Shown here piece after piece: positions 1-64,000 of a stretch of 64,000 bases of DNA. Position numbers and translations under genes: made by a program. Under the pieces are notes generated by a model, which saw only the letters and a program-made list of their open reading frames with translations, was not told the origin of the DNA and ran no database searches. The stretch's first letter is position 1. The number at the start of each line of letters is the position of its first letter. The DNA comes from Lepisosteus oculatus (lineage: Eukaryota > Chordata > Actinopteri > Semionotiformes > Lepisosteidae). The stretch spans positions 44,090,490 through 44,154,489 of the forward strand of contig NC_090709.1 in assembly GCF_040954835.1 (NCBI RefSeq). The letters run 5' to 3'.

Positions 1-1806
1 GCTTTTTGTTAGTCTGTCGGGAGGCTGCACAAGGTGTTTAGAGGGAGAACTTCTAAAAGGCTGGCTCTCTATGTTTAACATCAAGAAAGATTTTTTTTTC
101 TCAATGGAAATGCTCTTTGACGCTTTCAGCTTTACGTAGGGAACAAATTCTGCCGAGACCTCTTTTGAGCCAGTGCAAATGGTAATGTGCCACCAAGTAC
201 ATTTAATATTGGCTGTGGTAGCGAGCTGCTTTTGTTTGTGAAGCTTTTACTTCTTTAAGCTGAATCATCGGCAGGAGTAGCTTATTAAATCTTTGCTCAT
301 TGCGCTCCATCAGAAATACCTTGTCCATGTTCAAAAGAGATCAGGGGATTTACTTCATGCTTTCACATGGCATACCTTACACGAAAGATTTAAATGGGGA
401 ATTGATTGTGCTTCTTGATGTTGTTCCTGTGGTTGCCTTGGTTACAATGGTGAACGTTCTTCCACGTTCTGCTAGAGTATCCACTGGGTGGGCTTTATCA
501 ATTGGCTCGGATAGGTCATCAGTGCTCCGTCTCCAGAAAAATAATCAGCACTGTTTTTTTTCTGTGCGCATGACCGTCTTTTAAAACATATAAAATCACG
601 AGTTCATTGATTTCTCCAAATAACAACAATACATTTTAACCCTTCAATCCAATAGTTTTACTCCAAGTAAAAAGCAGCGCAATATATAGAAAGATGACAT
701 TCAAAGATTTCAACGTTCTTATTGGATTGCCTGTATGCAGATATCACTCAGAATTGCTAATATGATTTTAATTCAGTTTTTCTCTACTACTTTCAGAGTC
801 TTTTATTGACCTTGCTGAAGCAGAGAAGTGACATAATCACAATTGCAACCAGTTGTGCAGCTGTTTCTGGTTAATAATGATTAATGCGAAAAAAAAACCA
901 GCTCCTTGCATTAAGGGTCCTCCCTCTGGATTCCTCTGAAAGCTGCGCGAATTACTCACTGCGTGTCCTGTACTGTGTAGCACAGTGACAAGAACGCCTT
1001 GAGTTTTTTTCCGTATGTGAAGGAAAATGCAAAAGAGCATGAAAAGTATTGATGGTATAAAATATCCATGGTACAACTCGAGAAAGAACTGAAGGACAAA
1101 ACAATGACATTTGATGATTACAAGAGAAACACAACCGTCCGAACATGGGCTTGGATCCTGACCGCTTCCGTTAAAAGACAAAGCAAAGGATATAACCTGT
1201 AAATGTCTTCATGTCTTACAGTTTATGAAATAACACAATTTCTTACTTTCTTGATAATTTCTTACTATTGATAGACGCTTTTTTAAATTTTAACAGAATC
1301 ACAATTACAAACAAATGGGGTTAAACTGTTATTCACATACTCTAACGAAGAGAAACGTTAGTGTCTTCCGGTGTGTGAGCCCATCTCTCAAAAAATAAAA
1401 AAATAAGTTCTATAAATTGAATTGTTCTATTTTTCAGGCTTGCATAGTCTTATTCATATTTCAGTTAAGCCTTTTCCTCGGTAGTAATTTCATTTGATAT
1501 TAAAATTAGTCCTGATTTACAATTTTTGGACATGGTTCATCTTAAAGAATTTTGTAATAAGTTTCAGTTTAGGAAAATCGTGCCCAGAAGCTACCAAAAC
1601 TGGTAATGTTCACATAATGTGTAATGCAAAAGCAGCAGTTGGGGTGGGAAACAAAAGGCATTTCTTGGTATGAATCCTTAAACTTCATAGATGGCGTTCT
1701 AGGACTTCTCGCTTCAGATAAAGCTGTCAATACATCATAGATTTCTATTCAATCAATATCAGCAGTGTTATCACTACCGAACACTAAATATAGATCCTGG
1801 CAATAA
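1..1806. repeat. Direct copy (internally deleted) of 2869-6451
   Basis: Bases 1-915 match 2869-3780 almost base for base, and 947-1806 match 5591-6451. The 1.8 kb that lies between these blocks in the second copy is absent here and replaced by about 30 bases of unrelated sequence. This shows a tandem duplication of several kb followed by a deletion in the first copy. I recognise no gene in it. A weak open frame (300-584, non-ATG start) is preserved in all copies, but nothing supports it as coding. Confidence 0.85.
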
Positions 1807-2571
1807 TTCATGAGTTGTTTGTTAGAAAATTATTTATGGTTTTTTTTAAACATATTTTCAATACCAGACAAAAAGTCGAAAGTTTTAATTTCATGCAACT
1901 GATGAAATCTCTCTTCAATGGAAGTTATAAGTACAGTACATCCAAAATACTGCGGAATCAATCAAATTTACATGTTTCTTGTGGATCCAGAAGATCATTT
2001 TGAGACTCAAAACATGCCTGTCTTTTCTTTTTTCGAGGACGAAGGAGTAGCAGCAGGAGTAGCAGTTATGGCAAGAACGTGTTTAGAGTTCAGGACTTCT
2101 CATTTCTAATGCAGAGCCATCGACTCGGAAAGCACTGCCCGCGATAAAAGAAATTGCAGAATTGGTCTGTTCATGCTGCCTACACGCTTTGAATTGCTGG
2201 CATTTTCTGCAAGCGTTCCTTTTTGAGGGTTCATGAAATTCCTCACATTTGAGCCAACACTAAAATATTTCATTCGGGGTCGCCTAATTCATAGTGCAAA
2301 CCGAATCTACAGGGGAATGCTGTGGCACATGAAGCCGTTTGTTATTCTGTTGTGAGGTGTGAGGGGCGGAATGCAAATCGAGTTGGTGAATAGAAAATGA
2401 AACAGGAGTCACTTCTTGAGCTACGAATTCCAAAAAGTATGAAAACCTGTGCATTTTAACAGTGCAGAATACTCACAAATTGCACTGAGTTGCTTGCTTT
2501 CTTCTGCTGCTTTTATATTTCAGTCATTCACTGTAGCACTGGAACAATTCAAGAGAGGTAAAAGCAGAAGC

Positions 2572-2684
2572 TGTCAGGAGTGGGATTGGAACCCACGCCT
2601 CCATTTGGAGACCAGAACACCCAAGCCAGCTGGAAAGACACATGTCTTTGAGTCTGGCACCTTAGACCACTCGGCCACCCTGAC
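2572..2684 (-). tRNA. tRNA-Leu(CAA), intron-containing, possibly decayed
   Basis: On the minus strand the sequence reads GTCAGGGTGGCCGAGTGG at the 5' end, then GACTCAA with anticodon CAA, a ~30-base intron directly 3' of the anticodon loop, the variable arm, and a 3' end TCCTGAC plus discriminator A. The acceptor stem pairs with one G-U. Placement and presence of the intron are typical of vertebrate tRNA-Leu(CAA). The T loop reads TTCCAAT, with C where a purine is expected at position 57, and the D-arm region reads GGTGCC rather than GGCGCC, so this copy may be weaker than its partner at 17406-17518. Confidence 0.8.
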
Positions 2685-4734
2685 AAGCACAAGCAAGTGG
2701 TGTGCTGAATGCACCAGTAGTTGACTAAACTGAGTTTCTTCCCTGAAATTATTTGCTTGCGAAGAGCCAAGTTGCCTTGAATGGATCTTGGAAATCAAAT
2801 ATACGGATGGATTGTTATTCGGTTGTGAGTTTTGAGGGGCGTATTATAAATTGAGTTGGTGAAAAGGCGCTTTTTGTTAATCTGTCGGGAGGCTGCACAA
2901 GGTGTTTAGAGGGAGAACTTCTAAAAGGCAGGCTCTCTATGTTTAACATCAAGAAAGATTTTTTTTTCCCAATGGAAATGCTCTTTGGCGCTTTCAGTTT
3001 TACATAGGGAACAACGTCTGCCGAGACCACTTTTGAGCCAATGCAAATGGTAATGTGCCACCAAGTACATTTAATATTGGCTGTGGTAGCGAGCTGCTTT
3101 TGTTTGTGAAGCTTTTACTTCTTTAAGCTGAATCATCGGCAGGAGTAGCTTATTAAATCTTTGCTCATTGCGCTCCATCAGAAATACCTTGTCCATGTTC
3201 AAAAGAGATCAGGGGATTTACTTCATGCTTTCACATGGCATACCTTACACGAAAGATTTAAATGGGGAATTGATTGTGCTTCTTGATGTTGTTCCTGTGG
3301 TTGCCTTGGTTACAATGGTGAACGTTCTTCCACGTTCTGTTAGAGTATCCACTGGGTGGGCTTTATCAATTGGCTCGGATAGGTCATCAGTGCTCCGTCT
3401 CCAGAAAAATAATCAGCACTGTCTTTTTTCTGTGCGCATGACCGTCTTTTAAAACATATAAAATCACAAGTTCATTGATTTCTCCAAATAACAACAATAC
3501 ATTTTAACCCTTCAATCCAATAGTTTTACTCCAAGTAAAAAGCAGCGCAATATATAGAGAGATGATATTCAAAGATTTCAACGTTCTTTTTGGATTGCCT
3601 GTATGCAGATATCGCTCAGAATTGCTAAAATGATTTTAATTCGGTTTTTCTCTACTACTTTCAGAGTCTTTTATTGACCTTGCTGAAGCAGAGAAGTGAC
3701 ATAATCACAAATGCGGCCAGTTGTGCAGCTGTTTCTGGTTAATAATTAATGCGAAAAAAAAAACAGCTCCTTGCATTAAGAGCAAGAGCAACCAACGCGC
3801 TCGCTTGTTGAGTTGGGTATTTTCCGAGCTACTCTTCCTTAGCTGTGTAGAGGTTTGATGGGTTTACTGAGACAATTATTCATTGCAGCAGTAATCACGA
3901 GGTGATTCGTTGTGGCTTTTAGAAAATCAATCGTCAGAACAACTAACAACGCACACACACGGGTTCAATACACGAGATACAGTTATTAATATAAATTGTG
4001 CACCAAACATATACCAGTCTGCCTGGATACAAGCGGCAGAACTTACTGTGAGGGTTATCAATATACAAGGTATATAATGTCGAAGAGATGCAAACACAAA
4101 GAGATACACAACAGAGAATATATGTCAATATATATCGTTCGGTTACCAAATCGCTAATCAGTGTTATTCCCCACTGTTACTCTAAACTCGGAAGTAAATG
4201 CAATACTCATGAATTAAATTGATAACAACTTGTGTTGAGGTACAATTGAATTCTCGAGACGCAATGTAGAACATGGGGTTTACTTATCCACTGTGTATGG
4301 ATTTGGAATTTCCCGGCACGAACACCAAACCAGCTGACAGGCTCTGTTACAGCCTCGGTTCCAGCGGTTGTCCAATGGGCGATGTCCCGGCGTCCTCTGG
4401 CTACCGGCCAACCAGTCGAGGTGCAGCTCGGAGTTGGACGGGCGCGCAGGGCAGTTGTTGCTCCGAGGGGATCTACCAGCAGTCCGGCTGGCTAGTAGAA
4501 AGTATCTATGCACAGAGTGTGACCGCAAGTCCTCACAAGTCACTCTTTTGCCCGGGAAGAAGCTGGTTCGTTCTCGGACCAGCGCTGCTTCTGAATAAGC
4601 TATTCAGGTTGTTGACGAGGGTCCAACTGTAGGCTGCCGTTGATCAAGCAGAGCATTCACGTTGGTAGAATTCTGAGTACGTACGGGATCCTCGGCCTCG
4701 CGCTTAGAACAAAGTCCAAGTCCCAGTGCAGACA

Positions 4735-4915
4735 ACAGCAGTTGTCACGTGATTGTCTCTGAGGATGCGCGGAAATGGCCAAGGAGAGCCCCGATCTGAG
4801 CTTGCGCTCCCTTTTTGACCAAGACACAGATGTGTGCTGATTGGTTGAGAGTTTGGCGGGCATTGGAGACCCACGTGGTATTACCACGCCCTGCCAATCC
4901 CTGATTGGTTGATCA
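4735..4915. promoter_or_regulatory. CCAAT-box / E2F-like cluster in left arm
   Basis: Two ATTGGTT (inverted CCAAT) motifs, at about 4840 and 4906, surround TTTGGCGGG (an E2F-like match, ~4852-4860), with CACGTG E-box cores near 4747 and 4872. The spacing resembles a proximal promoter of a growth-regulated gene, but no coding sequence is recognised next to it. The same cluster exists inverted at 15075-15240. Function is inferred from motifs only. Confidence 0.3.
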
Positions 4916-5157
4916 AGGTGAGATATGAGTCACTTACTCCTGACACTTAGGAATACAGTCCAGATGTCCATTCGGCACTCCCTAGACAGATAGGCGCCAA
5001 TGGATGACCATTGATCATGATAGTTAGGCTTAGCTAAGTGCATCTCCGTTTAAGAGCTGTCCCTTATCAAAAGAAAACATCTTAAATCAGCCTGCATGAA
5101 TACTTTCTCAGTGGCTGCACCACAGAAAGGGAGAGTGAGATGGGGCCTCATTTAGCT

Positions 5158-5432
5158 TTTAAGATTTTTGGTGAGCAAGAACCACTGAGAACGAGTCTGA
5201 ATCAATCAAGAACACATATGGTACTGCTGTCCTGTGTACAACTGCTTCGTCCTAATTGAGCTTTTCAGTGTTGAAGAAGATGTTTCCAATTTCGATTGCT
5301 GGTTTCAGAGGATGTGCTACAGGATCACAGATTCAATTGAAAAGATTTGGAGATGCATTGGCTGGGATTCAAACCTGGCTCAATTTCATGAAGGCACCTA
5401 TAAGCAACGTGAGGAAAGGAGAGGGGGCCAGA
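5158..5432. other. Non-repeated spacer, nothing recognised
   Basis: This sequence follows the inner end of the inverted-repeat arm. I see no gene, RNA or known repeat in it. Confidence 0.5.
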
Positions 5433-5514
5433 GGTAGTGTGGCTGAATGGTCTAATATGCTGGATTTTAGGCTCCACTCACTCAGTGGTGTGGGTTTAAA
5501 TCCCACTACTGCCC
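5433..5514 (+). tRNA. tRNA-Leu(UAG)-like gene, probably a pseudogene
   Basis: GGTAGTGTGGCTGAATGGTC starts a tRNA-Leu type sequence with a long variable arm (CACTCACTCAGTGG). The T arm is GTGGG-TTTAAAT-CCCAC and the 3' acceptor strand is TACTGCC. The anticodon region GGATTTTAGGCTCC matches tRNA-Leu(UAG) but has one extra T in the loop, and the closing C of the anticodon stem faces C. Those defects argue for a decayed copy. Confidence 0.6.
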
Positions 5515-6451
5515 AATGTTTTAAGACCTTACTTCCTGTGATTTGTAATATGGTCAGTAAAAGCACTTTATGTGAGTATCTCTTATGTTAGCGAATTCCT
5601 CACTGCGTGTCCTGTACTGTGCAGCACAGTGACAAGAACGCCTTGAGTTCTTTTCCGTATGTGAAGAAAAATGCAAAAGAGCATGAAAAGTATTGATGGT
5701 ATAAAATATCCATGGTACAACTCGAGAAAGAACTGACGGACAAAACAATGACATTTGATGAGTACAAGAGAAACACAACCGTCCGAACATGGGCTTGGAT
5801 CCTGACCGCTTGCATTAAAAGACAAAGCAAAGGATATAACCTGTAAATGTCTTCATGTCTTACAGTTTATGAAATAACACAATTTCTTACTTTCTTAATA
5901 ATTTCTTACTATTAATAGATGCTTTTTTAAATTTGAACAGAATCACAATTACAAACATTTGGGGTTAAACTGTTATTCACATACTCTAACGAAGAGAAAC
6001 GTTAGTGTCTTCCGGTGTGTGAGCCCATTTCTCAAAAAATAAAAAAATAAGATATAAATATTGAATTGTTCTATTTTTCAGGCTTGCATAGTCTTATTCA
6101 TATTTCAGTTAAGCCTTTTCTTCTGTAGTAATTTCATTTTATATTAAAATTAGTCCTGATTTACAATTTTTGGACATGGTTCATCTTAAAGAATTTTGTA
6201 ATAAGTTTCAGTTTAGGAAAATCGTGCCCAGAAGCTACCAAAACTGGTAATGTTCACATTATGTGTAATGCAAAAGCAGTAGTTGGGGTGGGAAACAAAA
6301 GGCATTTCTTGGTATGAATCCTAAAACTTCATAGATGGCGTTCTAGGACTTTTCGCTTCAGATAAAGCTGTCAATACATCATAGATTTCTACTCAATCAA
6401 TATCAGCAGTGTTATCACTACCGAACGCTAAATATAGATCCTGGCAATACT

Positions 6452-7290
6452 TCGTGAGATCTTCGTAAGAAAATCCAAAAAAGTACAGAAGCAATCAACG
6501 TTTCTTTTGGATCGAGAAGAGGATAATTATGAGACTCAAAATATGCCTGTCTTTTCTTTTTTCGAGGACAAATGGATTATTGAGGTGTAAAGATGGGTTC
6601 AAAACCAAAATCATCTGCTATTGCTGCTGTTTCTTTGATAGTTTCTTCAAATCCTTCAATTGATCATTGATATTGAGGAATAATATTATACAAATTGTGG
6701 TTTTCTGTTAATTGCCAATTTTATTGTAATTACATCTTCGTTTACAGATGTCTTGCATGTATCACAAGGTATAATAGTCGCCGTGTGTCCTCAGCTAAAA
6801 TGTTTTAAAAAGTACGACAAAAGTTCAATATGCTTAACATCATTTATGGTTATATCTATATTAAAATGAAGGTAAATATACCAAGATATTAAAAAACAAT
6901 TTTACAGTCCTAACCTAATAATGCTTGTGAAGTTTTCTAATAAATCCGAACTGTAATTTTGAAATATTATTGGTCATTACTTGCCCGGAGGAAGCCAGGT
7001 GGGTTTTGCTCTTGTCGCCCGACTTAGTGGTGTTATGACCATGGAACCGACTGCACCTGCTTTTTCTGAGATGCTTCCCCTCTCATGGCGAGATCTCGAC
7101 TTCTTTAACACCTCTGGATAAAGATCTTCTGTGGAGCAGGTTTCAGACCTCTGCGTACAGCACCCTTGATGTCATTTTATTTTTACAGCAGCCGCATCCG
7201 GAAAGTTGTGTCTTTTACTTTTAATTTGAACAACAAAAATACATACAATACAAACGAGCACATAAAACGTATCAAGAAAATCGTCAGGGG
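6452..7290. other. AT-rich spacer without recognised gene
   Basis: Apart from a short patch near 6540-6570 shared with 2010-2040, nothing is recognised. The ORFs here are short and lack family signatures. Confidence 0.5.
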
Positions 7291-7299
7291 TTCATGCTA

Positions 7300-7661
7300 T
7301 AATACTGTACTGTTTTCAGGTTCCCTCAGGAAAAGGACAAGTGGCGACGTGATAGTTAACCAAGCGACAGCTTTATTCTTTTATCGAAACCACACAAAAC
7401 CAAACACAGGACATACACACACATGAGGAGACTGATGGAACACGTTCACATATTTAGGGTGGTAATTACTTAACAACAGGCTATACACTTATAAGGCTAC
7501 ACAGGACACTAAAACTACTATAACACTATTCACATATGCAGAGTCAGCTGCTGGTCATCGAGCTGACCCTCACTCTCCCCGGCTACATCTCCCAACCTGC
7601 TCCACGGTACCATGAGTGCCTAGGTGCACTTCCTCCTCACCACCGGGCCAGGGGGGTTACA
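7300..7661 (-). mobile_element. 3' LTR of a Ty3/gypsy retrotransposon
   Basis: Read on the minus strand, a purine-rich tract GGTGGGGACAG (7662-7672) is followed directly by TGTAACCCCC, the expected polypurine tract and TG start of a 3' LTR. An AATAAA signal (reverse of 7370-7375) lies inside. The LTR sits just downstream of the pol remnant at 7727-9660 in the same orientation. The outer end, near 7290-7317, is not certain because no target duplication could be found. A diverged piece of the same LTR start occurs at 27069-27101. Confidence 0.6.
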
Positions 7662-7726
7662 CTGTCCCCACCTGAAGCGTCTGGCGTCCCGCCGACATCG
7701 AACACCCCCCTCAGGCTATACTCATA

Positions 7727-9660
7727 CTAGGCTAAAGGCTGTGGAACTCTGCGTGAGCAGCTGTTACGAAGCGGTGGTTGCCGGCGGCCCGCGGTCACCC
7801 CATTGTCGGTCGGCTCCGGCCCTGGCTGCTCCTCCGGAGCCTCCCCGCGGGGCTCCTCCTCCCGGTCCCAGTAGGGGGCCAGGCGGTCTCGGTGCAGAAC
7901 CACCACTCTCCCCTGGTAGCAGTCCTTGCCTACCACCCTGAGGACCTCAGCGGCCCCCTCCCACAAAGGCGCCAGCTTAGGGCTGAGGCCTTTGCGGCGG
8001 TGCGGGCTGTACACCCAAACCAAGTCCCAGGGCAGGAAGGCAGGCCCCCTGCAGAGCAGGTCGTAGTGCCGCTTCTGCCGGACTCCCGCCTGAGTCAGAT
8101 GGGTCCGGGTTAAGCTGTCCGGTCGTAGTCCGGTCCAGCTGGTGGTGCCGACTCGTCTCCGGGCGGCGGGCCGAAGACCAGGTCCACCAGGGTTTGCATT
8201 TCCCGGCCCAGCATGAGTGAGGCCAGGGTACACCCGGTAGATTCCTGGACTGTGGTCCGATAAGCCCAGAGCTCGAGGGGGAGGTGGCGGTCCCAGTCCC
8301 GTTGGTGACAGGACACCAGGGAGGCCAGCTGGGTGGGGAGCGTCCGATTAAACCGCTCCACAGACCCGTCGCTCTGGGGATGCAGCGGGATGGTCTGAGT
8401 CTTAGAGATCCCCAGGCGCTGGCACACTCTGGCGAAGACCTGGGACTTGAAGTTACGCCCCTGGTCACTGTGTAACTCCTCCGGCACCCCCAGCCTGGCA
8501 AACATCCCCTCCAGTAGTGCATCGGCCACCGTGGGGGCACTCTGGTCCAGGAGGGCATAGGCCTCCGGCCACTTCGTGAAATAGTCCATTGCTACCAGGA
8601 TATAGTGGTTTCTGGCCTCGGTGCGCGGAAACAGGCCCAAAACATCCACCCCCACCCGCTCCATAGGAGCCCCCACCTGGTGTTGTTGGAGGGGGGCCCG
8701 AGAGCACTCGAGGGGACCTTTCTGCGCCACGCACACCGCACACGTTTGGCAATACCGCCCCACGTCCCGGTGGCAAAGACCCCAATAAAAATGGCCTCGG
8801 AGACGCTGCAGGGTTTTTTTACAGCCGAAATCCCCCATGCCCGGCTGGCCATGCACCACTCTGAGCACAGCCGCGCGGAGCGACTGTGGCACCACCAGCT
8901 GCCACCATATCTCGCCACTGGAGGGTACCTGCCACCCCCGGCGCAGCACCCCGTCCTTTACCTCCAAGGCCTCCTACAGGACGCAGAGGGCCTTGACGGA
9001 CTTTGGGTGCTGGGGGAGCTCCTCTCGCACAGGCCGCGCTCCTGCTGCCTTCCAGCGGAGCACCGGCCCCACGTCAGGATCAGCTGCCTGTTGCTGTGCC
9101 AGGTCTGACATGCCCACCCCCAGCAGCCCCTCCAGGGCTGTGGCCGAGGTGCTCGCCTCCGTCACTGTGCAGACGGCTCCCTCACACTGCTCCCACCGGG
9201 CGCAGTAGTGGCAGTCCGCAACCTCACAGGGGCGCCGCGAGAGAATGCCGGCATTGAGATGGCGAGATCCAGCACGGTGCACAACAGTGAAGTCATACTC
9301 CTGCAGGACCTCTATCCATCGCACCATCTGCGCCTCCGGCTCCTTAAAGTGGAGCAGCCAGGTGAGGGACGCATGGTCGGTCCTCAACAGGAATCGGGTC
9401 CCGAATAGGTATGGCCTGAAGCTCGCGACGGGCCACGCAGTAGTTCCGTTCAGCCTTATTCAAAGCCCGACTGTAGAAGGCAACTACCCGCTCCCATCTG
9501 GCCCCTCCTGTGCCAGCACCACGCCCACCCCCAAGTCACTTGCATCGGTATCCAGGATATACGGTAACCACGGATCGGGATAGGCTAGCACGGAGGGAAT
9601 GGGAATGACAGTAAAGTGCCAGGGGCCCTGGCCGATGGAAAAGGCTGTCTTCGAGCGAGC
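7727..9660 (-). pseudogene. Broken Ty3/gypsy pol: RNase H, integrase, C-terminal domain
   Basis: The minus strand carries, in order, an RNase H start (DTDAS motif near 9545), the RNase H tail (9387-8974, RTDHASLTWLL), an integrase (8967-8110) and an integrase C-terminal region (8233-7727, with HRDRLAPYW). The integrase has HFYW, YCQTCAVC, DVLGLF, HSDQG and SVERFN segments, so all three DDE acidic residues are visible, but the second zinc-binding His (GHLG in relatives) is replaced by Asp. The copy is dead: reverse transcriptase is missing upstream of ~9660, there is a frameshift between 9400 and 9480, an in-frame TAG at 8974-8976, and a frameshift near 8110-8140. GC content is far above the surroundings. 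Confidence 0.9.
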
Positions 9661-10034
9661 ATTGGGAGCGAGCGGTACCTGTCATTACCTGCTTAGTGAG
9701 CCCAAGATCTCATCAAGAATCGTATACAGCAACAGCATTTGGCGCATTGTTCCATACTCCGACCACTCTCGGTGTAAACAGGTCCCTCCTTGAAATGCAC
9801 TGGTCTCTGCTTGAAATGCACTTTCCTGCATTTGCTTTGGTGTAACTGGCTTCCCCTGCATGGGCAAATGTGAAGAAGATCCTTAGTAAGTCATTGAAGA
9901 AAACCGAGAAGAGGTCGGAGTGGCCTCTGTCGTTCATCAACGATCCACTCAGGCAGTACTCCGCCGTTTGTTCACATCGATAGGCTTTTTTTTGCCTTCA
10001 TTTGTGCAAGTAGTAAAAGCAGACACCCCTATTC
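9661..10034. other. Spacer, nothing recognised
   Basis: This lies between the truncated gypsy pol and the tRNA cluster. A short direct repeat of CTTGAAATGCACT occurs at about 9790 and 9810. I see no gene. Confidence 0.4.
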
Positions 10035-10106
10035 TGCTGTGACACGGATTCGAACCGGGGTTGTAGCAGCCACAACGCAAAGTACTGACCACTATACAAT
10101 TACGGC
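10035..10106 (-). tRNA. tRNA-His(GUG)-like, decayed
   Basis: The minus strand reads GCCGTAATTGTATAGTGG, then TTGTGGC around anticodon GTG, and CGGTTCGAATCCG in the T arm, which matches vertebrate tRNA-His in order and spacing (72 bases). The acceptor stem has at least two mismatches (GCCGTAA against TCACAGC) and the T stem is imperfect, so it is probably a pseudogene. Confidence 0.65.
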
Positions 10107-10284
10107 GAGTTACCAATACACACGTGCAGGGCAGAAAAGGCTGTGCTCTCTTCGTGTGACAGGAGTCGGAAAAGTCCTGATGTTGCATTTCAACTGAGCC
10201 CCAGTATACATCGACCCTTCGACACTCTAAGTGCAAACAGCAATTACAGTTTGCTTGCATGACACACGGAAGAAAGCTGCATGC

Positions 10285-10356
10285 TCCCATATGGGCTAGT
10301 GGTTAGGATTCCTGGTTTTCACCCAGGCGGGCCAGGTTCATTTCCTGGTATGGGAA
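10285..10356 (+). tRNA. tRNA-Glu(UUC)
   Basis: TCCCATATGGGCTAGTGG opens the gene, anticodon TTC is at 10318-10320 within GGTTTTCACC, and the 3' end TATGGGA closes the acceptor stem. The sequence matches vertebrate tRNA-Glu(UUC) closely. The T loop is TTCATTT, so the normally invariant A58 is T, and the gene may be inactive. It lies in a cluster with His, Val and Asp sequences. Confidence 0.75.
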
Positions 10357-10823
10357 TGTGTCAGTTTTGCCTCCTGCTTTCCAAAAGATCAGCACCGTGT
10401 ACGAAGGAGCCACACTAAAACCACTCGATCATGTGCAAAACGTACAAGAAGAAGGGGCGCGTGTTTCCAACCGAGGACCTCTCGCTTGTGAGCCGAAGTG
10501 ATCATCACTGCAGCTCGGAAACCTGCAGGAGGTGGGAGGGGTGACTCTGGTAGATAGTGTTGACCTTCGGCAATAGAATTTATACTCTCCAAGATGATAT
10601 TTGCACTTTCTGGAGAGGAGATTTTCTCCACTTCAGTAGCCCGATTGCGTCGATTGCGTGGAGAGGGCTGTAGAATGTGGCGCAGCCTTTCCTGCTCCGT
10701 CCATGACAGGCGTGCTGGTCTCTGGTGAGCACGGTCAATCAGCGCACTCCAACGAAGGCACTGGAAGCAGCTGAATAGCATTGGCGAAGCTCAGGGCTGG
10801 GTCACTGTGCATGGTTTCCCATC

Positions 10824-10896
10824 GTTTCCGTTGTGTAGTGGTTCTCACGTTTGCCTCACACGCGAAAGGTCGCTGGTTCAAAACTGGGTGGAAACA
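10824..10896 (+). tRNA. tRNA-Val(CAC)
   Basis: GTTTCCGTTGTGTAGTGG opens the gene, the anticodon loop is GCCTCACACGC with anticodon CAC, and the acceptor 3' strand TGGAAAC plus A pairs fully with the 5' strand. The T arm is GCTGG-TTCAAAA-CTGGG with one outer mismatch. It is the best-preserved member of the cluster besides tRNA-Glu. Confidence 0.75.
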
Positions 10897-11118
10897 CAGT
10901 GGCCACGCTCACTGTTTGGGGATTCCTAGTGTGGGGATCTATGGGATCTGCACAGTGCATGTCACAAAGCTTCCTGCTGTCACTTCAATGTGCATCCTGA
11001 TGTCGAGTTGTGTGCTGTGCACAGGCTCTGAAAGTGATTAAAAGGTGCACGACGCTGTGAAAGAAAATGCAAAGAAGTGAAAGGCAGTCCTTTCTATAAG
11101 GAGGTAGAAGGAGAGCAA

Positions 11119-11157
11119 CTCGCTGTCGGGGAATCGAACCACGGTCTCTAACGAGGA
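11119..11157 (-). pseudogene. tRNA-Asp with internal deletion
   Basis: On the minus strand TCCTCGTTAG (the first ten bases of tRNA-Asp) is joined directly to AGACCGTGGTTCGATTCCCC and GACAGCGAG (the last third of tRNA-Asp). The D arm and anticodon arm are missing, leaving 39 bases. Both ends of the tRNA are recognisable, so this is a clean internal deletion and not a chance match. Confidence 0.6.
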
Positions 11158-11479
11158 AGACATCGCTCTCTGTCTCCCGGTATTTCACATCGGAAAACAC
11201 AAACGACCAACTCGGAATGACATGCTTTTGATGCTTTTCAAAGCCTTCTTTGTGCACGACAACTGCGCCGCCTAGCAGATACAGCTTCGGCTGTGGAGAC
11301 TTGTTCGGCTGGCGTTCTGGGAGTCGCGTTTTTCAGAATTGTATTGAGATCGTTTTCCACAGAGCTCAGATGTCAAAGCACAGCAGCAGCTCTTCACAGC
11401 GATCATCTATAACGCCCTTTCTCCCGCAGCTCCGTCCTTATTGGAAGGAAGCAAGAGTGAAATAGTGCAGGGAAATAGA

Positions 11480-11890
11480 CTGTGTGTAGTGTCTATGTGA
11501 GTATTAATGATCATGACATTACTGATAGTTTCAGTATTAATGCTAGTATTCATGTTAATATTAGTGAGAGTATATCTGGTAGTTTTACTAATAATACAAG
11601 TATACATGTGACTTTGTGATGATAGATACTTTTAAATTTAGTTTTAATGCTAGTTTTCACGTTAAATTTAGTGATAATTATACTGTTAGTGTCAGAGTAT
11701 TAACACTCATCATCATGTTAGGTTTCATGACAGTATTACTGTTATTATACATATTATTAGTCTAGTAGTTGTTTTTGTCAGTGTTAGTAACAATGATAGG
11801 GTTTGATGATAGTGTTAGTGTTGTAATATTGGCAGTATCTGCATTAGTGTTAGTTATAGTGTATCTGTACCTAAGAGTGGATGCGGTGTC
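11480..11890. repeat. Degenerate GTTAGTATTA-type low-complexity tract
   Basis: About 400 bases consist of imperfect iterations of TAGTGTTAGTATTAATG-like units with strong strand asymmetry (T/A/G rich, few C). It looks like an old, decayed minisatellite. No coding signal is seen. Confidence 0.5.
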
Positions 11891-11900
11891 TATGTGTGTA

Positions 11901-14358
11901 CAGATGCAGCCATTCAAAGTGAGCGGTACAGACACGTACCGCAGGTAAGATGACACGGGGTACCGCGGTGCGTGATTGTTTGACCGACAGGGGCACTCGT
12001 GGTCCGTTGGTCTGTCGTAGAAAGACTTACTGTAAACGTCTTTACTGTGCCCATTGTAGATATTGAATTTTACCACTGAAGGTAAATCTTAGTAGCTGAG
12101 CATAAAAAGAATAGGAGCATACTGTAACGCGTGTGAAGGCCATAAACGATATTAATTTTGGAACATAAACATACAGTACATGGCTGGTCTTGGTACTTTA
12201 AAGAAAAAAATACACACCAGTATTCCATTTCTCCCTAAACATTGTAAGCTTCGAAGTCTTTAACTAACGTGATACTGGAGTCAACAAGCATACTTTTAGA
12301 ATTTGATTAAAAGGGAATATAATATGGAATCGCGTATCTCAAGAATTTAATAACGGTATGATTATATCCGTGTACTGCGGCAGGGCTGTGTAGGGCTGTA
12401 TCGCCTGCCTGTTCATGCGAGCTGTCTTGTAGCCTACTGGTCTAGGTGCGTGACTACCAGCTTGCAGGTTGTGTGTTCAAATCCAGCTGGTGCTGGACCT
12501 TCCAGTTTTATTTATTTATTTTTTAATCGCGTATATGGCGCTGAAATATGTGTGACACACTGGTGGCCTGACACGGTGAGGTGCCCTGGCGCCATATATT
12601 TCATGGATATTATGGAATATAATGGATGGATATCTTAGTTATCTTTCTAGTTCACAGGTTTGCATGCATAATTTAATTTTGAAAGCCACTGAGACATCAG
12701 GTACTACTGTTGTATTTATGAAAAAGAAACAAAACAAAAAACATACTAACAACTGTGCCATCCTACTCCTTAGTTAATACATTTTATTATTCATAAACAG
12801 TTAACATTGTTAGCAAAATATTTTGAATTATATTTAACCCTATTTTTTCTTTAGTTTTGTATTTAACTTATTATATGATAGTCAGACTTAATGTATATTT
12901 GAACAATGAAAATATATTTTCACAAGATTTTACATTAAGCACTTAAAATTAATATGGTTAATAATAGTAAACTGTAACATGCTGTAGCAAGATCGGTTAA
13001 ACTGCGAAGAAAATGCTTTCAGAGAAAATGTTTCAGGTGTGAAGAACATAGATCTCCAATGCAATTTCAACCAAACCTGTTCCCACACACCCTGCCCCCA
13101 CTACCATTAGAATATACACAAACATTTTAGTGTTTCATTCTGAGCAGAAGACCCTCACACCTGAAGAGTGCTGGCTGTGACGAATTAAACCGGTTTTACA
13201 GGTTTCAATCACAGACCATGTGACATAGGACTCAGTAAAGTAACACACAGCGCCACTGGATTTGATAATACCTAACCAAAATCCGCAATATGGAAACAGA
13301 ACCTGTGTGATTGTTGATAGATGATGTACTCGTAACATTTTTTCAAGACGAACTACAACATTTAAAAAATGACTTGTATGTACTTGATATCTCTAATCAA
13401 TCCACGGGTTCCAGCACAAAACAAAAGTAAAACGCATACCGTTTCGCGCTTCTTATTAGTTGCTCAAAAGTAATTTGACCGTATGAAATGCATAATATAA
13501 ACCTAGAAACATATACGTGAGCAGTACTTAAGCACTGTAGTATCGGTGTTAAGACATACCTCTCAAATACTGTAAATGAAGTTAAAAATATCTCAAGACC
13601 GATTCTGGTCGTAATGAAACCATGCAAGGGAGTTTTTATGTCCGTTGCAGTTCTTTTGCAACATGAATATAATTATATCGTTATTAATTTCTTGAGATAC
13701 GCGATTCCATATTATATTCCCTTTTAATCAAATTCTAAAAGTATGCTTGTTGACTCCGGTATCACGTTAGTTAAAGACTTCGAAGCTTACAATGTTTAGG
13801 GAGAAATGGAATACTGGTGTGTATTTTTTTCTTTTCATGATAGGTGTCGCATTTTAAATCATTTTCGTAGTTAGAAATTATGAAACGCCCTGTTAAAAGC
13901 AAGGAAGTTTTTATGCCCGTTGAAGTAAAACAAAATGCCTGACAAAGTATGGCTTGGACAGATTCCAAGTGCTTGTACAAATGTGCTAAAGAAATTATAC
14001 TTTGAGTATACAGCTTGTCCAAAGTCATCCATTATTAATACTATTAGTAATATCTTCAGTAAAGGCTTTGATGCATAAATATTTCTGATAAAGGTAGGTT
14101 GTGTACTTTTGTCCAACTGAGCAATCTTGCTTTCATAAAATATACCAACATTTTAATGACTGATGATTAACATGCTGTAATACACAGTTCAAAATTAAAG
14201 GCTCAAATGCTGTACATGAGACATTAAGCTCCCCCTGGCGGTTTTACAAGGCGACGCCGGATAGTTAGTCACGTGACACACGTGAACCGCGTGATACCCC
14301 GGTGGGCGTGTCGCGGTATGCCGCGAAATACCTCACCCATTTTGAATGGCTGCATCTG
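11901..14358. mobile_element. TIR foldback element, copy 1 (2.46 kb)
   Basis: The element begins CAGATGCAGCCATTCAAA (11901) and ends with its reverse complement (14341-14358). It is preceded by TA and followed by AA, a mutated TA target. Inside, 12204-12375 is repeated inverted at 13661-13831, giving a foldback structure. It contains tRNA-like modules at 12427-12500 (+) and 13195-13256 (-). No transposase is visible, so it is non-autonomous. TA target choice and CAG ends are compatible with several TA-targeting superfamilies; I do not assign one. Confidence 0.75.
12427..12500 (+). ncRNA. tRNA-like module in TIR copy 1
   Basis: The sequence contains an A-box-like TGGTCTAGGTGC and a B-box-like GTGTTCAAATCC about 35 bases apart, as in tRNA-derived SINE heads. 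The arms pair poorly, so it is unlikely to be a working tRNA. A close relative lies on the minus strand at 24282-24352 in TIR copy 2. Confidence 0.5.
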
Positions 14359-14828
14359 AACATCCCCGACATAGAAGGTTGTGGAAGTGACTTAGAGATG
14401 TGCAAGTGCTCACAGAACACAATCCATCTTTTGCATCTTTTAAGTGCTCTTGATTAAACTATGCATAGTAAAACAGCAGTACTGATGATTTTCATGGACT
14501 GATGCACACTTGTTTACAACTCCAGTGATAAAACCTTGTCTGTAAATATTGTAGAACGTAAAAGGGTGAAACAACGCTCCAACCGCAGGAATGGTAACAG
14601 AAAGGATAATTTTCTTATTTAATACGTCCTTTTGAGATGTCTTGTCAACGCACACAGACGTTAGAGCTGAACAAATATTTTGTACACAAGACGGCAGTGC
14701 GATATTAGAATTCCTGTCTTCTTGATGGATTCAGACTCCTTCTCAGAGGTCCATGCTCACCAAATAAGTTTACAGCTGTAGCGGCAATGCTTGTTAATAA
14801 GACAGAATTAAGCATTGCTGAGCTTTCC
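14359..14828. other. Spacer between TIR copy 1 and right inverted-repeat arm
   Basis: No gene, RNA or known repeat is recognised in this stretch. Confidence 0.4.
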
Positions 14829-15178
14829 TAAATGAGGCCCCATCTCACTCTCCCTCTCTGTGGTGCAGCCACTGAGAAAGTATTCATGCAGGCTGATTTA
14901 AGATGTTTTCTTTTGATAAGGGACAGCTCTTAAACGGAGATGCACTTAGCTAAGCCTAACTATCATGATCAATGGTCATCCATTGGCGCCTATCTGTCTA
15001 GGGAGTGCTGAATGGACATCTGGACTGTATTCCTAAGTGTCAGGAGTAAGTGACTCATATCTCACCTTGATCAACCAATCAGGGATTGGCAGGGCGTGGT
15101 AACACCACGTGGGTCTCCAATGCCCGCCAAACTCTCAACCAATCAGCACACATCTGTGTCTTGGTCAAAAAGGGAGCG

Positions 15179-15354
15179 AAGCTCAGATCGGGGCTCTCCT
15201 TGGCCATTTCCGCGCATCCTCAGAGACAATCACGTGACAACTGCTGTTGTCTGCACTGGGACTTGGAAGCTCAGATCGGGGCTCTCCTTGGCCATTTTCG
15301 CGCATCCTCAGAGACAATCACGTGACAACTGCTGTTGTCTGCACTGGGACTTGG
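15179..15354. repeat. 88-bp tandem duplication (2 units)
   Basis: Units 15179-15266 and 15267-15354 are nearly identical, each starting AAGCTCAGATCGGGG and ending CACTGGGACTTGG, and each carrying an ATCACGTGAC motif. The left arm has a single unit, so the duplication arose after the arms separated. Confidence 0.9.
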
Positions 15355-17405
15355 ACTTTGTTCTAAGCGCGAGGCCGAGGATCCCGTACGTACTCAGAAT
15401 TCTACCAACGTGAATGCTCCGCTTGATCAACGGCAGCCTACAGTTGGACCCCCGTCGACAACCTGAATAGCTTATTCAGAAGCAGAGCTGGTCCGGGAAC
15501 GAACCAGCTTCTACCCCGGGCAAAAGAGTGACTTGTGAGGACTTGCGGTCACACTCTGTGCATAGATACTTTCTACTAGCCAGCCGGACTGCTGGTAGAT
15601 CCCCTCGGAGCAACAACTGCCCTGCGCGCCGCGGTTAGATTCCTCCGCCCGTCCAACTCCGAGCTGCACCTCGACTGGTTGGCCGGTAGCCAGAGGACGC
15701 TGGGACAACGCCCATTGGACAACCGCTGGAACCGAGGCTGCAACAGAGCCTGTCAGCTGGTTTGGTGTTCGTGCCTGGAAATTCCAAATCCATACACAGT
15801 GAATAAGTAAACTCCATGTTCTACATTGCGTCTCGAGAATTCAATTGTACCTCAACACAAGTTGTTATCAATTTAATTCATGAGTATTGCATTTACTTCC
15901 GAGTTTAGAGTAACAGTGGGTAATAACACTAATTAGCGATTTGGTAACCGAACGATATATATTGACATATATTCTCTGTTGTGTATCTCTTTGTGTTTGC
16001 ATCTCTTCGACATTATATACCTTGTATATTGATAACCCTCACAGTAAGGTCTGCCACTTGTATCCAGGCAGACTGGTATATTTTTGGTGCACAATTTATA
16101 TTAATCACTGTATCTCGTGTATTGAACCCGTGTGTGTGCGTTGTTAGTTGTTCTGACGATTGATTTTCTAAAAGCCACAACGAACCACCTCGTGATTACT
16201 GCCTCAGTCTCAGTAATTGTCTCAGTAAACCCATCAAACCTCTACACAGCTAAGGAAGAGTAGCTCGGAAAATACCCAACTCAACAAGCGAGTGCGTTGG
16301 TTGCTCTTGCTCTTAATGCAAGGAGCTGTTTTTTATTTTGCATTAATTATTATTAACCAGAAACAGCTGCACAACTGGTCGCATTTGTGATTGTCACTTC
16401 TCTGCTTCAGCAAGGTCAATAAAAGACTCTGAAAGTAGTAGAGAAAAACTGAATTAAAATCATATTAGCAATTCTGAGCGATATCTGCATACAGGCAATC
16501 CAATAAGAACGTTGAAATCTTTGAATATCATCTCTCTATATATTGCACTGCTTTTTACTTGGAGTAAAACTATTGGATTGAAGGGTTAAAATGTATTGTT
16601 GTTATTTGGAGAAATCAATGAACTCGTGATTTTACATGTTTTAAAAGACGGTCATGCGCACAGAAAAAAGACAGTGCTGATTATTTTTCTGGAGACGGAG
16701 CACTGATGACCTGTCCGAGCCAATTGATAAAGCCCACCCAGTGGATACTCTAGCAGAACGTGGAAGAACGTTCACCATTGTAACCAAGGCAACCACAGGA
16801 ACAACATCAAGAAGCACAGTCAATTCCCCATTTAAATCTTTCGTGTAAGGTATGCCATGTGAAAGCATGTAGTAGATCCCCTGATCTCTTTTGAACATGG
16901 ACAAGGTATTTTTGATGGAGCGCTATGAGAAAAGATTTAATAAGCTACTCCTGCCGATGATTCAGCATAAAGAAGTAAAAGCTTCACAAACAAAAGCAGC
17001 TCGCTACCACAGCCAATATTAAATGTACTTGGTGGCACATTACTATTTGCACTGGCTCAAAAGTGGTCTCGGCAGACGTTGTTCCCTACTTTACGTAGCG
17101 CCAAAGAGCATTTCCATTGAGAAAAAAAAAATCTTTCTTGATGTTAAACATAGAGAGCCTGCCTTTTAGAAGTTCTCCCTCTAAACACCTTGTGCAGCCT
17201 CCCGACAGACTAACAAAAAGCGCCTTTTCACCAACTCAATTTATAATACGCCCCTCAAAACTCACAACCGAATAACAATCCATCCATATATTTGTTTTCC
17301 AAGATCCATTCAAGGCAACTTGGCTCTTCGCAAGCAAATCATTTCAGGATGGAAACTCAGTTTAGTCAACTACTGGTGCATTCAGCACACCGCTTGCTCT
17401 CGCTT

Positions 17406-17518
17406 GTCAGGGTGGCCGAGTAGTCTAAGGCGCCAGACTCAAGGACATATATCTTTCCAGCTGGCTTGGGTGTTCTGGTCTCCAAATGGAGGCGTGGGTT
17501 CAAATCCCACTCCTGACA
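17406..17518 (+). tRNA. tRNA-Leu(CAA), intron-containing
   Basis: GTCAGGGTGGCCGAGTAG opens the gene, GACTCAAG contains anticodon CAA, and a ~29-base intron ending before TTCTGGTCTCC follows. The variable arm and T arm (GTGGG-TTCAAAT-CCCAC) precede TCCTGAC and discriminator A. All stems pair, so this copy looks more intact than its inverted partner at 2572-2684. The intron sequence has drifted between copies, as expected for a non-selected segment. Confidence 0.85.
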
Positions 17519-19903
17519 GCTTCTGCTTTTAGCTCTCTTGAATTGTTCCAGTGCTACAGTGAATGACTGAAATATAAAAGCAGCAGAAGAAAGCAAGCAA
17601 CTCAGTGCAATTTGTGAGTATTCTGCACTGTTAAAATGCACAGGTTTTCATACTTTTTGGAATTCGTAGCTCAAGAAGTGACTCCTGTTTCATTTTCTAT
17701 TCACCAACTGGATTTGCATTCCGCCCCTCACACCTCACAACAGAATAACAAACGGCTTCATGTGCCACAGCATTCCCATGTAGATTCGGTTTGCACTATG
17801 AATTAGGCGACCCCGAATGAAATATTTTAGTGTTGGCTCAAATGTGAGGAATTTCATGAACCCTCAAAAAGGAACGCTTGCAGAAAATGCCAGCAATTCA
17901 AAGCCTGTAGGCAGCATGAACAGACCAATTCTGCAATTTCTTTTATCGAGGGCGGTGCTTTCTGAGTCGATGGCTCTGCATTAGAAATGAGAAGTGCTGA
18001 ACTCTAAACACGTTCTTGCCATAACTGCTACTCCTGCTGCTACTCCTTCGTCCTCGAAAAAAGAAAAGACAGGCATGTTTTGAGTCTCAAAATGATCTTC
18101 AGGATCCACAAGAAACATGTAAATTTGATTGATTCCGCAGTATTTTGGATGTACTGTACTTATAACTTCCATCGAAGAGAGATTTCATCAGTTGCATGAA
18201 ATTGAAACTTCCGACTTTTTGTCTGGTATTGAAAATATGTTAAAAAAAAACCATAAACAATTTTCTAACAAACAACTCATGAATTATTGCCAGGATCTAT
18301 ATTTAGCGTTCGGTGGTGATAACACTGCTTATATTGATTGAGTAGAAATCTATGATGTATTGACAGCTTTATCTGAAGCGAGAAGTCCTAGAACGCCATC
18401 TATGAAGTTTTAGGATTCATACCAAGAAATGCCTTTTGTTTCCCACCCCAACTGCTGCTTTTGCATTACACATTATGTGAACGTTACCAGTTTTGGTAGC
18501 TTCTGGGCATGATTAAACTGAAACTGAAACTTATTATAAAATTCTTAAATCAGGACTAATTTTAATATCAAATGAAATTACTATAGAAGAAAAGGTTTAA
18601 CTGAAATATGATATGCAAGCCTGAAAAATAGAACAATTCAATTTATACAGATGCAGCCATTCAAAGTGCCCGGTACAGATACGTACTGGAGGTAATTGGC
18701 TACGGCGTCGCGCATTTTGGCGGAATATGACGCAAGATGACGCGGGGTACCGCGGTACGTGATTGGTTGACCGACAGGGGCACTCTTGGTCTGTTGGTCT
18801 GTTGTAGAAAAATTTACTGTAAACGTCTTTACTGTGCCCGTTGTAGTATTGAATATTCATATGGAATTTTACCACCGAAGGGAAATCTTAATAGCTGAGC
18901 ATAAAAAGAATAGGAGCATACTGTAAGGCGTGTGAAGGCCATAAACAATATTAATTTTGGAACATAAACATACAGTATATGGCTGGTCTCGGTACTTTAA
19001 AGAAAACATACACGAAACATGGTTTCATTATGACCAGAATCGGTCTTGAGATATTTTTAACTTGATTTACAGTATTTGAGAGGTATGTCTTGACACCGAT
19101 ACTACGTAAATACTGCTCACGTATATGTTTCTAGGTTTATATTATGCATTTCATACGGTCAAATTACTTTTGAGCATCTGATAAGAAGCGCGAAACGGTA
19201 TGCCCAGGGCGTTTTAGTTTCGTTTTGTGCGGGGACTCTGCTTTAACTATATCGCCGTGGATTGATTAGAGATATCAAGTACATACAAGTCATTTTTTAA
19301 ATGTTGTAGTTCGTCTTGTAAAAATGTTACGAGTACATCACCTGTGAACAATTGCACAGGTTCTGTTTCCATATTGCGGATTTTGGTTACGTAATATTAT
19401 TTTCTAATTTCACGTTGTGAATATATGATTTGGGCAAACAGAGCCGCAAAGAAGTACATTATGGGTTGTTGTTTTTTTTTTTTGCAGTTTTATCTAGAAC
19501 AAGCGATGCTTAAACCTTTGTCTGATTCTTGTGAAACTATCCACACGAGAGTTACCTAGGAGTTGACATCAGTGATGTCACTGATAGGATGTTTCTAAAA
19601 ATCCATCCACTGTAAAACGTCTTCTCCAGTTGTCCTGCATATGTATTTGCTAATGAAGCTGTGTGTTCTGAGCCTGGTTCTCTACATTTCTGTATGAACC
19701 AGCTTAGAGGGCTAAAGCCAGCCTGTGTTTAAATTGAGTGTAAGGTAATTTATGCTTCTAAAGTCATGGTCAGCATTTATTATTGTACTGTGCTGTAAAC
19801 TTGTTCTGTGCCTAATTACATTATTTTATAGCTTTATCAAATCTGTACATTGTCTGTCGATAATTTTTCTGTAGTGCTTTTTCAGCCCTCAGCATGTGAC
19901 TGC

Positions 19904-20011
19904 GCTGGCAGCGCTGTGGGTTAGTTTGCTGATTCCAATGTTATACGGTCTGTGATTGAATCCCATGTAACTATGACTTTATTTTTTAACAAATATTTCT
20001 TTGAAAAAATG
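19904..20011 (+). ncRNA. tRNA-like module plus constant block
   Basis: GCGCTGTGGGTTAGTTTGC (A-box-like) and GTGATTGAATCCC (B-box-like) form a tRNA-like head, followed by the block TTTAACAAATATTTCTTTGA. The same head type with the same block lies in opposite orientation at 54076-54180. The stems are poor, so it is a SINE-like derivative, not a functional tRNA. Confidence 0.5.
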
Positions 20012-21457
20012 AAATGTTTCCCTTGGTCAGAGATTAAATAAAACCTCACTCGCACCAAACAAATTTATATTTCTAAATATCACAACATGATCGAATTTAA
20101 GTATTTTTAATAACAATGAATAGTCACCTATGCGTTACAAAATAAACATTTATATTGATTTGAATCGCGTTTTGATTTAAGTCGTAAACGCGTGTTTAAA
20201 TATATGTGTTTAAAGGCGATATACTGTATAAAAGCACTGATTCTTATGGAATGTGTTCCGCCGGGGATTCAAAAATTTTTTTTTTTTTAATCGCGTATCT
20301 TAGGAAAATCTCAGTATTACTTTGTTCATGCACAAACAGTGGCATGTTACATTTTTAATTTGGGTGTCTCCTCTTGCCAGAAAGCTCTAAATTGCATTTT
20401 GAGTGCGGGTTTTTGACTTTTTCTAAATTGCAACCCATAAATAAACTGCGACACTTTAAACTGCGACACTTATCATTCAACCAGAGCTCGAAATACCACA
20501 AGGACCCTCAAGAGCACAGCAAAGACTGTATTAAAAGACTGTATCACACATAAAGAAGACTATTTTAAATTTCTTGGCGCAGTTCATTGTGCAATTAACC
20601 CTTGTATGTGCTGTCCGCGCTCAAAATGCAATTTAAAAAAAATCAAAAACCGCGCTCAAAATGCAATTTAGAGCTTTCTGGGAAGAGGAGACACCCAAAT
20701 TAATAATGTAACATGCCACTGTTTGTGCATGAACAGGGTTATACTGCTATTCCCTTTGATACCCGATTAAAAAAAAAATAAAAAATGTTTTGAATCCCCG
20801 GCGGAACCAGGCATCCATATGAATCAAGTAACAGGTTTATTCAATGCTGAAAAAAAGAAGAAAGAAAACACATTCCATAAGAATTGACTGAGCTCCGCTC
20901 TGTACCACGCAATGATCCCCCCAGAGTCTTAGTCCCGGGTTATTTGGGTTTTAAGACAGAGGGTAAAAAACTCTCTCTCTGGCTTGACCTCCCCCTCCCT
21001 GTGTATTGTCTGTTTTTTTGTTAACAAGGCTCGCCAGCTAATATGAATCGAAACCTGTCTTTCTAGCTTTTAAAGTCGTGCGAAGTGTAAGCCACAATTC
21101 AAATAGAGAAAAAAGAGCTGACTGGCAAGATTTAAGATGTGGCTGTCAATGTTGGATTAAAAAAAACACATTGCCAGACGTTTGTTGCATTGCTTGAAAA
21201 ATAACTTTATTTCGAGAGACTGGATAAGTATTTCAAGTGTTTTTTTTAACTTCCTGAAAAACAACTAATAATTTAACTATATGTGCAAACGTTTTATGAT
21301 AAGTCACTGTTGTGAATGTCTGTGGACATGTGCTGGCTGGACAGTAGGCTCTACTGTACACAGAGAGGGGCGGGAGGAGTGGACAAGCCGGTACATACTC
21401 TTAGAGTTTGATTAATAGGGAATATAATACAAACGTTGTTTGGTGTTAATGTGTTGT

Positions 21458-21660
21458 TAAGTGTGAATTTGTACCTGTTTCCCTGAGGTCTGGCTTTTTT
21501 TCTGGAAAACCATAACTCTGGTCTTGTCCAGATTGACTGTCGGCGCCCAGGTCTGACAGTGCTGCTCCAGCAGCGCCAGGTTCTGGCACAGCCTCTGTTC
21601 TGTGGGCGACAGCGGGACCAGGTCGTCTGCAAAGAGCAGGAACTCGATTTCCATAATTAA
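21458..21660 (-). pseudogene. Captured LINE reverse-transcriptase fragment
   Basis: The minus strand encodes FLLFADDL, the catalytic F/Y-A-D-D motif of LINE reverse transcriptase, then LALLEQHCQTWAPTVNLDKT and VMVFQKK, typical of the segment after the YADD box in non-LTR elements. Only about 65 residues remain. An almost identical fragment with the same flanks lies at 52230-52440, so the capture predates amplification of the host element. Confidence 0.75.
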
Positions 21661-21923
21661 TGCAGATCAGTAAATCAAGGGACAAAACAATTATTGCACC
21701 CGGCTCCTCAATGGGCTTTGACGTGCTAATGCGTTGGTTTAACAGTCCGGGTGTGGCAAGCCTCTAATGTCTCCAGACTTCGGCAAGAGGCACCCACCTT
21801 TCATTGGAAGCCAATGAACATTCTAGCCGTACATGTGAATATAGCATAAATACACAAAGGGATTGGGTGAGCTCCCATCACAAAAAAAACTGCGAACCTG
21901 CACTACAGCGACCACAGTACAGT

Positions 21924-22961
21924 ATGGAGACCAAGACCTTTTACGGGAAGAGACGGGGTGCTTCTGCCGCCCCAGCTTCCAAAGAGCGAAGGGTAAGCAA
22001 ATACAGCAGACTTCATCTGAAATACGTTATTACAGCGTATATTACAAGGTATTATTGCCGTTTTGAATTTTAAAATGCAATTATAATTATTTCTTTGTAG
22101 CCTGTTCTTCAAGAAAACACCGCACGGGCGAAACGATCTACCACCAGGACAGTAAAAAAGAAAGCGGTAAGACGGAAAAAAAGAAAAGTTTATTTTGACT
22201 TCTGTTCCGCGACTGATGAATACTACTGTGTGACTTTATTTCTTACATGAATTATGTTATTTTGCCACAGGCCGTGGGTCTCTGCTCTCGGCCACTGGCC
22301 AGGGTGCCAACCTGTAGAAGCAGCACCTGTGTGGAGACATTTCGGCAGCAGCGGGAGCAGTACGATGCATTACTGGGGAGGATTGGGAGGCTAGAGTTCC
22401 AGCAGTCAAACAGTTGAGCAGCTGTCTCCCGAAAAGTGCCTCTCCCCGCCGCGCAGGTTGCAATGCCTGGCGGAAGCTCTGCCCCCCGCAGAGCACACAC
22501 CGCCTCAGGACACTCCATCCCGGCCTCTCCGTTCACCACCGCATGGGAATTGGTTGATGCTGTCCCCGTCGTCTATCTCCCCCCAGGAAGCACAGCAGAA
22601 GTCACAGACGCCAGTGGGAAAAATAATTCTCCCAGATGTCCAACTGCTACCCATCACTCAGGAGATGGAGGGAGGGTTGTACTTGCAGTGCATCGGCATA
22701 GACGGGAAAACAAGAGCCGACCGCTACGCCACCCTCATGTTTCGAAATCTTGTGACTTTTGAAATTTACTGGGGGTGGACCACGTCTGTAAATTTTGATG
22801 GGTCCAGAGGCAAAAGTGCCTTGCCTTGCAATCTCCGGGAAACCATTAGTAGCATGGTGAATCGGAGATTCTCAACCCTTACTGCGTGCGACTGGAAAAG
22901 AATTAGTGATCGGATCAACGAAATGCTTCGTAGAAGGAGGTGCTCTTTTCCTCTCGTCTAA
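21924..22961 (+). pseudogene. Spliced small gene with BEN-like C-terminal domain, frameshifted
   Basis: Three exons are visible: 21924-21992 (ATG, donor GGGTAAGC), 22101-22166 (acceptor TTTGTAG, donor GGTAAGAC) and 22271-22961 (acceptor TTGCCACAG). All introns are phase 0. The first ~90 residues are basic, then a short coiled-coil-like stretch (FRQQREQYDALLGRIGRLEF). In that frame TGA occurs at 22415. A one-base shift near 22395-22415 opens a frame running to the stop at 22959-22961, with a Pro/Ser-rich linker and a ~75-residue domain (RYATLMFRNLV, VNFDGSRGKSALP, ITSMV-like helix, WKRISDRINEMLR) whose helix pattern resembles BEN DNA-binding domains. AATAAA follows at 23090. The BEN assignment is by pattern only. 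The frameshift could be a mutation or an unseen small intron. Confidence 0.6.
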
Positions 22962-24245
22962 CAGTCTGTCCACAAACACAACATTCCTGTTAGACAAGAG
23001 GAATGTAAAAAAACAATTACTTTTGTCAATGGAAACCTGTGTGTGTGTGTCTCTCTCTGCTGGATGTCACTCTCACTCTCTGCTGAATGAATAAAAGCAT
23101 TTTTATTAAAAACGCGTTTGCGTTTGTCTGGTATTTACTTTTGTCCCTTTTAACTGTTTTTCCCATCTACGTTTTTGCTTTGAGATGCCACTTTTAAAGG
23201 TGATATGTAAAATAATGTTTTTTATTATTGTTATAGAGAAACATGATCAGATTTTCCCTGGTTCAGAAAAAAAAGATCTAAAGTGCTACATCTAACTTTC
23301 TTAATTCAATGTATTTAAAGCAGTGAACTACTGTAGATGTAACATAACACTCAGAAATACAATCGAGAATAGTTTTGTGGTGTTTGTTTAGATGAAATGT
23401 TCCTAAAACGTATAACGTAACAAAATTAAAGACGATTAAAATCTGTAATCTTTCCACTTGTACTGTATGTCATCGGAAAGTTTCTGCTTTGTGTAAGGAT
23501 GGTATCAAAAAGTAATCTTAAGTGGTGAGAAAGCTGTGCTCAATGTATTTAAGGGACTTAAAAGTAAAAGGAGATGCTTCATATTGCTTGACTAATTTTA
23601 AAAACTAAGTTATAAATGCAGACGCTCCCTCGGTGCCACGCCGGGTGTAAAGATCAAAATATACATTCGTCCCGGGCAGAGGCCGAAGAGCCCGGCTGGG
23701 GTGCGTGGGGAAGAGCAGGACAGGAGTGAAAGTGGTCAGGGCGGGGTTAAGGAAGGCGTACAGTCTGGGCAGGTATAGATTACACTTTTCTAAAACGTAT
23801 TTGAAAAATAAAAACGATTACAATCTAATCCTTCCACGTTTGATCCCAAAATCCCAAGAAAAATAAATCTAAACGGGTAGAAAGCTATGCTGAAAGTTTA
23901 TTAAGATACTTAGAAGACAAAGATACTGTATCAATTTATGTTGCATTAGTCTGATTATGATTAAAAAAACACATAATAAAAAATGAGTTTGCGATTTATA
24001 TCAAAACACGATTTAAATCAATATAAATGTTTATATTGTAACGCATACTGTCCAGCCTCCATTTCTCTATAAAAATTTACTCTATTACACACACACACAC
24101 AATAGAAGCAGGAAGCAGAAGCAGGGACCGTTATCAGAAGGGAAGAAGGTGACTATTCATCATTATCAAAAATGACTTGGAATCGATCATGTTGTGATAT
24201 TTTGAAATATAAAAGTCAATTGATTGTCCATAATATTGCTATTCT
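22962..24245. repeat. 3' region of the BEN-like gene and TIR-family interior
   Basis: An AATAAA at 23090-23095 probably ends the BEN-like transcript. Stretches of 23083-23290 recur in reverse complement at 50060-50260, and 23760-24060 recurs at 53690-53955, so this is shared family sequence. A short CA microsatellite lies near 24089-24104. No other gene is seen. Confidence 0.55.
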
Positions 24246-24352
24246 ATTTTTTCGAAGAAATGTTTGTTAAAAGAAAAGTCCAGCACCAGCTGGATTTGAA
24301 CACACAGCCCGTGAGTTGGTAATCGAGCATGTAGACCAGTGGGCTACAAGGG
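24246..24352 (-). ncRNA. tRNA-like module plus constant block
   Basis: On the minus strand GTAGCCCACTGGTCTACATGC and GTGTTCAAATCC (A- and B-box-like) are followed by TTTAACAAACATTTCTTCGA. The head is closest to the module at 12427-12500, which lacks the block. Confidence 0.5.
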
Positions 24353-25249
24353 AATTCACATGAAGAGAGAGGCGAAACAGCCCTACGCAGCCCTGTCGCA
24401 GTACACGAATATAATCATATCGTTATTAATTTCTTTAGATACGCGATTCCATATTATATTCCCTTTTAATTAAATTCTAAAAGTATGCTTGTTGACTCCG
24501 GTATCACGTTAAAGACTTCGATGCTTAAAATGTTTAGGGAGAAATGGAATACTGGTGTGTATGTTTTCTTACCGAAGAAGTACCGAGACCAGCCATATAC
24601 TGTATGTTTAAGTTCCAAAATGAATATCGTTTATGGCCTTCACACGCTTTGCAGTATGCTCCTATTCTTTTTATGCTCAGGCACTAAGATTTCCCTTCAG
24701 TGGTAAAATTCCATATAAATATTCAATACTTAAACGGGCACAGTTAAGACATTAAATATACATATACATACTGTATACAGTACAGTTTGCATACGGTGAT
24801 ATGTTTATGCTCCTAAATCAATCTCTTTTATGAGCATGTGAAAGGCATGGTGAATCGATTCTCATAAATTACTGTACTTTGCATGATTGGAAACAAATGC
24901 GTGATTGCGAAATGCTGTGGTGTTACTTTTACAAAGACGGTCAATGAAAACATGAATGTGGACCAGGGCAATACTTTTGAGTTTACACTTACAGCTTGTC
25001 CAAGGTCATTCATTATTAATACTATTAGTAATATCTTCGTTAAAGACTTTGATGGCGACAGCTCAAACACGAGAGGTTGAGCTTTATTAGCTCCACCTTG
25101 CGGAAATTCCGGATACTATTATTTTGCTTGCCGTATTATAGGAGAATTTACGGTAACTAGCGGTATTTACCGGTAACTCGCGGTAGACTGCATACAGCGC
25201 ACCGGAAAATAATGCGGTATCGCCCTCGCATTTTGAATGGCTGCATCTG

Positions 25250-25627
25250 TATGTGTAGCAATCTCTCTCTCTCCTTCTCTTCCTGGTGATCTGAAGGGCA
25301 GGACTTTGTCCTCTTAGTGGCTCTTGATAAAATATTTACTGGGTTCAGTTAATGATTAGGATGGTTTTGACCATCATGGCCTCAGAGATGTTCTTGATTT
25401 TGCCTGTAACAGATGAGGAAAGGAATTCTAGTTCGCACAAGCAACAGGAACATTATTAAAGTGTAGCTCGGGGTGAGGAGTGTCAGACTGTACTTAGACC
25501 TTGATCTAGCAGTGGTTTAGCACTGTGAAATATTTTGCAGGGCCTTTTCCATTCAGAGAAACAGACTGTTTTGTCTCAGCTAGTATCCTCCCTGAGTGCT
25601 GCTGTGAACGATGTGTTAAGGGACTTT
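25250..25627. other. Spacer, nothing recognised
   Basis: This sequence does not resume the inverted-repeat arm that ends at 18650. No gene or known repeat is seen. Confidence 0.4.
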
Positions 25628-27101
25628 TGGGAGTCAGGGCTCTGATGGGACTGAGCTGTTTCTATTTTTATTTTTTCTGTGTGTAGGGCAGTATGCTGCA
25701 CTGGGTTAAAACAACTGCATCATGTCATGTTGTTGATATAGTATGTCTCCAGCTATAGATAAAGACTTGAGACACGCCATTCCCGGTACTGAGCAGTCAG
25801 GCTCTGTCCTCACTGGTATTTACAGAACACTGCATGGTCAGTTTCTGGGAATGAGATAATCTTGTCTATATGGCCAGGTTAACACCCCACTGGTTGACTG
25901 GATAAGGCCAAAGTAAACAGCTGTTATTGAAATACTGTATATTACTACAGGGCCTGTATCTATCGCCATTTAAAAAAACTTCAGCATCATAGTTTCTGAA
26001 GCTGGTTTAAAAAGCAGGTAAGTTTCCACACCACTGGGTGGACTTATATGACAGTTTACTACATTCAATATTACAGTACTACAGTAAAATGTACAGTCTA
26101 TTCTATACAGGGATCTGTACGAACACCATCCCTGGCCATTAGACTGACCACAGCATCCAGATTCTACAGCTGAGATAACAGCACTAACTATTCCTCCATA
26201 GTGGGTTTTTATCACTTCAGTTAGCAGTGACCATGACAATAAGGCTGAGCTTCACCTCTGAAATTATTACAGTAGTACTGAGGTGTTTACTATTTTAATT
26301 AGCAGTCCAGGACAGCTTAAACTTTCACTTTATCCTGTCTGTCCGTTATTTCTAACGGCCCAGGTCTCAGCTCAGATACCTTAGCTTACTCACATTCCAA
26401 CACAGTTCCTGTTCCCTGTCCGCCGGTTCCGACCCGGCCTTCGTGGTTTTAACTTCGTGTTTTGATGGATCTCCTGGTTTTGGACTTTCTCGTGTGTTTT
26501 GGATACTCTAAGGATTACTCTTTGGGATTGTTCGCCTCGGCCACACCTCCCCCGTGCACCAGCGCACCTTGGACACGCCCCCTTGTCTTCAGCCCCGTAT
26601 TCCTGCATGACGTTTCCCCAGTGTTTCCCCACTCCGTCGGACTGTGTCGTCCGCATAGGGTCCGGAAAGAACTGTTTGTTACATAGGAGTCAGGACTCTG
26701 ACGGGAGTTAGCTGATTGCAATTGTAATTTAAGTATTTTTCTGTGTAAAGAAATGTACGCTACACAGGGTTAAAAAAATTACATCATGTCAGACAGGAGG
26801 TATGCTAGAGGTAACAGAAGAGACGAGACTGGCTGTTGGTGATACAGTATGTCTCCAGCTACAGATAAAGATTTGAGACACACCTTTCCCTGTATAGAGC
26901 AGTCAGACATTGCCCTCATTGGTGGTTATAGAGCACTGTGTGGTTGGTTTCTGAGAATAAGATAATCTTGTCTGTATGGACAGGATAAAGTCAAAGTAAA
27001 CTGACATATTTTGTGTACTGCACATTTCTACGGGGCCTATCTCTATAGACATTTCCACAGTATCTCCAAACTTCCTCCTCACCACTGGGCAAGGGCGCTA
27101 C
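25628..27101 (-). mobile_element. LTR-like relic in two diverged direct copies
   Basis: 25628-25975 and 26688-27068 are diverged direct copies sharing GTATGTCTCCAGCTA, GATAAAGA and GATAATCTTGTCT segments. At 27069-27101 the plus strand reads TTCCTCCTCACCACTGGGC and then CGCTACA, the reverse of a TGTAGCG LTR start that resembles the gypsy LTR start at 7661. A GC-rich segment (26400-26680) lies between the copies. I read this as decayed gypsy LTR material on the minus strand; no coding remnant is recognised. Confidence 0.4.
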
Positions 27102-27325
27102 ACTAGTTTAACCCATCAATCCCAATCCAACAATATTTAGACAGGTTTATGAGCTGCACCTCAGACCCTTTAATATAACCAGATTATGTGAGTTGTCTCA
27201 ATTGCAGGTGTTTTATGGAAACAATTCAATTAACATACAAAGTAGTCTAAAACCTGTTCTGATTAACTGTTTAGTGCTTATATTTCAAAGTTTTATATTA
27301 GAAAAATGTAGTAGTCTCTATAGGA
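27102..27325. other. Sequence upstream of the interferon-type promoter
   Basis: No repeat or gene is recognised. It leads into the regulatory cluster that begins near 27326. Confidence 0.4.
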
Positions 27326-27480
27326 AGTTTTCTTTCTTTGGGATTTCCGCGAATAGTTTATCAGTATGAAAAGTTGAAAGTGAAAGGAAGGATAGTTACT
27401 TACTCCCTGTTCTAGTCATAATAAAACTCGAAAGTGAAAGGAAATGTGTGTTTATAAAACTCCAGCGCGGTAATCCCCTT
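27326..27480 (+). promoter_or_regulatory. Interferon-type promoter (GAS, two ISRE/IRF sites, TATA-like)
   Basis: TTCCGCGAA at 27345-27353 is a palindromic GAS (TTCN3GAA) STAT site, overlapping a near-kB GGGATTTCCG. GAAAGTGAAAG occurs at 27376-27386 and again at 27430-27440, the second extended by GAAA; both fit the IRF-binding core GAAANNGAAA. A weaker IRF-like tract in reverse lies at 27326-27339. TTTATAAAAC at 27451-27460 is a TATA-like box. ISRE plus GAS is the classic layout of interferon-inducible GBP promoters. The assignment to the GBP-ApoL gene rests on orientation and the downstream splice donor. Confidence 0.6.
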
Positions 27481-27526
27481 CACCACCTTACCGATTCGCA
27501 CCACAGAGGAGGACCGGAGGATACAG
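27481..27526 (+). other. Putative non-coding first exon of the GBP-ApoL gene
   Basis: About 20-25 bases below the TATA-like box a short transcribed leader would end at GATACAG|GTGAGA, a strong splice donor (GT at 27527-27528). The first coding exon (34898) begins with an acceptor and has 13 bases before the ATG, so an upstream leader exon is required. The start of transcription is estimated. No other candidate leader was found in the 7.4 kb between. Confidence 0.45.
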
Positions 27527-28093
27527 GTGAGATGATCATTTGTTTCGATCAGTCACAATCTCAAACTCAGCACAGCCTTCGGACAAGGAGGTATCGTGTG
27601 GCGCAGATTGCTGGCATGTTAGATTTCTGCTTTAAATTAGTCTGAACTAATAATAGTTTTGAAACTAATAGAGAGAGCCCCCACTCTGGACCTGTTTCAA
27701 GTACAAGAAATGAGATTAGTTTGGAGTCTAGGCTTTTTTTGTTACTGACAGGAGATTTAAACGTAACTATCGAAAACTCCAGGATAAAGGGCGCTGGACA
27801 GGATAGAGCTGTACAGCTTGTAACTGTCGCTTCCTCCTGTTCAGATACAGCTGTAGGAACGGTTTTAAACAGACTCGCATTATACAGAACGCTGAGTTCA
27901 CCGCATTTAACAATATGCAGCGATCGAATGGATTAACCCAAGTGTCTCCAACCTACGGTATCTTTATCCGGCCCGAGAACAGAGGAAAGCGTCACCACTA
28001 CATGCTTACGCGCAAGTGTTAAATTAAATAACCTTTACCTCAGGTTCACGTTTGTTGTGCTTGAGTTTTCTTGCATTGTTTTTTTACATCGAA
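27527..28093. other. Putative intron 1, 5' part
   Basis: No gene or repeat is recognised here. An open frame at 27721-27936 has no family signature. Confidence 0.4.
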
Positions 28094-29140
28094 ATGTCAG
28101 CTAAGTGGAGAAACGTTGACGAAGAGTGCCGTATTTTTAATGAGAAAACTATTTCGTGATTGAAAGCAATATAAAGCGTTGTGCTTAATACGCAGAGAAA
28201 CCGTCGCTGTTCTCAAAGAGTATAATATCCGAAGGCATTACGATACGAAGCACAGAAATACTCAGATGTGATTGGCAAAATGATTTCAGATAAAGTAGAA
28301 GCACTGAAGAAAAACTTAATTTATCAGCATGAAATATTTAAAAAAGCGATCACAACAATCAGAATCCATTGTAAGGGCGAGTTTCAAAATAGCACGTCAT
28401 AGCTAAGGCAGGGAAACCATTTACTGATGGGCAGCATATACAAAGAAAAAGTTGCTTTGCTCGAACAAATATACCTGTCATCTAATACAACTGCTCGTCG
28501 CACAGAAGACCCGGGAAAAAACGATTATTTTGCACTGTATTCATCATCTTTCATCAGCAGGCTTTGTGCGATAAAAAATTACAATTATCTGAAGTAATGG
28601 ATAGTGACAGTGAATTGTATACGATAGTCCTCCCTTAATCATTTCACTCGTAAAATCCTTCAGACAAAAATTCTTCAGACAATAATTCTTTTTGGACAAA
28701 CAAGTGGCAGCAAACAATTTTGTTCAGTTCGCAACTTGTGAAAAGTACAGAAATGAATGTGCCGAACCTTTTCCGATCCCGTTCACTTTAAATGTGATTT
28801 CACATTTGAAGCAGAAATTTCAGGACCGTTTTCAAGATTTTAACAGTATCTCACAGAACATAAGATTGTTCAAGAACCCTTTTGCAAGTGAAGTTGAAGA
28901 TCTTCAGCCTGAATTGCCGCTCGAAGTAATTGACTTTGCTGCGAATGACTTGTATAGGGATCTGTTTAAGGAAAATGATTTGTTAAACATAAATCACTGC
29001 CTGAAAGGTGTTTTAAGAACATTCCACGAGCAACTTTTCTAAAGTTTTCTGTCTTCTGCCTCCACATTTTGTGTGAACAAACATTTACAAAGATGAAACA
29101 GACATTCTGTCACTGAAGCAATTCCAAATATCGCATTAAA
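28094..29140 (+). pseudogene. hAT-derived GTF2IRD2/ZBED-like transposase relic
   Basis: ATG at 28094 opens MSAKWRNVDEECRIFNEKT, followed by a decayed BED zinc finger (CLIRRETVAVLKEYN, 28182 on, with the second Cys changed to Arg), then DKVEALKKNL (~28300). After a gap, 28692-29040 encodes FQDRFQDF, FKNPFASEVEDLQPELPLEVIDF and DLYRDLFKENDL. At 29072-29101 another frame gives CEQTFTKMKQ, the hAT C-terminal dimerisation signature. The order matches GTF2IRD2-like and EPM2AIP1-like hAT-derived proteins. Many stops, frameshifts and a large central deletion show it is dead. It lies within putative intron 1 of the GBP-ApoL gene and has no evident role there. Confidence 0.75.
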
Positions 29141-31739
29141 TTTGCACACATGTATGTGAATATTTCTTCTAGTTTTATTTGTTCATTTGAATATTACAAT
29201 ATAAGGGGTTTCATTTAATTTATTATAAGTGTAAATTGTGTTGTTTATTACGTATTCCTCCATCATAAAATACCTACCCTCCCTGTGTCTGGCCATCTGG
29301 CCTTTCTTCCGAAGAAAATGTGGCCCTCGAGGAAATTAAAATCTGATTAGGACTGAAAATCTTTTTTTCCAGTCAGTCACCACATATCTGACAGCAACAA
29401 GCATTTTGAAATAAAGTCACGATTTATCCTTGTTTTGATGATCAAGCGTGTTTACATCGGATAACAAGTTAAAGAGAATCGCAGACAGGATCCGCCACCG
29501 CGCAAGACCATGCTGTCACTGCATGATACAGGTGTGAGAGGAGTGAGCAGTCGAGTGAAAATCTAGAACCCAACTTAGAGAGCCTCTGTACCGCAGAGGT
29601 GCTTTGGTCTGAAAACAAATAGTTTTCCCCCTTCAAATTGGCTTAGCTGAGCTTAATTAAGTGTAAAAGGGGAAAAATACGCGTTGTAGTACTTTAAGGT
29701 AGTGCAAAGGGGTAGTAAAAACTGTGCAAAGGGGTCTTCTCAGTTAGTAAAGCACACATTTCCACTGAACTCATCTTTTAAATTGTCGAGGATCTAAAGA
29801 CTTCCTTAAACCAATTTTAAAGACATAGATGGATGAAAATCATCATTTATAGTGAAATTTAGATAATCTTTTTTTAACGACTTCCCTGAATGTGTAATAA
29901 ACATCACTCTATGAAGAACAATAGTGCAGAATGTTCACAAAATGGAACAAGCAGAGCATCGTTAAACATCGTTCAACCTTTTAATCTTAATGTTTTAAGC
30001 ATAAAAGAATCTCTTCCTGCACCTTTTACATTATAGAGAAAGCAAGATTATTCGTTAAACAGATTCAAGAAATGTTCTAATTTCATTTTCAAATACATTG
30101 AAACAATACAAAATCCATAGAAGTGTCTCCTCCCACATTTACGTTAGAGAAATGGGTATCTGTTTGCTTTAAATTAGACATTTTATCATTTCTGATTTCT
30201 CCTCTTATCGGAGAAGCTACAGATATAAAAATATTTAACCTAACTGACTAACACAAATGCATTTTTTTGTGGTTAAAAGCAACATATAATATAGCTGATT
30301 TATTGTGCACACCAGATCATCGTTGTAGAACTGAGCTGTGGTCAAGACCAGAGGGGAACCGCACAGAAATTGAATCGTACTGACCGATTCCAGCACAAAG
30401 GTAAGCGAAGGAAATCACTCCTAATACCAATTGCAGAGGACTTGGCAGCTGAAATTAGTCGCTATCTCTGCACTAAAATATATCCTCTGTTGCAACAAAC
30501 ACAAACAGCTGCTGCCGTCTAGAGGTTACTACACTAACCAAGTTAGTACAGTGCTAAGCAGATCGCAAGGGAAAGTTCTGAATGACAGAGAAACGCATTA
30601 CTGAAATAATATCGTTAATATGAACTTAATTTAAACATTAGTGACTGTTAATATACTGTATTGAAATATAAAACTGAAATTGTATTCCAGTCTTGAAGCA
30701 AGTGTCATCATTTTGATCATTTGTGATAGATTTCTGGGAGACATACTGTGACGTAGATTAATATTCTATGGAGTGAAGTGAACTAAAATCTAGGCAAATA
30801 CACCTTAGTAAATGGGACTCCTATAATGTTTTTGCTTTCTTCTAGTTCTGCTTCTAATAGTCCCACTAATCCTATGTTTGCCTTCATAGTATTTCATATA
30901 CATAAATGTAGCTGTCAAAATCTCAACATTGAATAGTTTGGAAGCGCAGATAGAATAGATTAGTAACGATGGCACAAGTGCCCAGAAATGCAAAGGTGTT
31001 TATTGTGAGGATGTGTCTTTCGACCTTTTCGGCTCATGATTACAAGACAGGCCACTGTGTCAAGATCATTCAATTTCAACGAACTTTCAGATTTAGCACG
31101 CTCTGCTTAAGCTCCGGAGTACTTAATGCGGTACTATCAGGAGATCATCTCCAGCTCTGAGCTCAGATGCAACGAAAACTGCTGGGGACCAAAAAAAGCT
31201 GGGGACCAAATGAACTTGTGTTTAGTGGTTTAAATTAATCTACTACTACAATAATATCTAGAGGGCAGCAGTTGTTACTTTGGGTTCATTGCAATTCAGG
31301 ACAGGTTCAGAATGGAGCTGTGGACAAATTTCAGCCATGTTCATTGCATTTGATCTTAAGTTTGCTCACTAGTTTTGCACAGGCTGAACTCCAGTTGGTT
31401 CGCTGCTTTGGGGTCGATACAATTGGTCCCTTGAATTATGCCACCAGGAGAAATTATTTCCAGATTTGTGTTTCTTTTGTAAAACCCAAAGCACTGGAAA
31501 CACAATTTTGCTGAGATTAAGTTAAGATAAAATAAAATTAAAATAAAATATGAGCACATATCTTCTAGACAATTGCTGGAAATAATAAAAACATTAAGAA
31601 AGAAAGGCAAAACTAAATGTTAGATTATACATCTATTAGAGCAGAATGCAAATCAGGGAATGTTATATTAGTTTCAATTTAAGCTGTCAACCAGGCCTCA
31701 ACTGTCTGTACTTACAAAATTAATACAGAATGTTTCAGG
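29141..31739. other. Intronic sequence, nothing recognised
   Basis: This 2.6-kb AT-rich stretch has only short ORFs without motifs. No RNA gene or repeat family is recognised. Confidence 0.4.
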
Positions 31740-32180
31740 GGACATTATTCCATCTGGAAATGGCCTCTGGACATATGACAAACAGGAGTACTAAAAGGTT
31801 AAAATCACATAATATAGTAATAGTAAGGCCTCATTTGGTATACTGTGTACACTTTTGGTCACCACACTAAAACAACAACAACAACAACTATATATATATA
31901 TTCCTGTTAGAATTAGGTCTGATAACTACCAGATACAGTTTGGGACTCAGGAGAATGTCCTACACTGACAGACTGAAGGACCAAAGCCTTTATGTCTCGA
32001 ACAGAGAAGATCAAGGGGATTTGATAAAGTATTCAATATCCTCAAAGGTACCGACAAATTCATCACAATTAAATACAAATTAGAAGACACAAGTGAGGAC
32101 TACATGGAAGTATATGTAAAGCTGAGAACAGGAAGCTGTGCATCAGATGGTTTTGGAGGGTTGCCTGAATCTTCAGTAAA
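31740..32180 (+). mobile_element. CR1-like LINE ORF2 3'-end relic
   Basis: At 31825-31866 the frame reads RPHLVYCVHFWSPH, the conserved segment near the end of CR1/L2-type ORF2. About 95 bases on, after an (AAC)n/(TA)n insertion (31869-31901), ACTGAAGGACCAAAGCC and GGGGATTTGATAAAG correspond to the RL..L.L and GDLI segments that follow in these proteins. The rest is too decayed to read. Confidence 0.6.
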
Positions 32181-34897
32181 TCATGTACAGCACATGTGAC
32201 TAAAGGTTAGGCACTGCTGTAAGCACTTTCCAGCACAAGACCAAAACCATGTGTCCTAGGTTACTGAAACACCAATAGAAGGATAAAACAGGTCTTGTGA
32301 TCTGGTGTTTATCACCACACCAACCCTTAGATGACCATATCCTCTGAAAACACAGCCAGTTTAATGTGATAATTACCACTGTGCTGAATATTCCTAATTC
32401 AAGATAAAGGTGAGGTTGATCTGTGTGAATTCAAATCCAGATTCCTTCAGTTTATTAAAACAGATGAGTTTATTAGAAATACAATTAATACAACAAAGGC
32501 CTTTGGAAAGGAAAGTGGAAATGGTTGGAAATAGAGAATTTGAAAAGTGCAAGTTGCTAAGTTATAGAGTAGTGTTAACAAAGTCAAATTTTAATTTGAG
32601 GCAGAAGGCATCATGTTACATTAAGTCTTTATCAAGATAAACCAAACACAAAGTTAATAAATACACATATATATATATATTAAGGAACAGTGCAAACTAA
32701 AAAAGCTTTGCGTCCGTATTGCTTATGTCTTGGATAGAGGGGAAGTAGGCATCATCTGGTGCGGATTTGTTAAGTAGAAGACTGCTGTGACTCTTCTCAG
32801 AAGCTGATCCAGAGTTGCTGTGGAGCTCATGTAGATGGGCTGCTGGCTGGAGAGGGTGGAGCAGTGGATCAGACTTTACTCCTCTTGTCTAGCTGAGCTC
32901 TTTGTTACTTCTTCTCCCTTGTCTGCTGACTTCCTTTAGACTTGACATCCACTAGTAGGACCTAACGTCTTCTAAAACTTCCAGACTTCCAAAGTGTGGC
33001 TCTTGGCTTGCTCTATTGATTAGCCTCAGACAAAGACATACCAGAGTCTTTTCTTCCAGGGTTCTCCCATTCATTTGATACCAAACAAGTACAGCCTGTT
33101 TATTTCTGAAATGATAATGATGAATTATATTGTATTTTAATTTAATAATTTAGGTTTAAGCTTTCGTAAGGGAATGAAACATGTGGCAACACATCCAGTA
33201 CTTAATATAGTCTTTTATCAATACAGAATGAAGGATGCAATTTTAATAGGTCAAAATTCTGACTTGCTTTACAAGCAATTGGAGAGGATTGTATCCTCAT
33301 GTATTCACTAGACTCAAACCTGGACCCTCAATCGATGTTGATGGATCAGAAAAATCTGAAAAATCCTTACAGTAATGCTTGTTGTAACCAGGATTCCGAC
33401 TGTTCCATCTGTTTAATTATGAATTGCTCTTTAATTTAAGACCATACAAGTGATACAGTAGTTACAGGCATTTGCTCAGATATCCATTGTTTCTCTTAGT
33501 TTAATGCAGTTGGTTCTGTTTCTTTTAAATGTGATAAATAAAATATTTATTTATGGATGATTTTAAGGTATGTTTGGTCAGTTCCTTTAAAATGAATCTT
33601 AAAAAAAAGTCCTTCTTGCATTTCTTACTAAGTAGTGGCCCTTAAATTATGGCCTTGTGTCAGGTGTTGGGAAATCACCTCTCTTGACTTGAGAATCACT
33701 AGCCCTGTTTTGTTCTAGGCTAAATGGTTTTATGTCTGTTTCAGTACAATTCTTATCTCTCCTTGAGAGAGGTTCACAGTCCTTCTAGCCTTTGTAGAAA
33801 CACAAAGAATAATAAATTCCCCATTATTCAGAGATGCAGGCATGCAGACTTGTTAGCAAAGTGTGGAACAAGCTAGACAGTAATATGGTTAAATTTAACA
33901 GCCTGTGTGACATTGTGTGGGTTTTAGCGACACCTTTCACCGGTTTCAGGCTCAATATCCCAGACAGAAGTAGAAAGTCAGCTTGTAGTCGCTCCATATT
34001 TAGCTTTTCGGAAGGTTTTTAGGGCAAATGTTAAAACTCAGTTAAGGATTTTATTTCTCTGAAGTAGAGAAGAGAGGATTATCTGAGCTGAGGGCTCATG
34101 GTCCTGGCATGAATGCTTGAGTAGCCACTTGAGCCTTTAATATAATGCTCCTAATTAAAGGTGATGATGATTAGAGAGATATTCACTTGGCTGTTAGGGA
34201 AGAGTGATATTGGTTTTCTCGTGTGGGGCCCTCTGGTGGTGATTAGAGATTTGGGTTGTGATTCGGGAGGTGAATTTATTTTGTTTTCTATGTGACACCT
34301 GTCTTTATTTTTCAAGAAACAGCTGAATGAGTCCCCAGATCAATTAACTAACTACCAAATGGGAAAATTAGCCAAATGGAATTTTTCATATTTGTATTGC
34401 TCTAATCGAGTATAACCATAGGCAAACCAGTTTTCCCACAGGTCACATTTTTATGCCATCCAGTCAGAGCTGACTTCATGGTTTCAAATAATCTTGCATA
34501 AATCAGACCTCTGTCTACTCCCTTAAGTTATTTGTGATCACAAAATAATGAATGTTGCTTAGCTGCTGTTGAATCAGGAGTTAGTCCCCAACTTATAACA
34601 CTGTTCCATTATATAATCACTTCCAAGTTATGACTTTGACTTATAATGCAAATTTCAGAATCAATTTGTATTGCTGGTTCAAGGAATTGTGATAATGTGT
34701 AAAACTAATCAATATACATTAACTGTTGACAGCTATAGTACGTATACATGTTTTTACAGTCAATTTGTTGTGGCACAGGTATCCTGAATGAATTAATAAG
34801 AATCAGAACCTATAGAATTTTTACAAAATTCACATAGTATAAAATAGTGAAAAATGAGTTAATGTATTCTTAAGTTAGTTTTCTCTTATTTTACCAG
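32181..34897. other. Putative intron 1, 3' part
   Basis: There is a TA microsatellite at about 32663-32680 and no recognisable exon or repeat family. The region ends in the pyrimidine-rich acceptor TTTTCTCTTATTTTACCAG (34879-34897). Confidence 0.4.
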
Positions 34898-35320
34898 GAG
34901 CAGAATAGGCATGATGGCAACTCCACAGATATTCATTGAGATCCAGAATGATAAAGTTTTACTCAATGAGAGGGCAGCTGAAGTTCTGTCAGGAATGACA
35001 GGTGTTGCAGAGGTGATTGGCATTGTGGGTAAGCACAGAACTGGAAAGTCTTACCTGCTGTCTCGATTCTTTAATGAAGACCAAGGATTCAAAGTTGGAC
35101 ATGGGGTGGAAGGATGTACCAAAGGCATTTGGATGTGGTCCAGACCACACCCTTTCCACACAAATGCCTGTCTCCTGCTTCTGGATACTGAGGGATTGGA
35201 CAACTGTGAAAATAGGCTCATAACTGATAAGACTATATTTTTACTGACAACACTGCTGTCCAGCAGTATAATCTTCAACATCAAAGGATGTATCGACAGA
35301 AGCGCTATTGAAGAAATTCT
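34898..35320 (+). CDS. Exon 1 (coding): GBP G domain, P-loop to switch II
   Basis: The acceptor TTACCAG ends at 34897 and the ATG is at 34911 (a second ATG follows immediately). The exon encodes residues 1-136 plus two bases: P-loop GKHRTGKS (40-47) including the Arg-finger position R43, CTKGIWMW with switch-I T70, and LLLLDTEGLD with D92 and E94. It ends ...SAIEEI-CT|gtatcc. That donor is poor; no better one exists before the in-frame TAA at 35361-35363. Confidence 0.85.
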
Positions 35321-38300
35321 GTATCCTTGGGAAGAAAACATTTTAAACTATACAACAATATAAATTACTAAAAAAGAAATCTTGAGCTTTACATAATCCT
35401 CCAATTTCATGAGCAGATTTAGTTTTCAGTTTAAAGTGAATTCTGGGGTGAGCTGTGGTGATCTTTGTTTATGCTGATTTGTGTCACCCATGATGCCCAG
35501 TACTGTTACTGTACCAGCTGTGTGGAGTTGTCTAATTGGAGAATTAGTTAATATCATTGCTGGGTCACTTCACTTCACCCCTTTCAGTACTGAACCACAA
35601 GTACATATGTGCAGTCAGAGTGTTAATGAAGTCTGCTGTAAAATATTTTTTATAATCTTATGACAGCTTCTAATCATATTCTAATCATATGAAACTGAAA
35701 CTGAAACAATCTAATTATCTAGAACTGCAAAAGTCCAATAAAAGCCAAAATAAAAGCCAAAATCAGATTTCTGGAGCATTTCAACAGGACATTACAGGAA
35801 AAAAAGGACAATGAAGACTTATATTGGAATTTAAAACAAATATCAAAATTATTGTTTCTGACTAACAAAGAGATTATAAATAAGAAAATATTATTATCCA
35901 TGTTTAAACCAGGTGGTGCATTGGCACTGTGATTATCATTGCAGCCTTGCAGCACTGGGGCCCTTGGTGTAATTCCTGGGGTGCTCTCTGCATACTCTTT
36001 GCATGGGTTTCCTCCAGGTGCTTAACCAAGTGGTTTGATAGAGTTGGCCCTGGTGTGAGTGTATGCCCTGTGATGGATTGATGTCCTGTCCAGGGTGTAT
36101 CCTGCCTTTTGCACATTGATTCCTGGGTAGGATCCATCTCTCCTGGGACTCTGAAATGGACAAGTGCTTATTGTAAGTGATGCAGTGTTAAGAATTTTTC
36201 AAATAATAATAATAATAATAATTGCTTACACTTATATAGCGCTTTTCTGGACACTCCACTCAAAGCGCTTTACAGGTAATGGGGACTCCCCTCCACCACC
36301 ACCAATGTGCAGCATCCACCTGGATGATGCGACGGCAGCCATAGTGCGCCAGACCGCTCACCACACATCAGCTATCAGTGGGGAGGAGAGCAGAGTAATG
36401 TAGCCAGTTCATAGATGGGGATTATTAGGAGGTCATGATTGGTAAAGGCCAAGGGGGAAATTTGGCCAGGACACCGGGGTTACACCCCTACTCTTTTTGA
36501 GAAACGCCCTGGGATTTTTAATGACCACAGAGAGTCAGGACCTCGGTTTTACGTCTCATCCGAAGGACTGTTCAGTGATTTAAAAATATCAGCAATGTTA
36601 AACTCTATTTTTTAATTAAAGGCCATTATCAATGTGACGTCATAATTTTTTTTTTCCTGAAACCCAGTACAGCTGCCTCTTACAAGTTGTACATCAGATG
36701 TCTTTCGTCAGTGAGGAGAAAAATAAGTCACTTAAAGATTACCTTCCGAACTTGTTCTATATACTGATAAGAGATTTCCAGTTTGAAGAATTTGATCATG
36801 ATAAGTTTAAGGACAAGTTTCTGAATGCCTTGGATAAAGAAACAAAGACAAAATATAAGGAAGTCTTTGACAAAACAGAAATTCATATTCTGCCACAACC
36901 AGCTCTTGGGAAAGTGCTCAAGTAAGTATACTTTTTATTTATATATAATAATATAATAAACTATTCAGGAATTGCCAAATACTTAAACATTTTGTTCTTG
37001 TTTTTGAAAGTTTGCTGTGCTTTATATAATTTCTCCTTTCCAGTGTGTGTACAGTATTTGAAAGGAAGGGTCAAATATCATCTGTACTCAACAGACTCTG
37101 CTTACTTCTGTCTGTAATTTCCTCTCAAACTCAAACCTTCTGTTTTTGTTGTCCCCTCACATCCTTGCTAATGTATTAGGATTTGTTTTGGTGAGGAAAA
37201 AACAAGTGAGACACAATCTATTCATAGATCATCTTTTCTTCCTTATTTGCTTTTCACCTCTGCTAAACAGTTTTGTTTTCTGTCACTTAGTCTTACCCCT
37301 GTACCCCTATTATTTTGATTTGCCTGACATCATAATATGATATTAATTATCACTCTAATTATTATAATAATTATAACATTCTACTGTTCCTAAAATCCTA
37401 TTCTATCTTACCTGATGGATCCACATTTTAAGTAGTAAACTATAATTTATAAATTTAAGTAAACTATAATTTCTATTTACATTTCTTTATTATATGTAAG
37501 TTTGGTAATAAGAGCATGCTTACTTAAGTGTTTTTAACATATGTACTTGATTCTTCTTCAGAAAACTCCCGAAAATGAAAGATGAAGATTTAGACCATGA
37601 CTTTCTAACATCACTCAACACCTTTGTGACCACTGTTCGTGATAAACAGTCTGCTCCCAAGGCAGTGAAAAGTCTCGTCTGCACACCAGGAGGTAAAGCC
37701 TTCACAAGCAGCTCTGTTAAATGACAGTGGATATTCAGTTATGCGACTGTTGTCAATTACATCTCTTGATTTTCTTGTTCAAATTCTAAAAATGGAATGA
37801 GCTGACGTAAAAAAGCACTTTTTTTAGCACTTTGGCTTTACACTTTGGACAGTACACCTGGCTGAGGAACTGACAGTGCTGGTCAGAGATTAGTGTTGCC
37901 TCCTTACTGAAGAAGGATGAGCCAGAGGAACCTGCTGCAAAGGATGTTGGGGTGGAGGGAGGGGTCTGTTACATTGGCACATTGAAAATGTCTCCATTTT
38001 CATCCTTTGTTTTAGCATATTTATGGGACAAATTAACCTCTTTTATACTGGGAGGTAATAAAATAAAACACATGGTTTTGGTTCCCCAGAAGTATATAGT
38101 GTATTCAAGAGTGATCATTAAATGAGTAAACTAAGATGTCAATGCATAGAGAGACTTGGCTGAACCCATGTTCCCAGGCTATAGGGTGAGGAAACTGTAA
38201 GCCCAGTTCAGAGAAGAGTGGCTGAGGGGCTGGTGCAGAGGTGGAGACAGGGGGAGGAATGAATTCATGAGCAAGGAGGAGAAAACGTTTACGTTTACAG

Positions 38301-41300
38301 TATATACACTGATATAAACTGATCATTGTGTCAGTGCTGGTGTACATTAAATAAATAATAGTAAGGAAAAATTGTCACATTTTGTAGCAATAATGTTTTG
38401 TGATTGTATGTATGATTCTTCTTCTTATAATACCTTGAAGAAACTAGAATTTAAAATGCAGTCCTCATCAGAATTCAAAGAACGAATAATTACATTGCAG
38501 ATTTCTAATTGCAGTTTCATTTTTATTCCTCAGTTTCTGGTGAAAGATGTGATATTTTTCCTGAAAATACATATTTGCTTTGTTACATTTTCGTGCAGAA
38601 ATGTGTTTTTTTTTAAACAGGGACAACCAATGAATTTTTATATCATTAATGTTTCAAATAATTCTGAATGTTATCACTGCAATTGTTGCAATACTAATGT
38701 GTTTCATTACTGTATATTGATAGTAATAATATGAAAAGTGTGTTAATGAAAGAATGTGTATTTTTTAATTAAGGAAATTACTTCAGGAATGCTCACAAAT
38801 TAGAGCAGCTGAGGGAAAATCCATCTTTGTTTTTAATGTAAACTACATTAAAAATTAATTTTATTAATTAAAAATCAGTTAACCAAATGTAAAAACTCGT
38901 CTCAGCACTTATTTTACTGCTGAGAATATAAGAAATGAGATATAAGCAATCTTCTGGGAAGAAGTCAAAATGTAATCTCACCCCCTTCACCAGGTGGAAG
39001 ATTTCCCAGAGAGAAAGAAATGCTTCTGTAATATCAAAAAAGTCCATGTGGCCACTGACAGCAGCACCTGGAGGACACAAAGGTTCTCATTCAGTGAAGA
39101 AAGGAAACTCAGCCCCTTGGTCTTTAATTTCCTTTGACATGTTGCCCCAACTTTATGTCTGGGAATGTCAATCAGATGTGTCTCTTAATGCCTCAAAGTG
39201 CAAATATGGATCTCACACAAAGCATGATAAATATTAATGTTTACTGCCCTGTAATATTATTAAATATTTTTAAAATCCAGGAAATATTACAAAGAACTTT
39301 TCATTATTTTATTAAGTGTTTGAGGCATTAAAAGCATTACAGGTGCTGTCAGTTCCAGTAATTACTGGTTGTATTTTTATGGTTTTTCAGTATAAATATA
39401 CACATTTTGTTTGTTCTCATTTGCTTAATCTCAACATATCACCACCTGACATTACTCTTTTCCCCTCTGTGAAGCCTTTGTGGAGCTGGCTCGCTCCTAC
39501 ATCAACATGCTGAACAAACAAGACAATGTCTGTCTGACAGTAGCTGCTCTGGAAATGAATGAGGCCTGGATAAACAAAACATTTCTATTAGCAAAAGATA
39601 ACATGGAAAATATTGTAACAGAGATGGAAGTTCACCTTCCACACAATGAAGATGCACTGTGCAAAGACTACAATGAAAAATGTGACAAAGTAATTGAGGA
39701 GTTCATGAAAAAACTGGAATATACCAGCGGCACGAATCAAAAGGAAGAAAAGAAGAAGGAGTTACAGGTAAATCTAAAAAATAGTTTGTCATTAAATACT
39801 AAATACTAAATTAAAATATCAGTAGAGAATGAATACTGTACTTGATTTCATTGTTAAATAGTTCTAACTTGTTTACTTTGTTTATAAAAAGCATACACAT
39901 TTGCTACATATAAATATCAATAAGGCTGAAATGCTAATATTTTCTGAAAACCTGAATATCTCCCATCTTCCTAAATAATTTTTTAATCTAGTGAAAATAA
40001 TTACACTGTTTATTGAAGAGCAATGAAAGTATAAGTGTCTAGGTTTTACATTAATAGCTACTTCATTGCATACATGAATATTAATTAGTCAGCAGATAGG
40101 TGTGTTATATGTTCTTTGGGATAGCAAAATACTGAGCTCAAAGCACAGATGACCAATGTTAACGAGTTCCTTAAAAATCTGTATAAAAAGCCAAAATACA
40201 TGGGTTTTTTTATGCAAGAATGGTGAAGGTTTGCCCTGCTTGAGTAAAACAAATTGCCTGGTTAACAGCAAGACTCATTCATGCCATCAGTAGTCCAGGA
40301 AAAAAAAAACAGACAACCACAGACGTATTTACTGATCTTTAGGAAGTGATGTAATAGAGAATTAGAGTACCAGAGGTTAAAATCAACTGTGTCACATTAA
40401 GGAACAGCAATGCATTGCAACACATTCACTAATATTTCCCAAGTAACATTCGCCTCCTAAATTAATTTTCATCATGCCATGCTGTGTGTTGTATCACATT
40501 TCGCAAAAGTTTTTCAAATTGATTTATCATTAACAGAAAAAGAATACAAAGATGCACAAGTTTGATAATAAAATAAAGGGAAAGGTGACATTATGGTTTT
40601 GTATGCCTTAGTAGATATGGTCTAGTGCAGAAAAAGGAAAGAACAAAGTGTATATCTTCATTGAAGCAGCAAACATATTGTTAATTGAAACTTTAGGAAA
40701 AGCACTTTAGGAAACCTGTAATTATTGTTTATAATCCCTTTTCTTTGCTTATTAAAACATGAATTTCCATCAAATTTTACCATTCCACTTAGAAACTGAA
40801 AGACCAATGGCTGAATGAACTTTGTAAAAAGAATTGCATGAAAAGATTTACGAATCTAAAGGATAAATACGCTAGAGGTCTTCAGAATCACAAAGACAAA
40901 GAAATATTTAATGAAACAATGAAGAGCATAAAGAAGATCAGAGAAGAATACTTCATGTTTCACAGTAAGTTAAATTGTCGGCTCAATTTAATTGAAAACA
41001 ATACTTTTAAAGTTGTTTTATCAATTGTTACAGTTTACTTCTGTTTTTTTAAGAACATTTCAGTACACAAAGAATGAGCTCCCATGGTGCTCTTAGTTTT
41101 TGGCCTGACGTGCTTTGTGCACTTGAGTGTTTAAACTCAGTGTTTAAACTTGTTTCCACAAGGCTGTACCTTTAAACTGTTGCTTGGTATGACTGCGGAC
41201 CAGCAATTGACTTTAAGTTGTCTTGTGTCTTCCACAAACGCAGCAGAAATTTAATTCTCTGCTCAAGGATCGTGGTATATTTATATGATACAGTATACAG

Positions 41301-44300
41301 TATATACAGAAGCAGCCATTCAAGGTTCACAGTACAAACCCGTACAGCACGCAACTAACCACAAGCCACCTCGGCATATGCCACGGTACGTGATTGGCTG
41401 TCCAAAAATACCGACAGGGGCACTCGTGGTGCATTGGTCAGTAGTGAAAAGATTTAATCATTTAATCTGTTTACTGTGCACATTATAATCTGCTTAGTAT
41501 TGAATATTTATATGGAATTTTACCACTAAAGGGAAATTTTAGTAGCTGAGCATAAAAAGAAGAGGAACATAACGCATCTGAAGGTCATAAACGATATTAA
41601 TTTAGGAACATAAACATATTACTGTATGTAAACTGTACTGTATATGGCTGGTCTTGGTATTTTAAAGAAAAAATACACACCAGTATTCCATTTCTCCCTA
41701 AACATTTTAAGCATCAAAGTCTTACAGTACATGTGGTTATTTTGAAATGTTTTTACTTGCTCCTTCTGACCATATTACTGTACATTTATATACTTCGTGA
41801 AAAATTGATATTTTTAACCTTTGCTAATACGCTCGTTATCGGATAAACAAAAGCATACTTTTAGAATTGGATAAATAGGGAATATAAAATGGATTTGTGT
41901 ATCTAAATAAATTAATAACGGTATAGCTATAGTTCTATATTGATATGTGTATTGCTGTTTCAGTGCATGTCTTATGATTTGCCTTGGCGGCGTGACAGCT
42001 TAAGTGACTGATATGTAAGCATGAGGTTGGATGTTTCAATCCAGCAATCTCTGTGAGTTTTCTTTTGACAAATAAACATTTCTTTGAAAAACGAAAATAG
42101 CAAATATTATGGACACTACAGTATATTGACATTTTTTATATTGCTAAATATCACATGTTCGTACCGTATGTAGACAGTGGTACCACAGGTTGTAGGGCGT
42201 AAATCCACATGAGCCCGAAAGCCCTACATTAACGTTGTGCATTCGCCTGGTGCTGCGCGGTTTACATCTCTCTCTGCAGGAGTGCTGGCTGTGCCGAATT
42301 AAACCGGTCTCACTGTTTTTTTCAAAGTAGGATAGGACGAGTCTTCCAGCAAAAGACACTCCACCTTCCCCCACGGACACATGTTTTCTTAGTAAAACAG
42401 GTTCACAGTTCGAAGCTGTGTCAGTCTTCTGTGTAAAGAAAATCGGTTTGAACACCATGGGGGCTGTTTTTAATAAGCTGCTGAGTAAAGAATAGGAATT
42501 TTCCTGCTGTCAGCAGTATTGTGTATATAGTTTTTTGTACAGGCTGTGAAAAGTTTCACAAAAAGAGGTCTTTAAAATTAGGCTGGTCAAATGATTATTT
42601 TAATTCTTAAAAAATAAATCAAAAACAAGATATAATGTTGTGTTCCTACTTAGACATTGCACGACTTTAAAAGCTTAAAAAACAGGTTTCGATAGTTAAT
42701 AACCACTTTTAAAAAATGGGTGATTTTTCTTCCTCATGATCAGCTTAGAATCTCTGTTTATGCTGTAAGGTTTTTACTACTTAATTAAACGTTTAAAATA
42801 CACGAATTTCATAAACACAACACACGTTTCGATTAAAAAAAATAATATTCTGTTATCTTTCTGGTATGTAGAACAGATCAGCAGGTTTTTTTTCCCGTAT
42901 CAGAGGCTCTGAAAACAGTGTGCTGCCCACTGCACTGTGTCAGAGGGAGAGGTAGCATTGGAAAGGAGAAAGCGCAGAGCTCAATAATGCACAATGGCTG
43001 TGAAGCACCAATTGCGTTCATAACTTAGTGTTTAAAATTAAACAACGTAAATAATTTTCTTTGACTTCTAAGTCCCTTTATTATCATCAAGCACAGGTTT
43101 CTTTTTTGATGCCATCGTTAGACAAAGCAGGAACTTATTGTACTTTCTAATGACATTACATGTGGAAAGATTACAGATTACAGATTTTAATCGTCTTTAA
43201 TTTTGTTATACATTTTAGAAAAGTTTCATCTACGCATACACCACAAAACTATTTTCGATTGTATTTCTGAATGCTATGTATAAAAAAACTTTTGATGGCT
43301 GCATCTGTATTACAGACATTTACAACAAAGACATATCATAAAACATTTACATATATTGTTAAGTTATTACTTTAAATATATACTTTAAATTACTGTAAAT
43401 ATATTACTTTATTTTATATAACACCTTTACAACTGGCATCTCAAAGTAATACAGGATTCTGGCTATCAAATTCTGAACATATTGGAGATTGCTCAGTGTG
43501 GAGTTAAATAACCTAGTGAACAGGATGTGCATCTATTAATTGTGTTGAAAAAAGCCTTTCTTGATTTCTCTAGTTCCTAGTTTCTCTATGTTCCCTTTAA
43601 AATAAACGATTATCCCACAATGCTGTGTACTACATGGCCGGTAGGGAAACTAAAGGGAAATTTTAGTAGCTGAGCATAAAAAGAAGAGAAGCATAAAGCG
43701 TGTGATGGTCATAAACTATATTAATATAGGAACTGCATCAGAGATATTTTTTTAACTGCATTACATTGGGGAGAATCAGTATAGCTTACATTTATATAGA
43801 ATGTATAGAAATACATTTTTCCTGCATCAAAGTTTAATTCGTTCAGATTGCCCTACATTACAGCCCCAGTGCTGCAAGGTAGCAATGCTAACCACTTCAC
43901 CACCATTAAAAATGGATGGATATCTTAGTTATCTTTCTAATTCAGAGGTTTGCATGCATAATTTAATTTTGAGAGCCACTGAGACATCTGGTACTACTGT
44001 TGTATTTATGAAAAAAAAACATACAAAAAGCATACTAACAACTGTGCCATCCTATTCCTTAGTTAATACATTTTATTTTTATAAACAGTTAACATTTTTA
44101 GCAAAATATTTTGAATTATATTTACCCTATTTTTTCTTTAATTTTGTATTTAACTTATTTTATGATAGAAAGATTTAATGTACATTTGAACAATAAAAAT
44201 ATGGTATTACAAGATGTGGGGAAAAGTGCAACAATTTATTACAGTGCTAAATTTAATATTATTGATTACTAATAGTTTATGCTAACACCTAACTTTCTTA

Positions 44301-47300
44301 AGTAGATGTATTAAAAACAGGTGGGTAGCTGCATCAGCATGCATAGGCTGCAAAGGAACAAGTAATAGGTTTATTCCATGCTGAAAAAAAGAAGAAAGAG
44401 AACACAACGTTTCGGCCGTGGAGCCTTCTTCAGGTCTTGACACCTGAAGAAGGCTCCACGGCCGAAACGTTGTGTTCTCTTTCTTCTTTTTTTCAGCATG
44501 GAATAAACCTATTACTTGTATTAAAAACAGGTTTGCCCAGCCTAAGAGGGGGGGTCAGCTGACACTCCTTCATACACTCAAGTGAAAAATTAATAATGCC
44601 AATATAAACTTCAAATTCTCTCTCGCTTTGGCGATTTTGAAAAAAGTATTGAAACAAGAGAGTGAGTGTTTTTTTTAATTCCTGGTGGAATCGGGCTTCC
44701 ATTAGAATCAAGTCATAGGTTTATTCCATGCTGAAAAAAAGAAGAAAGGTACACATTCCATAAGAATCAGCACCCTTATATAGCGCCTTTATATAGCGCC
44801 TTTAAAGGTGGCTTCTCCTTGCACTTTGACAGATCGTCTTTAAATTAATTTTTGATTTAAAGTTTGACAGTAAATGTTTATATTGTAACGCATACAGCCT
44901 CCATTTCTTTATAACATTTTTAAAAATCGTTTGCGCAGTCTAAGGGGGGGGGTCTGCTCTCATTGACAGCTGACACTCCTCCATACACTTAAGTGAAAAA
45001 TTAATAATCCCAATGTAAACATCGTATTTACAATTTGTTGATAATAAAAATGTTAAGTTCTCTAAAGCTTTCTCAGTCACGTACGATAGTTTACCCATGG
45101 AGCTGTGTAAGCATGCGAAGGCAGCAAAATATCAGCTAAATTTGAAGTTGTGACACCGAAAATATTATTAATAACCTTTTAAATCTGAAGGGAGATCTAA
45201 ACGGATCCCCACACGATCAGAGGGCAAGACGGTGATTACTCATTGTTATTAAAAAAATGACTTAGATTCGAACATGTTGTGATATTTAGAAATATAAAAA
45301 AGTCAATTAATTGTCCATAATATTGCTATTTTATTTTTTCAAAGAAATGTTTGTTAAAAGAAAATGCATAGCACTAGCTGGATTTGAACAGCCAACCTCT
45401 CACTTAGAAGTCAGGCACTTAGACCATCACACCACTCACATGATGAGTGGAAAATTAAATATTTTCGTTTTCAAAGAATGTGGACCAGGGTAATACTTTG
45501 AGTTTACAGCTTGTCCAAGGTCATTCGTTATTAATACTATTAGTAATATCTTTGGTAAAGACTTTGATGGCGACAGCTCAAACGCTGTACATGAGAGGTT
45601 GAGCTTTATTAGCTCCACCTTGCGGAAATTCCAGATACTATTATTTTACTTGCGGTACCATGTGGTATTATGCAAGAATATACGGTATTAATACAGTATT
45701 ATACGGTAACTTGAGTTATACCGCGACAAGCGTTATAACGCAGTATCGCCCGGTTGTTTTGAATGGCTGCTTCTGTAACTCCACCTGGCGGTTTTATAAG
45801 GTGATTCCGGATACTATTAACATAATCTAATTTCCAAGAGGTAAAATGCGGTATGACCTGAAATGAATTGTTATGACGCATGTTTGATGCAACATGCCCA
45901 CCGCGTTGTACCGCAGTGTACCCCGCTTATTTTGAATGGCTGCATCTGTAGGACAAAATATTTAATCTCTGCATCAAAGCATGAAAAATGATGTTGGAAG
46001 CCTTTATCATTGGATAAATTGAAAGCACTGGTCAGTTGAATTTACAGATTATTTTAAGAGCTCATCTCACATTGATTGAAACACTTGTGTGTGTGTTTTT
46101 TTTAAGTATGAATACTTATTCAATCAGTTATTTTCTGGTTTATATCCATAATTCATTTGGCAGGATCTGTAGAATTGGCTACACTTTGATATTATAAAGT
46201 ATTTTGTGCAGATAAATGGCATAAAATCCCAATTAAATACTCAATTATTCCATATAGTAACCCAATAATAGATAAATATATCCAACGGGAGTGAATACTT
46301 TTGATAGATAATGTATTAATTATATAAATAATGAGAAAGCAGCAGAGTGAATTCTGAGGTTTACAGAAATATTTGGGCCATTATTTTGAAGAAATGACTT
46401 CCATCACCACCATCAGAATGACAGTGACCCGAAACACACCATCCCAGCAAACCTCGAGTTATCTCAGCCAGTCCAAGTCAAATCCAATTGAGCAGCATTT
46501 AATATAATAGGGGGGGGGGATAGAAAGAATGGACAAAACTATCCTGTTTTGCTCATTAAAACATCTTATTAAAGCATCTCAAGTGATTACGTTTTTAACT
46601 TAAAGTGCATGTGTCTCGGTACTTATGTTGACTTGAAATCAATGGAACACAAAGTAAGTTGTTGTTATAATCTGATCAAACGTATGCATAACTTACCCAG
46701 AAATAACATATGGACGATTTACCAGGAATAAAATAACTCCCCAGAGTTATGCAAGATTTACATAAATCCAACATTATGTAAAATCCTGACCTGGGCGAAA
46801 TAAAGACTTATTAAATATGAATTTTCTTTTAGCTTTATTTACACATTTTAACAGACAGCCTCCAAGTAAAAACCAAATGCTCCTACCTTCTGAAAGTACA
46901 AACTGAAAACCTTGAAAAATGGGCTGAATTATTCTAATTATTTCCATAATCTTAGATGTAGAAGTCAGACATGTTGGTCTGTAATCACACTTGGGTCAGT
47001 TTCTTCTTGTGGCTGGGCTCTATACTGGCAGTGAGCCTGACTGGAGCAGCTGTTGGCTCATCAGAACCCCTTCACTGCAGAATGTTATTGTGCTCTTCTG
47101 CCATGCCTTCCTGATTTTCTTGTTGAATAACCTCATGCCTTATAGGAGAGTCAGGGCAAGCTATAGGATCACCTTGTATTCTGCATTTTATTGAATACTC
47201 TGGTGAGATTCTGCCTTGTTAGAGTATTCATTAATTTTAATTGATTAAAAAAACAATATAATCATTTCTTACAGGTGGTTAGTAATTTTTAAGTTAAAAT

Positions 47301-50300
47301 AAAGTTTCCTTAACTCAGTATATCTTGTGGAGAAGGGGACACAGAATCTCAGTCTGGTTACCAAAAAAAAAAATGTTCAAATATTTAGTTGTTAGTTTAC
47401 AGTTTTCTTTCCTACTGATGGCAGAGCTGAAATCCGATGGAAGTAGATCCCAGACACAGTCCAATGTTTTAAGCAAGCCTTCCTTCAAGCCAATTGAAAA
47501 GCAGTTCAAAAGGCTTACACATTAAGCACTAATACCTTCAACACTGTGCTATGGTTTACCTGTTCTAGAGAATTACCTTTATCAGTTCATGTGATATGAA
47601 TGTCATGAATGTGAACTCAACAATCTCTCCTTTCTGGTGTGAGATAATAGCAATTTATTTAGGTTCTAGGACTCACAGAATACAAAGAGATTTCACTTCT
47701 GACAGCTTAGTCTTTCCTGTTGTACATGCAAAGATGTTCTTTCTATCCAAGATCCAAAACTGTATGAGATGTATCCGATTAGTTTGACTTTTAGTGCTGT
47801 CCTAAAATTATACAATCATTATTTTCATTTGAACTAACCTTTCATTTTTTTAATAATCCTGTCCTGTTGTATATTGAATCGACAAAACACTGTGATTAAT
47901 GAATACAAAGTTTTGCTATTTTTTACTGGTGCTTGTACTGTATTACAGGGGTTATCATGCATTAAGATTCCATAACAAAAAAACATAAATGAACATAAAA
48001 GGTATCAGTCATTCACTTGAGAACTATACATGTGTTTATAAAGACACATTTTCTGAAGATTGTGTACATCTTTAAACATTGATATTCACAGGCTAAGTTT
48101 TTTTTTTAACGTGCTTTATGCTGTTGGAGTAAAGCACTTAAAATGTTTTCATTTAGGGTCTGATGATATAAGCAAGACTGTGTTTTCTGAACTTGGCACC
48201 CTTCACCTGGACCCTTTGCTTAAAGACTCCTTGAAGGTAATTGTCATTAAATTAAAAAACTTCTTATTGAATTGTTTGGTCCACCGGTTTACTGAAAGAC
48301 CTGTTACAGAATAGTGGTACTATTGATACAGATGCAGCCATTCAAAATGCGCGGTACAAACCCGCGGTACGGTAATCTACCCACAAGCCACTGCAGGGCA
48401 CCGCGGTAAGTGATTGGCTGGCCAAAATGACCGACAGGGGCACTCGTGGTGCATTGGTTGGTAGTGAAAAGATTTATTTCATTTAATGTCTTTACTGTGC
48501 ACATTTTAATCCGCTTAGTTTTGAATATTTATATGTAATTTTACCACTAAAGGGAAATTTTAGTAGCTGAGCATAAAAAGAAGAGGAGCATAACGCATCT
48601 GAAGGTCATAAACGATATTAATTTAGGAACATAAACATTACTGTATGTACGTAAACTGTACTGTGTACTGTACTGTACTTGGTAGTTTAAAGAAAAAATA
48701 CACACCAGTCTTCCATTTCTCCCTAAACATTTAAGCATGAAAGTTTTATGAAACGGTACCCAAATATGTGATTGCTGTATAGGATGAATTTTAATCTTAA
48801 AAAATTATTTAACACGAAAATTAAGCTGTTTACATCTTCCGCCTGAGAACAGTCACCCGTTGCTACCCAACGCAGAAACACAGCCACTAACTAGCAAAGA
48901 GAGGACATTAGCTAGCCAATATGATAAAGAAATAAATGATTATTTTGTTTATTTCTTTTGCACATTTATTTGAACATTTCCATCGATTGTACAAGCACTT
49001 GTAAACTGTCCAATCCCTAGTTCATCAGGCATTTTCTTTTATGCTGCGGGCATTCTCCCGGTCTGGTGCCGGTCTGTGTCTTCTAGGATATAATGCCAGC
49101 GAACTCTTGTTTTTATGTCCACTATAACAGACAATCTCCTTTGCTTTTAACCGAGCGTCTAACCCCTCTGATTGGAGAAAAAAGACGTGCTGGCTTGCTA
49201 TACATACTGTACCAGGAAGATGATTTCTTTTTATTCGAAACGTGTATTTTAAAAGTTTAAGAAGTAAAAACCTTACAGCGTACACAGATTTCTAAACTGA
49301 TCAGGATCGTTATCTTTGTCTTATCCATAATGTTCACCACTCTGTCCAGCAAATTAATAATAAACTTTATTTTATATAGCATTTTAAACTAATAAGTAAT
49401 TAGATTGCTTATAAACCTAATCACTTTTTCTACATAAACACAGCGTACTTGCTCTCTGAAAATGCTTTTTCTTTTTATTTAGGCTCAGATTTCAACTATA
49501 GATTGTATTATTATAAACTTTCTTGGAAAAATGTATTTTATGTAAACCATGTTTGCTATTAATTCATTTAGGGCTAGAATATGTTCATTGTCTTCCAATC
49601 GAGTCGAGTTGACATTAAAAGCTTGCCACGCCCGGACTGTTACACCAACGCATTAGCATGTTAAAGCGATTTCATTGAGGAGCCTAGCTTTCTTAACTAG
49701 TAAGTACTGTACTTCCTTGGTTTTGGAGGGGGAGGTGTCTTTCGCTAGAAATCTCGCCCCCTTCTACTTTGAAAATACCTGTGAAACCGGTTTAATTCGT
49801 CACAGCCAGCACTCCCGCAGAGAGAGGGGTTGTACTCGTTAATGTCTTAGCCGGAACACATCATTATATCTCATTTTGTATTTCTATAAAAAAATCGTTT
49901 GCCCAGCCTAACACTATTGTTGTTACTGTTTTTATCCTGTAAAGCGCTTTGAGGAGCACAGCTTTCTCACCACTTAGATTACTTTTTGATACCATCCTTA
50001 CACAAAGCAGAAACTTCTTGTATTTTCCGATGACATACAAGTGGAAAGATTACAGATTTTAATCTGCTTTTTTCTGAACCAGGGAAAATCTGATCATGTT
50101 TCTCTATAACAATAAAAAACTTTATTTTACATATCACCTTTAAAAGTGGCATCTCAAAGCAATACAGTAGATGTAAACCACAGATTACAGAGTAAATACC
50201 CAGACAAACGCAAACGCGTTTTTAATAAAATTATTTTATTCATTCAGCAGAGAGAGAGAGAGAGAGAGCGTAAAACCTGGGCGTAACAGCTGTTCCTATT

Positions 50301-53300
50301 TCTGATCACTTGCTCTCTGGATAAACGTCTCACCTGTCCTGTTCTTTGTTTTCCTAATTTGCTGATTATGCCTTCTGCGATCCACTCCTGCCCTCACACC
50401 TAAAGAAGACTATATTAAATTTCTTTGCGCGGTCCATTGTGCAATTAACCCTTGTATGTGCTGTCCTTAAGGTGACATCACATAAAGGTGATATGTAAAA
50501 TAATGTTTTTTTATTATTGTTATAGAGAAACATGATCAGATTTTCCCCAGTTCAGAAAAAAAGATCTAAAGTATACTAGTTTGTCACTAGTATACTTTTA
50601 ATACAGTCTTTGCTGTGCTCTAGAGGATCCTTGTGATATTTCGGGATCTGGTTGAATGATAAGTGTCGCAGTTTAAATAATTTTCGTAGTTGGAAATTAT
50701 TAAACGCTCTGTTAAAAGCAAGAGAGTTTTTGTGTCCGTTACAGTAAAAGAAAATGCCTGAAAGAGTAGGGCTTGGACAGATTCCAAGTGCATTTTTGCA
50801 ATTTACGTTGCATTGTGCATTGTGCCGCTGTAATACAGTTTAAAATAATTAAAACTCTAAACTCTATCAGCTTTATTTATGGGTTGCAATTTTAAAAAAG
50901 TCAAAAAATGCAATGCAATTTAGAGCTTTCTGGCAAGAGGAGACACCCAAATTAATAATGTAACATGACACTGTGCATGAACAAGGTTATACTGCTATTT
51001 CCTTAGATACGCGATTAAAAAAAAAAAAACATTTAAATCCTTGGCGGAACACATTTCATAAGAATCAGTGCTTTTATATATCGCCTTTAAAGGTGGCTTC
51101 TCAAAACGCTTTACAGGATAAAAACAACAATAACAGCAACAACAACAATATTGTATTTCATTGCACTTTGACAGATCGTCCTTAAATCAATTGTTGACTT
51201 TTCTCTCTTTACTACTGAACTTGTTTGGATTGACTGAGCTCCGTTCTGTACCACACAATGATCCCCCCAGAGTCTCTGCCCCGGGTGATTTGGTTTTTTT
51301 TTGACAGAGGGTAAAAAACTCTCTCTCTCGCTTGCCCTCCCCCCCATGTATTGTCTGTTTTTCTTGTGCTGTCCTTTGACAAAACAAGCCTCGCCAGATA
51401 ATGTGAATCTAAACCTGTTTTTCTAGCTTTTAAAGTCGTGCAATGTGTAAGCGGGAACACATCATTATATCTTACATATGAAAAATACATAATATAGCTC
51501 CCAAACAAACGCAAACCTGTTTTTAATAAGATGCTTTTATTCACTCATAATCCGACAATTTCAGGAAGACTAAGGGAGGACTAAAGGAATTGTCATCTGT
51601 TGTTGAAGCTCTGTGAGCTCGGTGACTTTGAGACCACTTGTTATCCCAGGTTGTTTGAATCGCCACAATTCAAATAGAAAAAAAAGAGCTGACTGACAAG
51701 ATTTATGATGCGGCTGTTAATGTTGAATTTAAAAAAAACACTTTGCCTGAAGTTTGTTGCATTGCTTGAAAAATAACTTTATTTCGAGAGACTGTATAAG
51801 TAATTCAAGTGTTTTTTTTTTAACTTCCTGAAAAAACAACTAATAATTTAACTATATGTGCAAATGTTTTATGATATGTCGCTGTTGTGAATGTCTGTGG
51901 ACATGTGCTGGCTGGACAGGAGGCTCTACTGTACACAGAGAGGGGCGGGAGGGGGGGACAAGCCGATACATACTCATAGAGTTTGATTAATAGGAAATAT
52001 AATATAAAAATATAGTACTAAAAATAAGATACACTCTACAGACATTCACAACAGCGACTGTCAGAAGATAGGACACAGCGGCTCAGACACCCGCTGAATG
52101 GAAAGGGGCACTTTAATGTTCTGTAAGGCTAATACTAAAGCCAATACTTTAATATTCTTTTCTGTATGTTTAACAATAGTGGTTACTGGCCTAATTCGGC
52201 CCTGCTCCCGTTGTTAGGTGTTAATGTGTTGTTGTTAAGTGTGAATTTGTACCTGTTTCCCTGAGGTCTGGCTTTTTTTCTGGAAAACCATAACTCTGGT
52301 CTTGTCCAGATTGACTGTCAGCGCCCAGGTCTGACAGTGCTGCTCCAGCAGTGCCAGGTTCTGCCGCAGCCTCTGTTCTGTGGGCGACAGCAGGACCAGG
52401 TCGTCTGCAAAGAGCAGGAACTCGATTTCTGTAATTAATGCAGATCAGTAAATCAAGGGACAAAACAATTATTGCGCCCGGCTCCTCAATGGGCTTTGAC
52501 GTGCTCATGCGTTGATTTAACAGTCCGGGTGTGGCAATGTTTTTTATTATTGTTACAGAGAAACATGATCAGATTTTCCCCAGTTCAGAAAAAAAGATCT
52601 AAAGTATACTAGTTTGTCACTCTTCTCATCCCCTCTTTGCTAAATGGCTTTTGAATAGAGTCACATGAGGAGAGAGGTGAAACAGCCCTAAACAGCCCTG
52701 TCGCAGTACACGGATATAATTATATCTTATTAATTTCTTTAGATACGCGATTCTTTTAATACAGTCTTTGCTGTGCTCTTGGGGATCCTTGTGATATTTC
52801 GAGCTCTGGTTGAATGATAAGTGTCGCAGTTTAAATAATTTTCGTAGTTAGAAATTATGAAACGCTCTGTTAAAAGCAAGGGAGTTTTTATGTCCGTTGC
52901 AGTAAAAGAAAATGCCTGACAAAGTAGGGCTTGGACAGATTCCAAGTGCATTTTTGCAATTTACGTTGCATTGTCCATTGTGCTGCTGTAATACAGTTTA
53001 AATTATTCAAAGTCTAAACAGTATCAGCTTTATTTATGGGTTGCAATTTTAAAAAAGCCAAAAACCGCACTCAAAATGCAATTTAGAGCTTTCTGGCAAG
53101 AGGAGACACCCAAATTAATAATGTAACATGCCACTGTTTGTGCATGAACAAGGTTATACTGCTATTTCCTTAGATACGCGATTAAAAAAAAAACATTTTT
53201 GAATCCCTGGCAGAACACATGCCATAAGAATCAGCGCTTTTATATATAGCCTTTAAAGGTGGCTTCTCAAAACGCCTTACAGGATAAAAACAGCAATAAC

Positions 53301-56300
53301 AGCAACAACAATATTGTATTTCATTGCACTTTGAAAACCAAGTAATACCTTAACTATATGTGCAAACGTTTTATGATATGTATCTGTTGTGAATGTCTGT
53401 GGAGTGTATCTTATTTGCCTGTCTGTCCTGGCTCTCTCGCTCGCCCTCCTCCCTCTCTCCCTCAATTCAATTCAATTCAATTCAAGGTGCTTTATTAGCA
53501 TGACAGATGGATACAATCAGTGTTGGGTATTTACTTTGCTTTGAGATGCCACTTTTAAAGGTGATAAATAAAATCAAGGCTTTAACTTGCTTTAACTCCG
53601 CAAGTCTGAGTTCTCGTGTCTGTCCTATCCAAACTTGAAAGTATTACAATATGTATCTTTATAGCAGGTGGTGTACAGCTTTTTAGTATAGATTACACTT
53701 TTCTAAAATGTATTTAAAAAATAAAAACGATTACAATCTAATCTTTCCACATTTGATCCCAAGATCCCAAGAAAAATAAATCTAAACGGGGAGAAAGCTA
53801 TGCTGAAAGTTTATTAAGATACTTAGAAGACAAAGATATCAATTTATGTTGCATTTGTCTGATTGTGAATCAAAAAACACATATATTTAAACCCGCGTTT
53901 GCGATTTAAATCAAAACGCGATTTAAATCAATATAAATGTTTATATTGTAACGCCTAGGTGACTATTCATTGTTATTAAAATGACTTAAATTCGATCATG
54001 TTGTGATATTTAGAAATATAAATTTGTTTGGTGCGAGTGAGGTTTTATTTAATCTCTGACGCAGGGAAACGTTTCATTTTTTCAAAGAAATGTTTGTTAA
54101 AGGAAATTCATGGCTCCAATAGGATTCAATCACAGACCATGTGACATGGGAGTCAGGAACCTAACCCACTGCGCCACCAGCAAGGTCACATGCAGAGTGC
54201 TGAAAAAGCACTACAGAAACATTATCAACAGACAATGTACAGTGTGTATTATTCTTGTGTTGCGGTACATGAATATAATTATATCGTTATTAATTTCTTT
54301 AGATACGCAATTCCATATAATATTCCCTTTTAATCAAATTCTAAAAGTATGCTTGTTGACTCCGGTATCACGTTAGTTAAAGACTTCGATGCTTAAAATG
54401 TTTAGGGAGAAATGGAATATTGGTTTGTATTTTTTCTTTAAAGTACCAAGACCAGCCATATACTGTATGTTTATGTTCCAAAATTAATATCGTTTATGGC
54501 CTTCACACGCGTTGCAGTATTCTCCTATTCTTTTTATGCTCAGCTACTAAGATTTCCCTTCAGTGGTAAAATTCCATATAAATATTAAATACTAAAACGG
54601 ACACCATAAAGACGTTTACTGTAAATCTTTCTACGACAGACCAACGGACCACGAGTGTCCCTGTTGGTCAACCAATCACGTATCGTGGTACCGCGCGTCA
54701 TCGTGCGTCACAATGCGCGACGCCGTAGCCAATTACCTCTGGTACGTGTCTGTACCGCGCACTTTGAATGGCTGCATCTGTATGTTTTCTTTAAAGTACC
54801 GAGACCAGCCATATACTGTATGTTTAAGTTCCAAAATTAATATCATTTATGGCCTTCACACGCATTACAGTATGCTCCTATTCTTTTTATGCTCAGGCAC
54901 TAAGATTTCCCTTCAATGGTAAAATTCCATATAAATATTCAATACTTAAACGGGCACAGTAAAGACATTAAATATACATATACATACTGTATACAGTACA
55001 GTTTGCATATGGTAATATGTTTATGTTCCTAAATCAATCTCTTTTATGAGCATGTGAAAGGCATGGTGAATCACTGTACTTTGCATTATTGGAAACAAAT
55101 GCGTGATTGCGAAATGCTGTGGTGTTACTTTTACAAAGACGGTCAATGAAAAAATGAATGTGGACAAAGGCAATACTTTGTTTACAGCTTGTCCAAGGTC
55201 ATTCATTATTAATACTATTAGTAATATCTTCGTTAAAGACTTTGATGGCGACAGTTCAAACATGAGAGGTTGAGCTTTATTAACTCAGGAAATTCCGGAT
55301 ACTATTATTTTGCTTGCGGTATTATAGGAGAATTTACAGTAACTCGCGGTAGACCGCGTAAAGCGCACCACAAAATAATGCGGTATCGCCCGCGCATTTT
55401 AAATGGCTGCATCTGTATATAAATCACAACGTCTTTCACTAGTACAAACTTATGTGCAAAAATTGCTTTGGAAAATAAGATGCACAACATAAAGCATTGG
55501 AGAAATGCAAGAACACATTAAGAAACAGTCTCATGACTTGAATGATCTCCTAATTTTGCAGTGCAGTGTTTTGTCACTGTCACTTATTAAGTAGACCACA
55601 GATTTTGCTTTTAATTATCTTGCAGTCTGTGGGAGAAATTGTTTTGAAATTGGAATTTACATGAGCTAGAGTTTACAGTTTTTCAGGGTTGAACCTAATT
55701 TACTCTCCAACTTTTTTGGAAAAAAGCTAAATATTTTAGAGGCCACAGCACACCAAATTTATATATTAGTGTAATAAAAAATGTATATGCTTTTTTATAA
55801 TATGGTTTAGTCATAATAGATATAATAGGTCATGATTTTAAACATTTAACTCACAACGTAAAACAAATATCTGAATTTCACATTAATTAATCTGTGGAAG
55901 AATGTCAATACTTTTCTGAGGATGAATTAACAGACATAAACTGTTACACTAAGGAGAAATCAGCTGAATGGATCTACTATCACTATCTTACCATCATCAC
56001 GGATTCACTGAATAATACTTTAGGTTCTTTGTCATTTTTTCCAAAACTGTAATTTATGATGTTTTAAATGAACACAACAGATCTGGTAATTGCATCTTAA
56101 CGTAAAACATTTGAAAACACATAAAACTAAATCAGTATAAATATTTTATTTTTTTATTATGATAGCAGTTGGTACGCTATCAAAAAACTAAATAAACTGC
56201 ATTTACCTTATTAATCACAAATTGGAAAAAAAAATTAAACCTGAAGGCACATGAAATCTGGTAAATATGTTCTGGATGTGGGTAAATAACGCAATGAGAA

Positions 56301-57321
56301 ACCTAAGTATAGTCTGATCAAGAACCATTGATCACAGGACCATTTTCAGGGTCCTGTTTTGTGTGTCGAAGTACATGAGATATCAAAATGGTACGAATAA
56401 GATACAATGTTTTATTATGTAGTAATGTTCTGTAAATGTATACTAATTGTATAATATATAATATCTAAAATAATTCTGATTCTTCTAGAGGTTGTATACA
56501 ACTGTGTTCCTTTATGTTTAGTACAATGCATTGTTTTTTTTTCTAATTTCTGTGTCTTTCAACAGAAATTCACATATTACACAGTCCTTCTGTACCACAA
56601 AAAGAAGATAGAAATTGACAACTTTGTGGGATCTATGAAAACCCTGGCAGAGGGCATTGAAAAAACCCACAAGGGCACTGCAGTAGGCAGCATTGTGGGA
56701 GCTGGTGTTGGAATTGCAGGATCAGCTGCTACTATTGGTGGGATACTACTTGCTCCTTTTACTGCTGGTGCCTCTTTAGCACTTACAGTTGGAGGGGTTG
56801 TTGCAGGAGTAAGCGGTGGTGCCACTGTCCTAACCTCAGATATCACTAAGTACTTTGTTACCAAGAACAAGACAGATGATGCTAAAAAAATTCAGGAAGA
56901 AATACAGAAACACATGAGGGAGCTCCAAAACATAATTGAATATGTTGGCCAAATGATGAAAGTATTTAGAGAAGATCATGCTTCTTACATTGAAAATATG
57001 GCAAATAATATGCTGTGTCAGTGCTTCCAGGCTGTGAACTTACTTGGGCCTTTAGATGACATTATAGCTGCGGGGGCCAGCGTTGCAGGCCGCGTTGTCA
57101 GAGTGGCTGGTGGAATTCTTGCCGCAGCCACCATGATTTTTGATATAATAATCATTAAAAATAAAGCAAAGGAATTCAAAGATGGTTCTGAAATTGCTAA
57201 ACAAATAAATCATTTGATAACAGATGTTGAAAAGGATCTCAATCGAATTGATGAGCACATACAAAAGTTTCAAAAACTAACTAGTACAATTTGCTGTGAT
57301 AATTTTGAAGATCTTCCTTGA
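34911..57321 (+). CDS. GBP-ApoL fusion protein (696 aa, 7 coding exons)
   Basis: Exons 34911-35320, 36673-36921, 37562-37692, 39475-39767, 40793-40964, 48157-48236 and 56566-57321 join with phases 2, 2, 1, 0, 1, 0 to a 2091-base frame with no stop. Residues 1-~220 form a GBP large-GTPase domain (G40-S47 P-loop, T70 switch I, D92-TEG, R170-D171). Residues ~220-419 are the GBP helical region, with the same intron positions as classical GBPs. Residues ~446-696 are an ApoL domain with two long glycine/alanine-rich hydrophobic segments. GBPs are interferon-induced GTPases that coat pathogens; ApoLs insert into membranes. The GTPase domain is shorter than the usual ~280 residues and there is no CaaX prenylation motif, so membrane contact would come from the ApoL part. 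The main alternative is two neighbouring genes. mRNA evidence is lacking, and exon 6 is the weakest link. Confidence 0.75.
35912..36165 (+). mobile_element. tRNA-derived SINE
   Basis: The head GTGGTGCATTGG through CCTTGCAGCACTGGGGCCC and GGTGTAATTCC is a tRNA-like region. The body contains GATGGATTGATGTCCTGTCCA and GGGTGTATCCTGCCTTTTGC and ends near CTGAAATGGACAAG. This layout is familiar from abundant fish SINEs. A reverse head fragment lies at 43855-43907. Confidence 0.7.
36203..36580. repeat. Interspersed repeat with AAT microsatellite and TATATAGCGC motif
   Basis: An (AAT)n tract is followed by CTTACACTTATATAGCGC, CTCAAAGCGCTTTACAG and a ~350-base body ending in CTCATCCGAAGGACTG. Short relatives of the TATATAGCGC / CGCTTTACAGGATAAA part occur at 44770, 51075 and 53240. 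The class is not known to me. Confidence 0.6.
36673..36921 (+). CDS. Exon 2: GBP G domain with RD motif
   Basis: It encodes residues 137-219 and two bases of 220. LPNLFYILIRDF (161-172) aligns with the FFPDFVWTLRDF region of GBPs; R170-D171 is the guanine-specificity RD motif. TEIHILPQPALGKVLK matches the segment before the GBP helical region. The donor AA|GTAAGT is strong. The insert between the RD motif and this segment is shorter than in mammalian GBPs. Confidence 0.85.
37562..37692 (+). CDS. Exon 3: end of GBP G domain
   Basis: The acceptor is TTCTTCTTCAG and the donor G|GTAAAG. KKLPKMKDEDLDHDFLTSL corresponds to the LEKLQDEELDPEFVQQV region of GBP1, and VRDKQSAPKAVKSL to the short linker before the helical domain. 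The phases (2 in, 1 out) fit exons 2 and 4. Confidence 0.85.
37693..39474. other. Intron, nothing recognised
   Basis: No repeat or RNA is recognised. It ends in the pyrimidine-rich acceptor CTTTTCCCCTCTGTGAAG. Confidence 0.6.
39475..39767 (+). CDS. Exon 4: GBP helical domain, first part
   Basis: It encodes residues 265-361, completing codon 264. FVELARSYINMLNKQDNVCL aligns with the GBP segment LESLVLTYVNAISSGDLPCM, where the helical domain begins, and VAALEMNEAW with the following ALAQIENSAA helix. It ends KKEEKKKELQ|GTAAAT in phase 0, matching the GBP exon boundary after the QKELAAQ segment. Confidence 0.85.
39768..40792. other. Intron, nothing recognised
   Basis: This is AT-rich non-coding sequence ending in the acceptor ATTCCACTTAG. 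Confidence 0.6.
40793..40964 (+). CDS. Exon 5: GBP helical domain, second part
   Basis: It encodes residues 362-418 and one base of 419. LKDQWLNELCKKNCMKRFTN and IKKIREEYFMFH correspond in length and position to the LEKKRDDF...LKKKYYEEPRKG exon of GBP1, with the same phase-1 end. The donor A|GTAAGT is strong. The sequence is rich in Lys and Glu and predicted helical. Confidence 0.8.
41307..43307. mobile_element. TIR foldback element, copy 3 (2.0 kb)
   Basis: It starts CAGAAGCAGCCATTCAAG (one or two changes from the family TIR) and ends TTTGATGGCTGCATCTG, with TA on both sides. It lies in the intron between exons 5 and 6, on neither strand coding. It includes a tRNA-like module with constant block (41984-42098, +). 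The 42590-43280 part recurs, diverged, at 60105-60720. Confidence 0.7.
41984..42098 (+). ncRNA. tRNA-like module plus constant block
   Basis: GGCGGCGTGACAGCTTAAGTG and GATGTTTCAATCCAGC form a tRNA-like head with a B-box-like core, followed by ACAAATAAACATTTCTTTGA. The head differs from those in the other copies while the following block is shared. Confidence 0.45.
43308..44306. repeat. Mixed relics in the exon 5-6 intron
   Basis: 43640-43740 resembles TIR-family interior (compare 41520-41610). 43855-43907 is a reversed SINE head. 43915-44225 matches 12625-12915 of TIR copy 1. No exon is recognised. Confidence 0.5.
44323..44516. mobile_element. Penelope-like 3' end as a head-to-head palindrome with 16-bp TSD
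   Basis: 44358-44435 and 44442-44519 are perfect inverted copies (78 of 78 bases) around a 6-base spacer. Each is the 3' end of the Penelope-like element seen intact at 59610-59745 (CTGAAGAAGGCTCC, CCGAAACGTTG, CAGCATGGAATAAACC). The unit is flanked by TGTATTAAAAACAGGT at 44307-44322 and 44517-44532, a clear 16-base target duplication whose right copy overlaps the last bases of the palindrome. Minus-strand sequence 44323-44357 extends further to the element end than the right arm does. Confidence 0.8.
44533..45331. repeat. TIR-family interior with another Penelope tail fragment
   Basis: 44705-44755 carries TAGGTTTATTCCATGCTG and GAAAAAAAGAAGAAAGG, a short Penelope-like 3' tail in reverse, also present at 20825-20870. 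The rest matches interior parts of the larger TIR elements (TTATATAGCGCC, AAACGTTTATATTG-type segments). No gene is seen. Confidence 0.5.
45332..45432 (-). ncRNA. tRNA-like module plus constant block
   Basis: On the minus strand GATGGTCTAAGTGCCTGAC and GGCTGTTCAAATCC form A- and B-box-like parts, followed by TTTAACAAACATTTCTTTGA. The A box is Leu/Ser-like. The stems are incomplete. Confidence 0.5.
45433..45948. mobile_element. TIR-family right ends (two, at 45775 and 45948)
   Basis: TTTGAATGGCTGCTTCTG ends at 45775 and TTTGAATGGCTGCATCTG at 45948, each followed by TA. No matching left ends were found between 43308 and here, so these are truncated or nested copies. The preceding GC-rich, CGGTAT-rich sequence is the usual sub-terminal region. 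Confidence 0.55.
46088..46318. mobile_element. Tc1-like terminal relic
   Basis: TATGAATACTTATTCAATCA and, ~215 bases on, GTGAATACTTTTGATAG match the end region of a common Tc1-type element. It is diverged, with no transposase in this piece. Confidence 0.4.
46405..46510 (+). pseudogene. Tc1-like transposase relic (DDE region)
   Basis: 46414-46440 encodes QNDSDPKHT, the conserved Q-D/N-N-D-P-K-H motif of Tc1 transposases. CAGCCAGTCCAAGTCAAATCC then AATTGAGCAGCA corresponds to the SQSPDLNPIEHLW segment with a one-base shift. Only about 35 codons are readable. Confidence 0.6.
46511..48156. other. Intron 5-6, 3' part, nothing recognised
   Basis: Only short ORFs without motifs are present. It ends in the acceptor GTTTTCATTTAG before exon 6. 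Confidence 0.5.
48157..48236 (+). CDS. Exon 6: short linker between GBP and ApoL parts
   Basis: It completes codon 419 and encodes residues 420-445 (SDDISKTVFSELGTLHLDPL...). The acceptor TTTCATTTAG and donor AAG|GTAATT are good, and the phases 1 in and 0 out are exactly what is needed to connect exon 5 to exon 7. It sits where classical GBPs have the short exon following the helical region, but sequence similarity to that exon is slight. Confidence 0.55.
50060..50280 (-). repeat. 3' fragment of the BEN-like gene region, reversed
   Basis: It is the reverse complement of about 23083-23290, including CAAACGCAAACGCGTTTTTA and a GA microsatellite (50251-50268). The BEN-coding part itself is not present. 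Confidence 0.7.
50597..51165. repeat. Direct duplication inside TIR copy 4, unit 1
   Basis: It matches 52754-53325 closely, from CTTTTAATACAGTCTTTGCT through the GCTTTACAGGATAAAAACA region. Parts recur inverted in copy 2 near 20340-20700. Confidence 0.75.
52230..52440 (-). pseudogene. Captured LINE reverse-transcriptase fragment, second copy
   Basis: Near-identical to 21458-21660, with the same flanks and same orientation, including the coding strand of the LLFADDL motif. It is a passenger of the TIR element. Confidence 0.7.
52754..53325. repeat. Direct duplication inside TIR copy 4, unit 2
   Basis: Partner of 50597-51165. The two differ by scattered substitutions and small indels, so the duplication is not very recent. 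Confidence 0.75.
53461..53530 (-). mobile_element. LINE 3' tail with (TTGAA)n
   Basis: On the minus strand a GCTAATAAAGCACC segment runs into (TTGAA)n, the 3' end and terminal microsatellite of a common fish LINE of L2/Maui type. Only ~70 bases remain. Confidence 0.5.
54076..54180 (-). ncRNA. tRNA-like module plus constant block
   Basis: On the minus strand GGTGGCGCAGTGGGTTAGG (A-box-like) and GTGATTGAATCC (B-box-like) precede TTTAACAAACATTTCTTTGA. The head is the same type as at 19904-19970. Confidence 0.55.
55416..56565. other. Intron 6-7, 3' part, nothing recognised
   Basis: This unique-looking AT-rich sequence ends in the acceptor GTGTCTTTCAACAG. I found no alternative first exon or promoter that would make the ApoL exon a separate gene, but could not exclude one. 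Confidence 0.5.
56566..57321 (+). CDS. Exon 7: ApoL domain and stop
   Basis: It encodes residues 446-696. After a short basic stretch (YHKKKIEID), LAEGIEKTHKGTAVGSIVGA and GILLAPFTAGASLAL are the hallmark ApoL segment: an amphipathic start, then a hydrophobic Gly/Ala hairpin (about 480-535). A basic coiled-coil-like region follows, then a second hydrophobic segment (IIAAGASVAG through AAATMIFDIIII, about 610-645) and a C-terminal helix with a leucine/isoleucine heptad-like pattern. ApoL proteins form anion or cation conductances in membranes. The stop TGA is at 57319-57321. The domain is complete by comparison with the family. Confidence 0.9.
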   Translation, partial: KFTYYTVLLYHKKKIEIDNFVGSMKTLAEGIEKTHKGTAVGSIVGAGVGIAGSAATIGGILLAPFTAGASLALTVGGVVAGVSGGATVLTSDITKYFVTKNKTDDAKKIQEEIQKHMRELQNIIEYVGQMMKVFREDHASYIENMANNMLCQCFQAVNLLGPLDDIIAAGASVAGRVVRVAGGILAAATMIFDIIIIKNKAKEFKDGSEIAKQINHLITDVEKDLNRIDEHIQKFQKLTSTICCDNFEDLP

Positions 57322-58725
57322 CCTATCAAAAACAATGATTAAAAGAAATTACAAAAGGAGTAAGAGATCAACCGCACAAATTAAGAAAAAAAAACAGAAA
57401 TCGAAAAGTACAGGAAATAATGCAGTAGAACTTCAAAATACTGTAGTATCCACAGCATTCATCCACCCAAATTCCATGTAGAAGTAAAACAATCTTAAAG
57501 CATATTTGGTTCACAGTAAGATTCAGTTTCTAAAAGACACTTTGTCATGAAAGATGTCAATATCCACCAATGCAAATACGTTAATCGATGCACAGCACTC
57601 ATCATGTTCTATTCACTGAACCTTTATGAATACTGTAAATAAATGAGTTAGTTATTGCATTGAATGTATCAAATGCTACTAAATTGGAAAACAACACAAT
57701 GCATTCAATTCAATGACTGTAAAATAAATGCAAATCATTCAAATTAATACTACAGCATTTCCAGAAATTTCAAAAGTGATAATCAGACAAGTGAAGACAT
57801 CAAAAGAAGAGACACGGTGTACGATACAAATGCTACAAAAGAAAGAAATGAGACTCTGGAAACTGTGTGAATGGATAATCTATTGTGAATCATGATGACA
57901 CCATGCACTGAACCTTTAAACAACACTGCACTGTAGTCAGAAGGCTGCCTACACATCTGAAAGAGGACTTGCTATTACACAAAAAATTGAAGTCATTTAA
58001 GTCTGATAAAATCTTAATACAAATTGAAATTAATATTTAATATTCTCCTCTGTAATGACATTCAGAAATACTTCAGTCATGTATTTTGGATACATACTAC
58101 CTGAACACAAGTTTAAAATTGTGTATTGAATATTGTTCCATTTCTGTTTAACCTAATTCAGATGTCTGTGAATAGAACATGCTTTATTTTGTAGCTTAGA
58201 CAGATCGCTGTGACTGAATGTATACTGTTTTCCTCTGTAACATGTTTAATGTGTTTTTTAATAAGATATAAATGTGGGAGGTGGGAATGTAAACCAAGAT
58301 ACCCAGCCATGTTGTTAAAGTGGATTCATTGGCTATTTTCAGGAAACAGCTGGATGGAATCCTCAGATTATCTGTTTTTGATTATTGTTTGATGTTGTTA
58401 AATAAAGAACTATCTTTGAAATTAATAACAAAAGTATATGTGCTTTTTGCTGAATAGTTAATTCACTCGTACAACATTAAATACAGTGCTCAAGCTGATT
58501 TTGACATTTCATCAAATACAACTAGAATGGGGTTTTGTTTATTATTTTAATTATAATTTTGCCATTGAGACATATTTTAAAAAAGGCATCTTCCTCTCTT
58601 ACTGTCTCTTCTTGTAAAAAAAAAACACTTTCTCCTATATAATAACTTCCATTTTGTCTCAATCTTATTCTAGTGTATTTCAAATCACCTTTTATAGATT
58701 TATAGAAATGTACTCATTTTTCATC
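57322..58725 (+). other. 3' UTR / downstream flank of the GBP-ApoL gene
   Basis: AATAAA signals lie at 57638-57643, 57723-57728 and 58401-58406; the first is the likeliest poly(A) signal. No further gene is recognised. Confidence 0.5.
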
Positions 58726-59745
58726 AACAGAGGATACCCCAGCAGTGTGATTGACAGGGCCCTTGCCCGAGCCAAAAACACCCCCCGGACCATCAACCCG
58801 ATCAGGAACTCCCGCCATAACAACCGCATTCCTTTGGTGCTTCCTTACCACCCTAACACACTTCCTATCCCCAGGACCATTAACCAGAACTTTTCCATCC
58901 TACAGGATGATCCCTCCATTGGGGCCCTCTTTTCTGATCGACCTATCATCTCATATCGCCGACCACCTAATCTGCGTAACCTCCTTGTTCACAGCTCCCT
59001 TGACCGCCCTCAGCAACCATCCACACCAGGCACTTTCCCTTGCAACAGAGCTCGCTGTATCACCTGCAAGTACACAGCCACCACCACACTCATTCAAGGC
59101 CCCTCAGGACAATTCCGGATCACCCAGACAGCATCTTGTACCTCCAGCAACCTTATTTACTGTATCTCTTGCAGTAAATGCCCAGCCATCTACATTGGGG
59201 AAACAGGAAGGAGACTCGGAGACCGCTTCAGAGAACACGTCAGGGCTGTGAAGATTAAAGATCTCTCCAAGCCCATTGTTTCTCATTTCACCTCTGATGG
59301 CCACGACCACTCTAATCTCTCCGTCTGTGTTCTCAAAGACGGTTTTCCAAACTCATACATCAGAAAGACCACCGAAACTAAAATTATTCTGCAGCTAGGA
59401 TCACACATTCTCCCTTCCCTTAACGACAGATTACTGTTCTTTTAAATTTTCTCCATTCATTGGAAGTTTCATTTCACACCTCTCTGCACCCATTCTGACT
59501 TCACACCTCTTGATTGGCCTCTCTTTCTGTCCCCTGCTCCCGCCTCTCACTCCTCCTCCCTCTCAACCTTTGTTCTCCCGCTACTTTACCTTTGCCTACT
59601 GCCCTGTCTCTCTCACTCCTGAAGAAGGCTCCACTGCCGAAACGTTGTGTTCTCTTTCTTCTTTTTTCCAGCATGGAATAAACCTATTACTTGTTCCTTT
59701 GCAGCCTACGCATGCTGACGCAGCTACCCACCTGAACTATTATAA
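58726..59745 (+). mobile_element. Penelope-like element, 5'-truncated, with GIY-YIG ORF
   Basis: An open frame to the stop at 59443-59445 encodes the C-terminal part of a Penelope-like ORF. NRGYPSSVIDRALARAK is the region after the reverse transcriptase. CNRARCITCKY and CSKCPAIYIGETGRRLGDR, then FREHVRAVK, form the Cys-containing GIY-YIG endonuclease. The reverse transcriptase is missing, and upstream codons to 58654 are probably flanking sequence. After the stop comes a ~300-base tail with CTGAAGAAGGCTCC and CCGAAACG, then CAGCATGGAATAAACC, ending near 59745. The endonuclease frame has no stop or frameshift, suggesting a young insertion. A Neptune-type assignment is likely but not certain. 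Confidence 0.85.
59619..59655 (+). ncRNA. Hammerhead-like core in the Penelope tail (tentative)
   Basis: CTGAAGA (59619-59625) fits the CUGANGA core. GGC/GCC (59627-59629 with 59636-59638) gives a 3-bp stem II, and GAAA (59639-59642) follows, as in hammerhead ribozymes reported from Penelope-like elements. Stem III would be only two pairs and the two stem-I strands are both pyrimidine-rich, so a monomer would not fold well. The same core is present twice in the palindrome at 44323-44516. Confidence 0.3.
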
Positions 59746-60104
59746 CATATTCAATGTTAAATTATATTAATAATGGAATAAAAATGTGAATAAGGAAACG
59801 TGAATACTGTCAACTGTTCAACCAGTTTAATTCAAAACATTTTATTCAGTGGGGCAATTTAACAGACGCCTCAAGTCTTAACACGAAATCATATAGATTG
59901 TAATTAAAATCGAGAATAACAAAGCGGTACCTGGTTGCATTTTTAGAAACCTTAGTTTGAATAAACCGGATCCCAGGTGCAAGTGACTTCATAACGTGAG
60001 AAGGCATTATGCTATATTTTTTATGCATCAGTTGAAGCCTTCTGAAGTCTCTCAAAAACATAAAAATGTAACATAATATCGTGTGGCATGATGGGCAACT
60101 GATT
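59746..60104. other. Spacer, nothing recognised
   Basis: AT-rich sequence without gene or repeat signatures. Confidence 0.4.
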
Positions 60105-60720
60105 CTTTTAATTTTAAAGAAAATCAAAAATAAGAAAAAACGTGTCTGCCTAAAACAGACACTGCATGATTTTAAAATCTAAATAGCTAAAAACACTTAA
60201 TCCAAAAATGGGTGATTTTCCTTGTGATCAGATTAGAATCTTTGTGTAAGATGCAATTTTTTAAATTTTTGAATTAAACATTTTAAACACATTTCATACA
60301 GATACAGTACAATCACATTCTCATTTCTTCCCATGGTATGAAGCAACTTAGCAGGTAGCTGAGAAAATAGTGCACCCACTGAGCTCAGTCAGAGCAGAGA
60401 TGGTGCTGTAAGAAGACTGTTCTGCAGCTTGCAGTGTTTATGGCACTGAGTGTGTCTGCCTTTAAAACATAGAAAAGGAATGTCAATCATTTAGTTTAAC
60501 TTGAAATCTTTTAATTGTCATTAAACAGCTTTTTTACCAGTTAGTTTTATATTTGAAACCATCGTTAAACAAAACATTGTTGTACTTTCTAATGACATTA
60601 CACATGGAAAGATGATACAGTTTAATCATTTTTATTTTTTTAAATACATTTTAGAAGAGTTTAATCTATACGAATATCACAGACTATTTTGGATTGTATT
60701 TCTGAATGTTAAGTCACAGT
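60105..60720. repeat. Diverged TIR-family interior copy
   Basis: Colinear with 42590-43280 of TIR copy 3 (for example GGGTGATTTTCCTTGTGATCAG, TCTAATGACATTACA and GATTGTATTTCTGAATG segments) but more diverged, and without visible TIRs. Confidence 0.6.
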
Positions 60721-62255
60721 TCAATATTTTATATACATCTAAAAGTCAGGCATCAGGTGCATAACTATTAGTAATCAATAATTAGTATTAAAATTCTCAC
60801 TGTGACAAATTGTTACACTTCCGCATCTTGTAAAAACATTAATTTGCAAAACTGTGTTCAAATATACATTAAATCCGACTATAAAAATAAGTAAACTATA
60901 TTAACTTATAAAATAAAAAAGAAGGTAAAATATAATATAAAATTAAACCAGGGTTAATTTTTTTCTGTCTCTTGCTACTCTCTCTCACCCACTATGATTC
61001 AGACACAGAATGGTTAAAAATGGGAACAGGTCAGGCAGGCAGAGGGAAGGGGGAGGGGGGAGAAGGGAGGCGTCTTCCCACCTTTATGACTAAACTGCCA
61101 AAGAGAAAAGGCTTGAGAGACATACAGAGCCGAAAAAGTTTGGTGCCGTGTTCTTTGCTTTGGAAGAATTTTCACCTTGAATATTTGCCCACCAGCTGAC
61201 ACACCAGCTGACACATAGAACCAAACTGAATACAAAATGTACTTGCAAGAATAACGATTACAAACATTAAAAAAACATTGCTTTACACTGTTATACTGTA
61301 CAGTGTAATAAAACAGTTTATGGTCACCACAATGTGAGTAATGCTGTTCTCTAAACCTCTTTCCCACAATTTCACAGGGCAAGGTCACATAGCTCATTCA
61401 AAACTGGATATAATTTTGTCTTGCAAAAATTGTGATATTTGTCAACATATTTACTAAAACTCTCCATCACAGCAATCTCACTGTGTTAGTCTCACTGTAC
61501 GCCCCAGTGCTCACTCAATGTTCACACTCCCAGTAAAATAAAAAAAACGTTTTCCACATTATCACCTCGCACCAGGGGGGAAGGAAAAGTGCCCGCTGTC
61601 ATTTTTTTTCACTGACAGACGAAGTTGATTAAAAATCATTCAAAAGGGAGTGGTGTGTTAACACAAACTCTGCTTAACAGAGCCGCTTGTAAGAGAAAGG
61701 TGACTTTCTTCTAAACTAAATAAAGCTACAGTACAGACAGATTTTAAATTCTTCAAGCAAAATTAGCTGTTCGTCAAAATCTGCTATTTTGCAAGCAGTA
61801 CACGACTTCTCAAAAGGTACCTTTTGTCTCTCGTGCAAACTCAACACAGATATATTTTTTATAATTCTAAAATTTGAATGGTATGCCTCAGGGACTCATT
61901 TTAGTATTGTAGCAAATACGGTTTGCGCAGGAAAAACAAAATACCTTCCCCCCCTCCCAGATGGATCTCGCCTCCTGCTGTTCCAAAGCTGTATGGTTTC
62001 AAAGTATGTGTGAAATATCTCGTCTTACTCCAGTTATTAATCCGATCTATTTTTACTAATCCGGCTATGGAAAAAATATGGCCAAAAGGATCGCTGCAAA
62101 GGTTAAATTCCAAGCTGAAAAGACAAGACTCAACATGTCGTCTCTAACTCTTCAGTTTACAGTTCATCGATGGTCGTTCATTATTAATATTGTAACAAAC
62201 GACAGGCATACAAATGGTACAAGCCGGTTGCAGCCACTAGTACTGAAGGATGTTT
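60721..62255. other. Spacer, nothing recognised
   Basis: This holds a purine-rich patch (61031-61070) and no recognised gene or repeat. Confidence 0.4.
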
Positions 62256-62326
62256 TCTGTAGCTCAGCTGAAAAAACCTTCTGTTAAGCAACACAGGAGA
62301 CCTGGGTTTGAGCCCATGTGTTGAAG
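62256..62326 (+). ncRNA. tRNA-like / SINE-head fragment
   Basis: GTAGCTCAGCTG, GTTAAGCAACACAGGAG and CCTGGGTTTGAGCCC are in the order of a tRNA D arm, variable region and T arm with a B-box-like core. The anticodon arm is not convincing, so it is most likely a SINE head. Confidence 0.35.
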
Positions 62327-62864
62327 GGTGAACTGGGGCAGGAGCACTGAAGGCACAAGCCCAAGAATCTGAATTTGTTATAATGTTATTAATAATATAT
62401 TCTGTATTGCATTTAAATTGGAATGTTTTTAGAAATATATATAACCTTTGTCCCTCCTTTAACTTAAAGAATTGCATGAAGAAATCCTAAATCACAAAAC
62501 CATAACTTTTAATAATTAATCCAGATACACACACTCACACCAACATCATGCTATAATAGTGGACTATTTTTATATATTCGGCTATGTAAGAAACAAAGTA
62601 ATTCTCTGATCGCGCTTTGAACCGTCTGGGTGCAGCTCACTACATTACCAACTACAAGGACAATATAATTTTTTTTTTAAAAGAAACGAATGTCAAACTG
62701 TTTCCTAAATGTCCACTTGTAATACTTTAGCTGCTTAGTTATACTATTCCATATTAATATAACAATCAAGTAATCAAGTGATGTTAAATCACTACAACAT
62801 TTATCTTTTTACAATAACAAAAACTGGTGTTCTTACTACGTATTCTTAGAAAAGGATAAAACGT
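62327..62864. other. Spacer, nothing recognised
   Basis: AT-rich sequence with a short CA tract near 62528. No gene is seen. Confidence 0.4.
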
Positions 62865-64000
62865 TATAGCTTTTTATGAAGTACAGAATATAAGATTAAT
62901 AATGTTAGAACAAACACATTAAAACCAGAACCCATGTAAGTTACCAAGTTAAAGACTTTGATGCTGATACGTCCCAGTGTGTTTTTGTTATGTTCCACAC
63001 TGCTGACCTTTGATTGTTCTCCCTCCCGCATTGGCCCACCATTACACCACTGTTTCAGTATGATGCCATCATCAATCAGCTTCTCAGCCAATCAGAGTGC
63101 ATCTTATTCAGTATAAAACATGGTGGCTTTCAGAAGGAAGAGGCCTTTCGTTTGACTTCAATTCCGCTTGGCTTTGGTTATCGCTTCACTTTTGATTTTG
63201 CTTTGGCTTTGTTGGTTTCTGTTTGTTTCTTTGTACTTTTGTTTGTTTGTGTGTATATCCTTGTTTTGCCATTACCTTGCCCTAAGGTGTTATATGTTCA
63301 CCTTTTGTGTTCCTTTGTACCCTGTTCCTGTTGATTACTCTCGTTTTCCCTTATTTGTATTCCTAGTTCACTCATGTTTTTGTGTGAGCTTTTGTGTATA
63401 AGGTTAGTTTAGGTTGTTGAGTACATTCTACAAACTTAGTTGATTTTGTATTAGTAACACTAGTTTAGTGCGGGTGAGTTCTGTTTGTCTTGTATGGTTT
63501 TGGGCAGACAGTGGAGGTTAACTAGGGTGTTGAAGATGCCGAAGACCGTGTGTTTTGGGTTTTCTTTTGTAGTCAGGTTAGCTTTCCCTCACTTTCCTAG
63601 CCAGCTCCATTTTGTTTGTTATTTTCTCTTCTTTGGCACCACTCTAGTTCCTGACCCCTATGTGTTATTGTCTTATTTCATACCAGTCACTTATTCAACT
63701 TAAAATCATCACTTTTTTACCGACCCTTAATATCACGCTTCCTAGTCCCTCACCAGAACCGACCTGCTTCCAAAAATTATCCTAAATGTTACACCCCTTT
63801 ACCCCTAGACATTTGAGGTTGTAACAGATGCATAAAATATTCATGCATAATTAAAATATTTCTGATGAAGGTGGAGGGTTGTGTACTTTTGTCCTACTTA
63901 GCAATCTTGCTTTAATAAAATATTCAGACTTTTAAATGTATAATGATTAACATGCTGTAATACACAGTTTAAAATTATTAAAACTCTAAAGAGTATACAA
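62865..64000. repeat. TIR-family relic split by a solo LTR
   Basis: 62940-62964 and 63827-64000 together match 14050-14200 of TIR copy 1 (AAAGACTTTGATGC, then GTTGTGTACTTTTGTCC, GCAATCTTGCTTT and ATGCTGTAATACACAGTT). The solo LTR at 62965-63826 interrupts it. Confidence 0.65.
62965..63826 (+). mobile_element. Solo LTR (862 bp) with 5-bp TSD GATGC
   Basis: It starts TGATACGTCCC and ends GGTTGTAACA, giving the TG...CA termini of an LTR. GATGC stands immediately on both sides (62960-62964 and 63827-63831), a 5-base target duplication. A TATA-like CAGTATAAAACATGG lies at about 63108. It interrupts an older TIR-family relic whose halves join across it. No internal retroelement sequence is present. 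Orientation is inferred from the TATA-like box. Confidence 0.75.

Follow-up and report, generated by a model that had tools for sequence, protein, structure and literature searches.

The window analysed here, a 64,000-nucleotide stretch of the Lepisosteus oculatus genome (contig NC_090709.1), contains predicted exons for the GTPase and helical region of a guanylate-binding protein (GBP) and, downstream in the same orientation, an exon with an apolipoprotein L (ApoL) domain (Table 1). Rebuilt from the window and joined in order, the seven exons comprise 2091 bases (696 codons plus a stop) separated by six introns, all GT-AG. The preliminary description of this DNA had claimed seven exons of compatible phase and an uninterrupted 696-codon frame, and both were recovered with GT/AG borders at every junction. 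An assembly gap between the GBP and ApoL halves was considered and rejected, as the window is free of non-ACGT letters (no N).

Table 1. Features of the predicted GBP-ApoL gene; positions are counted from the first letter of the window.
Feature	Position	Strand	Details
5' UTR end	34898..34910	+	Adjoins ATG; acceptor before 34898 scores 13.2 bits (top 0.16% of window AGs)
Exon 1	34911..35320	+	GBP G domain, residues 1-136; G1 GKHRTGKS, switch-I Thr70, DTEG
Intron 1, apparent U12-type	35321..36672	+	Lies within the G-domain coding sequence; donor GTATCCTT; acceptor has branch-like TTCCTGAAA about 12 nt upstream
Interferon-response-element-like triple motif GAAACTGAAACTGAAAC	35691..35707	+	Intron 1; pattern hits at 35691 and 35697
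Exon 2	36673..36921	+	Residues 137-219, remaining G domain, IRDF (G4-like); open frame, splice borders; within Pfam GBP match 14-247; acceptor top 17%
Exon 3	37562..37692	+	GBP residues 220-263, aligned to GBP1; donor and acceptor each top 2% (acceptor top 1.4%)
Exon 4	39475..39767	+	Predicted GBP helical (middle) domain, residues 264-361, aligned to GBP1; donor top 0.5%, acceptor top 1.4%
Exon 5	40793..40964	+	Helical region, residues 362-418; donor ACA/GTAAGT top 2%, acceptor top 9.5%
Putative bridging exon 6	48157..48236	+	Residues 419-445; donor top 0.8%, acceptor top 7.6%
In-frame extension of exon 7	56489..56565	+	Acceptors 56489 (4.7 bits) and 56522 (7.4 bits)
Exon 7	56566..57321	+	ApoL domain, residues 446-696, plus stop; acceptor top 1.4%

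Splice sites and the first intron

Donors and acceptors were scored with generic, hand-typed matrices and ranked against the GTs and AGs of the window. Five of the six donors fell within the top 2% of window GTs on the ordinary donor matrix, and the acceptors spread from the top 1.4% (exons 3, 4 and 7) to the top 17% (exon 2). The donor of exon 1 (TCT/GTATCCTT) scored -3.1 bits on this matrix and is therefore credible as a U12-type site only. We take GTATCCTT to be the exact donor consensus of U12-type (minor spliceosome) introns, a motif that accounts for the one weak donor of the gene, and intron 1 is apparently removed by the minor spliceosome. The string RTATCCTT occurs at two places on the plus strand and two on the minus strand of the 64 kb, and a branch match of at least 7/9 precedes 3.3% of the 3851 AGs. 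Reading this donor as a sign of a pseudogene was rejected because it carries the U12 motif. A literature search combining U12-type introns with guanylate-binding found no report. At the 5' end, a very strong acceptor is found 13 nt upstream of the ATG and implies that a further, non-coding 5' UTR exon precedes the GBP start codon.

The triple GAAACT form GAAACTGAAACTGAAAC in intron 1 was found once in the window and in none of 100 Markov sequences, and strict matches to interferon-response-element-like patterns numbered seven in the window, with further ones at 18198 and 18520 among other positions; the 100 Markov sequences averaged 1.1 and none exceeded 5. The triple motif hints at interferon control of the gene, without proving it.

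Several other features were noted in the window. ORFs recur in inverted orientation (2443-2724 on the plus strand with 17366-17647 on the minus strand, and 4657-4929 on the minus strand with 15054-15413 on the plus strand), and tRNA matches were found at 2572-2684 and 17406-17518, inside the segments 2443-4929 and 15054-17647; this arrangement suggests that the two segments form a multi-kilobase inverted duplication. The minus strand carries a retrotransposon fragment at 8110-9459, in which domains of the integrase core, H2C2 zinc-binding and reverse transcriptase RNase H types were recognised. Just 3' of the ApoL exon, a 275-amino-acid ORF (58618-59445, plus strand) matched a GIY-YIG-like domain at 19.7 bits, below the Pfam cutoff of 22.6 bits; we assume that it may belong to a Penelope-like element.

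The GBP and ApoL parts of the product

The full product matched the Pfam GBP family at residues 14-247 (E=1.3e-38; the GBP-type G domain PF02263 reached 133.1 bits against a cutoff of 21.1), far beyond chance, and exon 1 matched it by itself (E=1.8e-31). The hallmarks listed in the preliminary description (GKHRTGKS, the switch-I Thr, DTEG and RD) are all present, the motifs GKHRTGKS, TKGIW, DTEG and IRDF starting at residues 40, 70, 92 and 169 respectively. Against the PDB, exon 1 found GBP5 best (E=2.5e-28) together with GBP1 and GBP2 chains. The best match of the whole product was 6k2d, a GBP1 chain of 481 residues, and its matches were ordered with GBPs leading (best E=7e-35), followed by one chain named 'LOC432253 protein' and then by atlastins (best E=1.6e-6). 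All NCBIfam matches of exon 1 lay below the family cutoffs, and a scan of genome contigs, a collection other than of fish, with this exon gave 34 pattern matches and no relative.

The phmmer alignments extend past the G domain and enter the helical one, placing product residues 388-392 with modest confidence opposite residues 425-430 of the GBP1 chain. Continuing the alignment by eye beyond that point, the end of exon 5 would fall at about the end of the GTPase-plus-middle-domain part of GBP1. Pfam reported no match of the product to GBP_C (PF02841) at E<=0.1. In the alignment with 1dg3, the position of GBP1 Ser73, a residue with a role in hydrolysis, is taken by Gly68, and this substitution may weaken the predicted GTPase activity. 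Read through its donor, exon 5 (ORF 40793-41077) gains 37 residues, including a hydrophobic run, before a stop at 41077; were the intron retained, the run (within 40965-41077) would give a short GBP what looks like a tail anchor.

The ApoL assignment rests on a Pfam match of the full product at residues 456-594 (E=1.9e-17; profile positions 58-196 of 298), likewise far beyond chance, to which exon 7 by itself added a match to PF05461 that scored 75.1 bits where the cutoff is 25.9 (E=8.6e-21; profile 59-196 of 298). The preliminary description had called residues 446-696 a complete ApoL domain; the homology was borne out, but the match spans profile positions 58-196 of 298 only, and residues 595-696 lie outside the reported Pfam stretch. 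Hydropathy exceeded the threshold in the ApoL part only, in stretches that overlap across 484-534 and in one at 622-643. Bacterial alpha-pore-forming proteins were matched weakly, below threshold, by the hydrophobic region of exon 7: NCBIfam MakA scored 22.2 bits, the cutoff being 320, and two PDB chains had E=0.19. Such matches fit a membrane-inserting hairpin and prove nothing. The PDB search with exon 7 gave four weak matches (best E=0.047), a single-sequence fold model was uninformative (mean pLDDT 46.5), all NCBIfam matches lay below the family cutoffs, and none of 31 pattern matches in viral contigs, again a collection other than of fish, was a relative.

The interval between exons 5 and 7

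Since exon 5 ends in phase 1 and exon 7 starts at 56566 in phase 0, the two are out of frame with each other, and the compatibility of the phases therefore rests on exon 6 or on the acceptors at 56489 and 56522, either of which permits exon 5 to be joined directly to the ApoL exon with the frame kept. The 80-bp exon 6 has no homology that we could find and overlaps none of the repeats found in the window. On the plus strand of the 15.6-kb interval no other candidate reaches its quality; the opposite strand holds two that do. Markov sequences (n=200) gave a mean of 0.135 such candidates, with at least one in 11% of them. Six real control pieces gave three candidates in two pieces, both from the minus strand and both overlapping the interval, so that they are not independent of the opposite-strand count; the two plus-strand pieces gave none. 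Exon 6 thus beats chance modestly only, although the fusion would survive its loss because the 56489 and 56522 acceptors keep the ApoL frame.

No C-terminal GED helices or CaaX tail of a GBP were recognised between exons 5 and 7, where the letters of 42001-47899 and 48501-55499 were covered by ORF lists and scripts. A tblastn search with the human GBP1 C-terminus (hand-typed query) gave no match at E<=10 anywhere in the window. On the plus strand from 40965 to 56600 there are 72 open segments with a length of 40 amino acids or more, and none contains a charged helical segment of the GED type; the most charged 40-residue stretch among them (21/40 KREDQ) lies in a low-complexity RERERER run. One of the 72 segments, that starting at 54582, has a CaaX-like ending, an ending found in some GBPs only. 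A GED that had escaped recognition in the interval was judged unlikely, given the tblastn null with this query and the lack of such a charged segment, although a strongly diverged one could have been missed. Candidate GBP-terminal exons numbered 12 on each strand, the plus-strand list including the read-through of exon 6 and the 56522 form of the ApoL exon, and candidate ATG first exons for ApoL (at least 10 amino acids, phase-0 donor of at least 7 bits) numbered two on this strand against three on the control strand. The introns flanking exon 6 are 7.2 and 8.3 kb long, 55% of the interval matches elsewhere in the window, and 45 AATAAA/ATTAAA motifs lie between exons 5 and 7; such long introns, repeats and poly(A)-like hexamers could hide a gene boundary. 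The interval also holds a perfect inverted repeat (44358-44519) with 78-nt arms, 100% complementary, around a 6-nt spacer.

The best reading of the sequence is that a single gene fuses the GBP GTPase and helical region to the ApoL domain, for which we would put the probability at roughly two in three. This fusion, proposed in the preliminary description, is favoured because nothing recognisable as a GBP tail exon separates the GBP exons from the ApoL exon that follows them in the same orientation; in addition, the last GBP exon has a good donor and the ApoL exon a strong acceptor. A joint transcript is presumed. The part of the proposal that fared less well is the bridge, exon 6 standing near chance, and the stop reached by reading through exon 5 also counts against it. 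Both of these points would suit a pair of adjacent, equally oriented genes. The first would be a GBP gene that either terminates early or has 3' exons diverged beyond recognition, and the second an ApoL gene of its own, whose first exon, small or non-coding, would lie in the repeat-rich interval. A short GBP without a GED could stop at 41077, candidates for GBP-terminal exons and for ApoL first exons do exist, if at chance level, and human GBPs and ApoLs are encoded by separate gene families. The Met at product residue 469 could likewise start an ApoL protein after a non-coding exon, but this first in-frame Met lies 23 residues into exon 7, and a GBP gene of its own is further opposed by the good donor closing exon 5 and by the interval's lack of both GED similarity and a GED-type charged helical segment. 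On balance we consider two genes rather unlikely.

It is very unlikely that the locus is a decaying or non-functional remnant, in which a GBP gene lost its 3' end by transposon insertion beside an ApoL fragment: the extent to which the interval matches other parts of the window would accord with such a history, but seven exons remain open across 2.1 kb with splice sites that include a U12 donor, and the GTP-binding loop is intact. A different alternative accepts the fusion, and so overlaps with the reading preferred here, and concerns function only, the protein working like an atlastin to tether or fuse host membranes and not to kill microbes. Atlastins consist of a GTPase, a helical middle domain, a membrane hairpin and an amphipathic tail, and the ApoL hydrophobic segments are placed where the transmembrane hairpin of atlastin lies; atlastins also come next in the PDB after the GBPs and the 'LOC432253 protein' chain. 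The product is nevertheless much nearer to GBPs than to atlastins in sequence, as the E-values given above indicate, and an atlastin-like role appears unlikely.

Possible working and relation to known systems

If the exons do form one gene, the C-terminal effector domain of a GBP (helices alpha12-13 and the tail) would be replaced by an ApoL domain, giving one chain in which a short linker (419-445) connects a GTPase and helical region (1-418) to a putatively membrane-active ApoL module (446-696). On the presumed target, a microbial or vacuolar membrane, GTP binding might lead the G domains to pair, either among themselves or with full-length GBPs, and the resulting array would present the ApoL hydrophobic helices (484-534 and 622-643), leading to their insertion and to disturbance of the membrane. 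GTP-dependent assembly would in this way concentrate ApoL on the membrane. GBP1 carries a C-terminal prenyl anchor; because ApoL occupies the place of the GBP1 effector helices and of this anchor, attachment to the membrane would depend on ApoL itself or on a full-length GBP as pairing partner. The fused gene and this GTP-driven mechanism of membrane attack, taken jointly, are put forward tentatively, with a little less than an even chance of both being right. It is possible, to the same degree, that a natural fusion has brought a GBP scaffold and an ApoL effector together in one interferon-inducible fish machine in which GTP-driven assembly drives membrane attack.

The proposal draws on human cells, where GBP1 forms a coat on Gram-negative bacteria and opens their outer membrane, which gives APOL3 access to the inner one; a non-hydrolysable nucleotide blocked both the GBP1 coat and killing by APOL3 (PMC12091997). 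The cooperation invoked in the preliminary description is real (PMC12091997), and the fusion protein may work by analogy with it.

Like human GBP1, GBP2 and GBP5, the predicted product has the P-loop, switch-I Thr, DTEG and RD, and a probable helical domain follows in the same order, whereas no GED (alpha12-13) or CaaX tail was recognised, an ApoL module stands in its place and the Ser73 position is Gly. With human APOL3 and APOL1 it shares an ApoL domain match (E=8.6e-21 for exon 7) and a hydrophobic hairpin region; in contrast to the ApoL family, it has a GTPase in front, no start exon of its own was recognised, and the match covers profile positions 58-196 of 298 only. The atlastins likewise unite a GTPase and a middle domain with membrane segments in a single polypeptide, but their sequence match is weaker and their membrane module another one. 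The predicted product is thus a GBP-ApoL variant, neither a canonical GBP (no GED recognised) nor a canonical ApoL (partial profile, no start exon).

Zebrafish Gbp3 and Gbp4 have GBP domains followed by a C-terminal CARD, with a FIIND also drawn in a figure legend (PMC4932187). They resemble the product as fish GBPs with an extra C-terminal effector module that mammalian GBPs lack, but the module is FIIND/CARD in zebrafish and ApoL here, where it replaces the C-terminal helices. If real, the gar protein would be a domain-swap variant comparable to these GBP-CARD proteins. No description of a GBP-ApoL fusion protein was found in the literature searched, and such a protein may already be present unnoticed in databases.

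Proteins that cooperate as separate chains in one lineage sometimes occur as a fusion elsewhere, and this fusion, if true, would unite in cis the activities that GBP1 and APOL3 exert in trans in human cells. It would then be evolutionary evidence, of an independent kind, for a GBP1-APOL3 partnership that is either ancient or selected more than once, and would provide a single-chain system in which to study how a membrane is passed on from the GTPase assembly to the ApoL effector. It would also mean that fish GBPs accept varied C-terminal effectors, ApoL as well as CARD.
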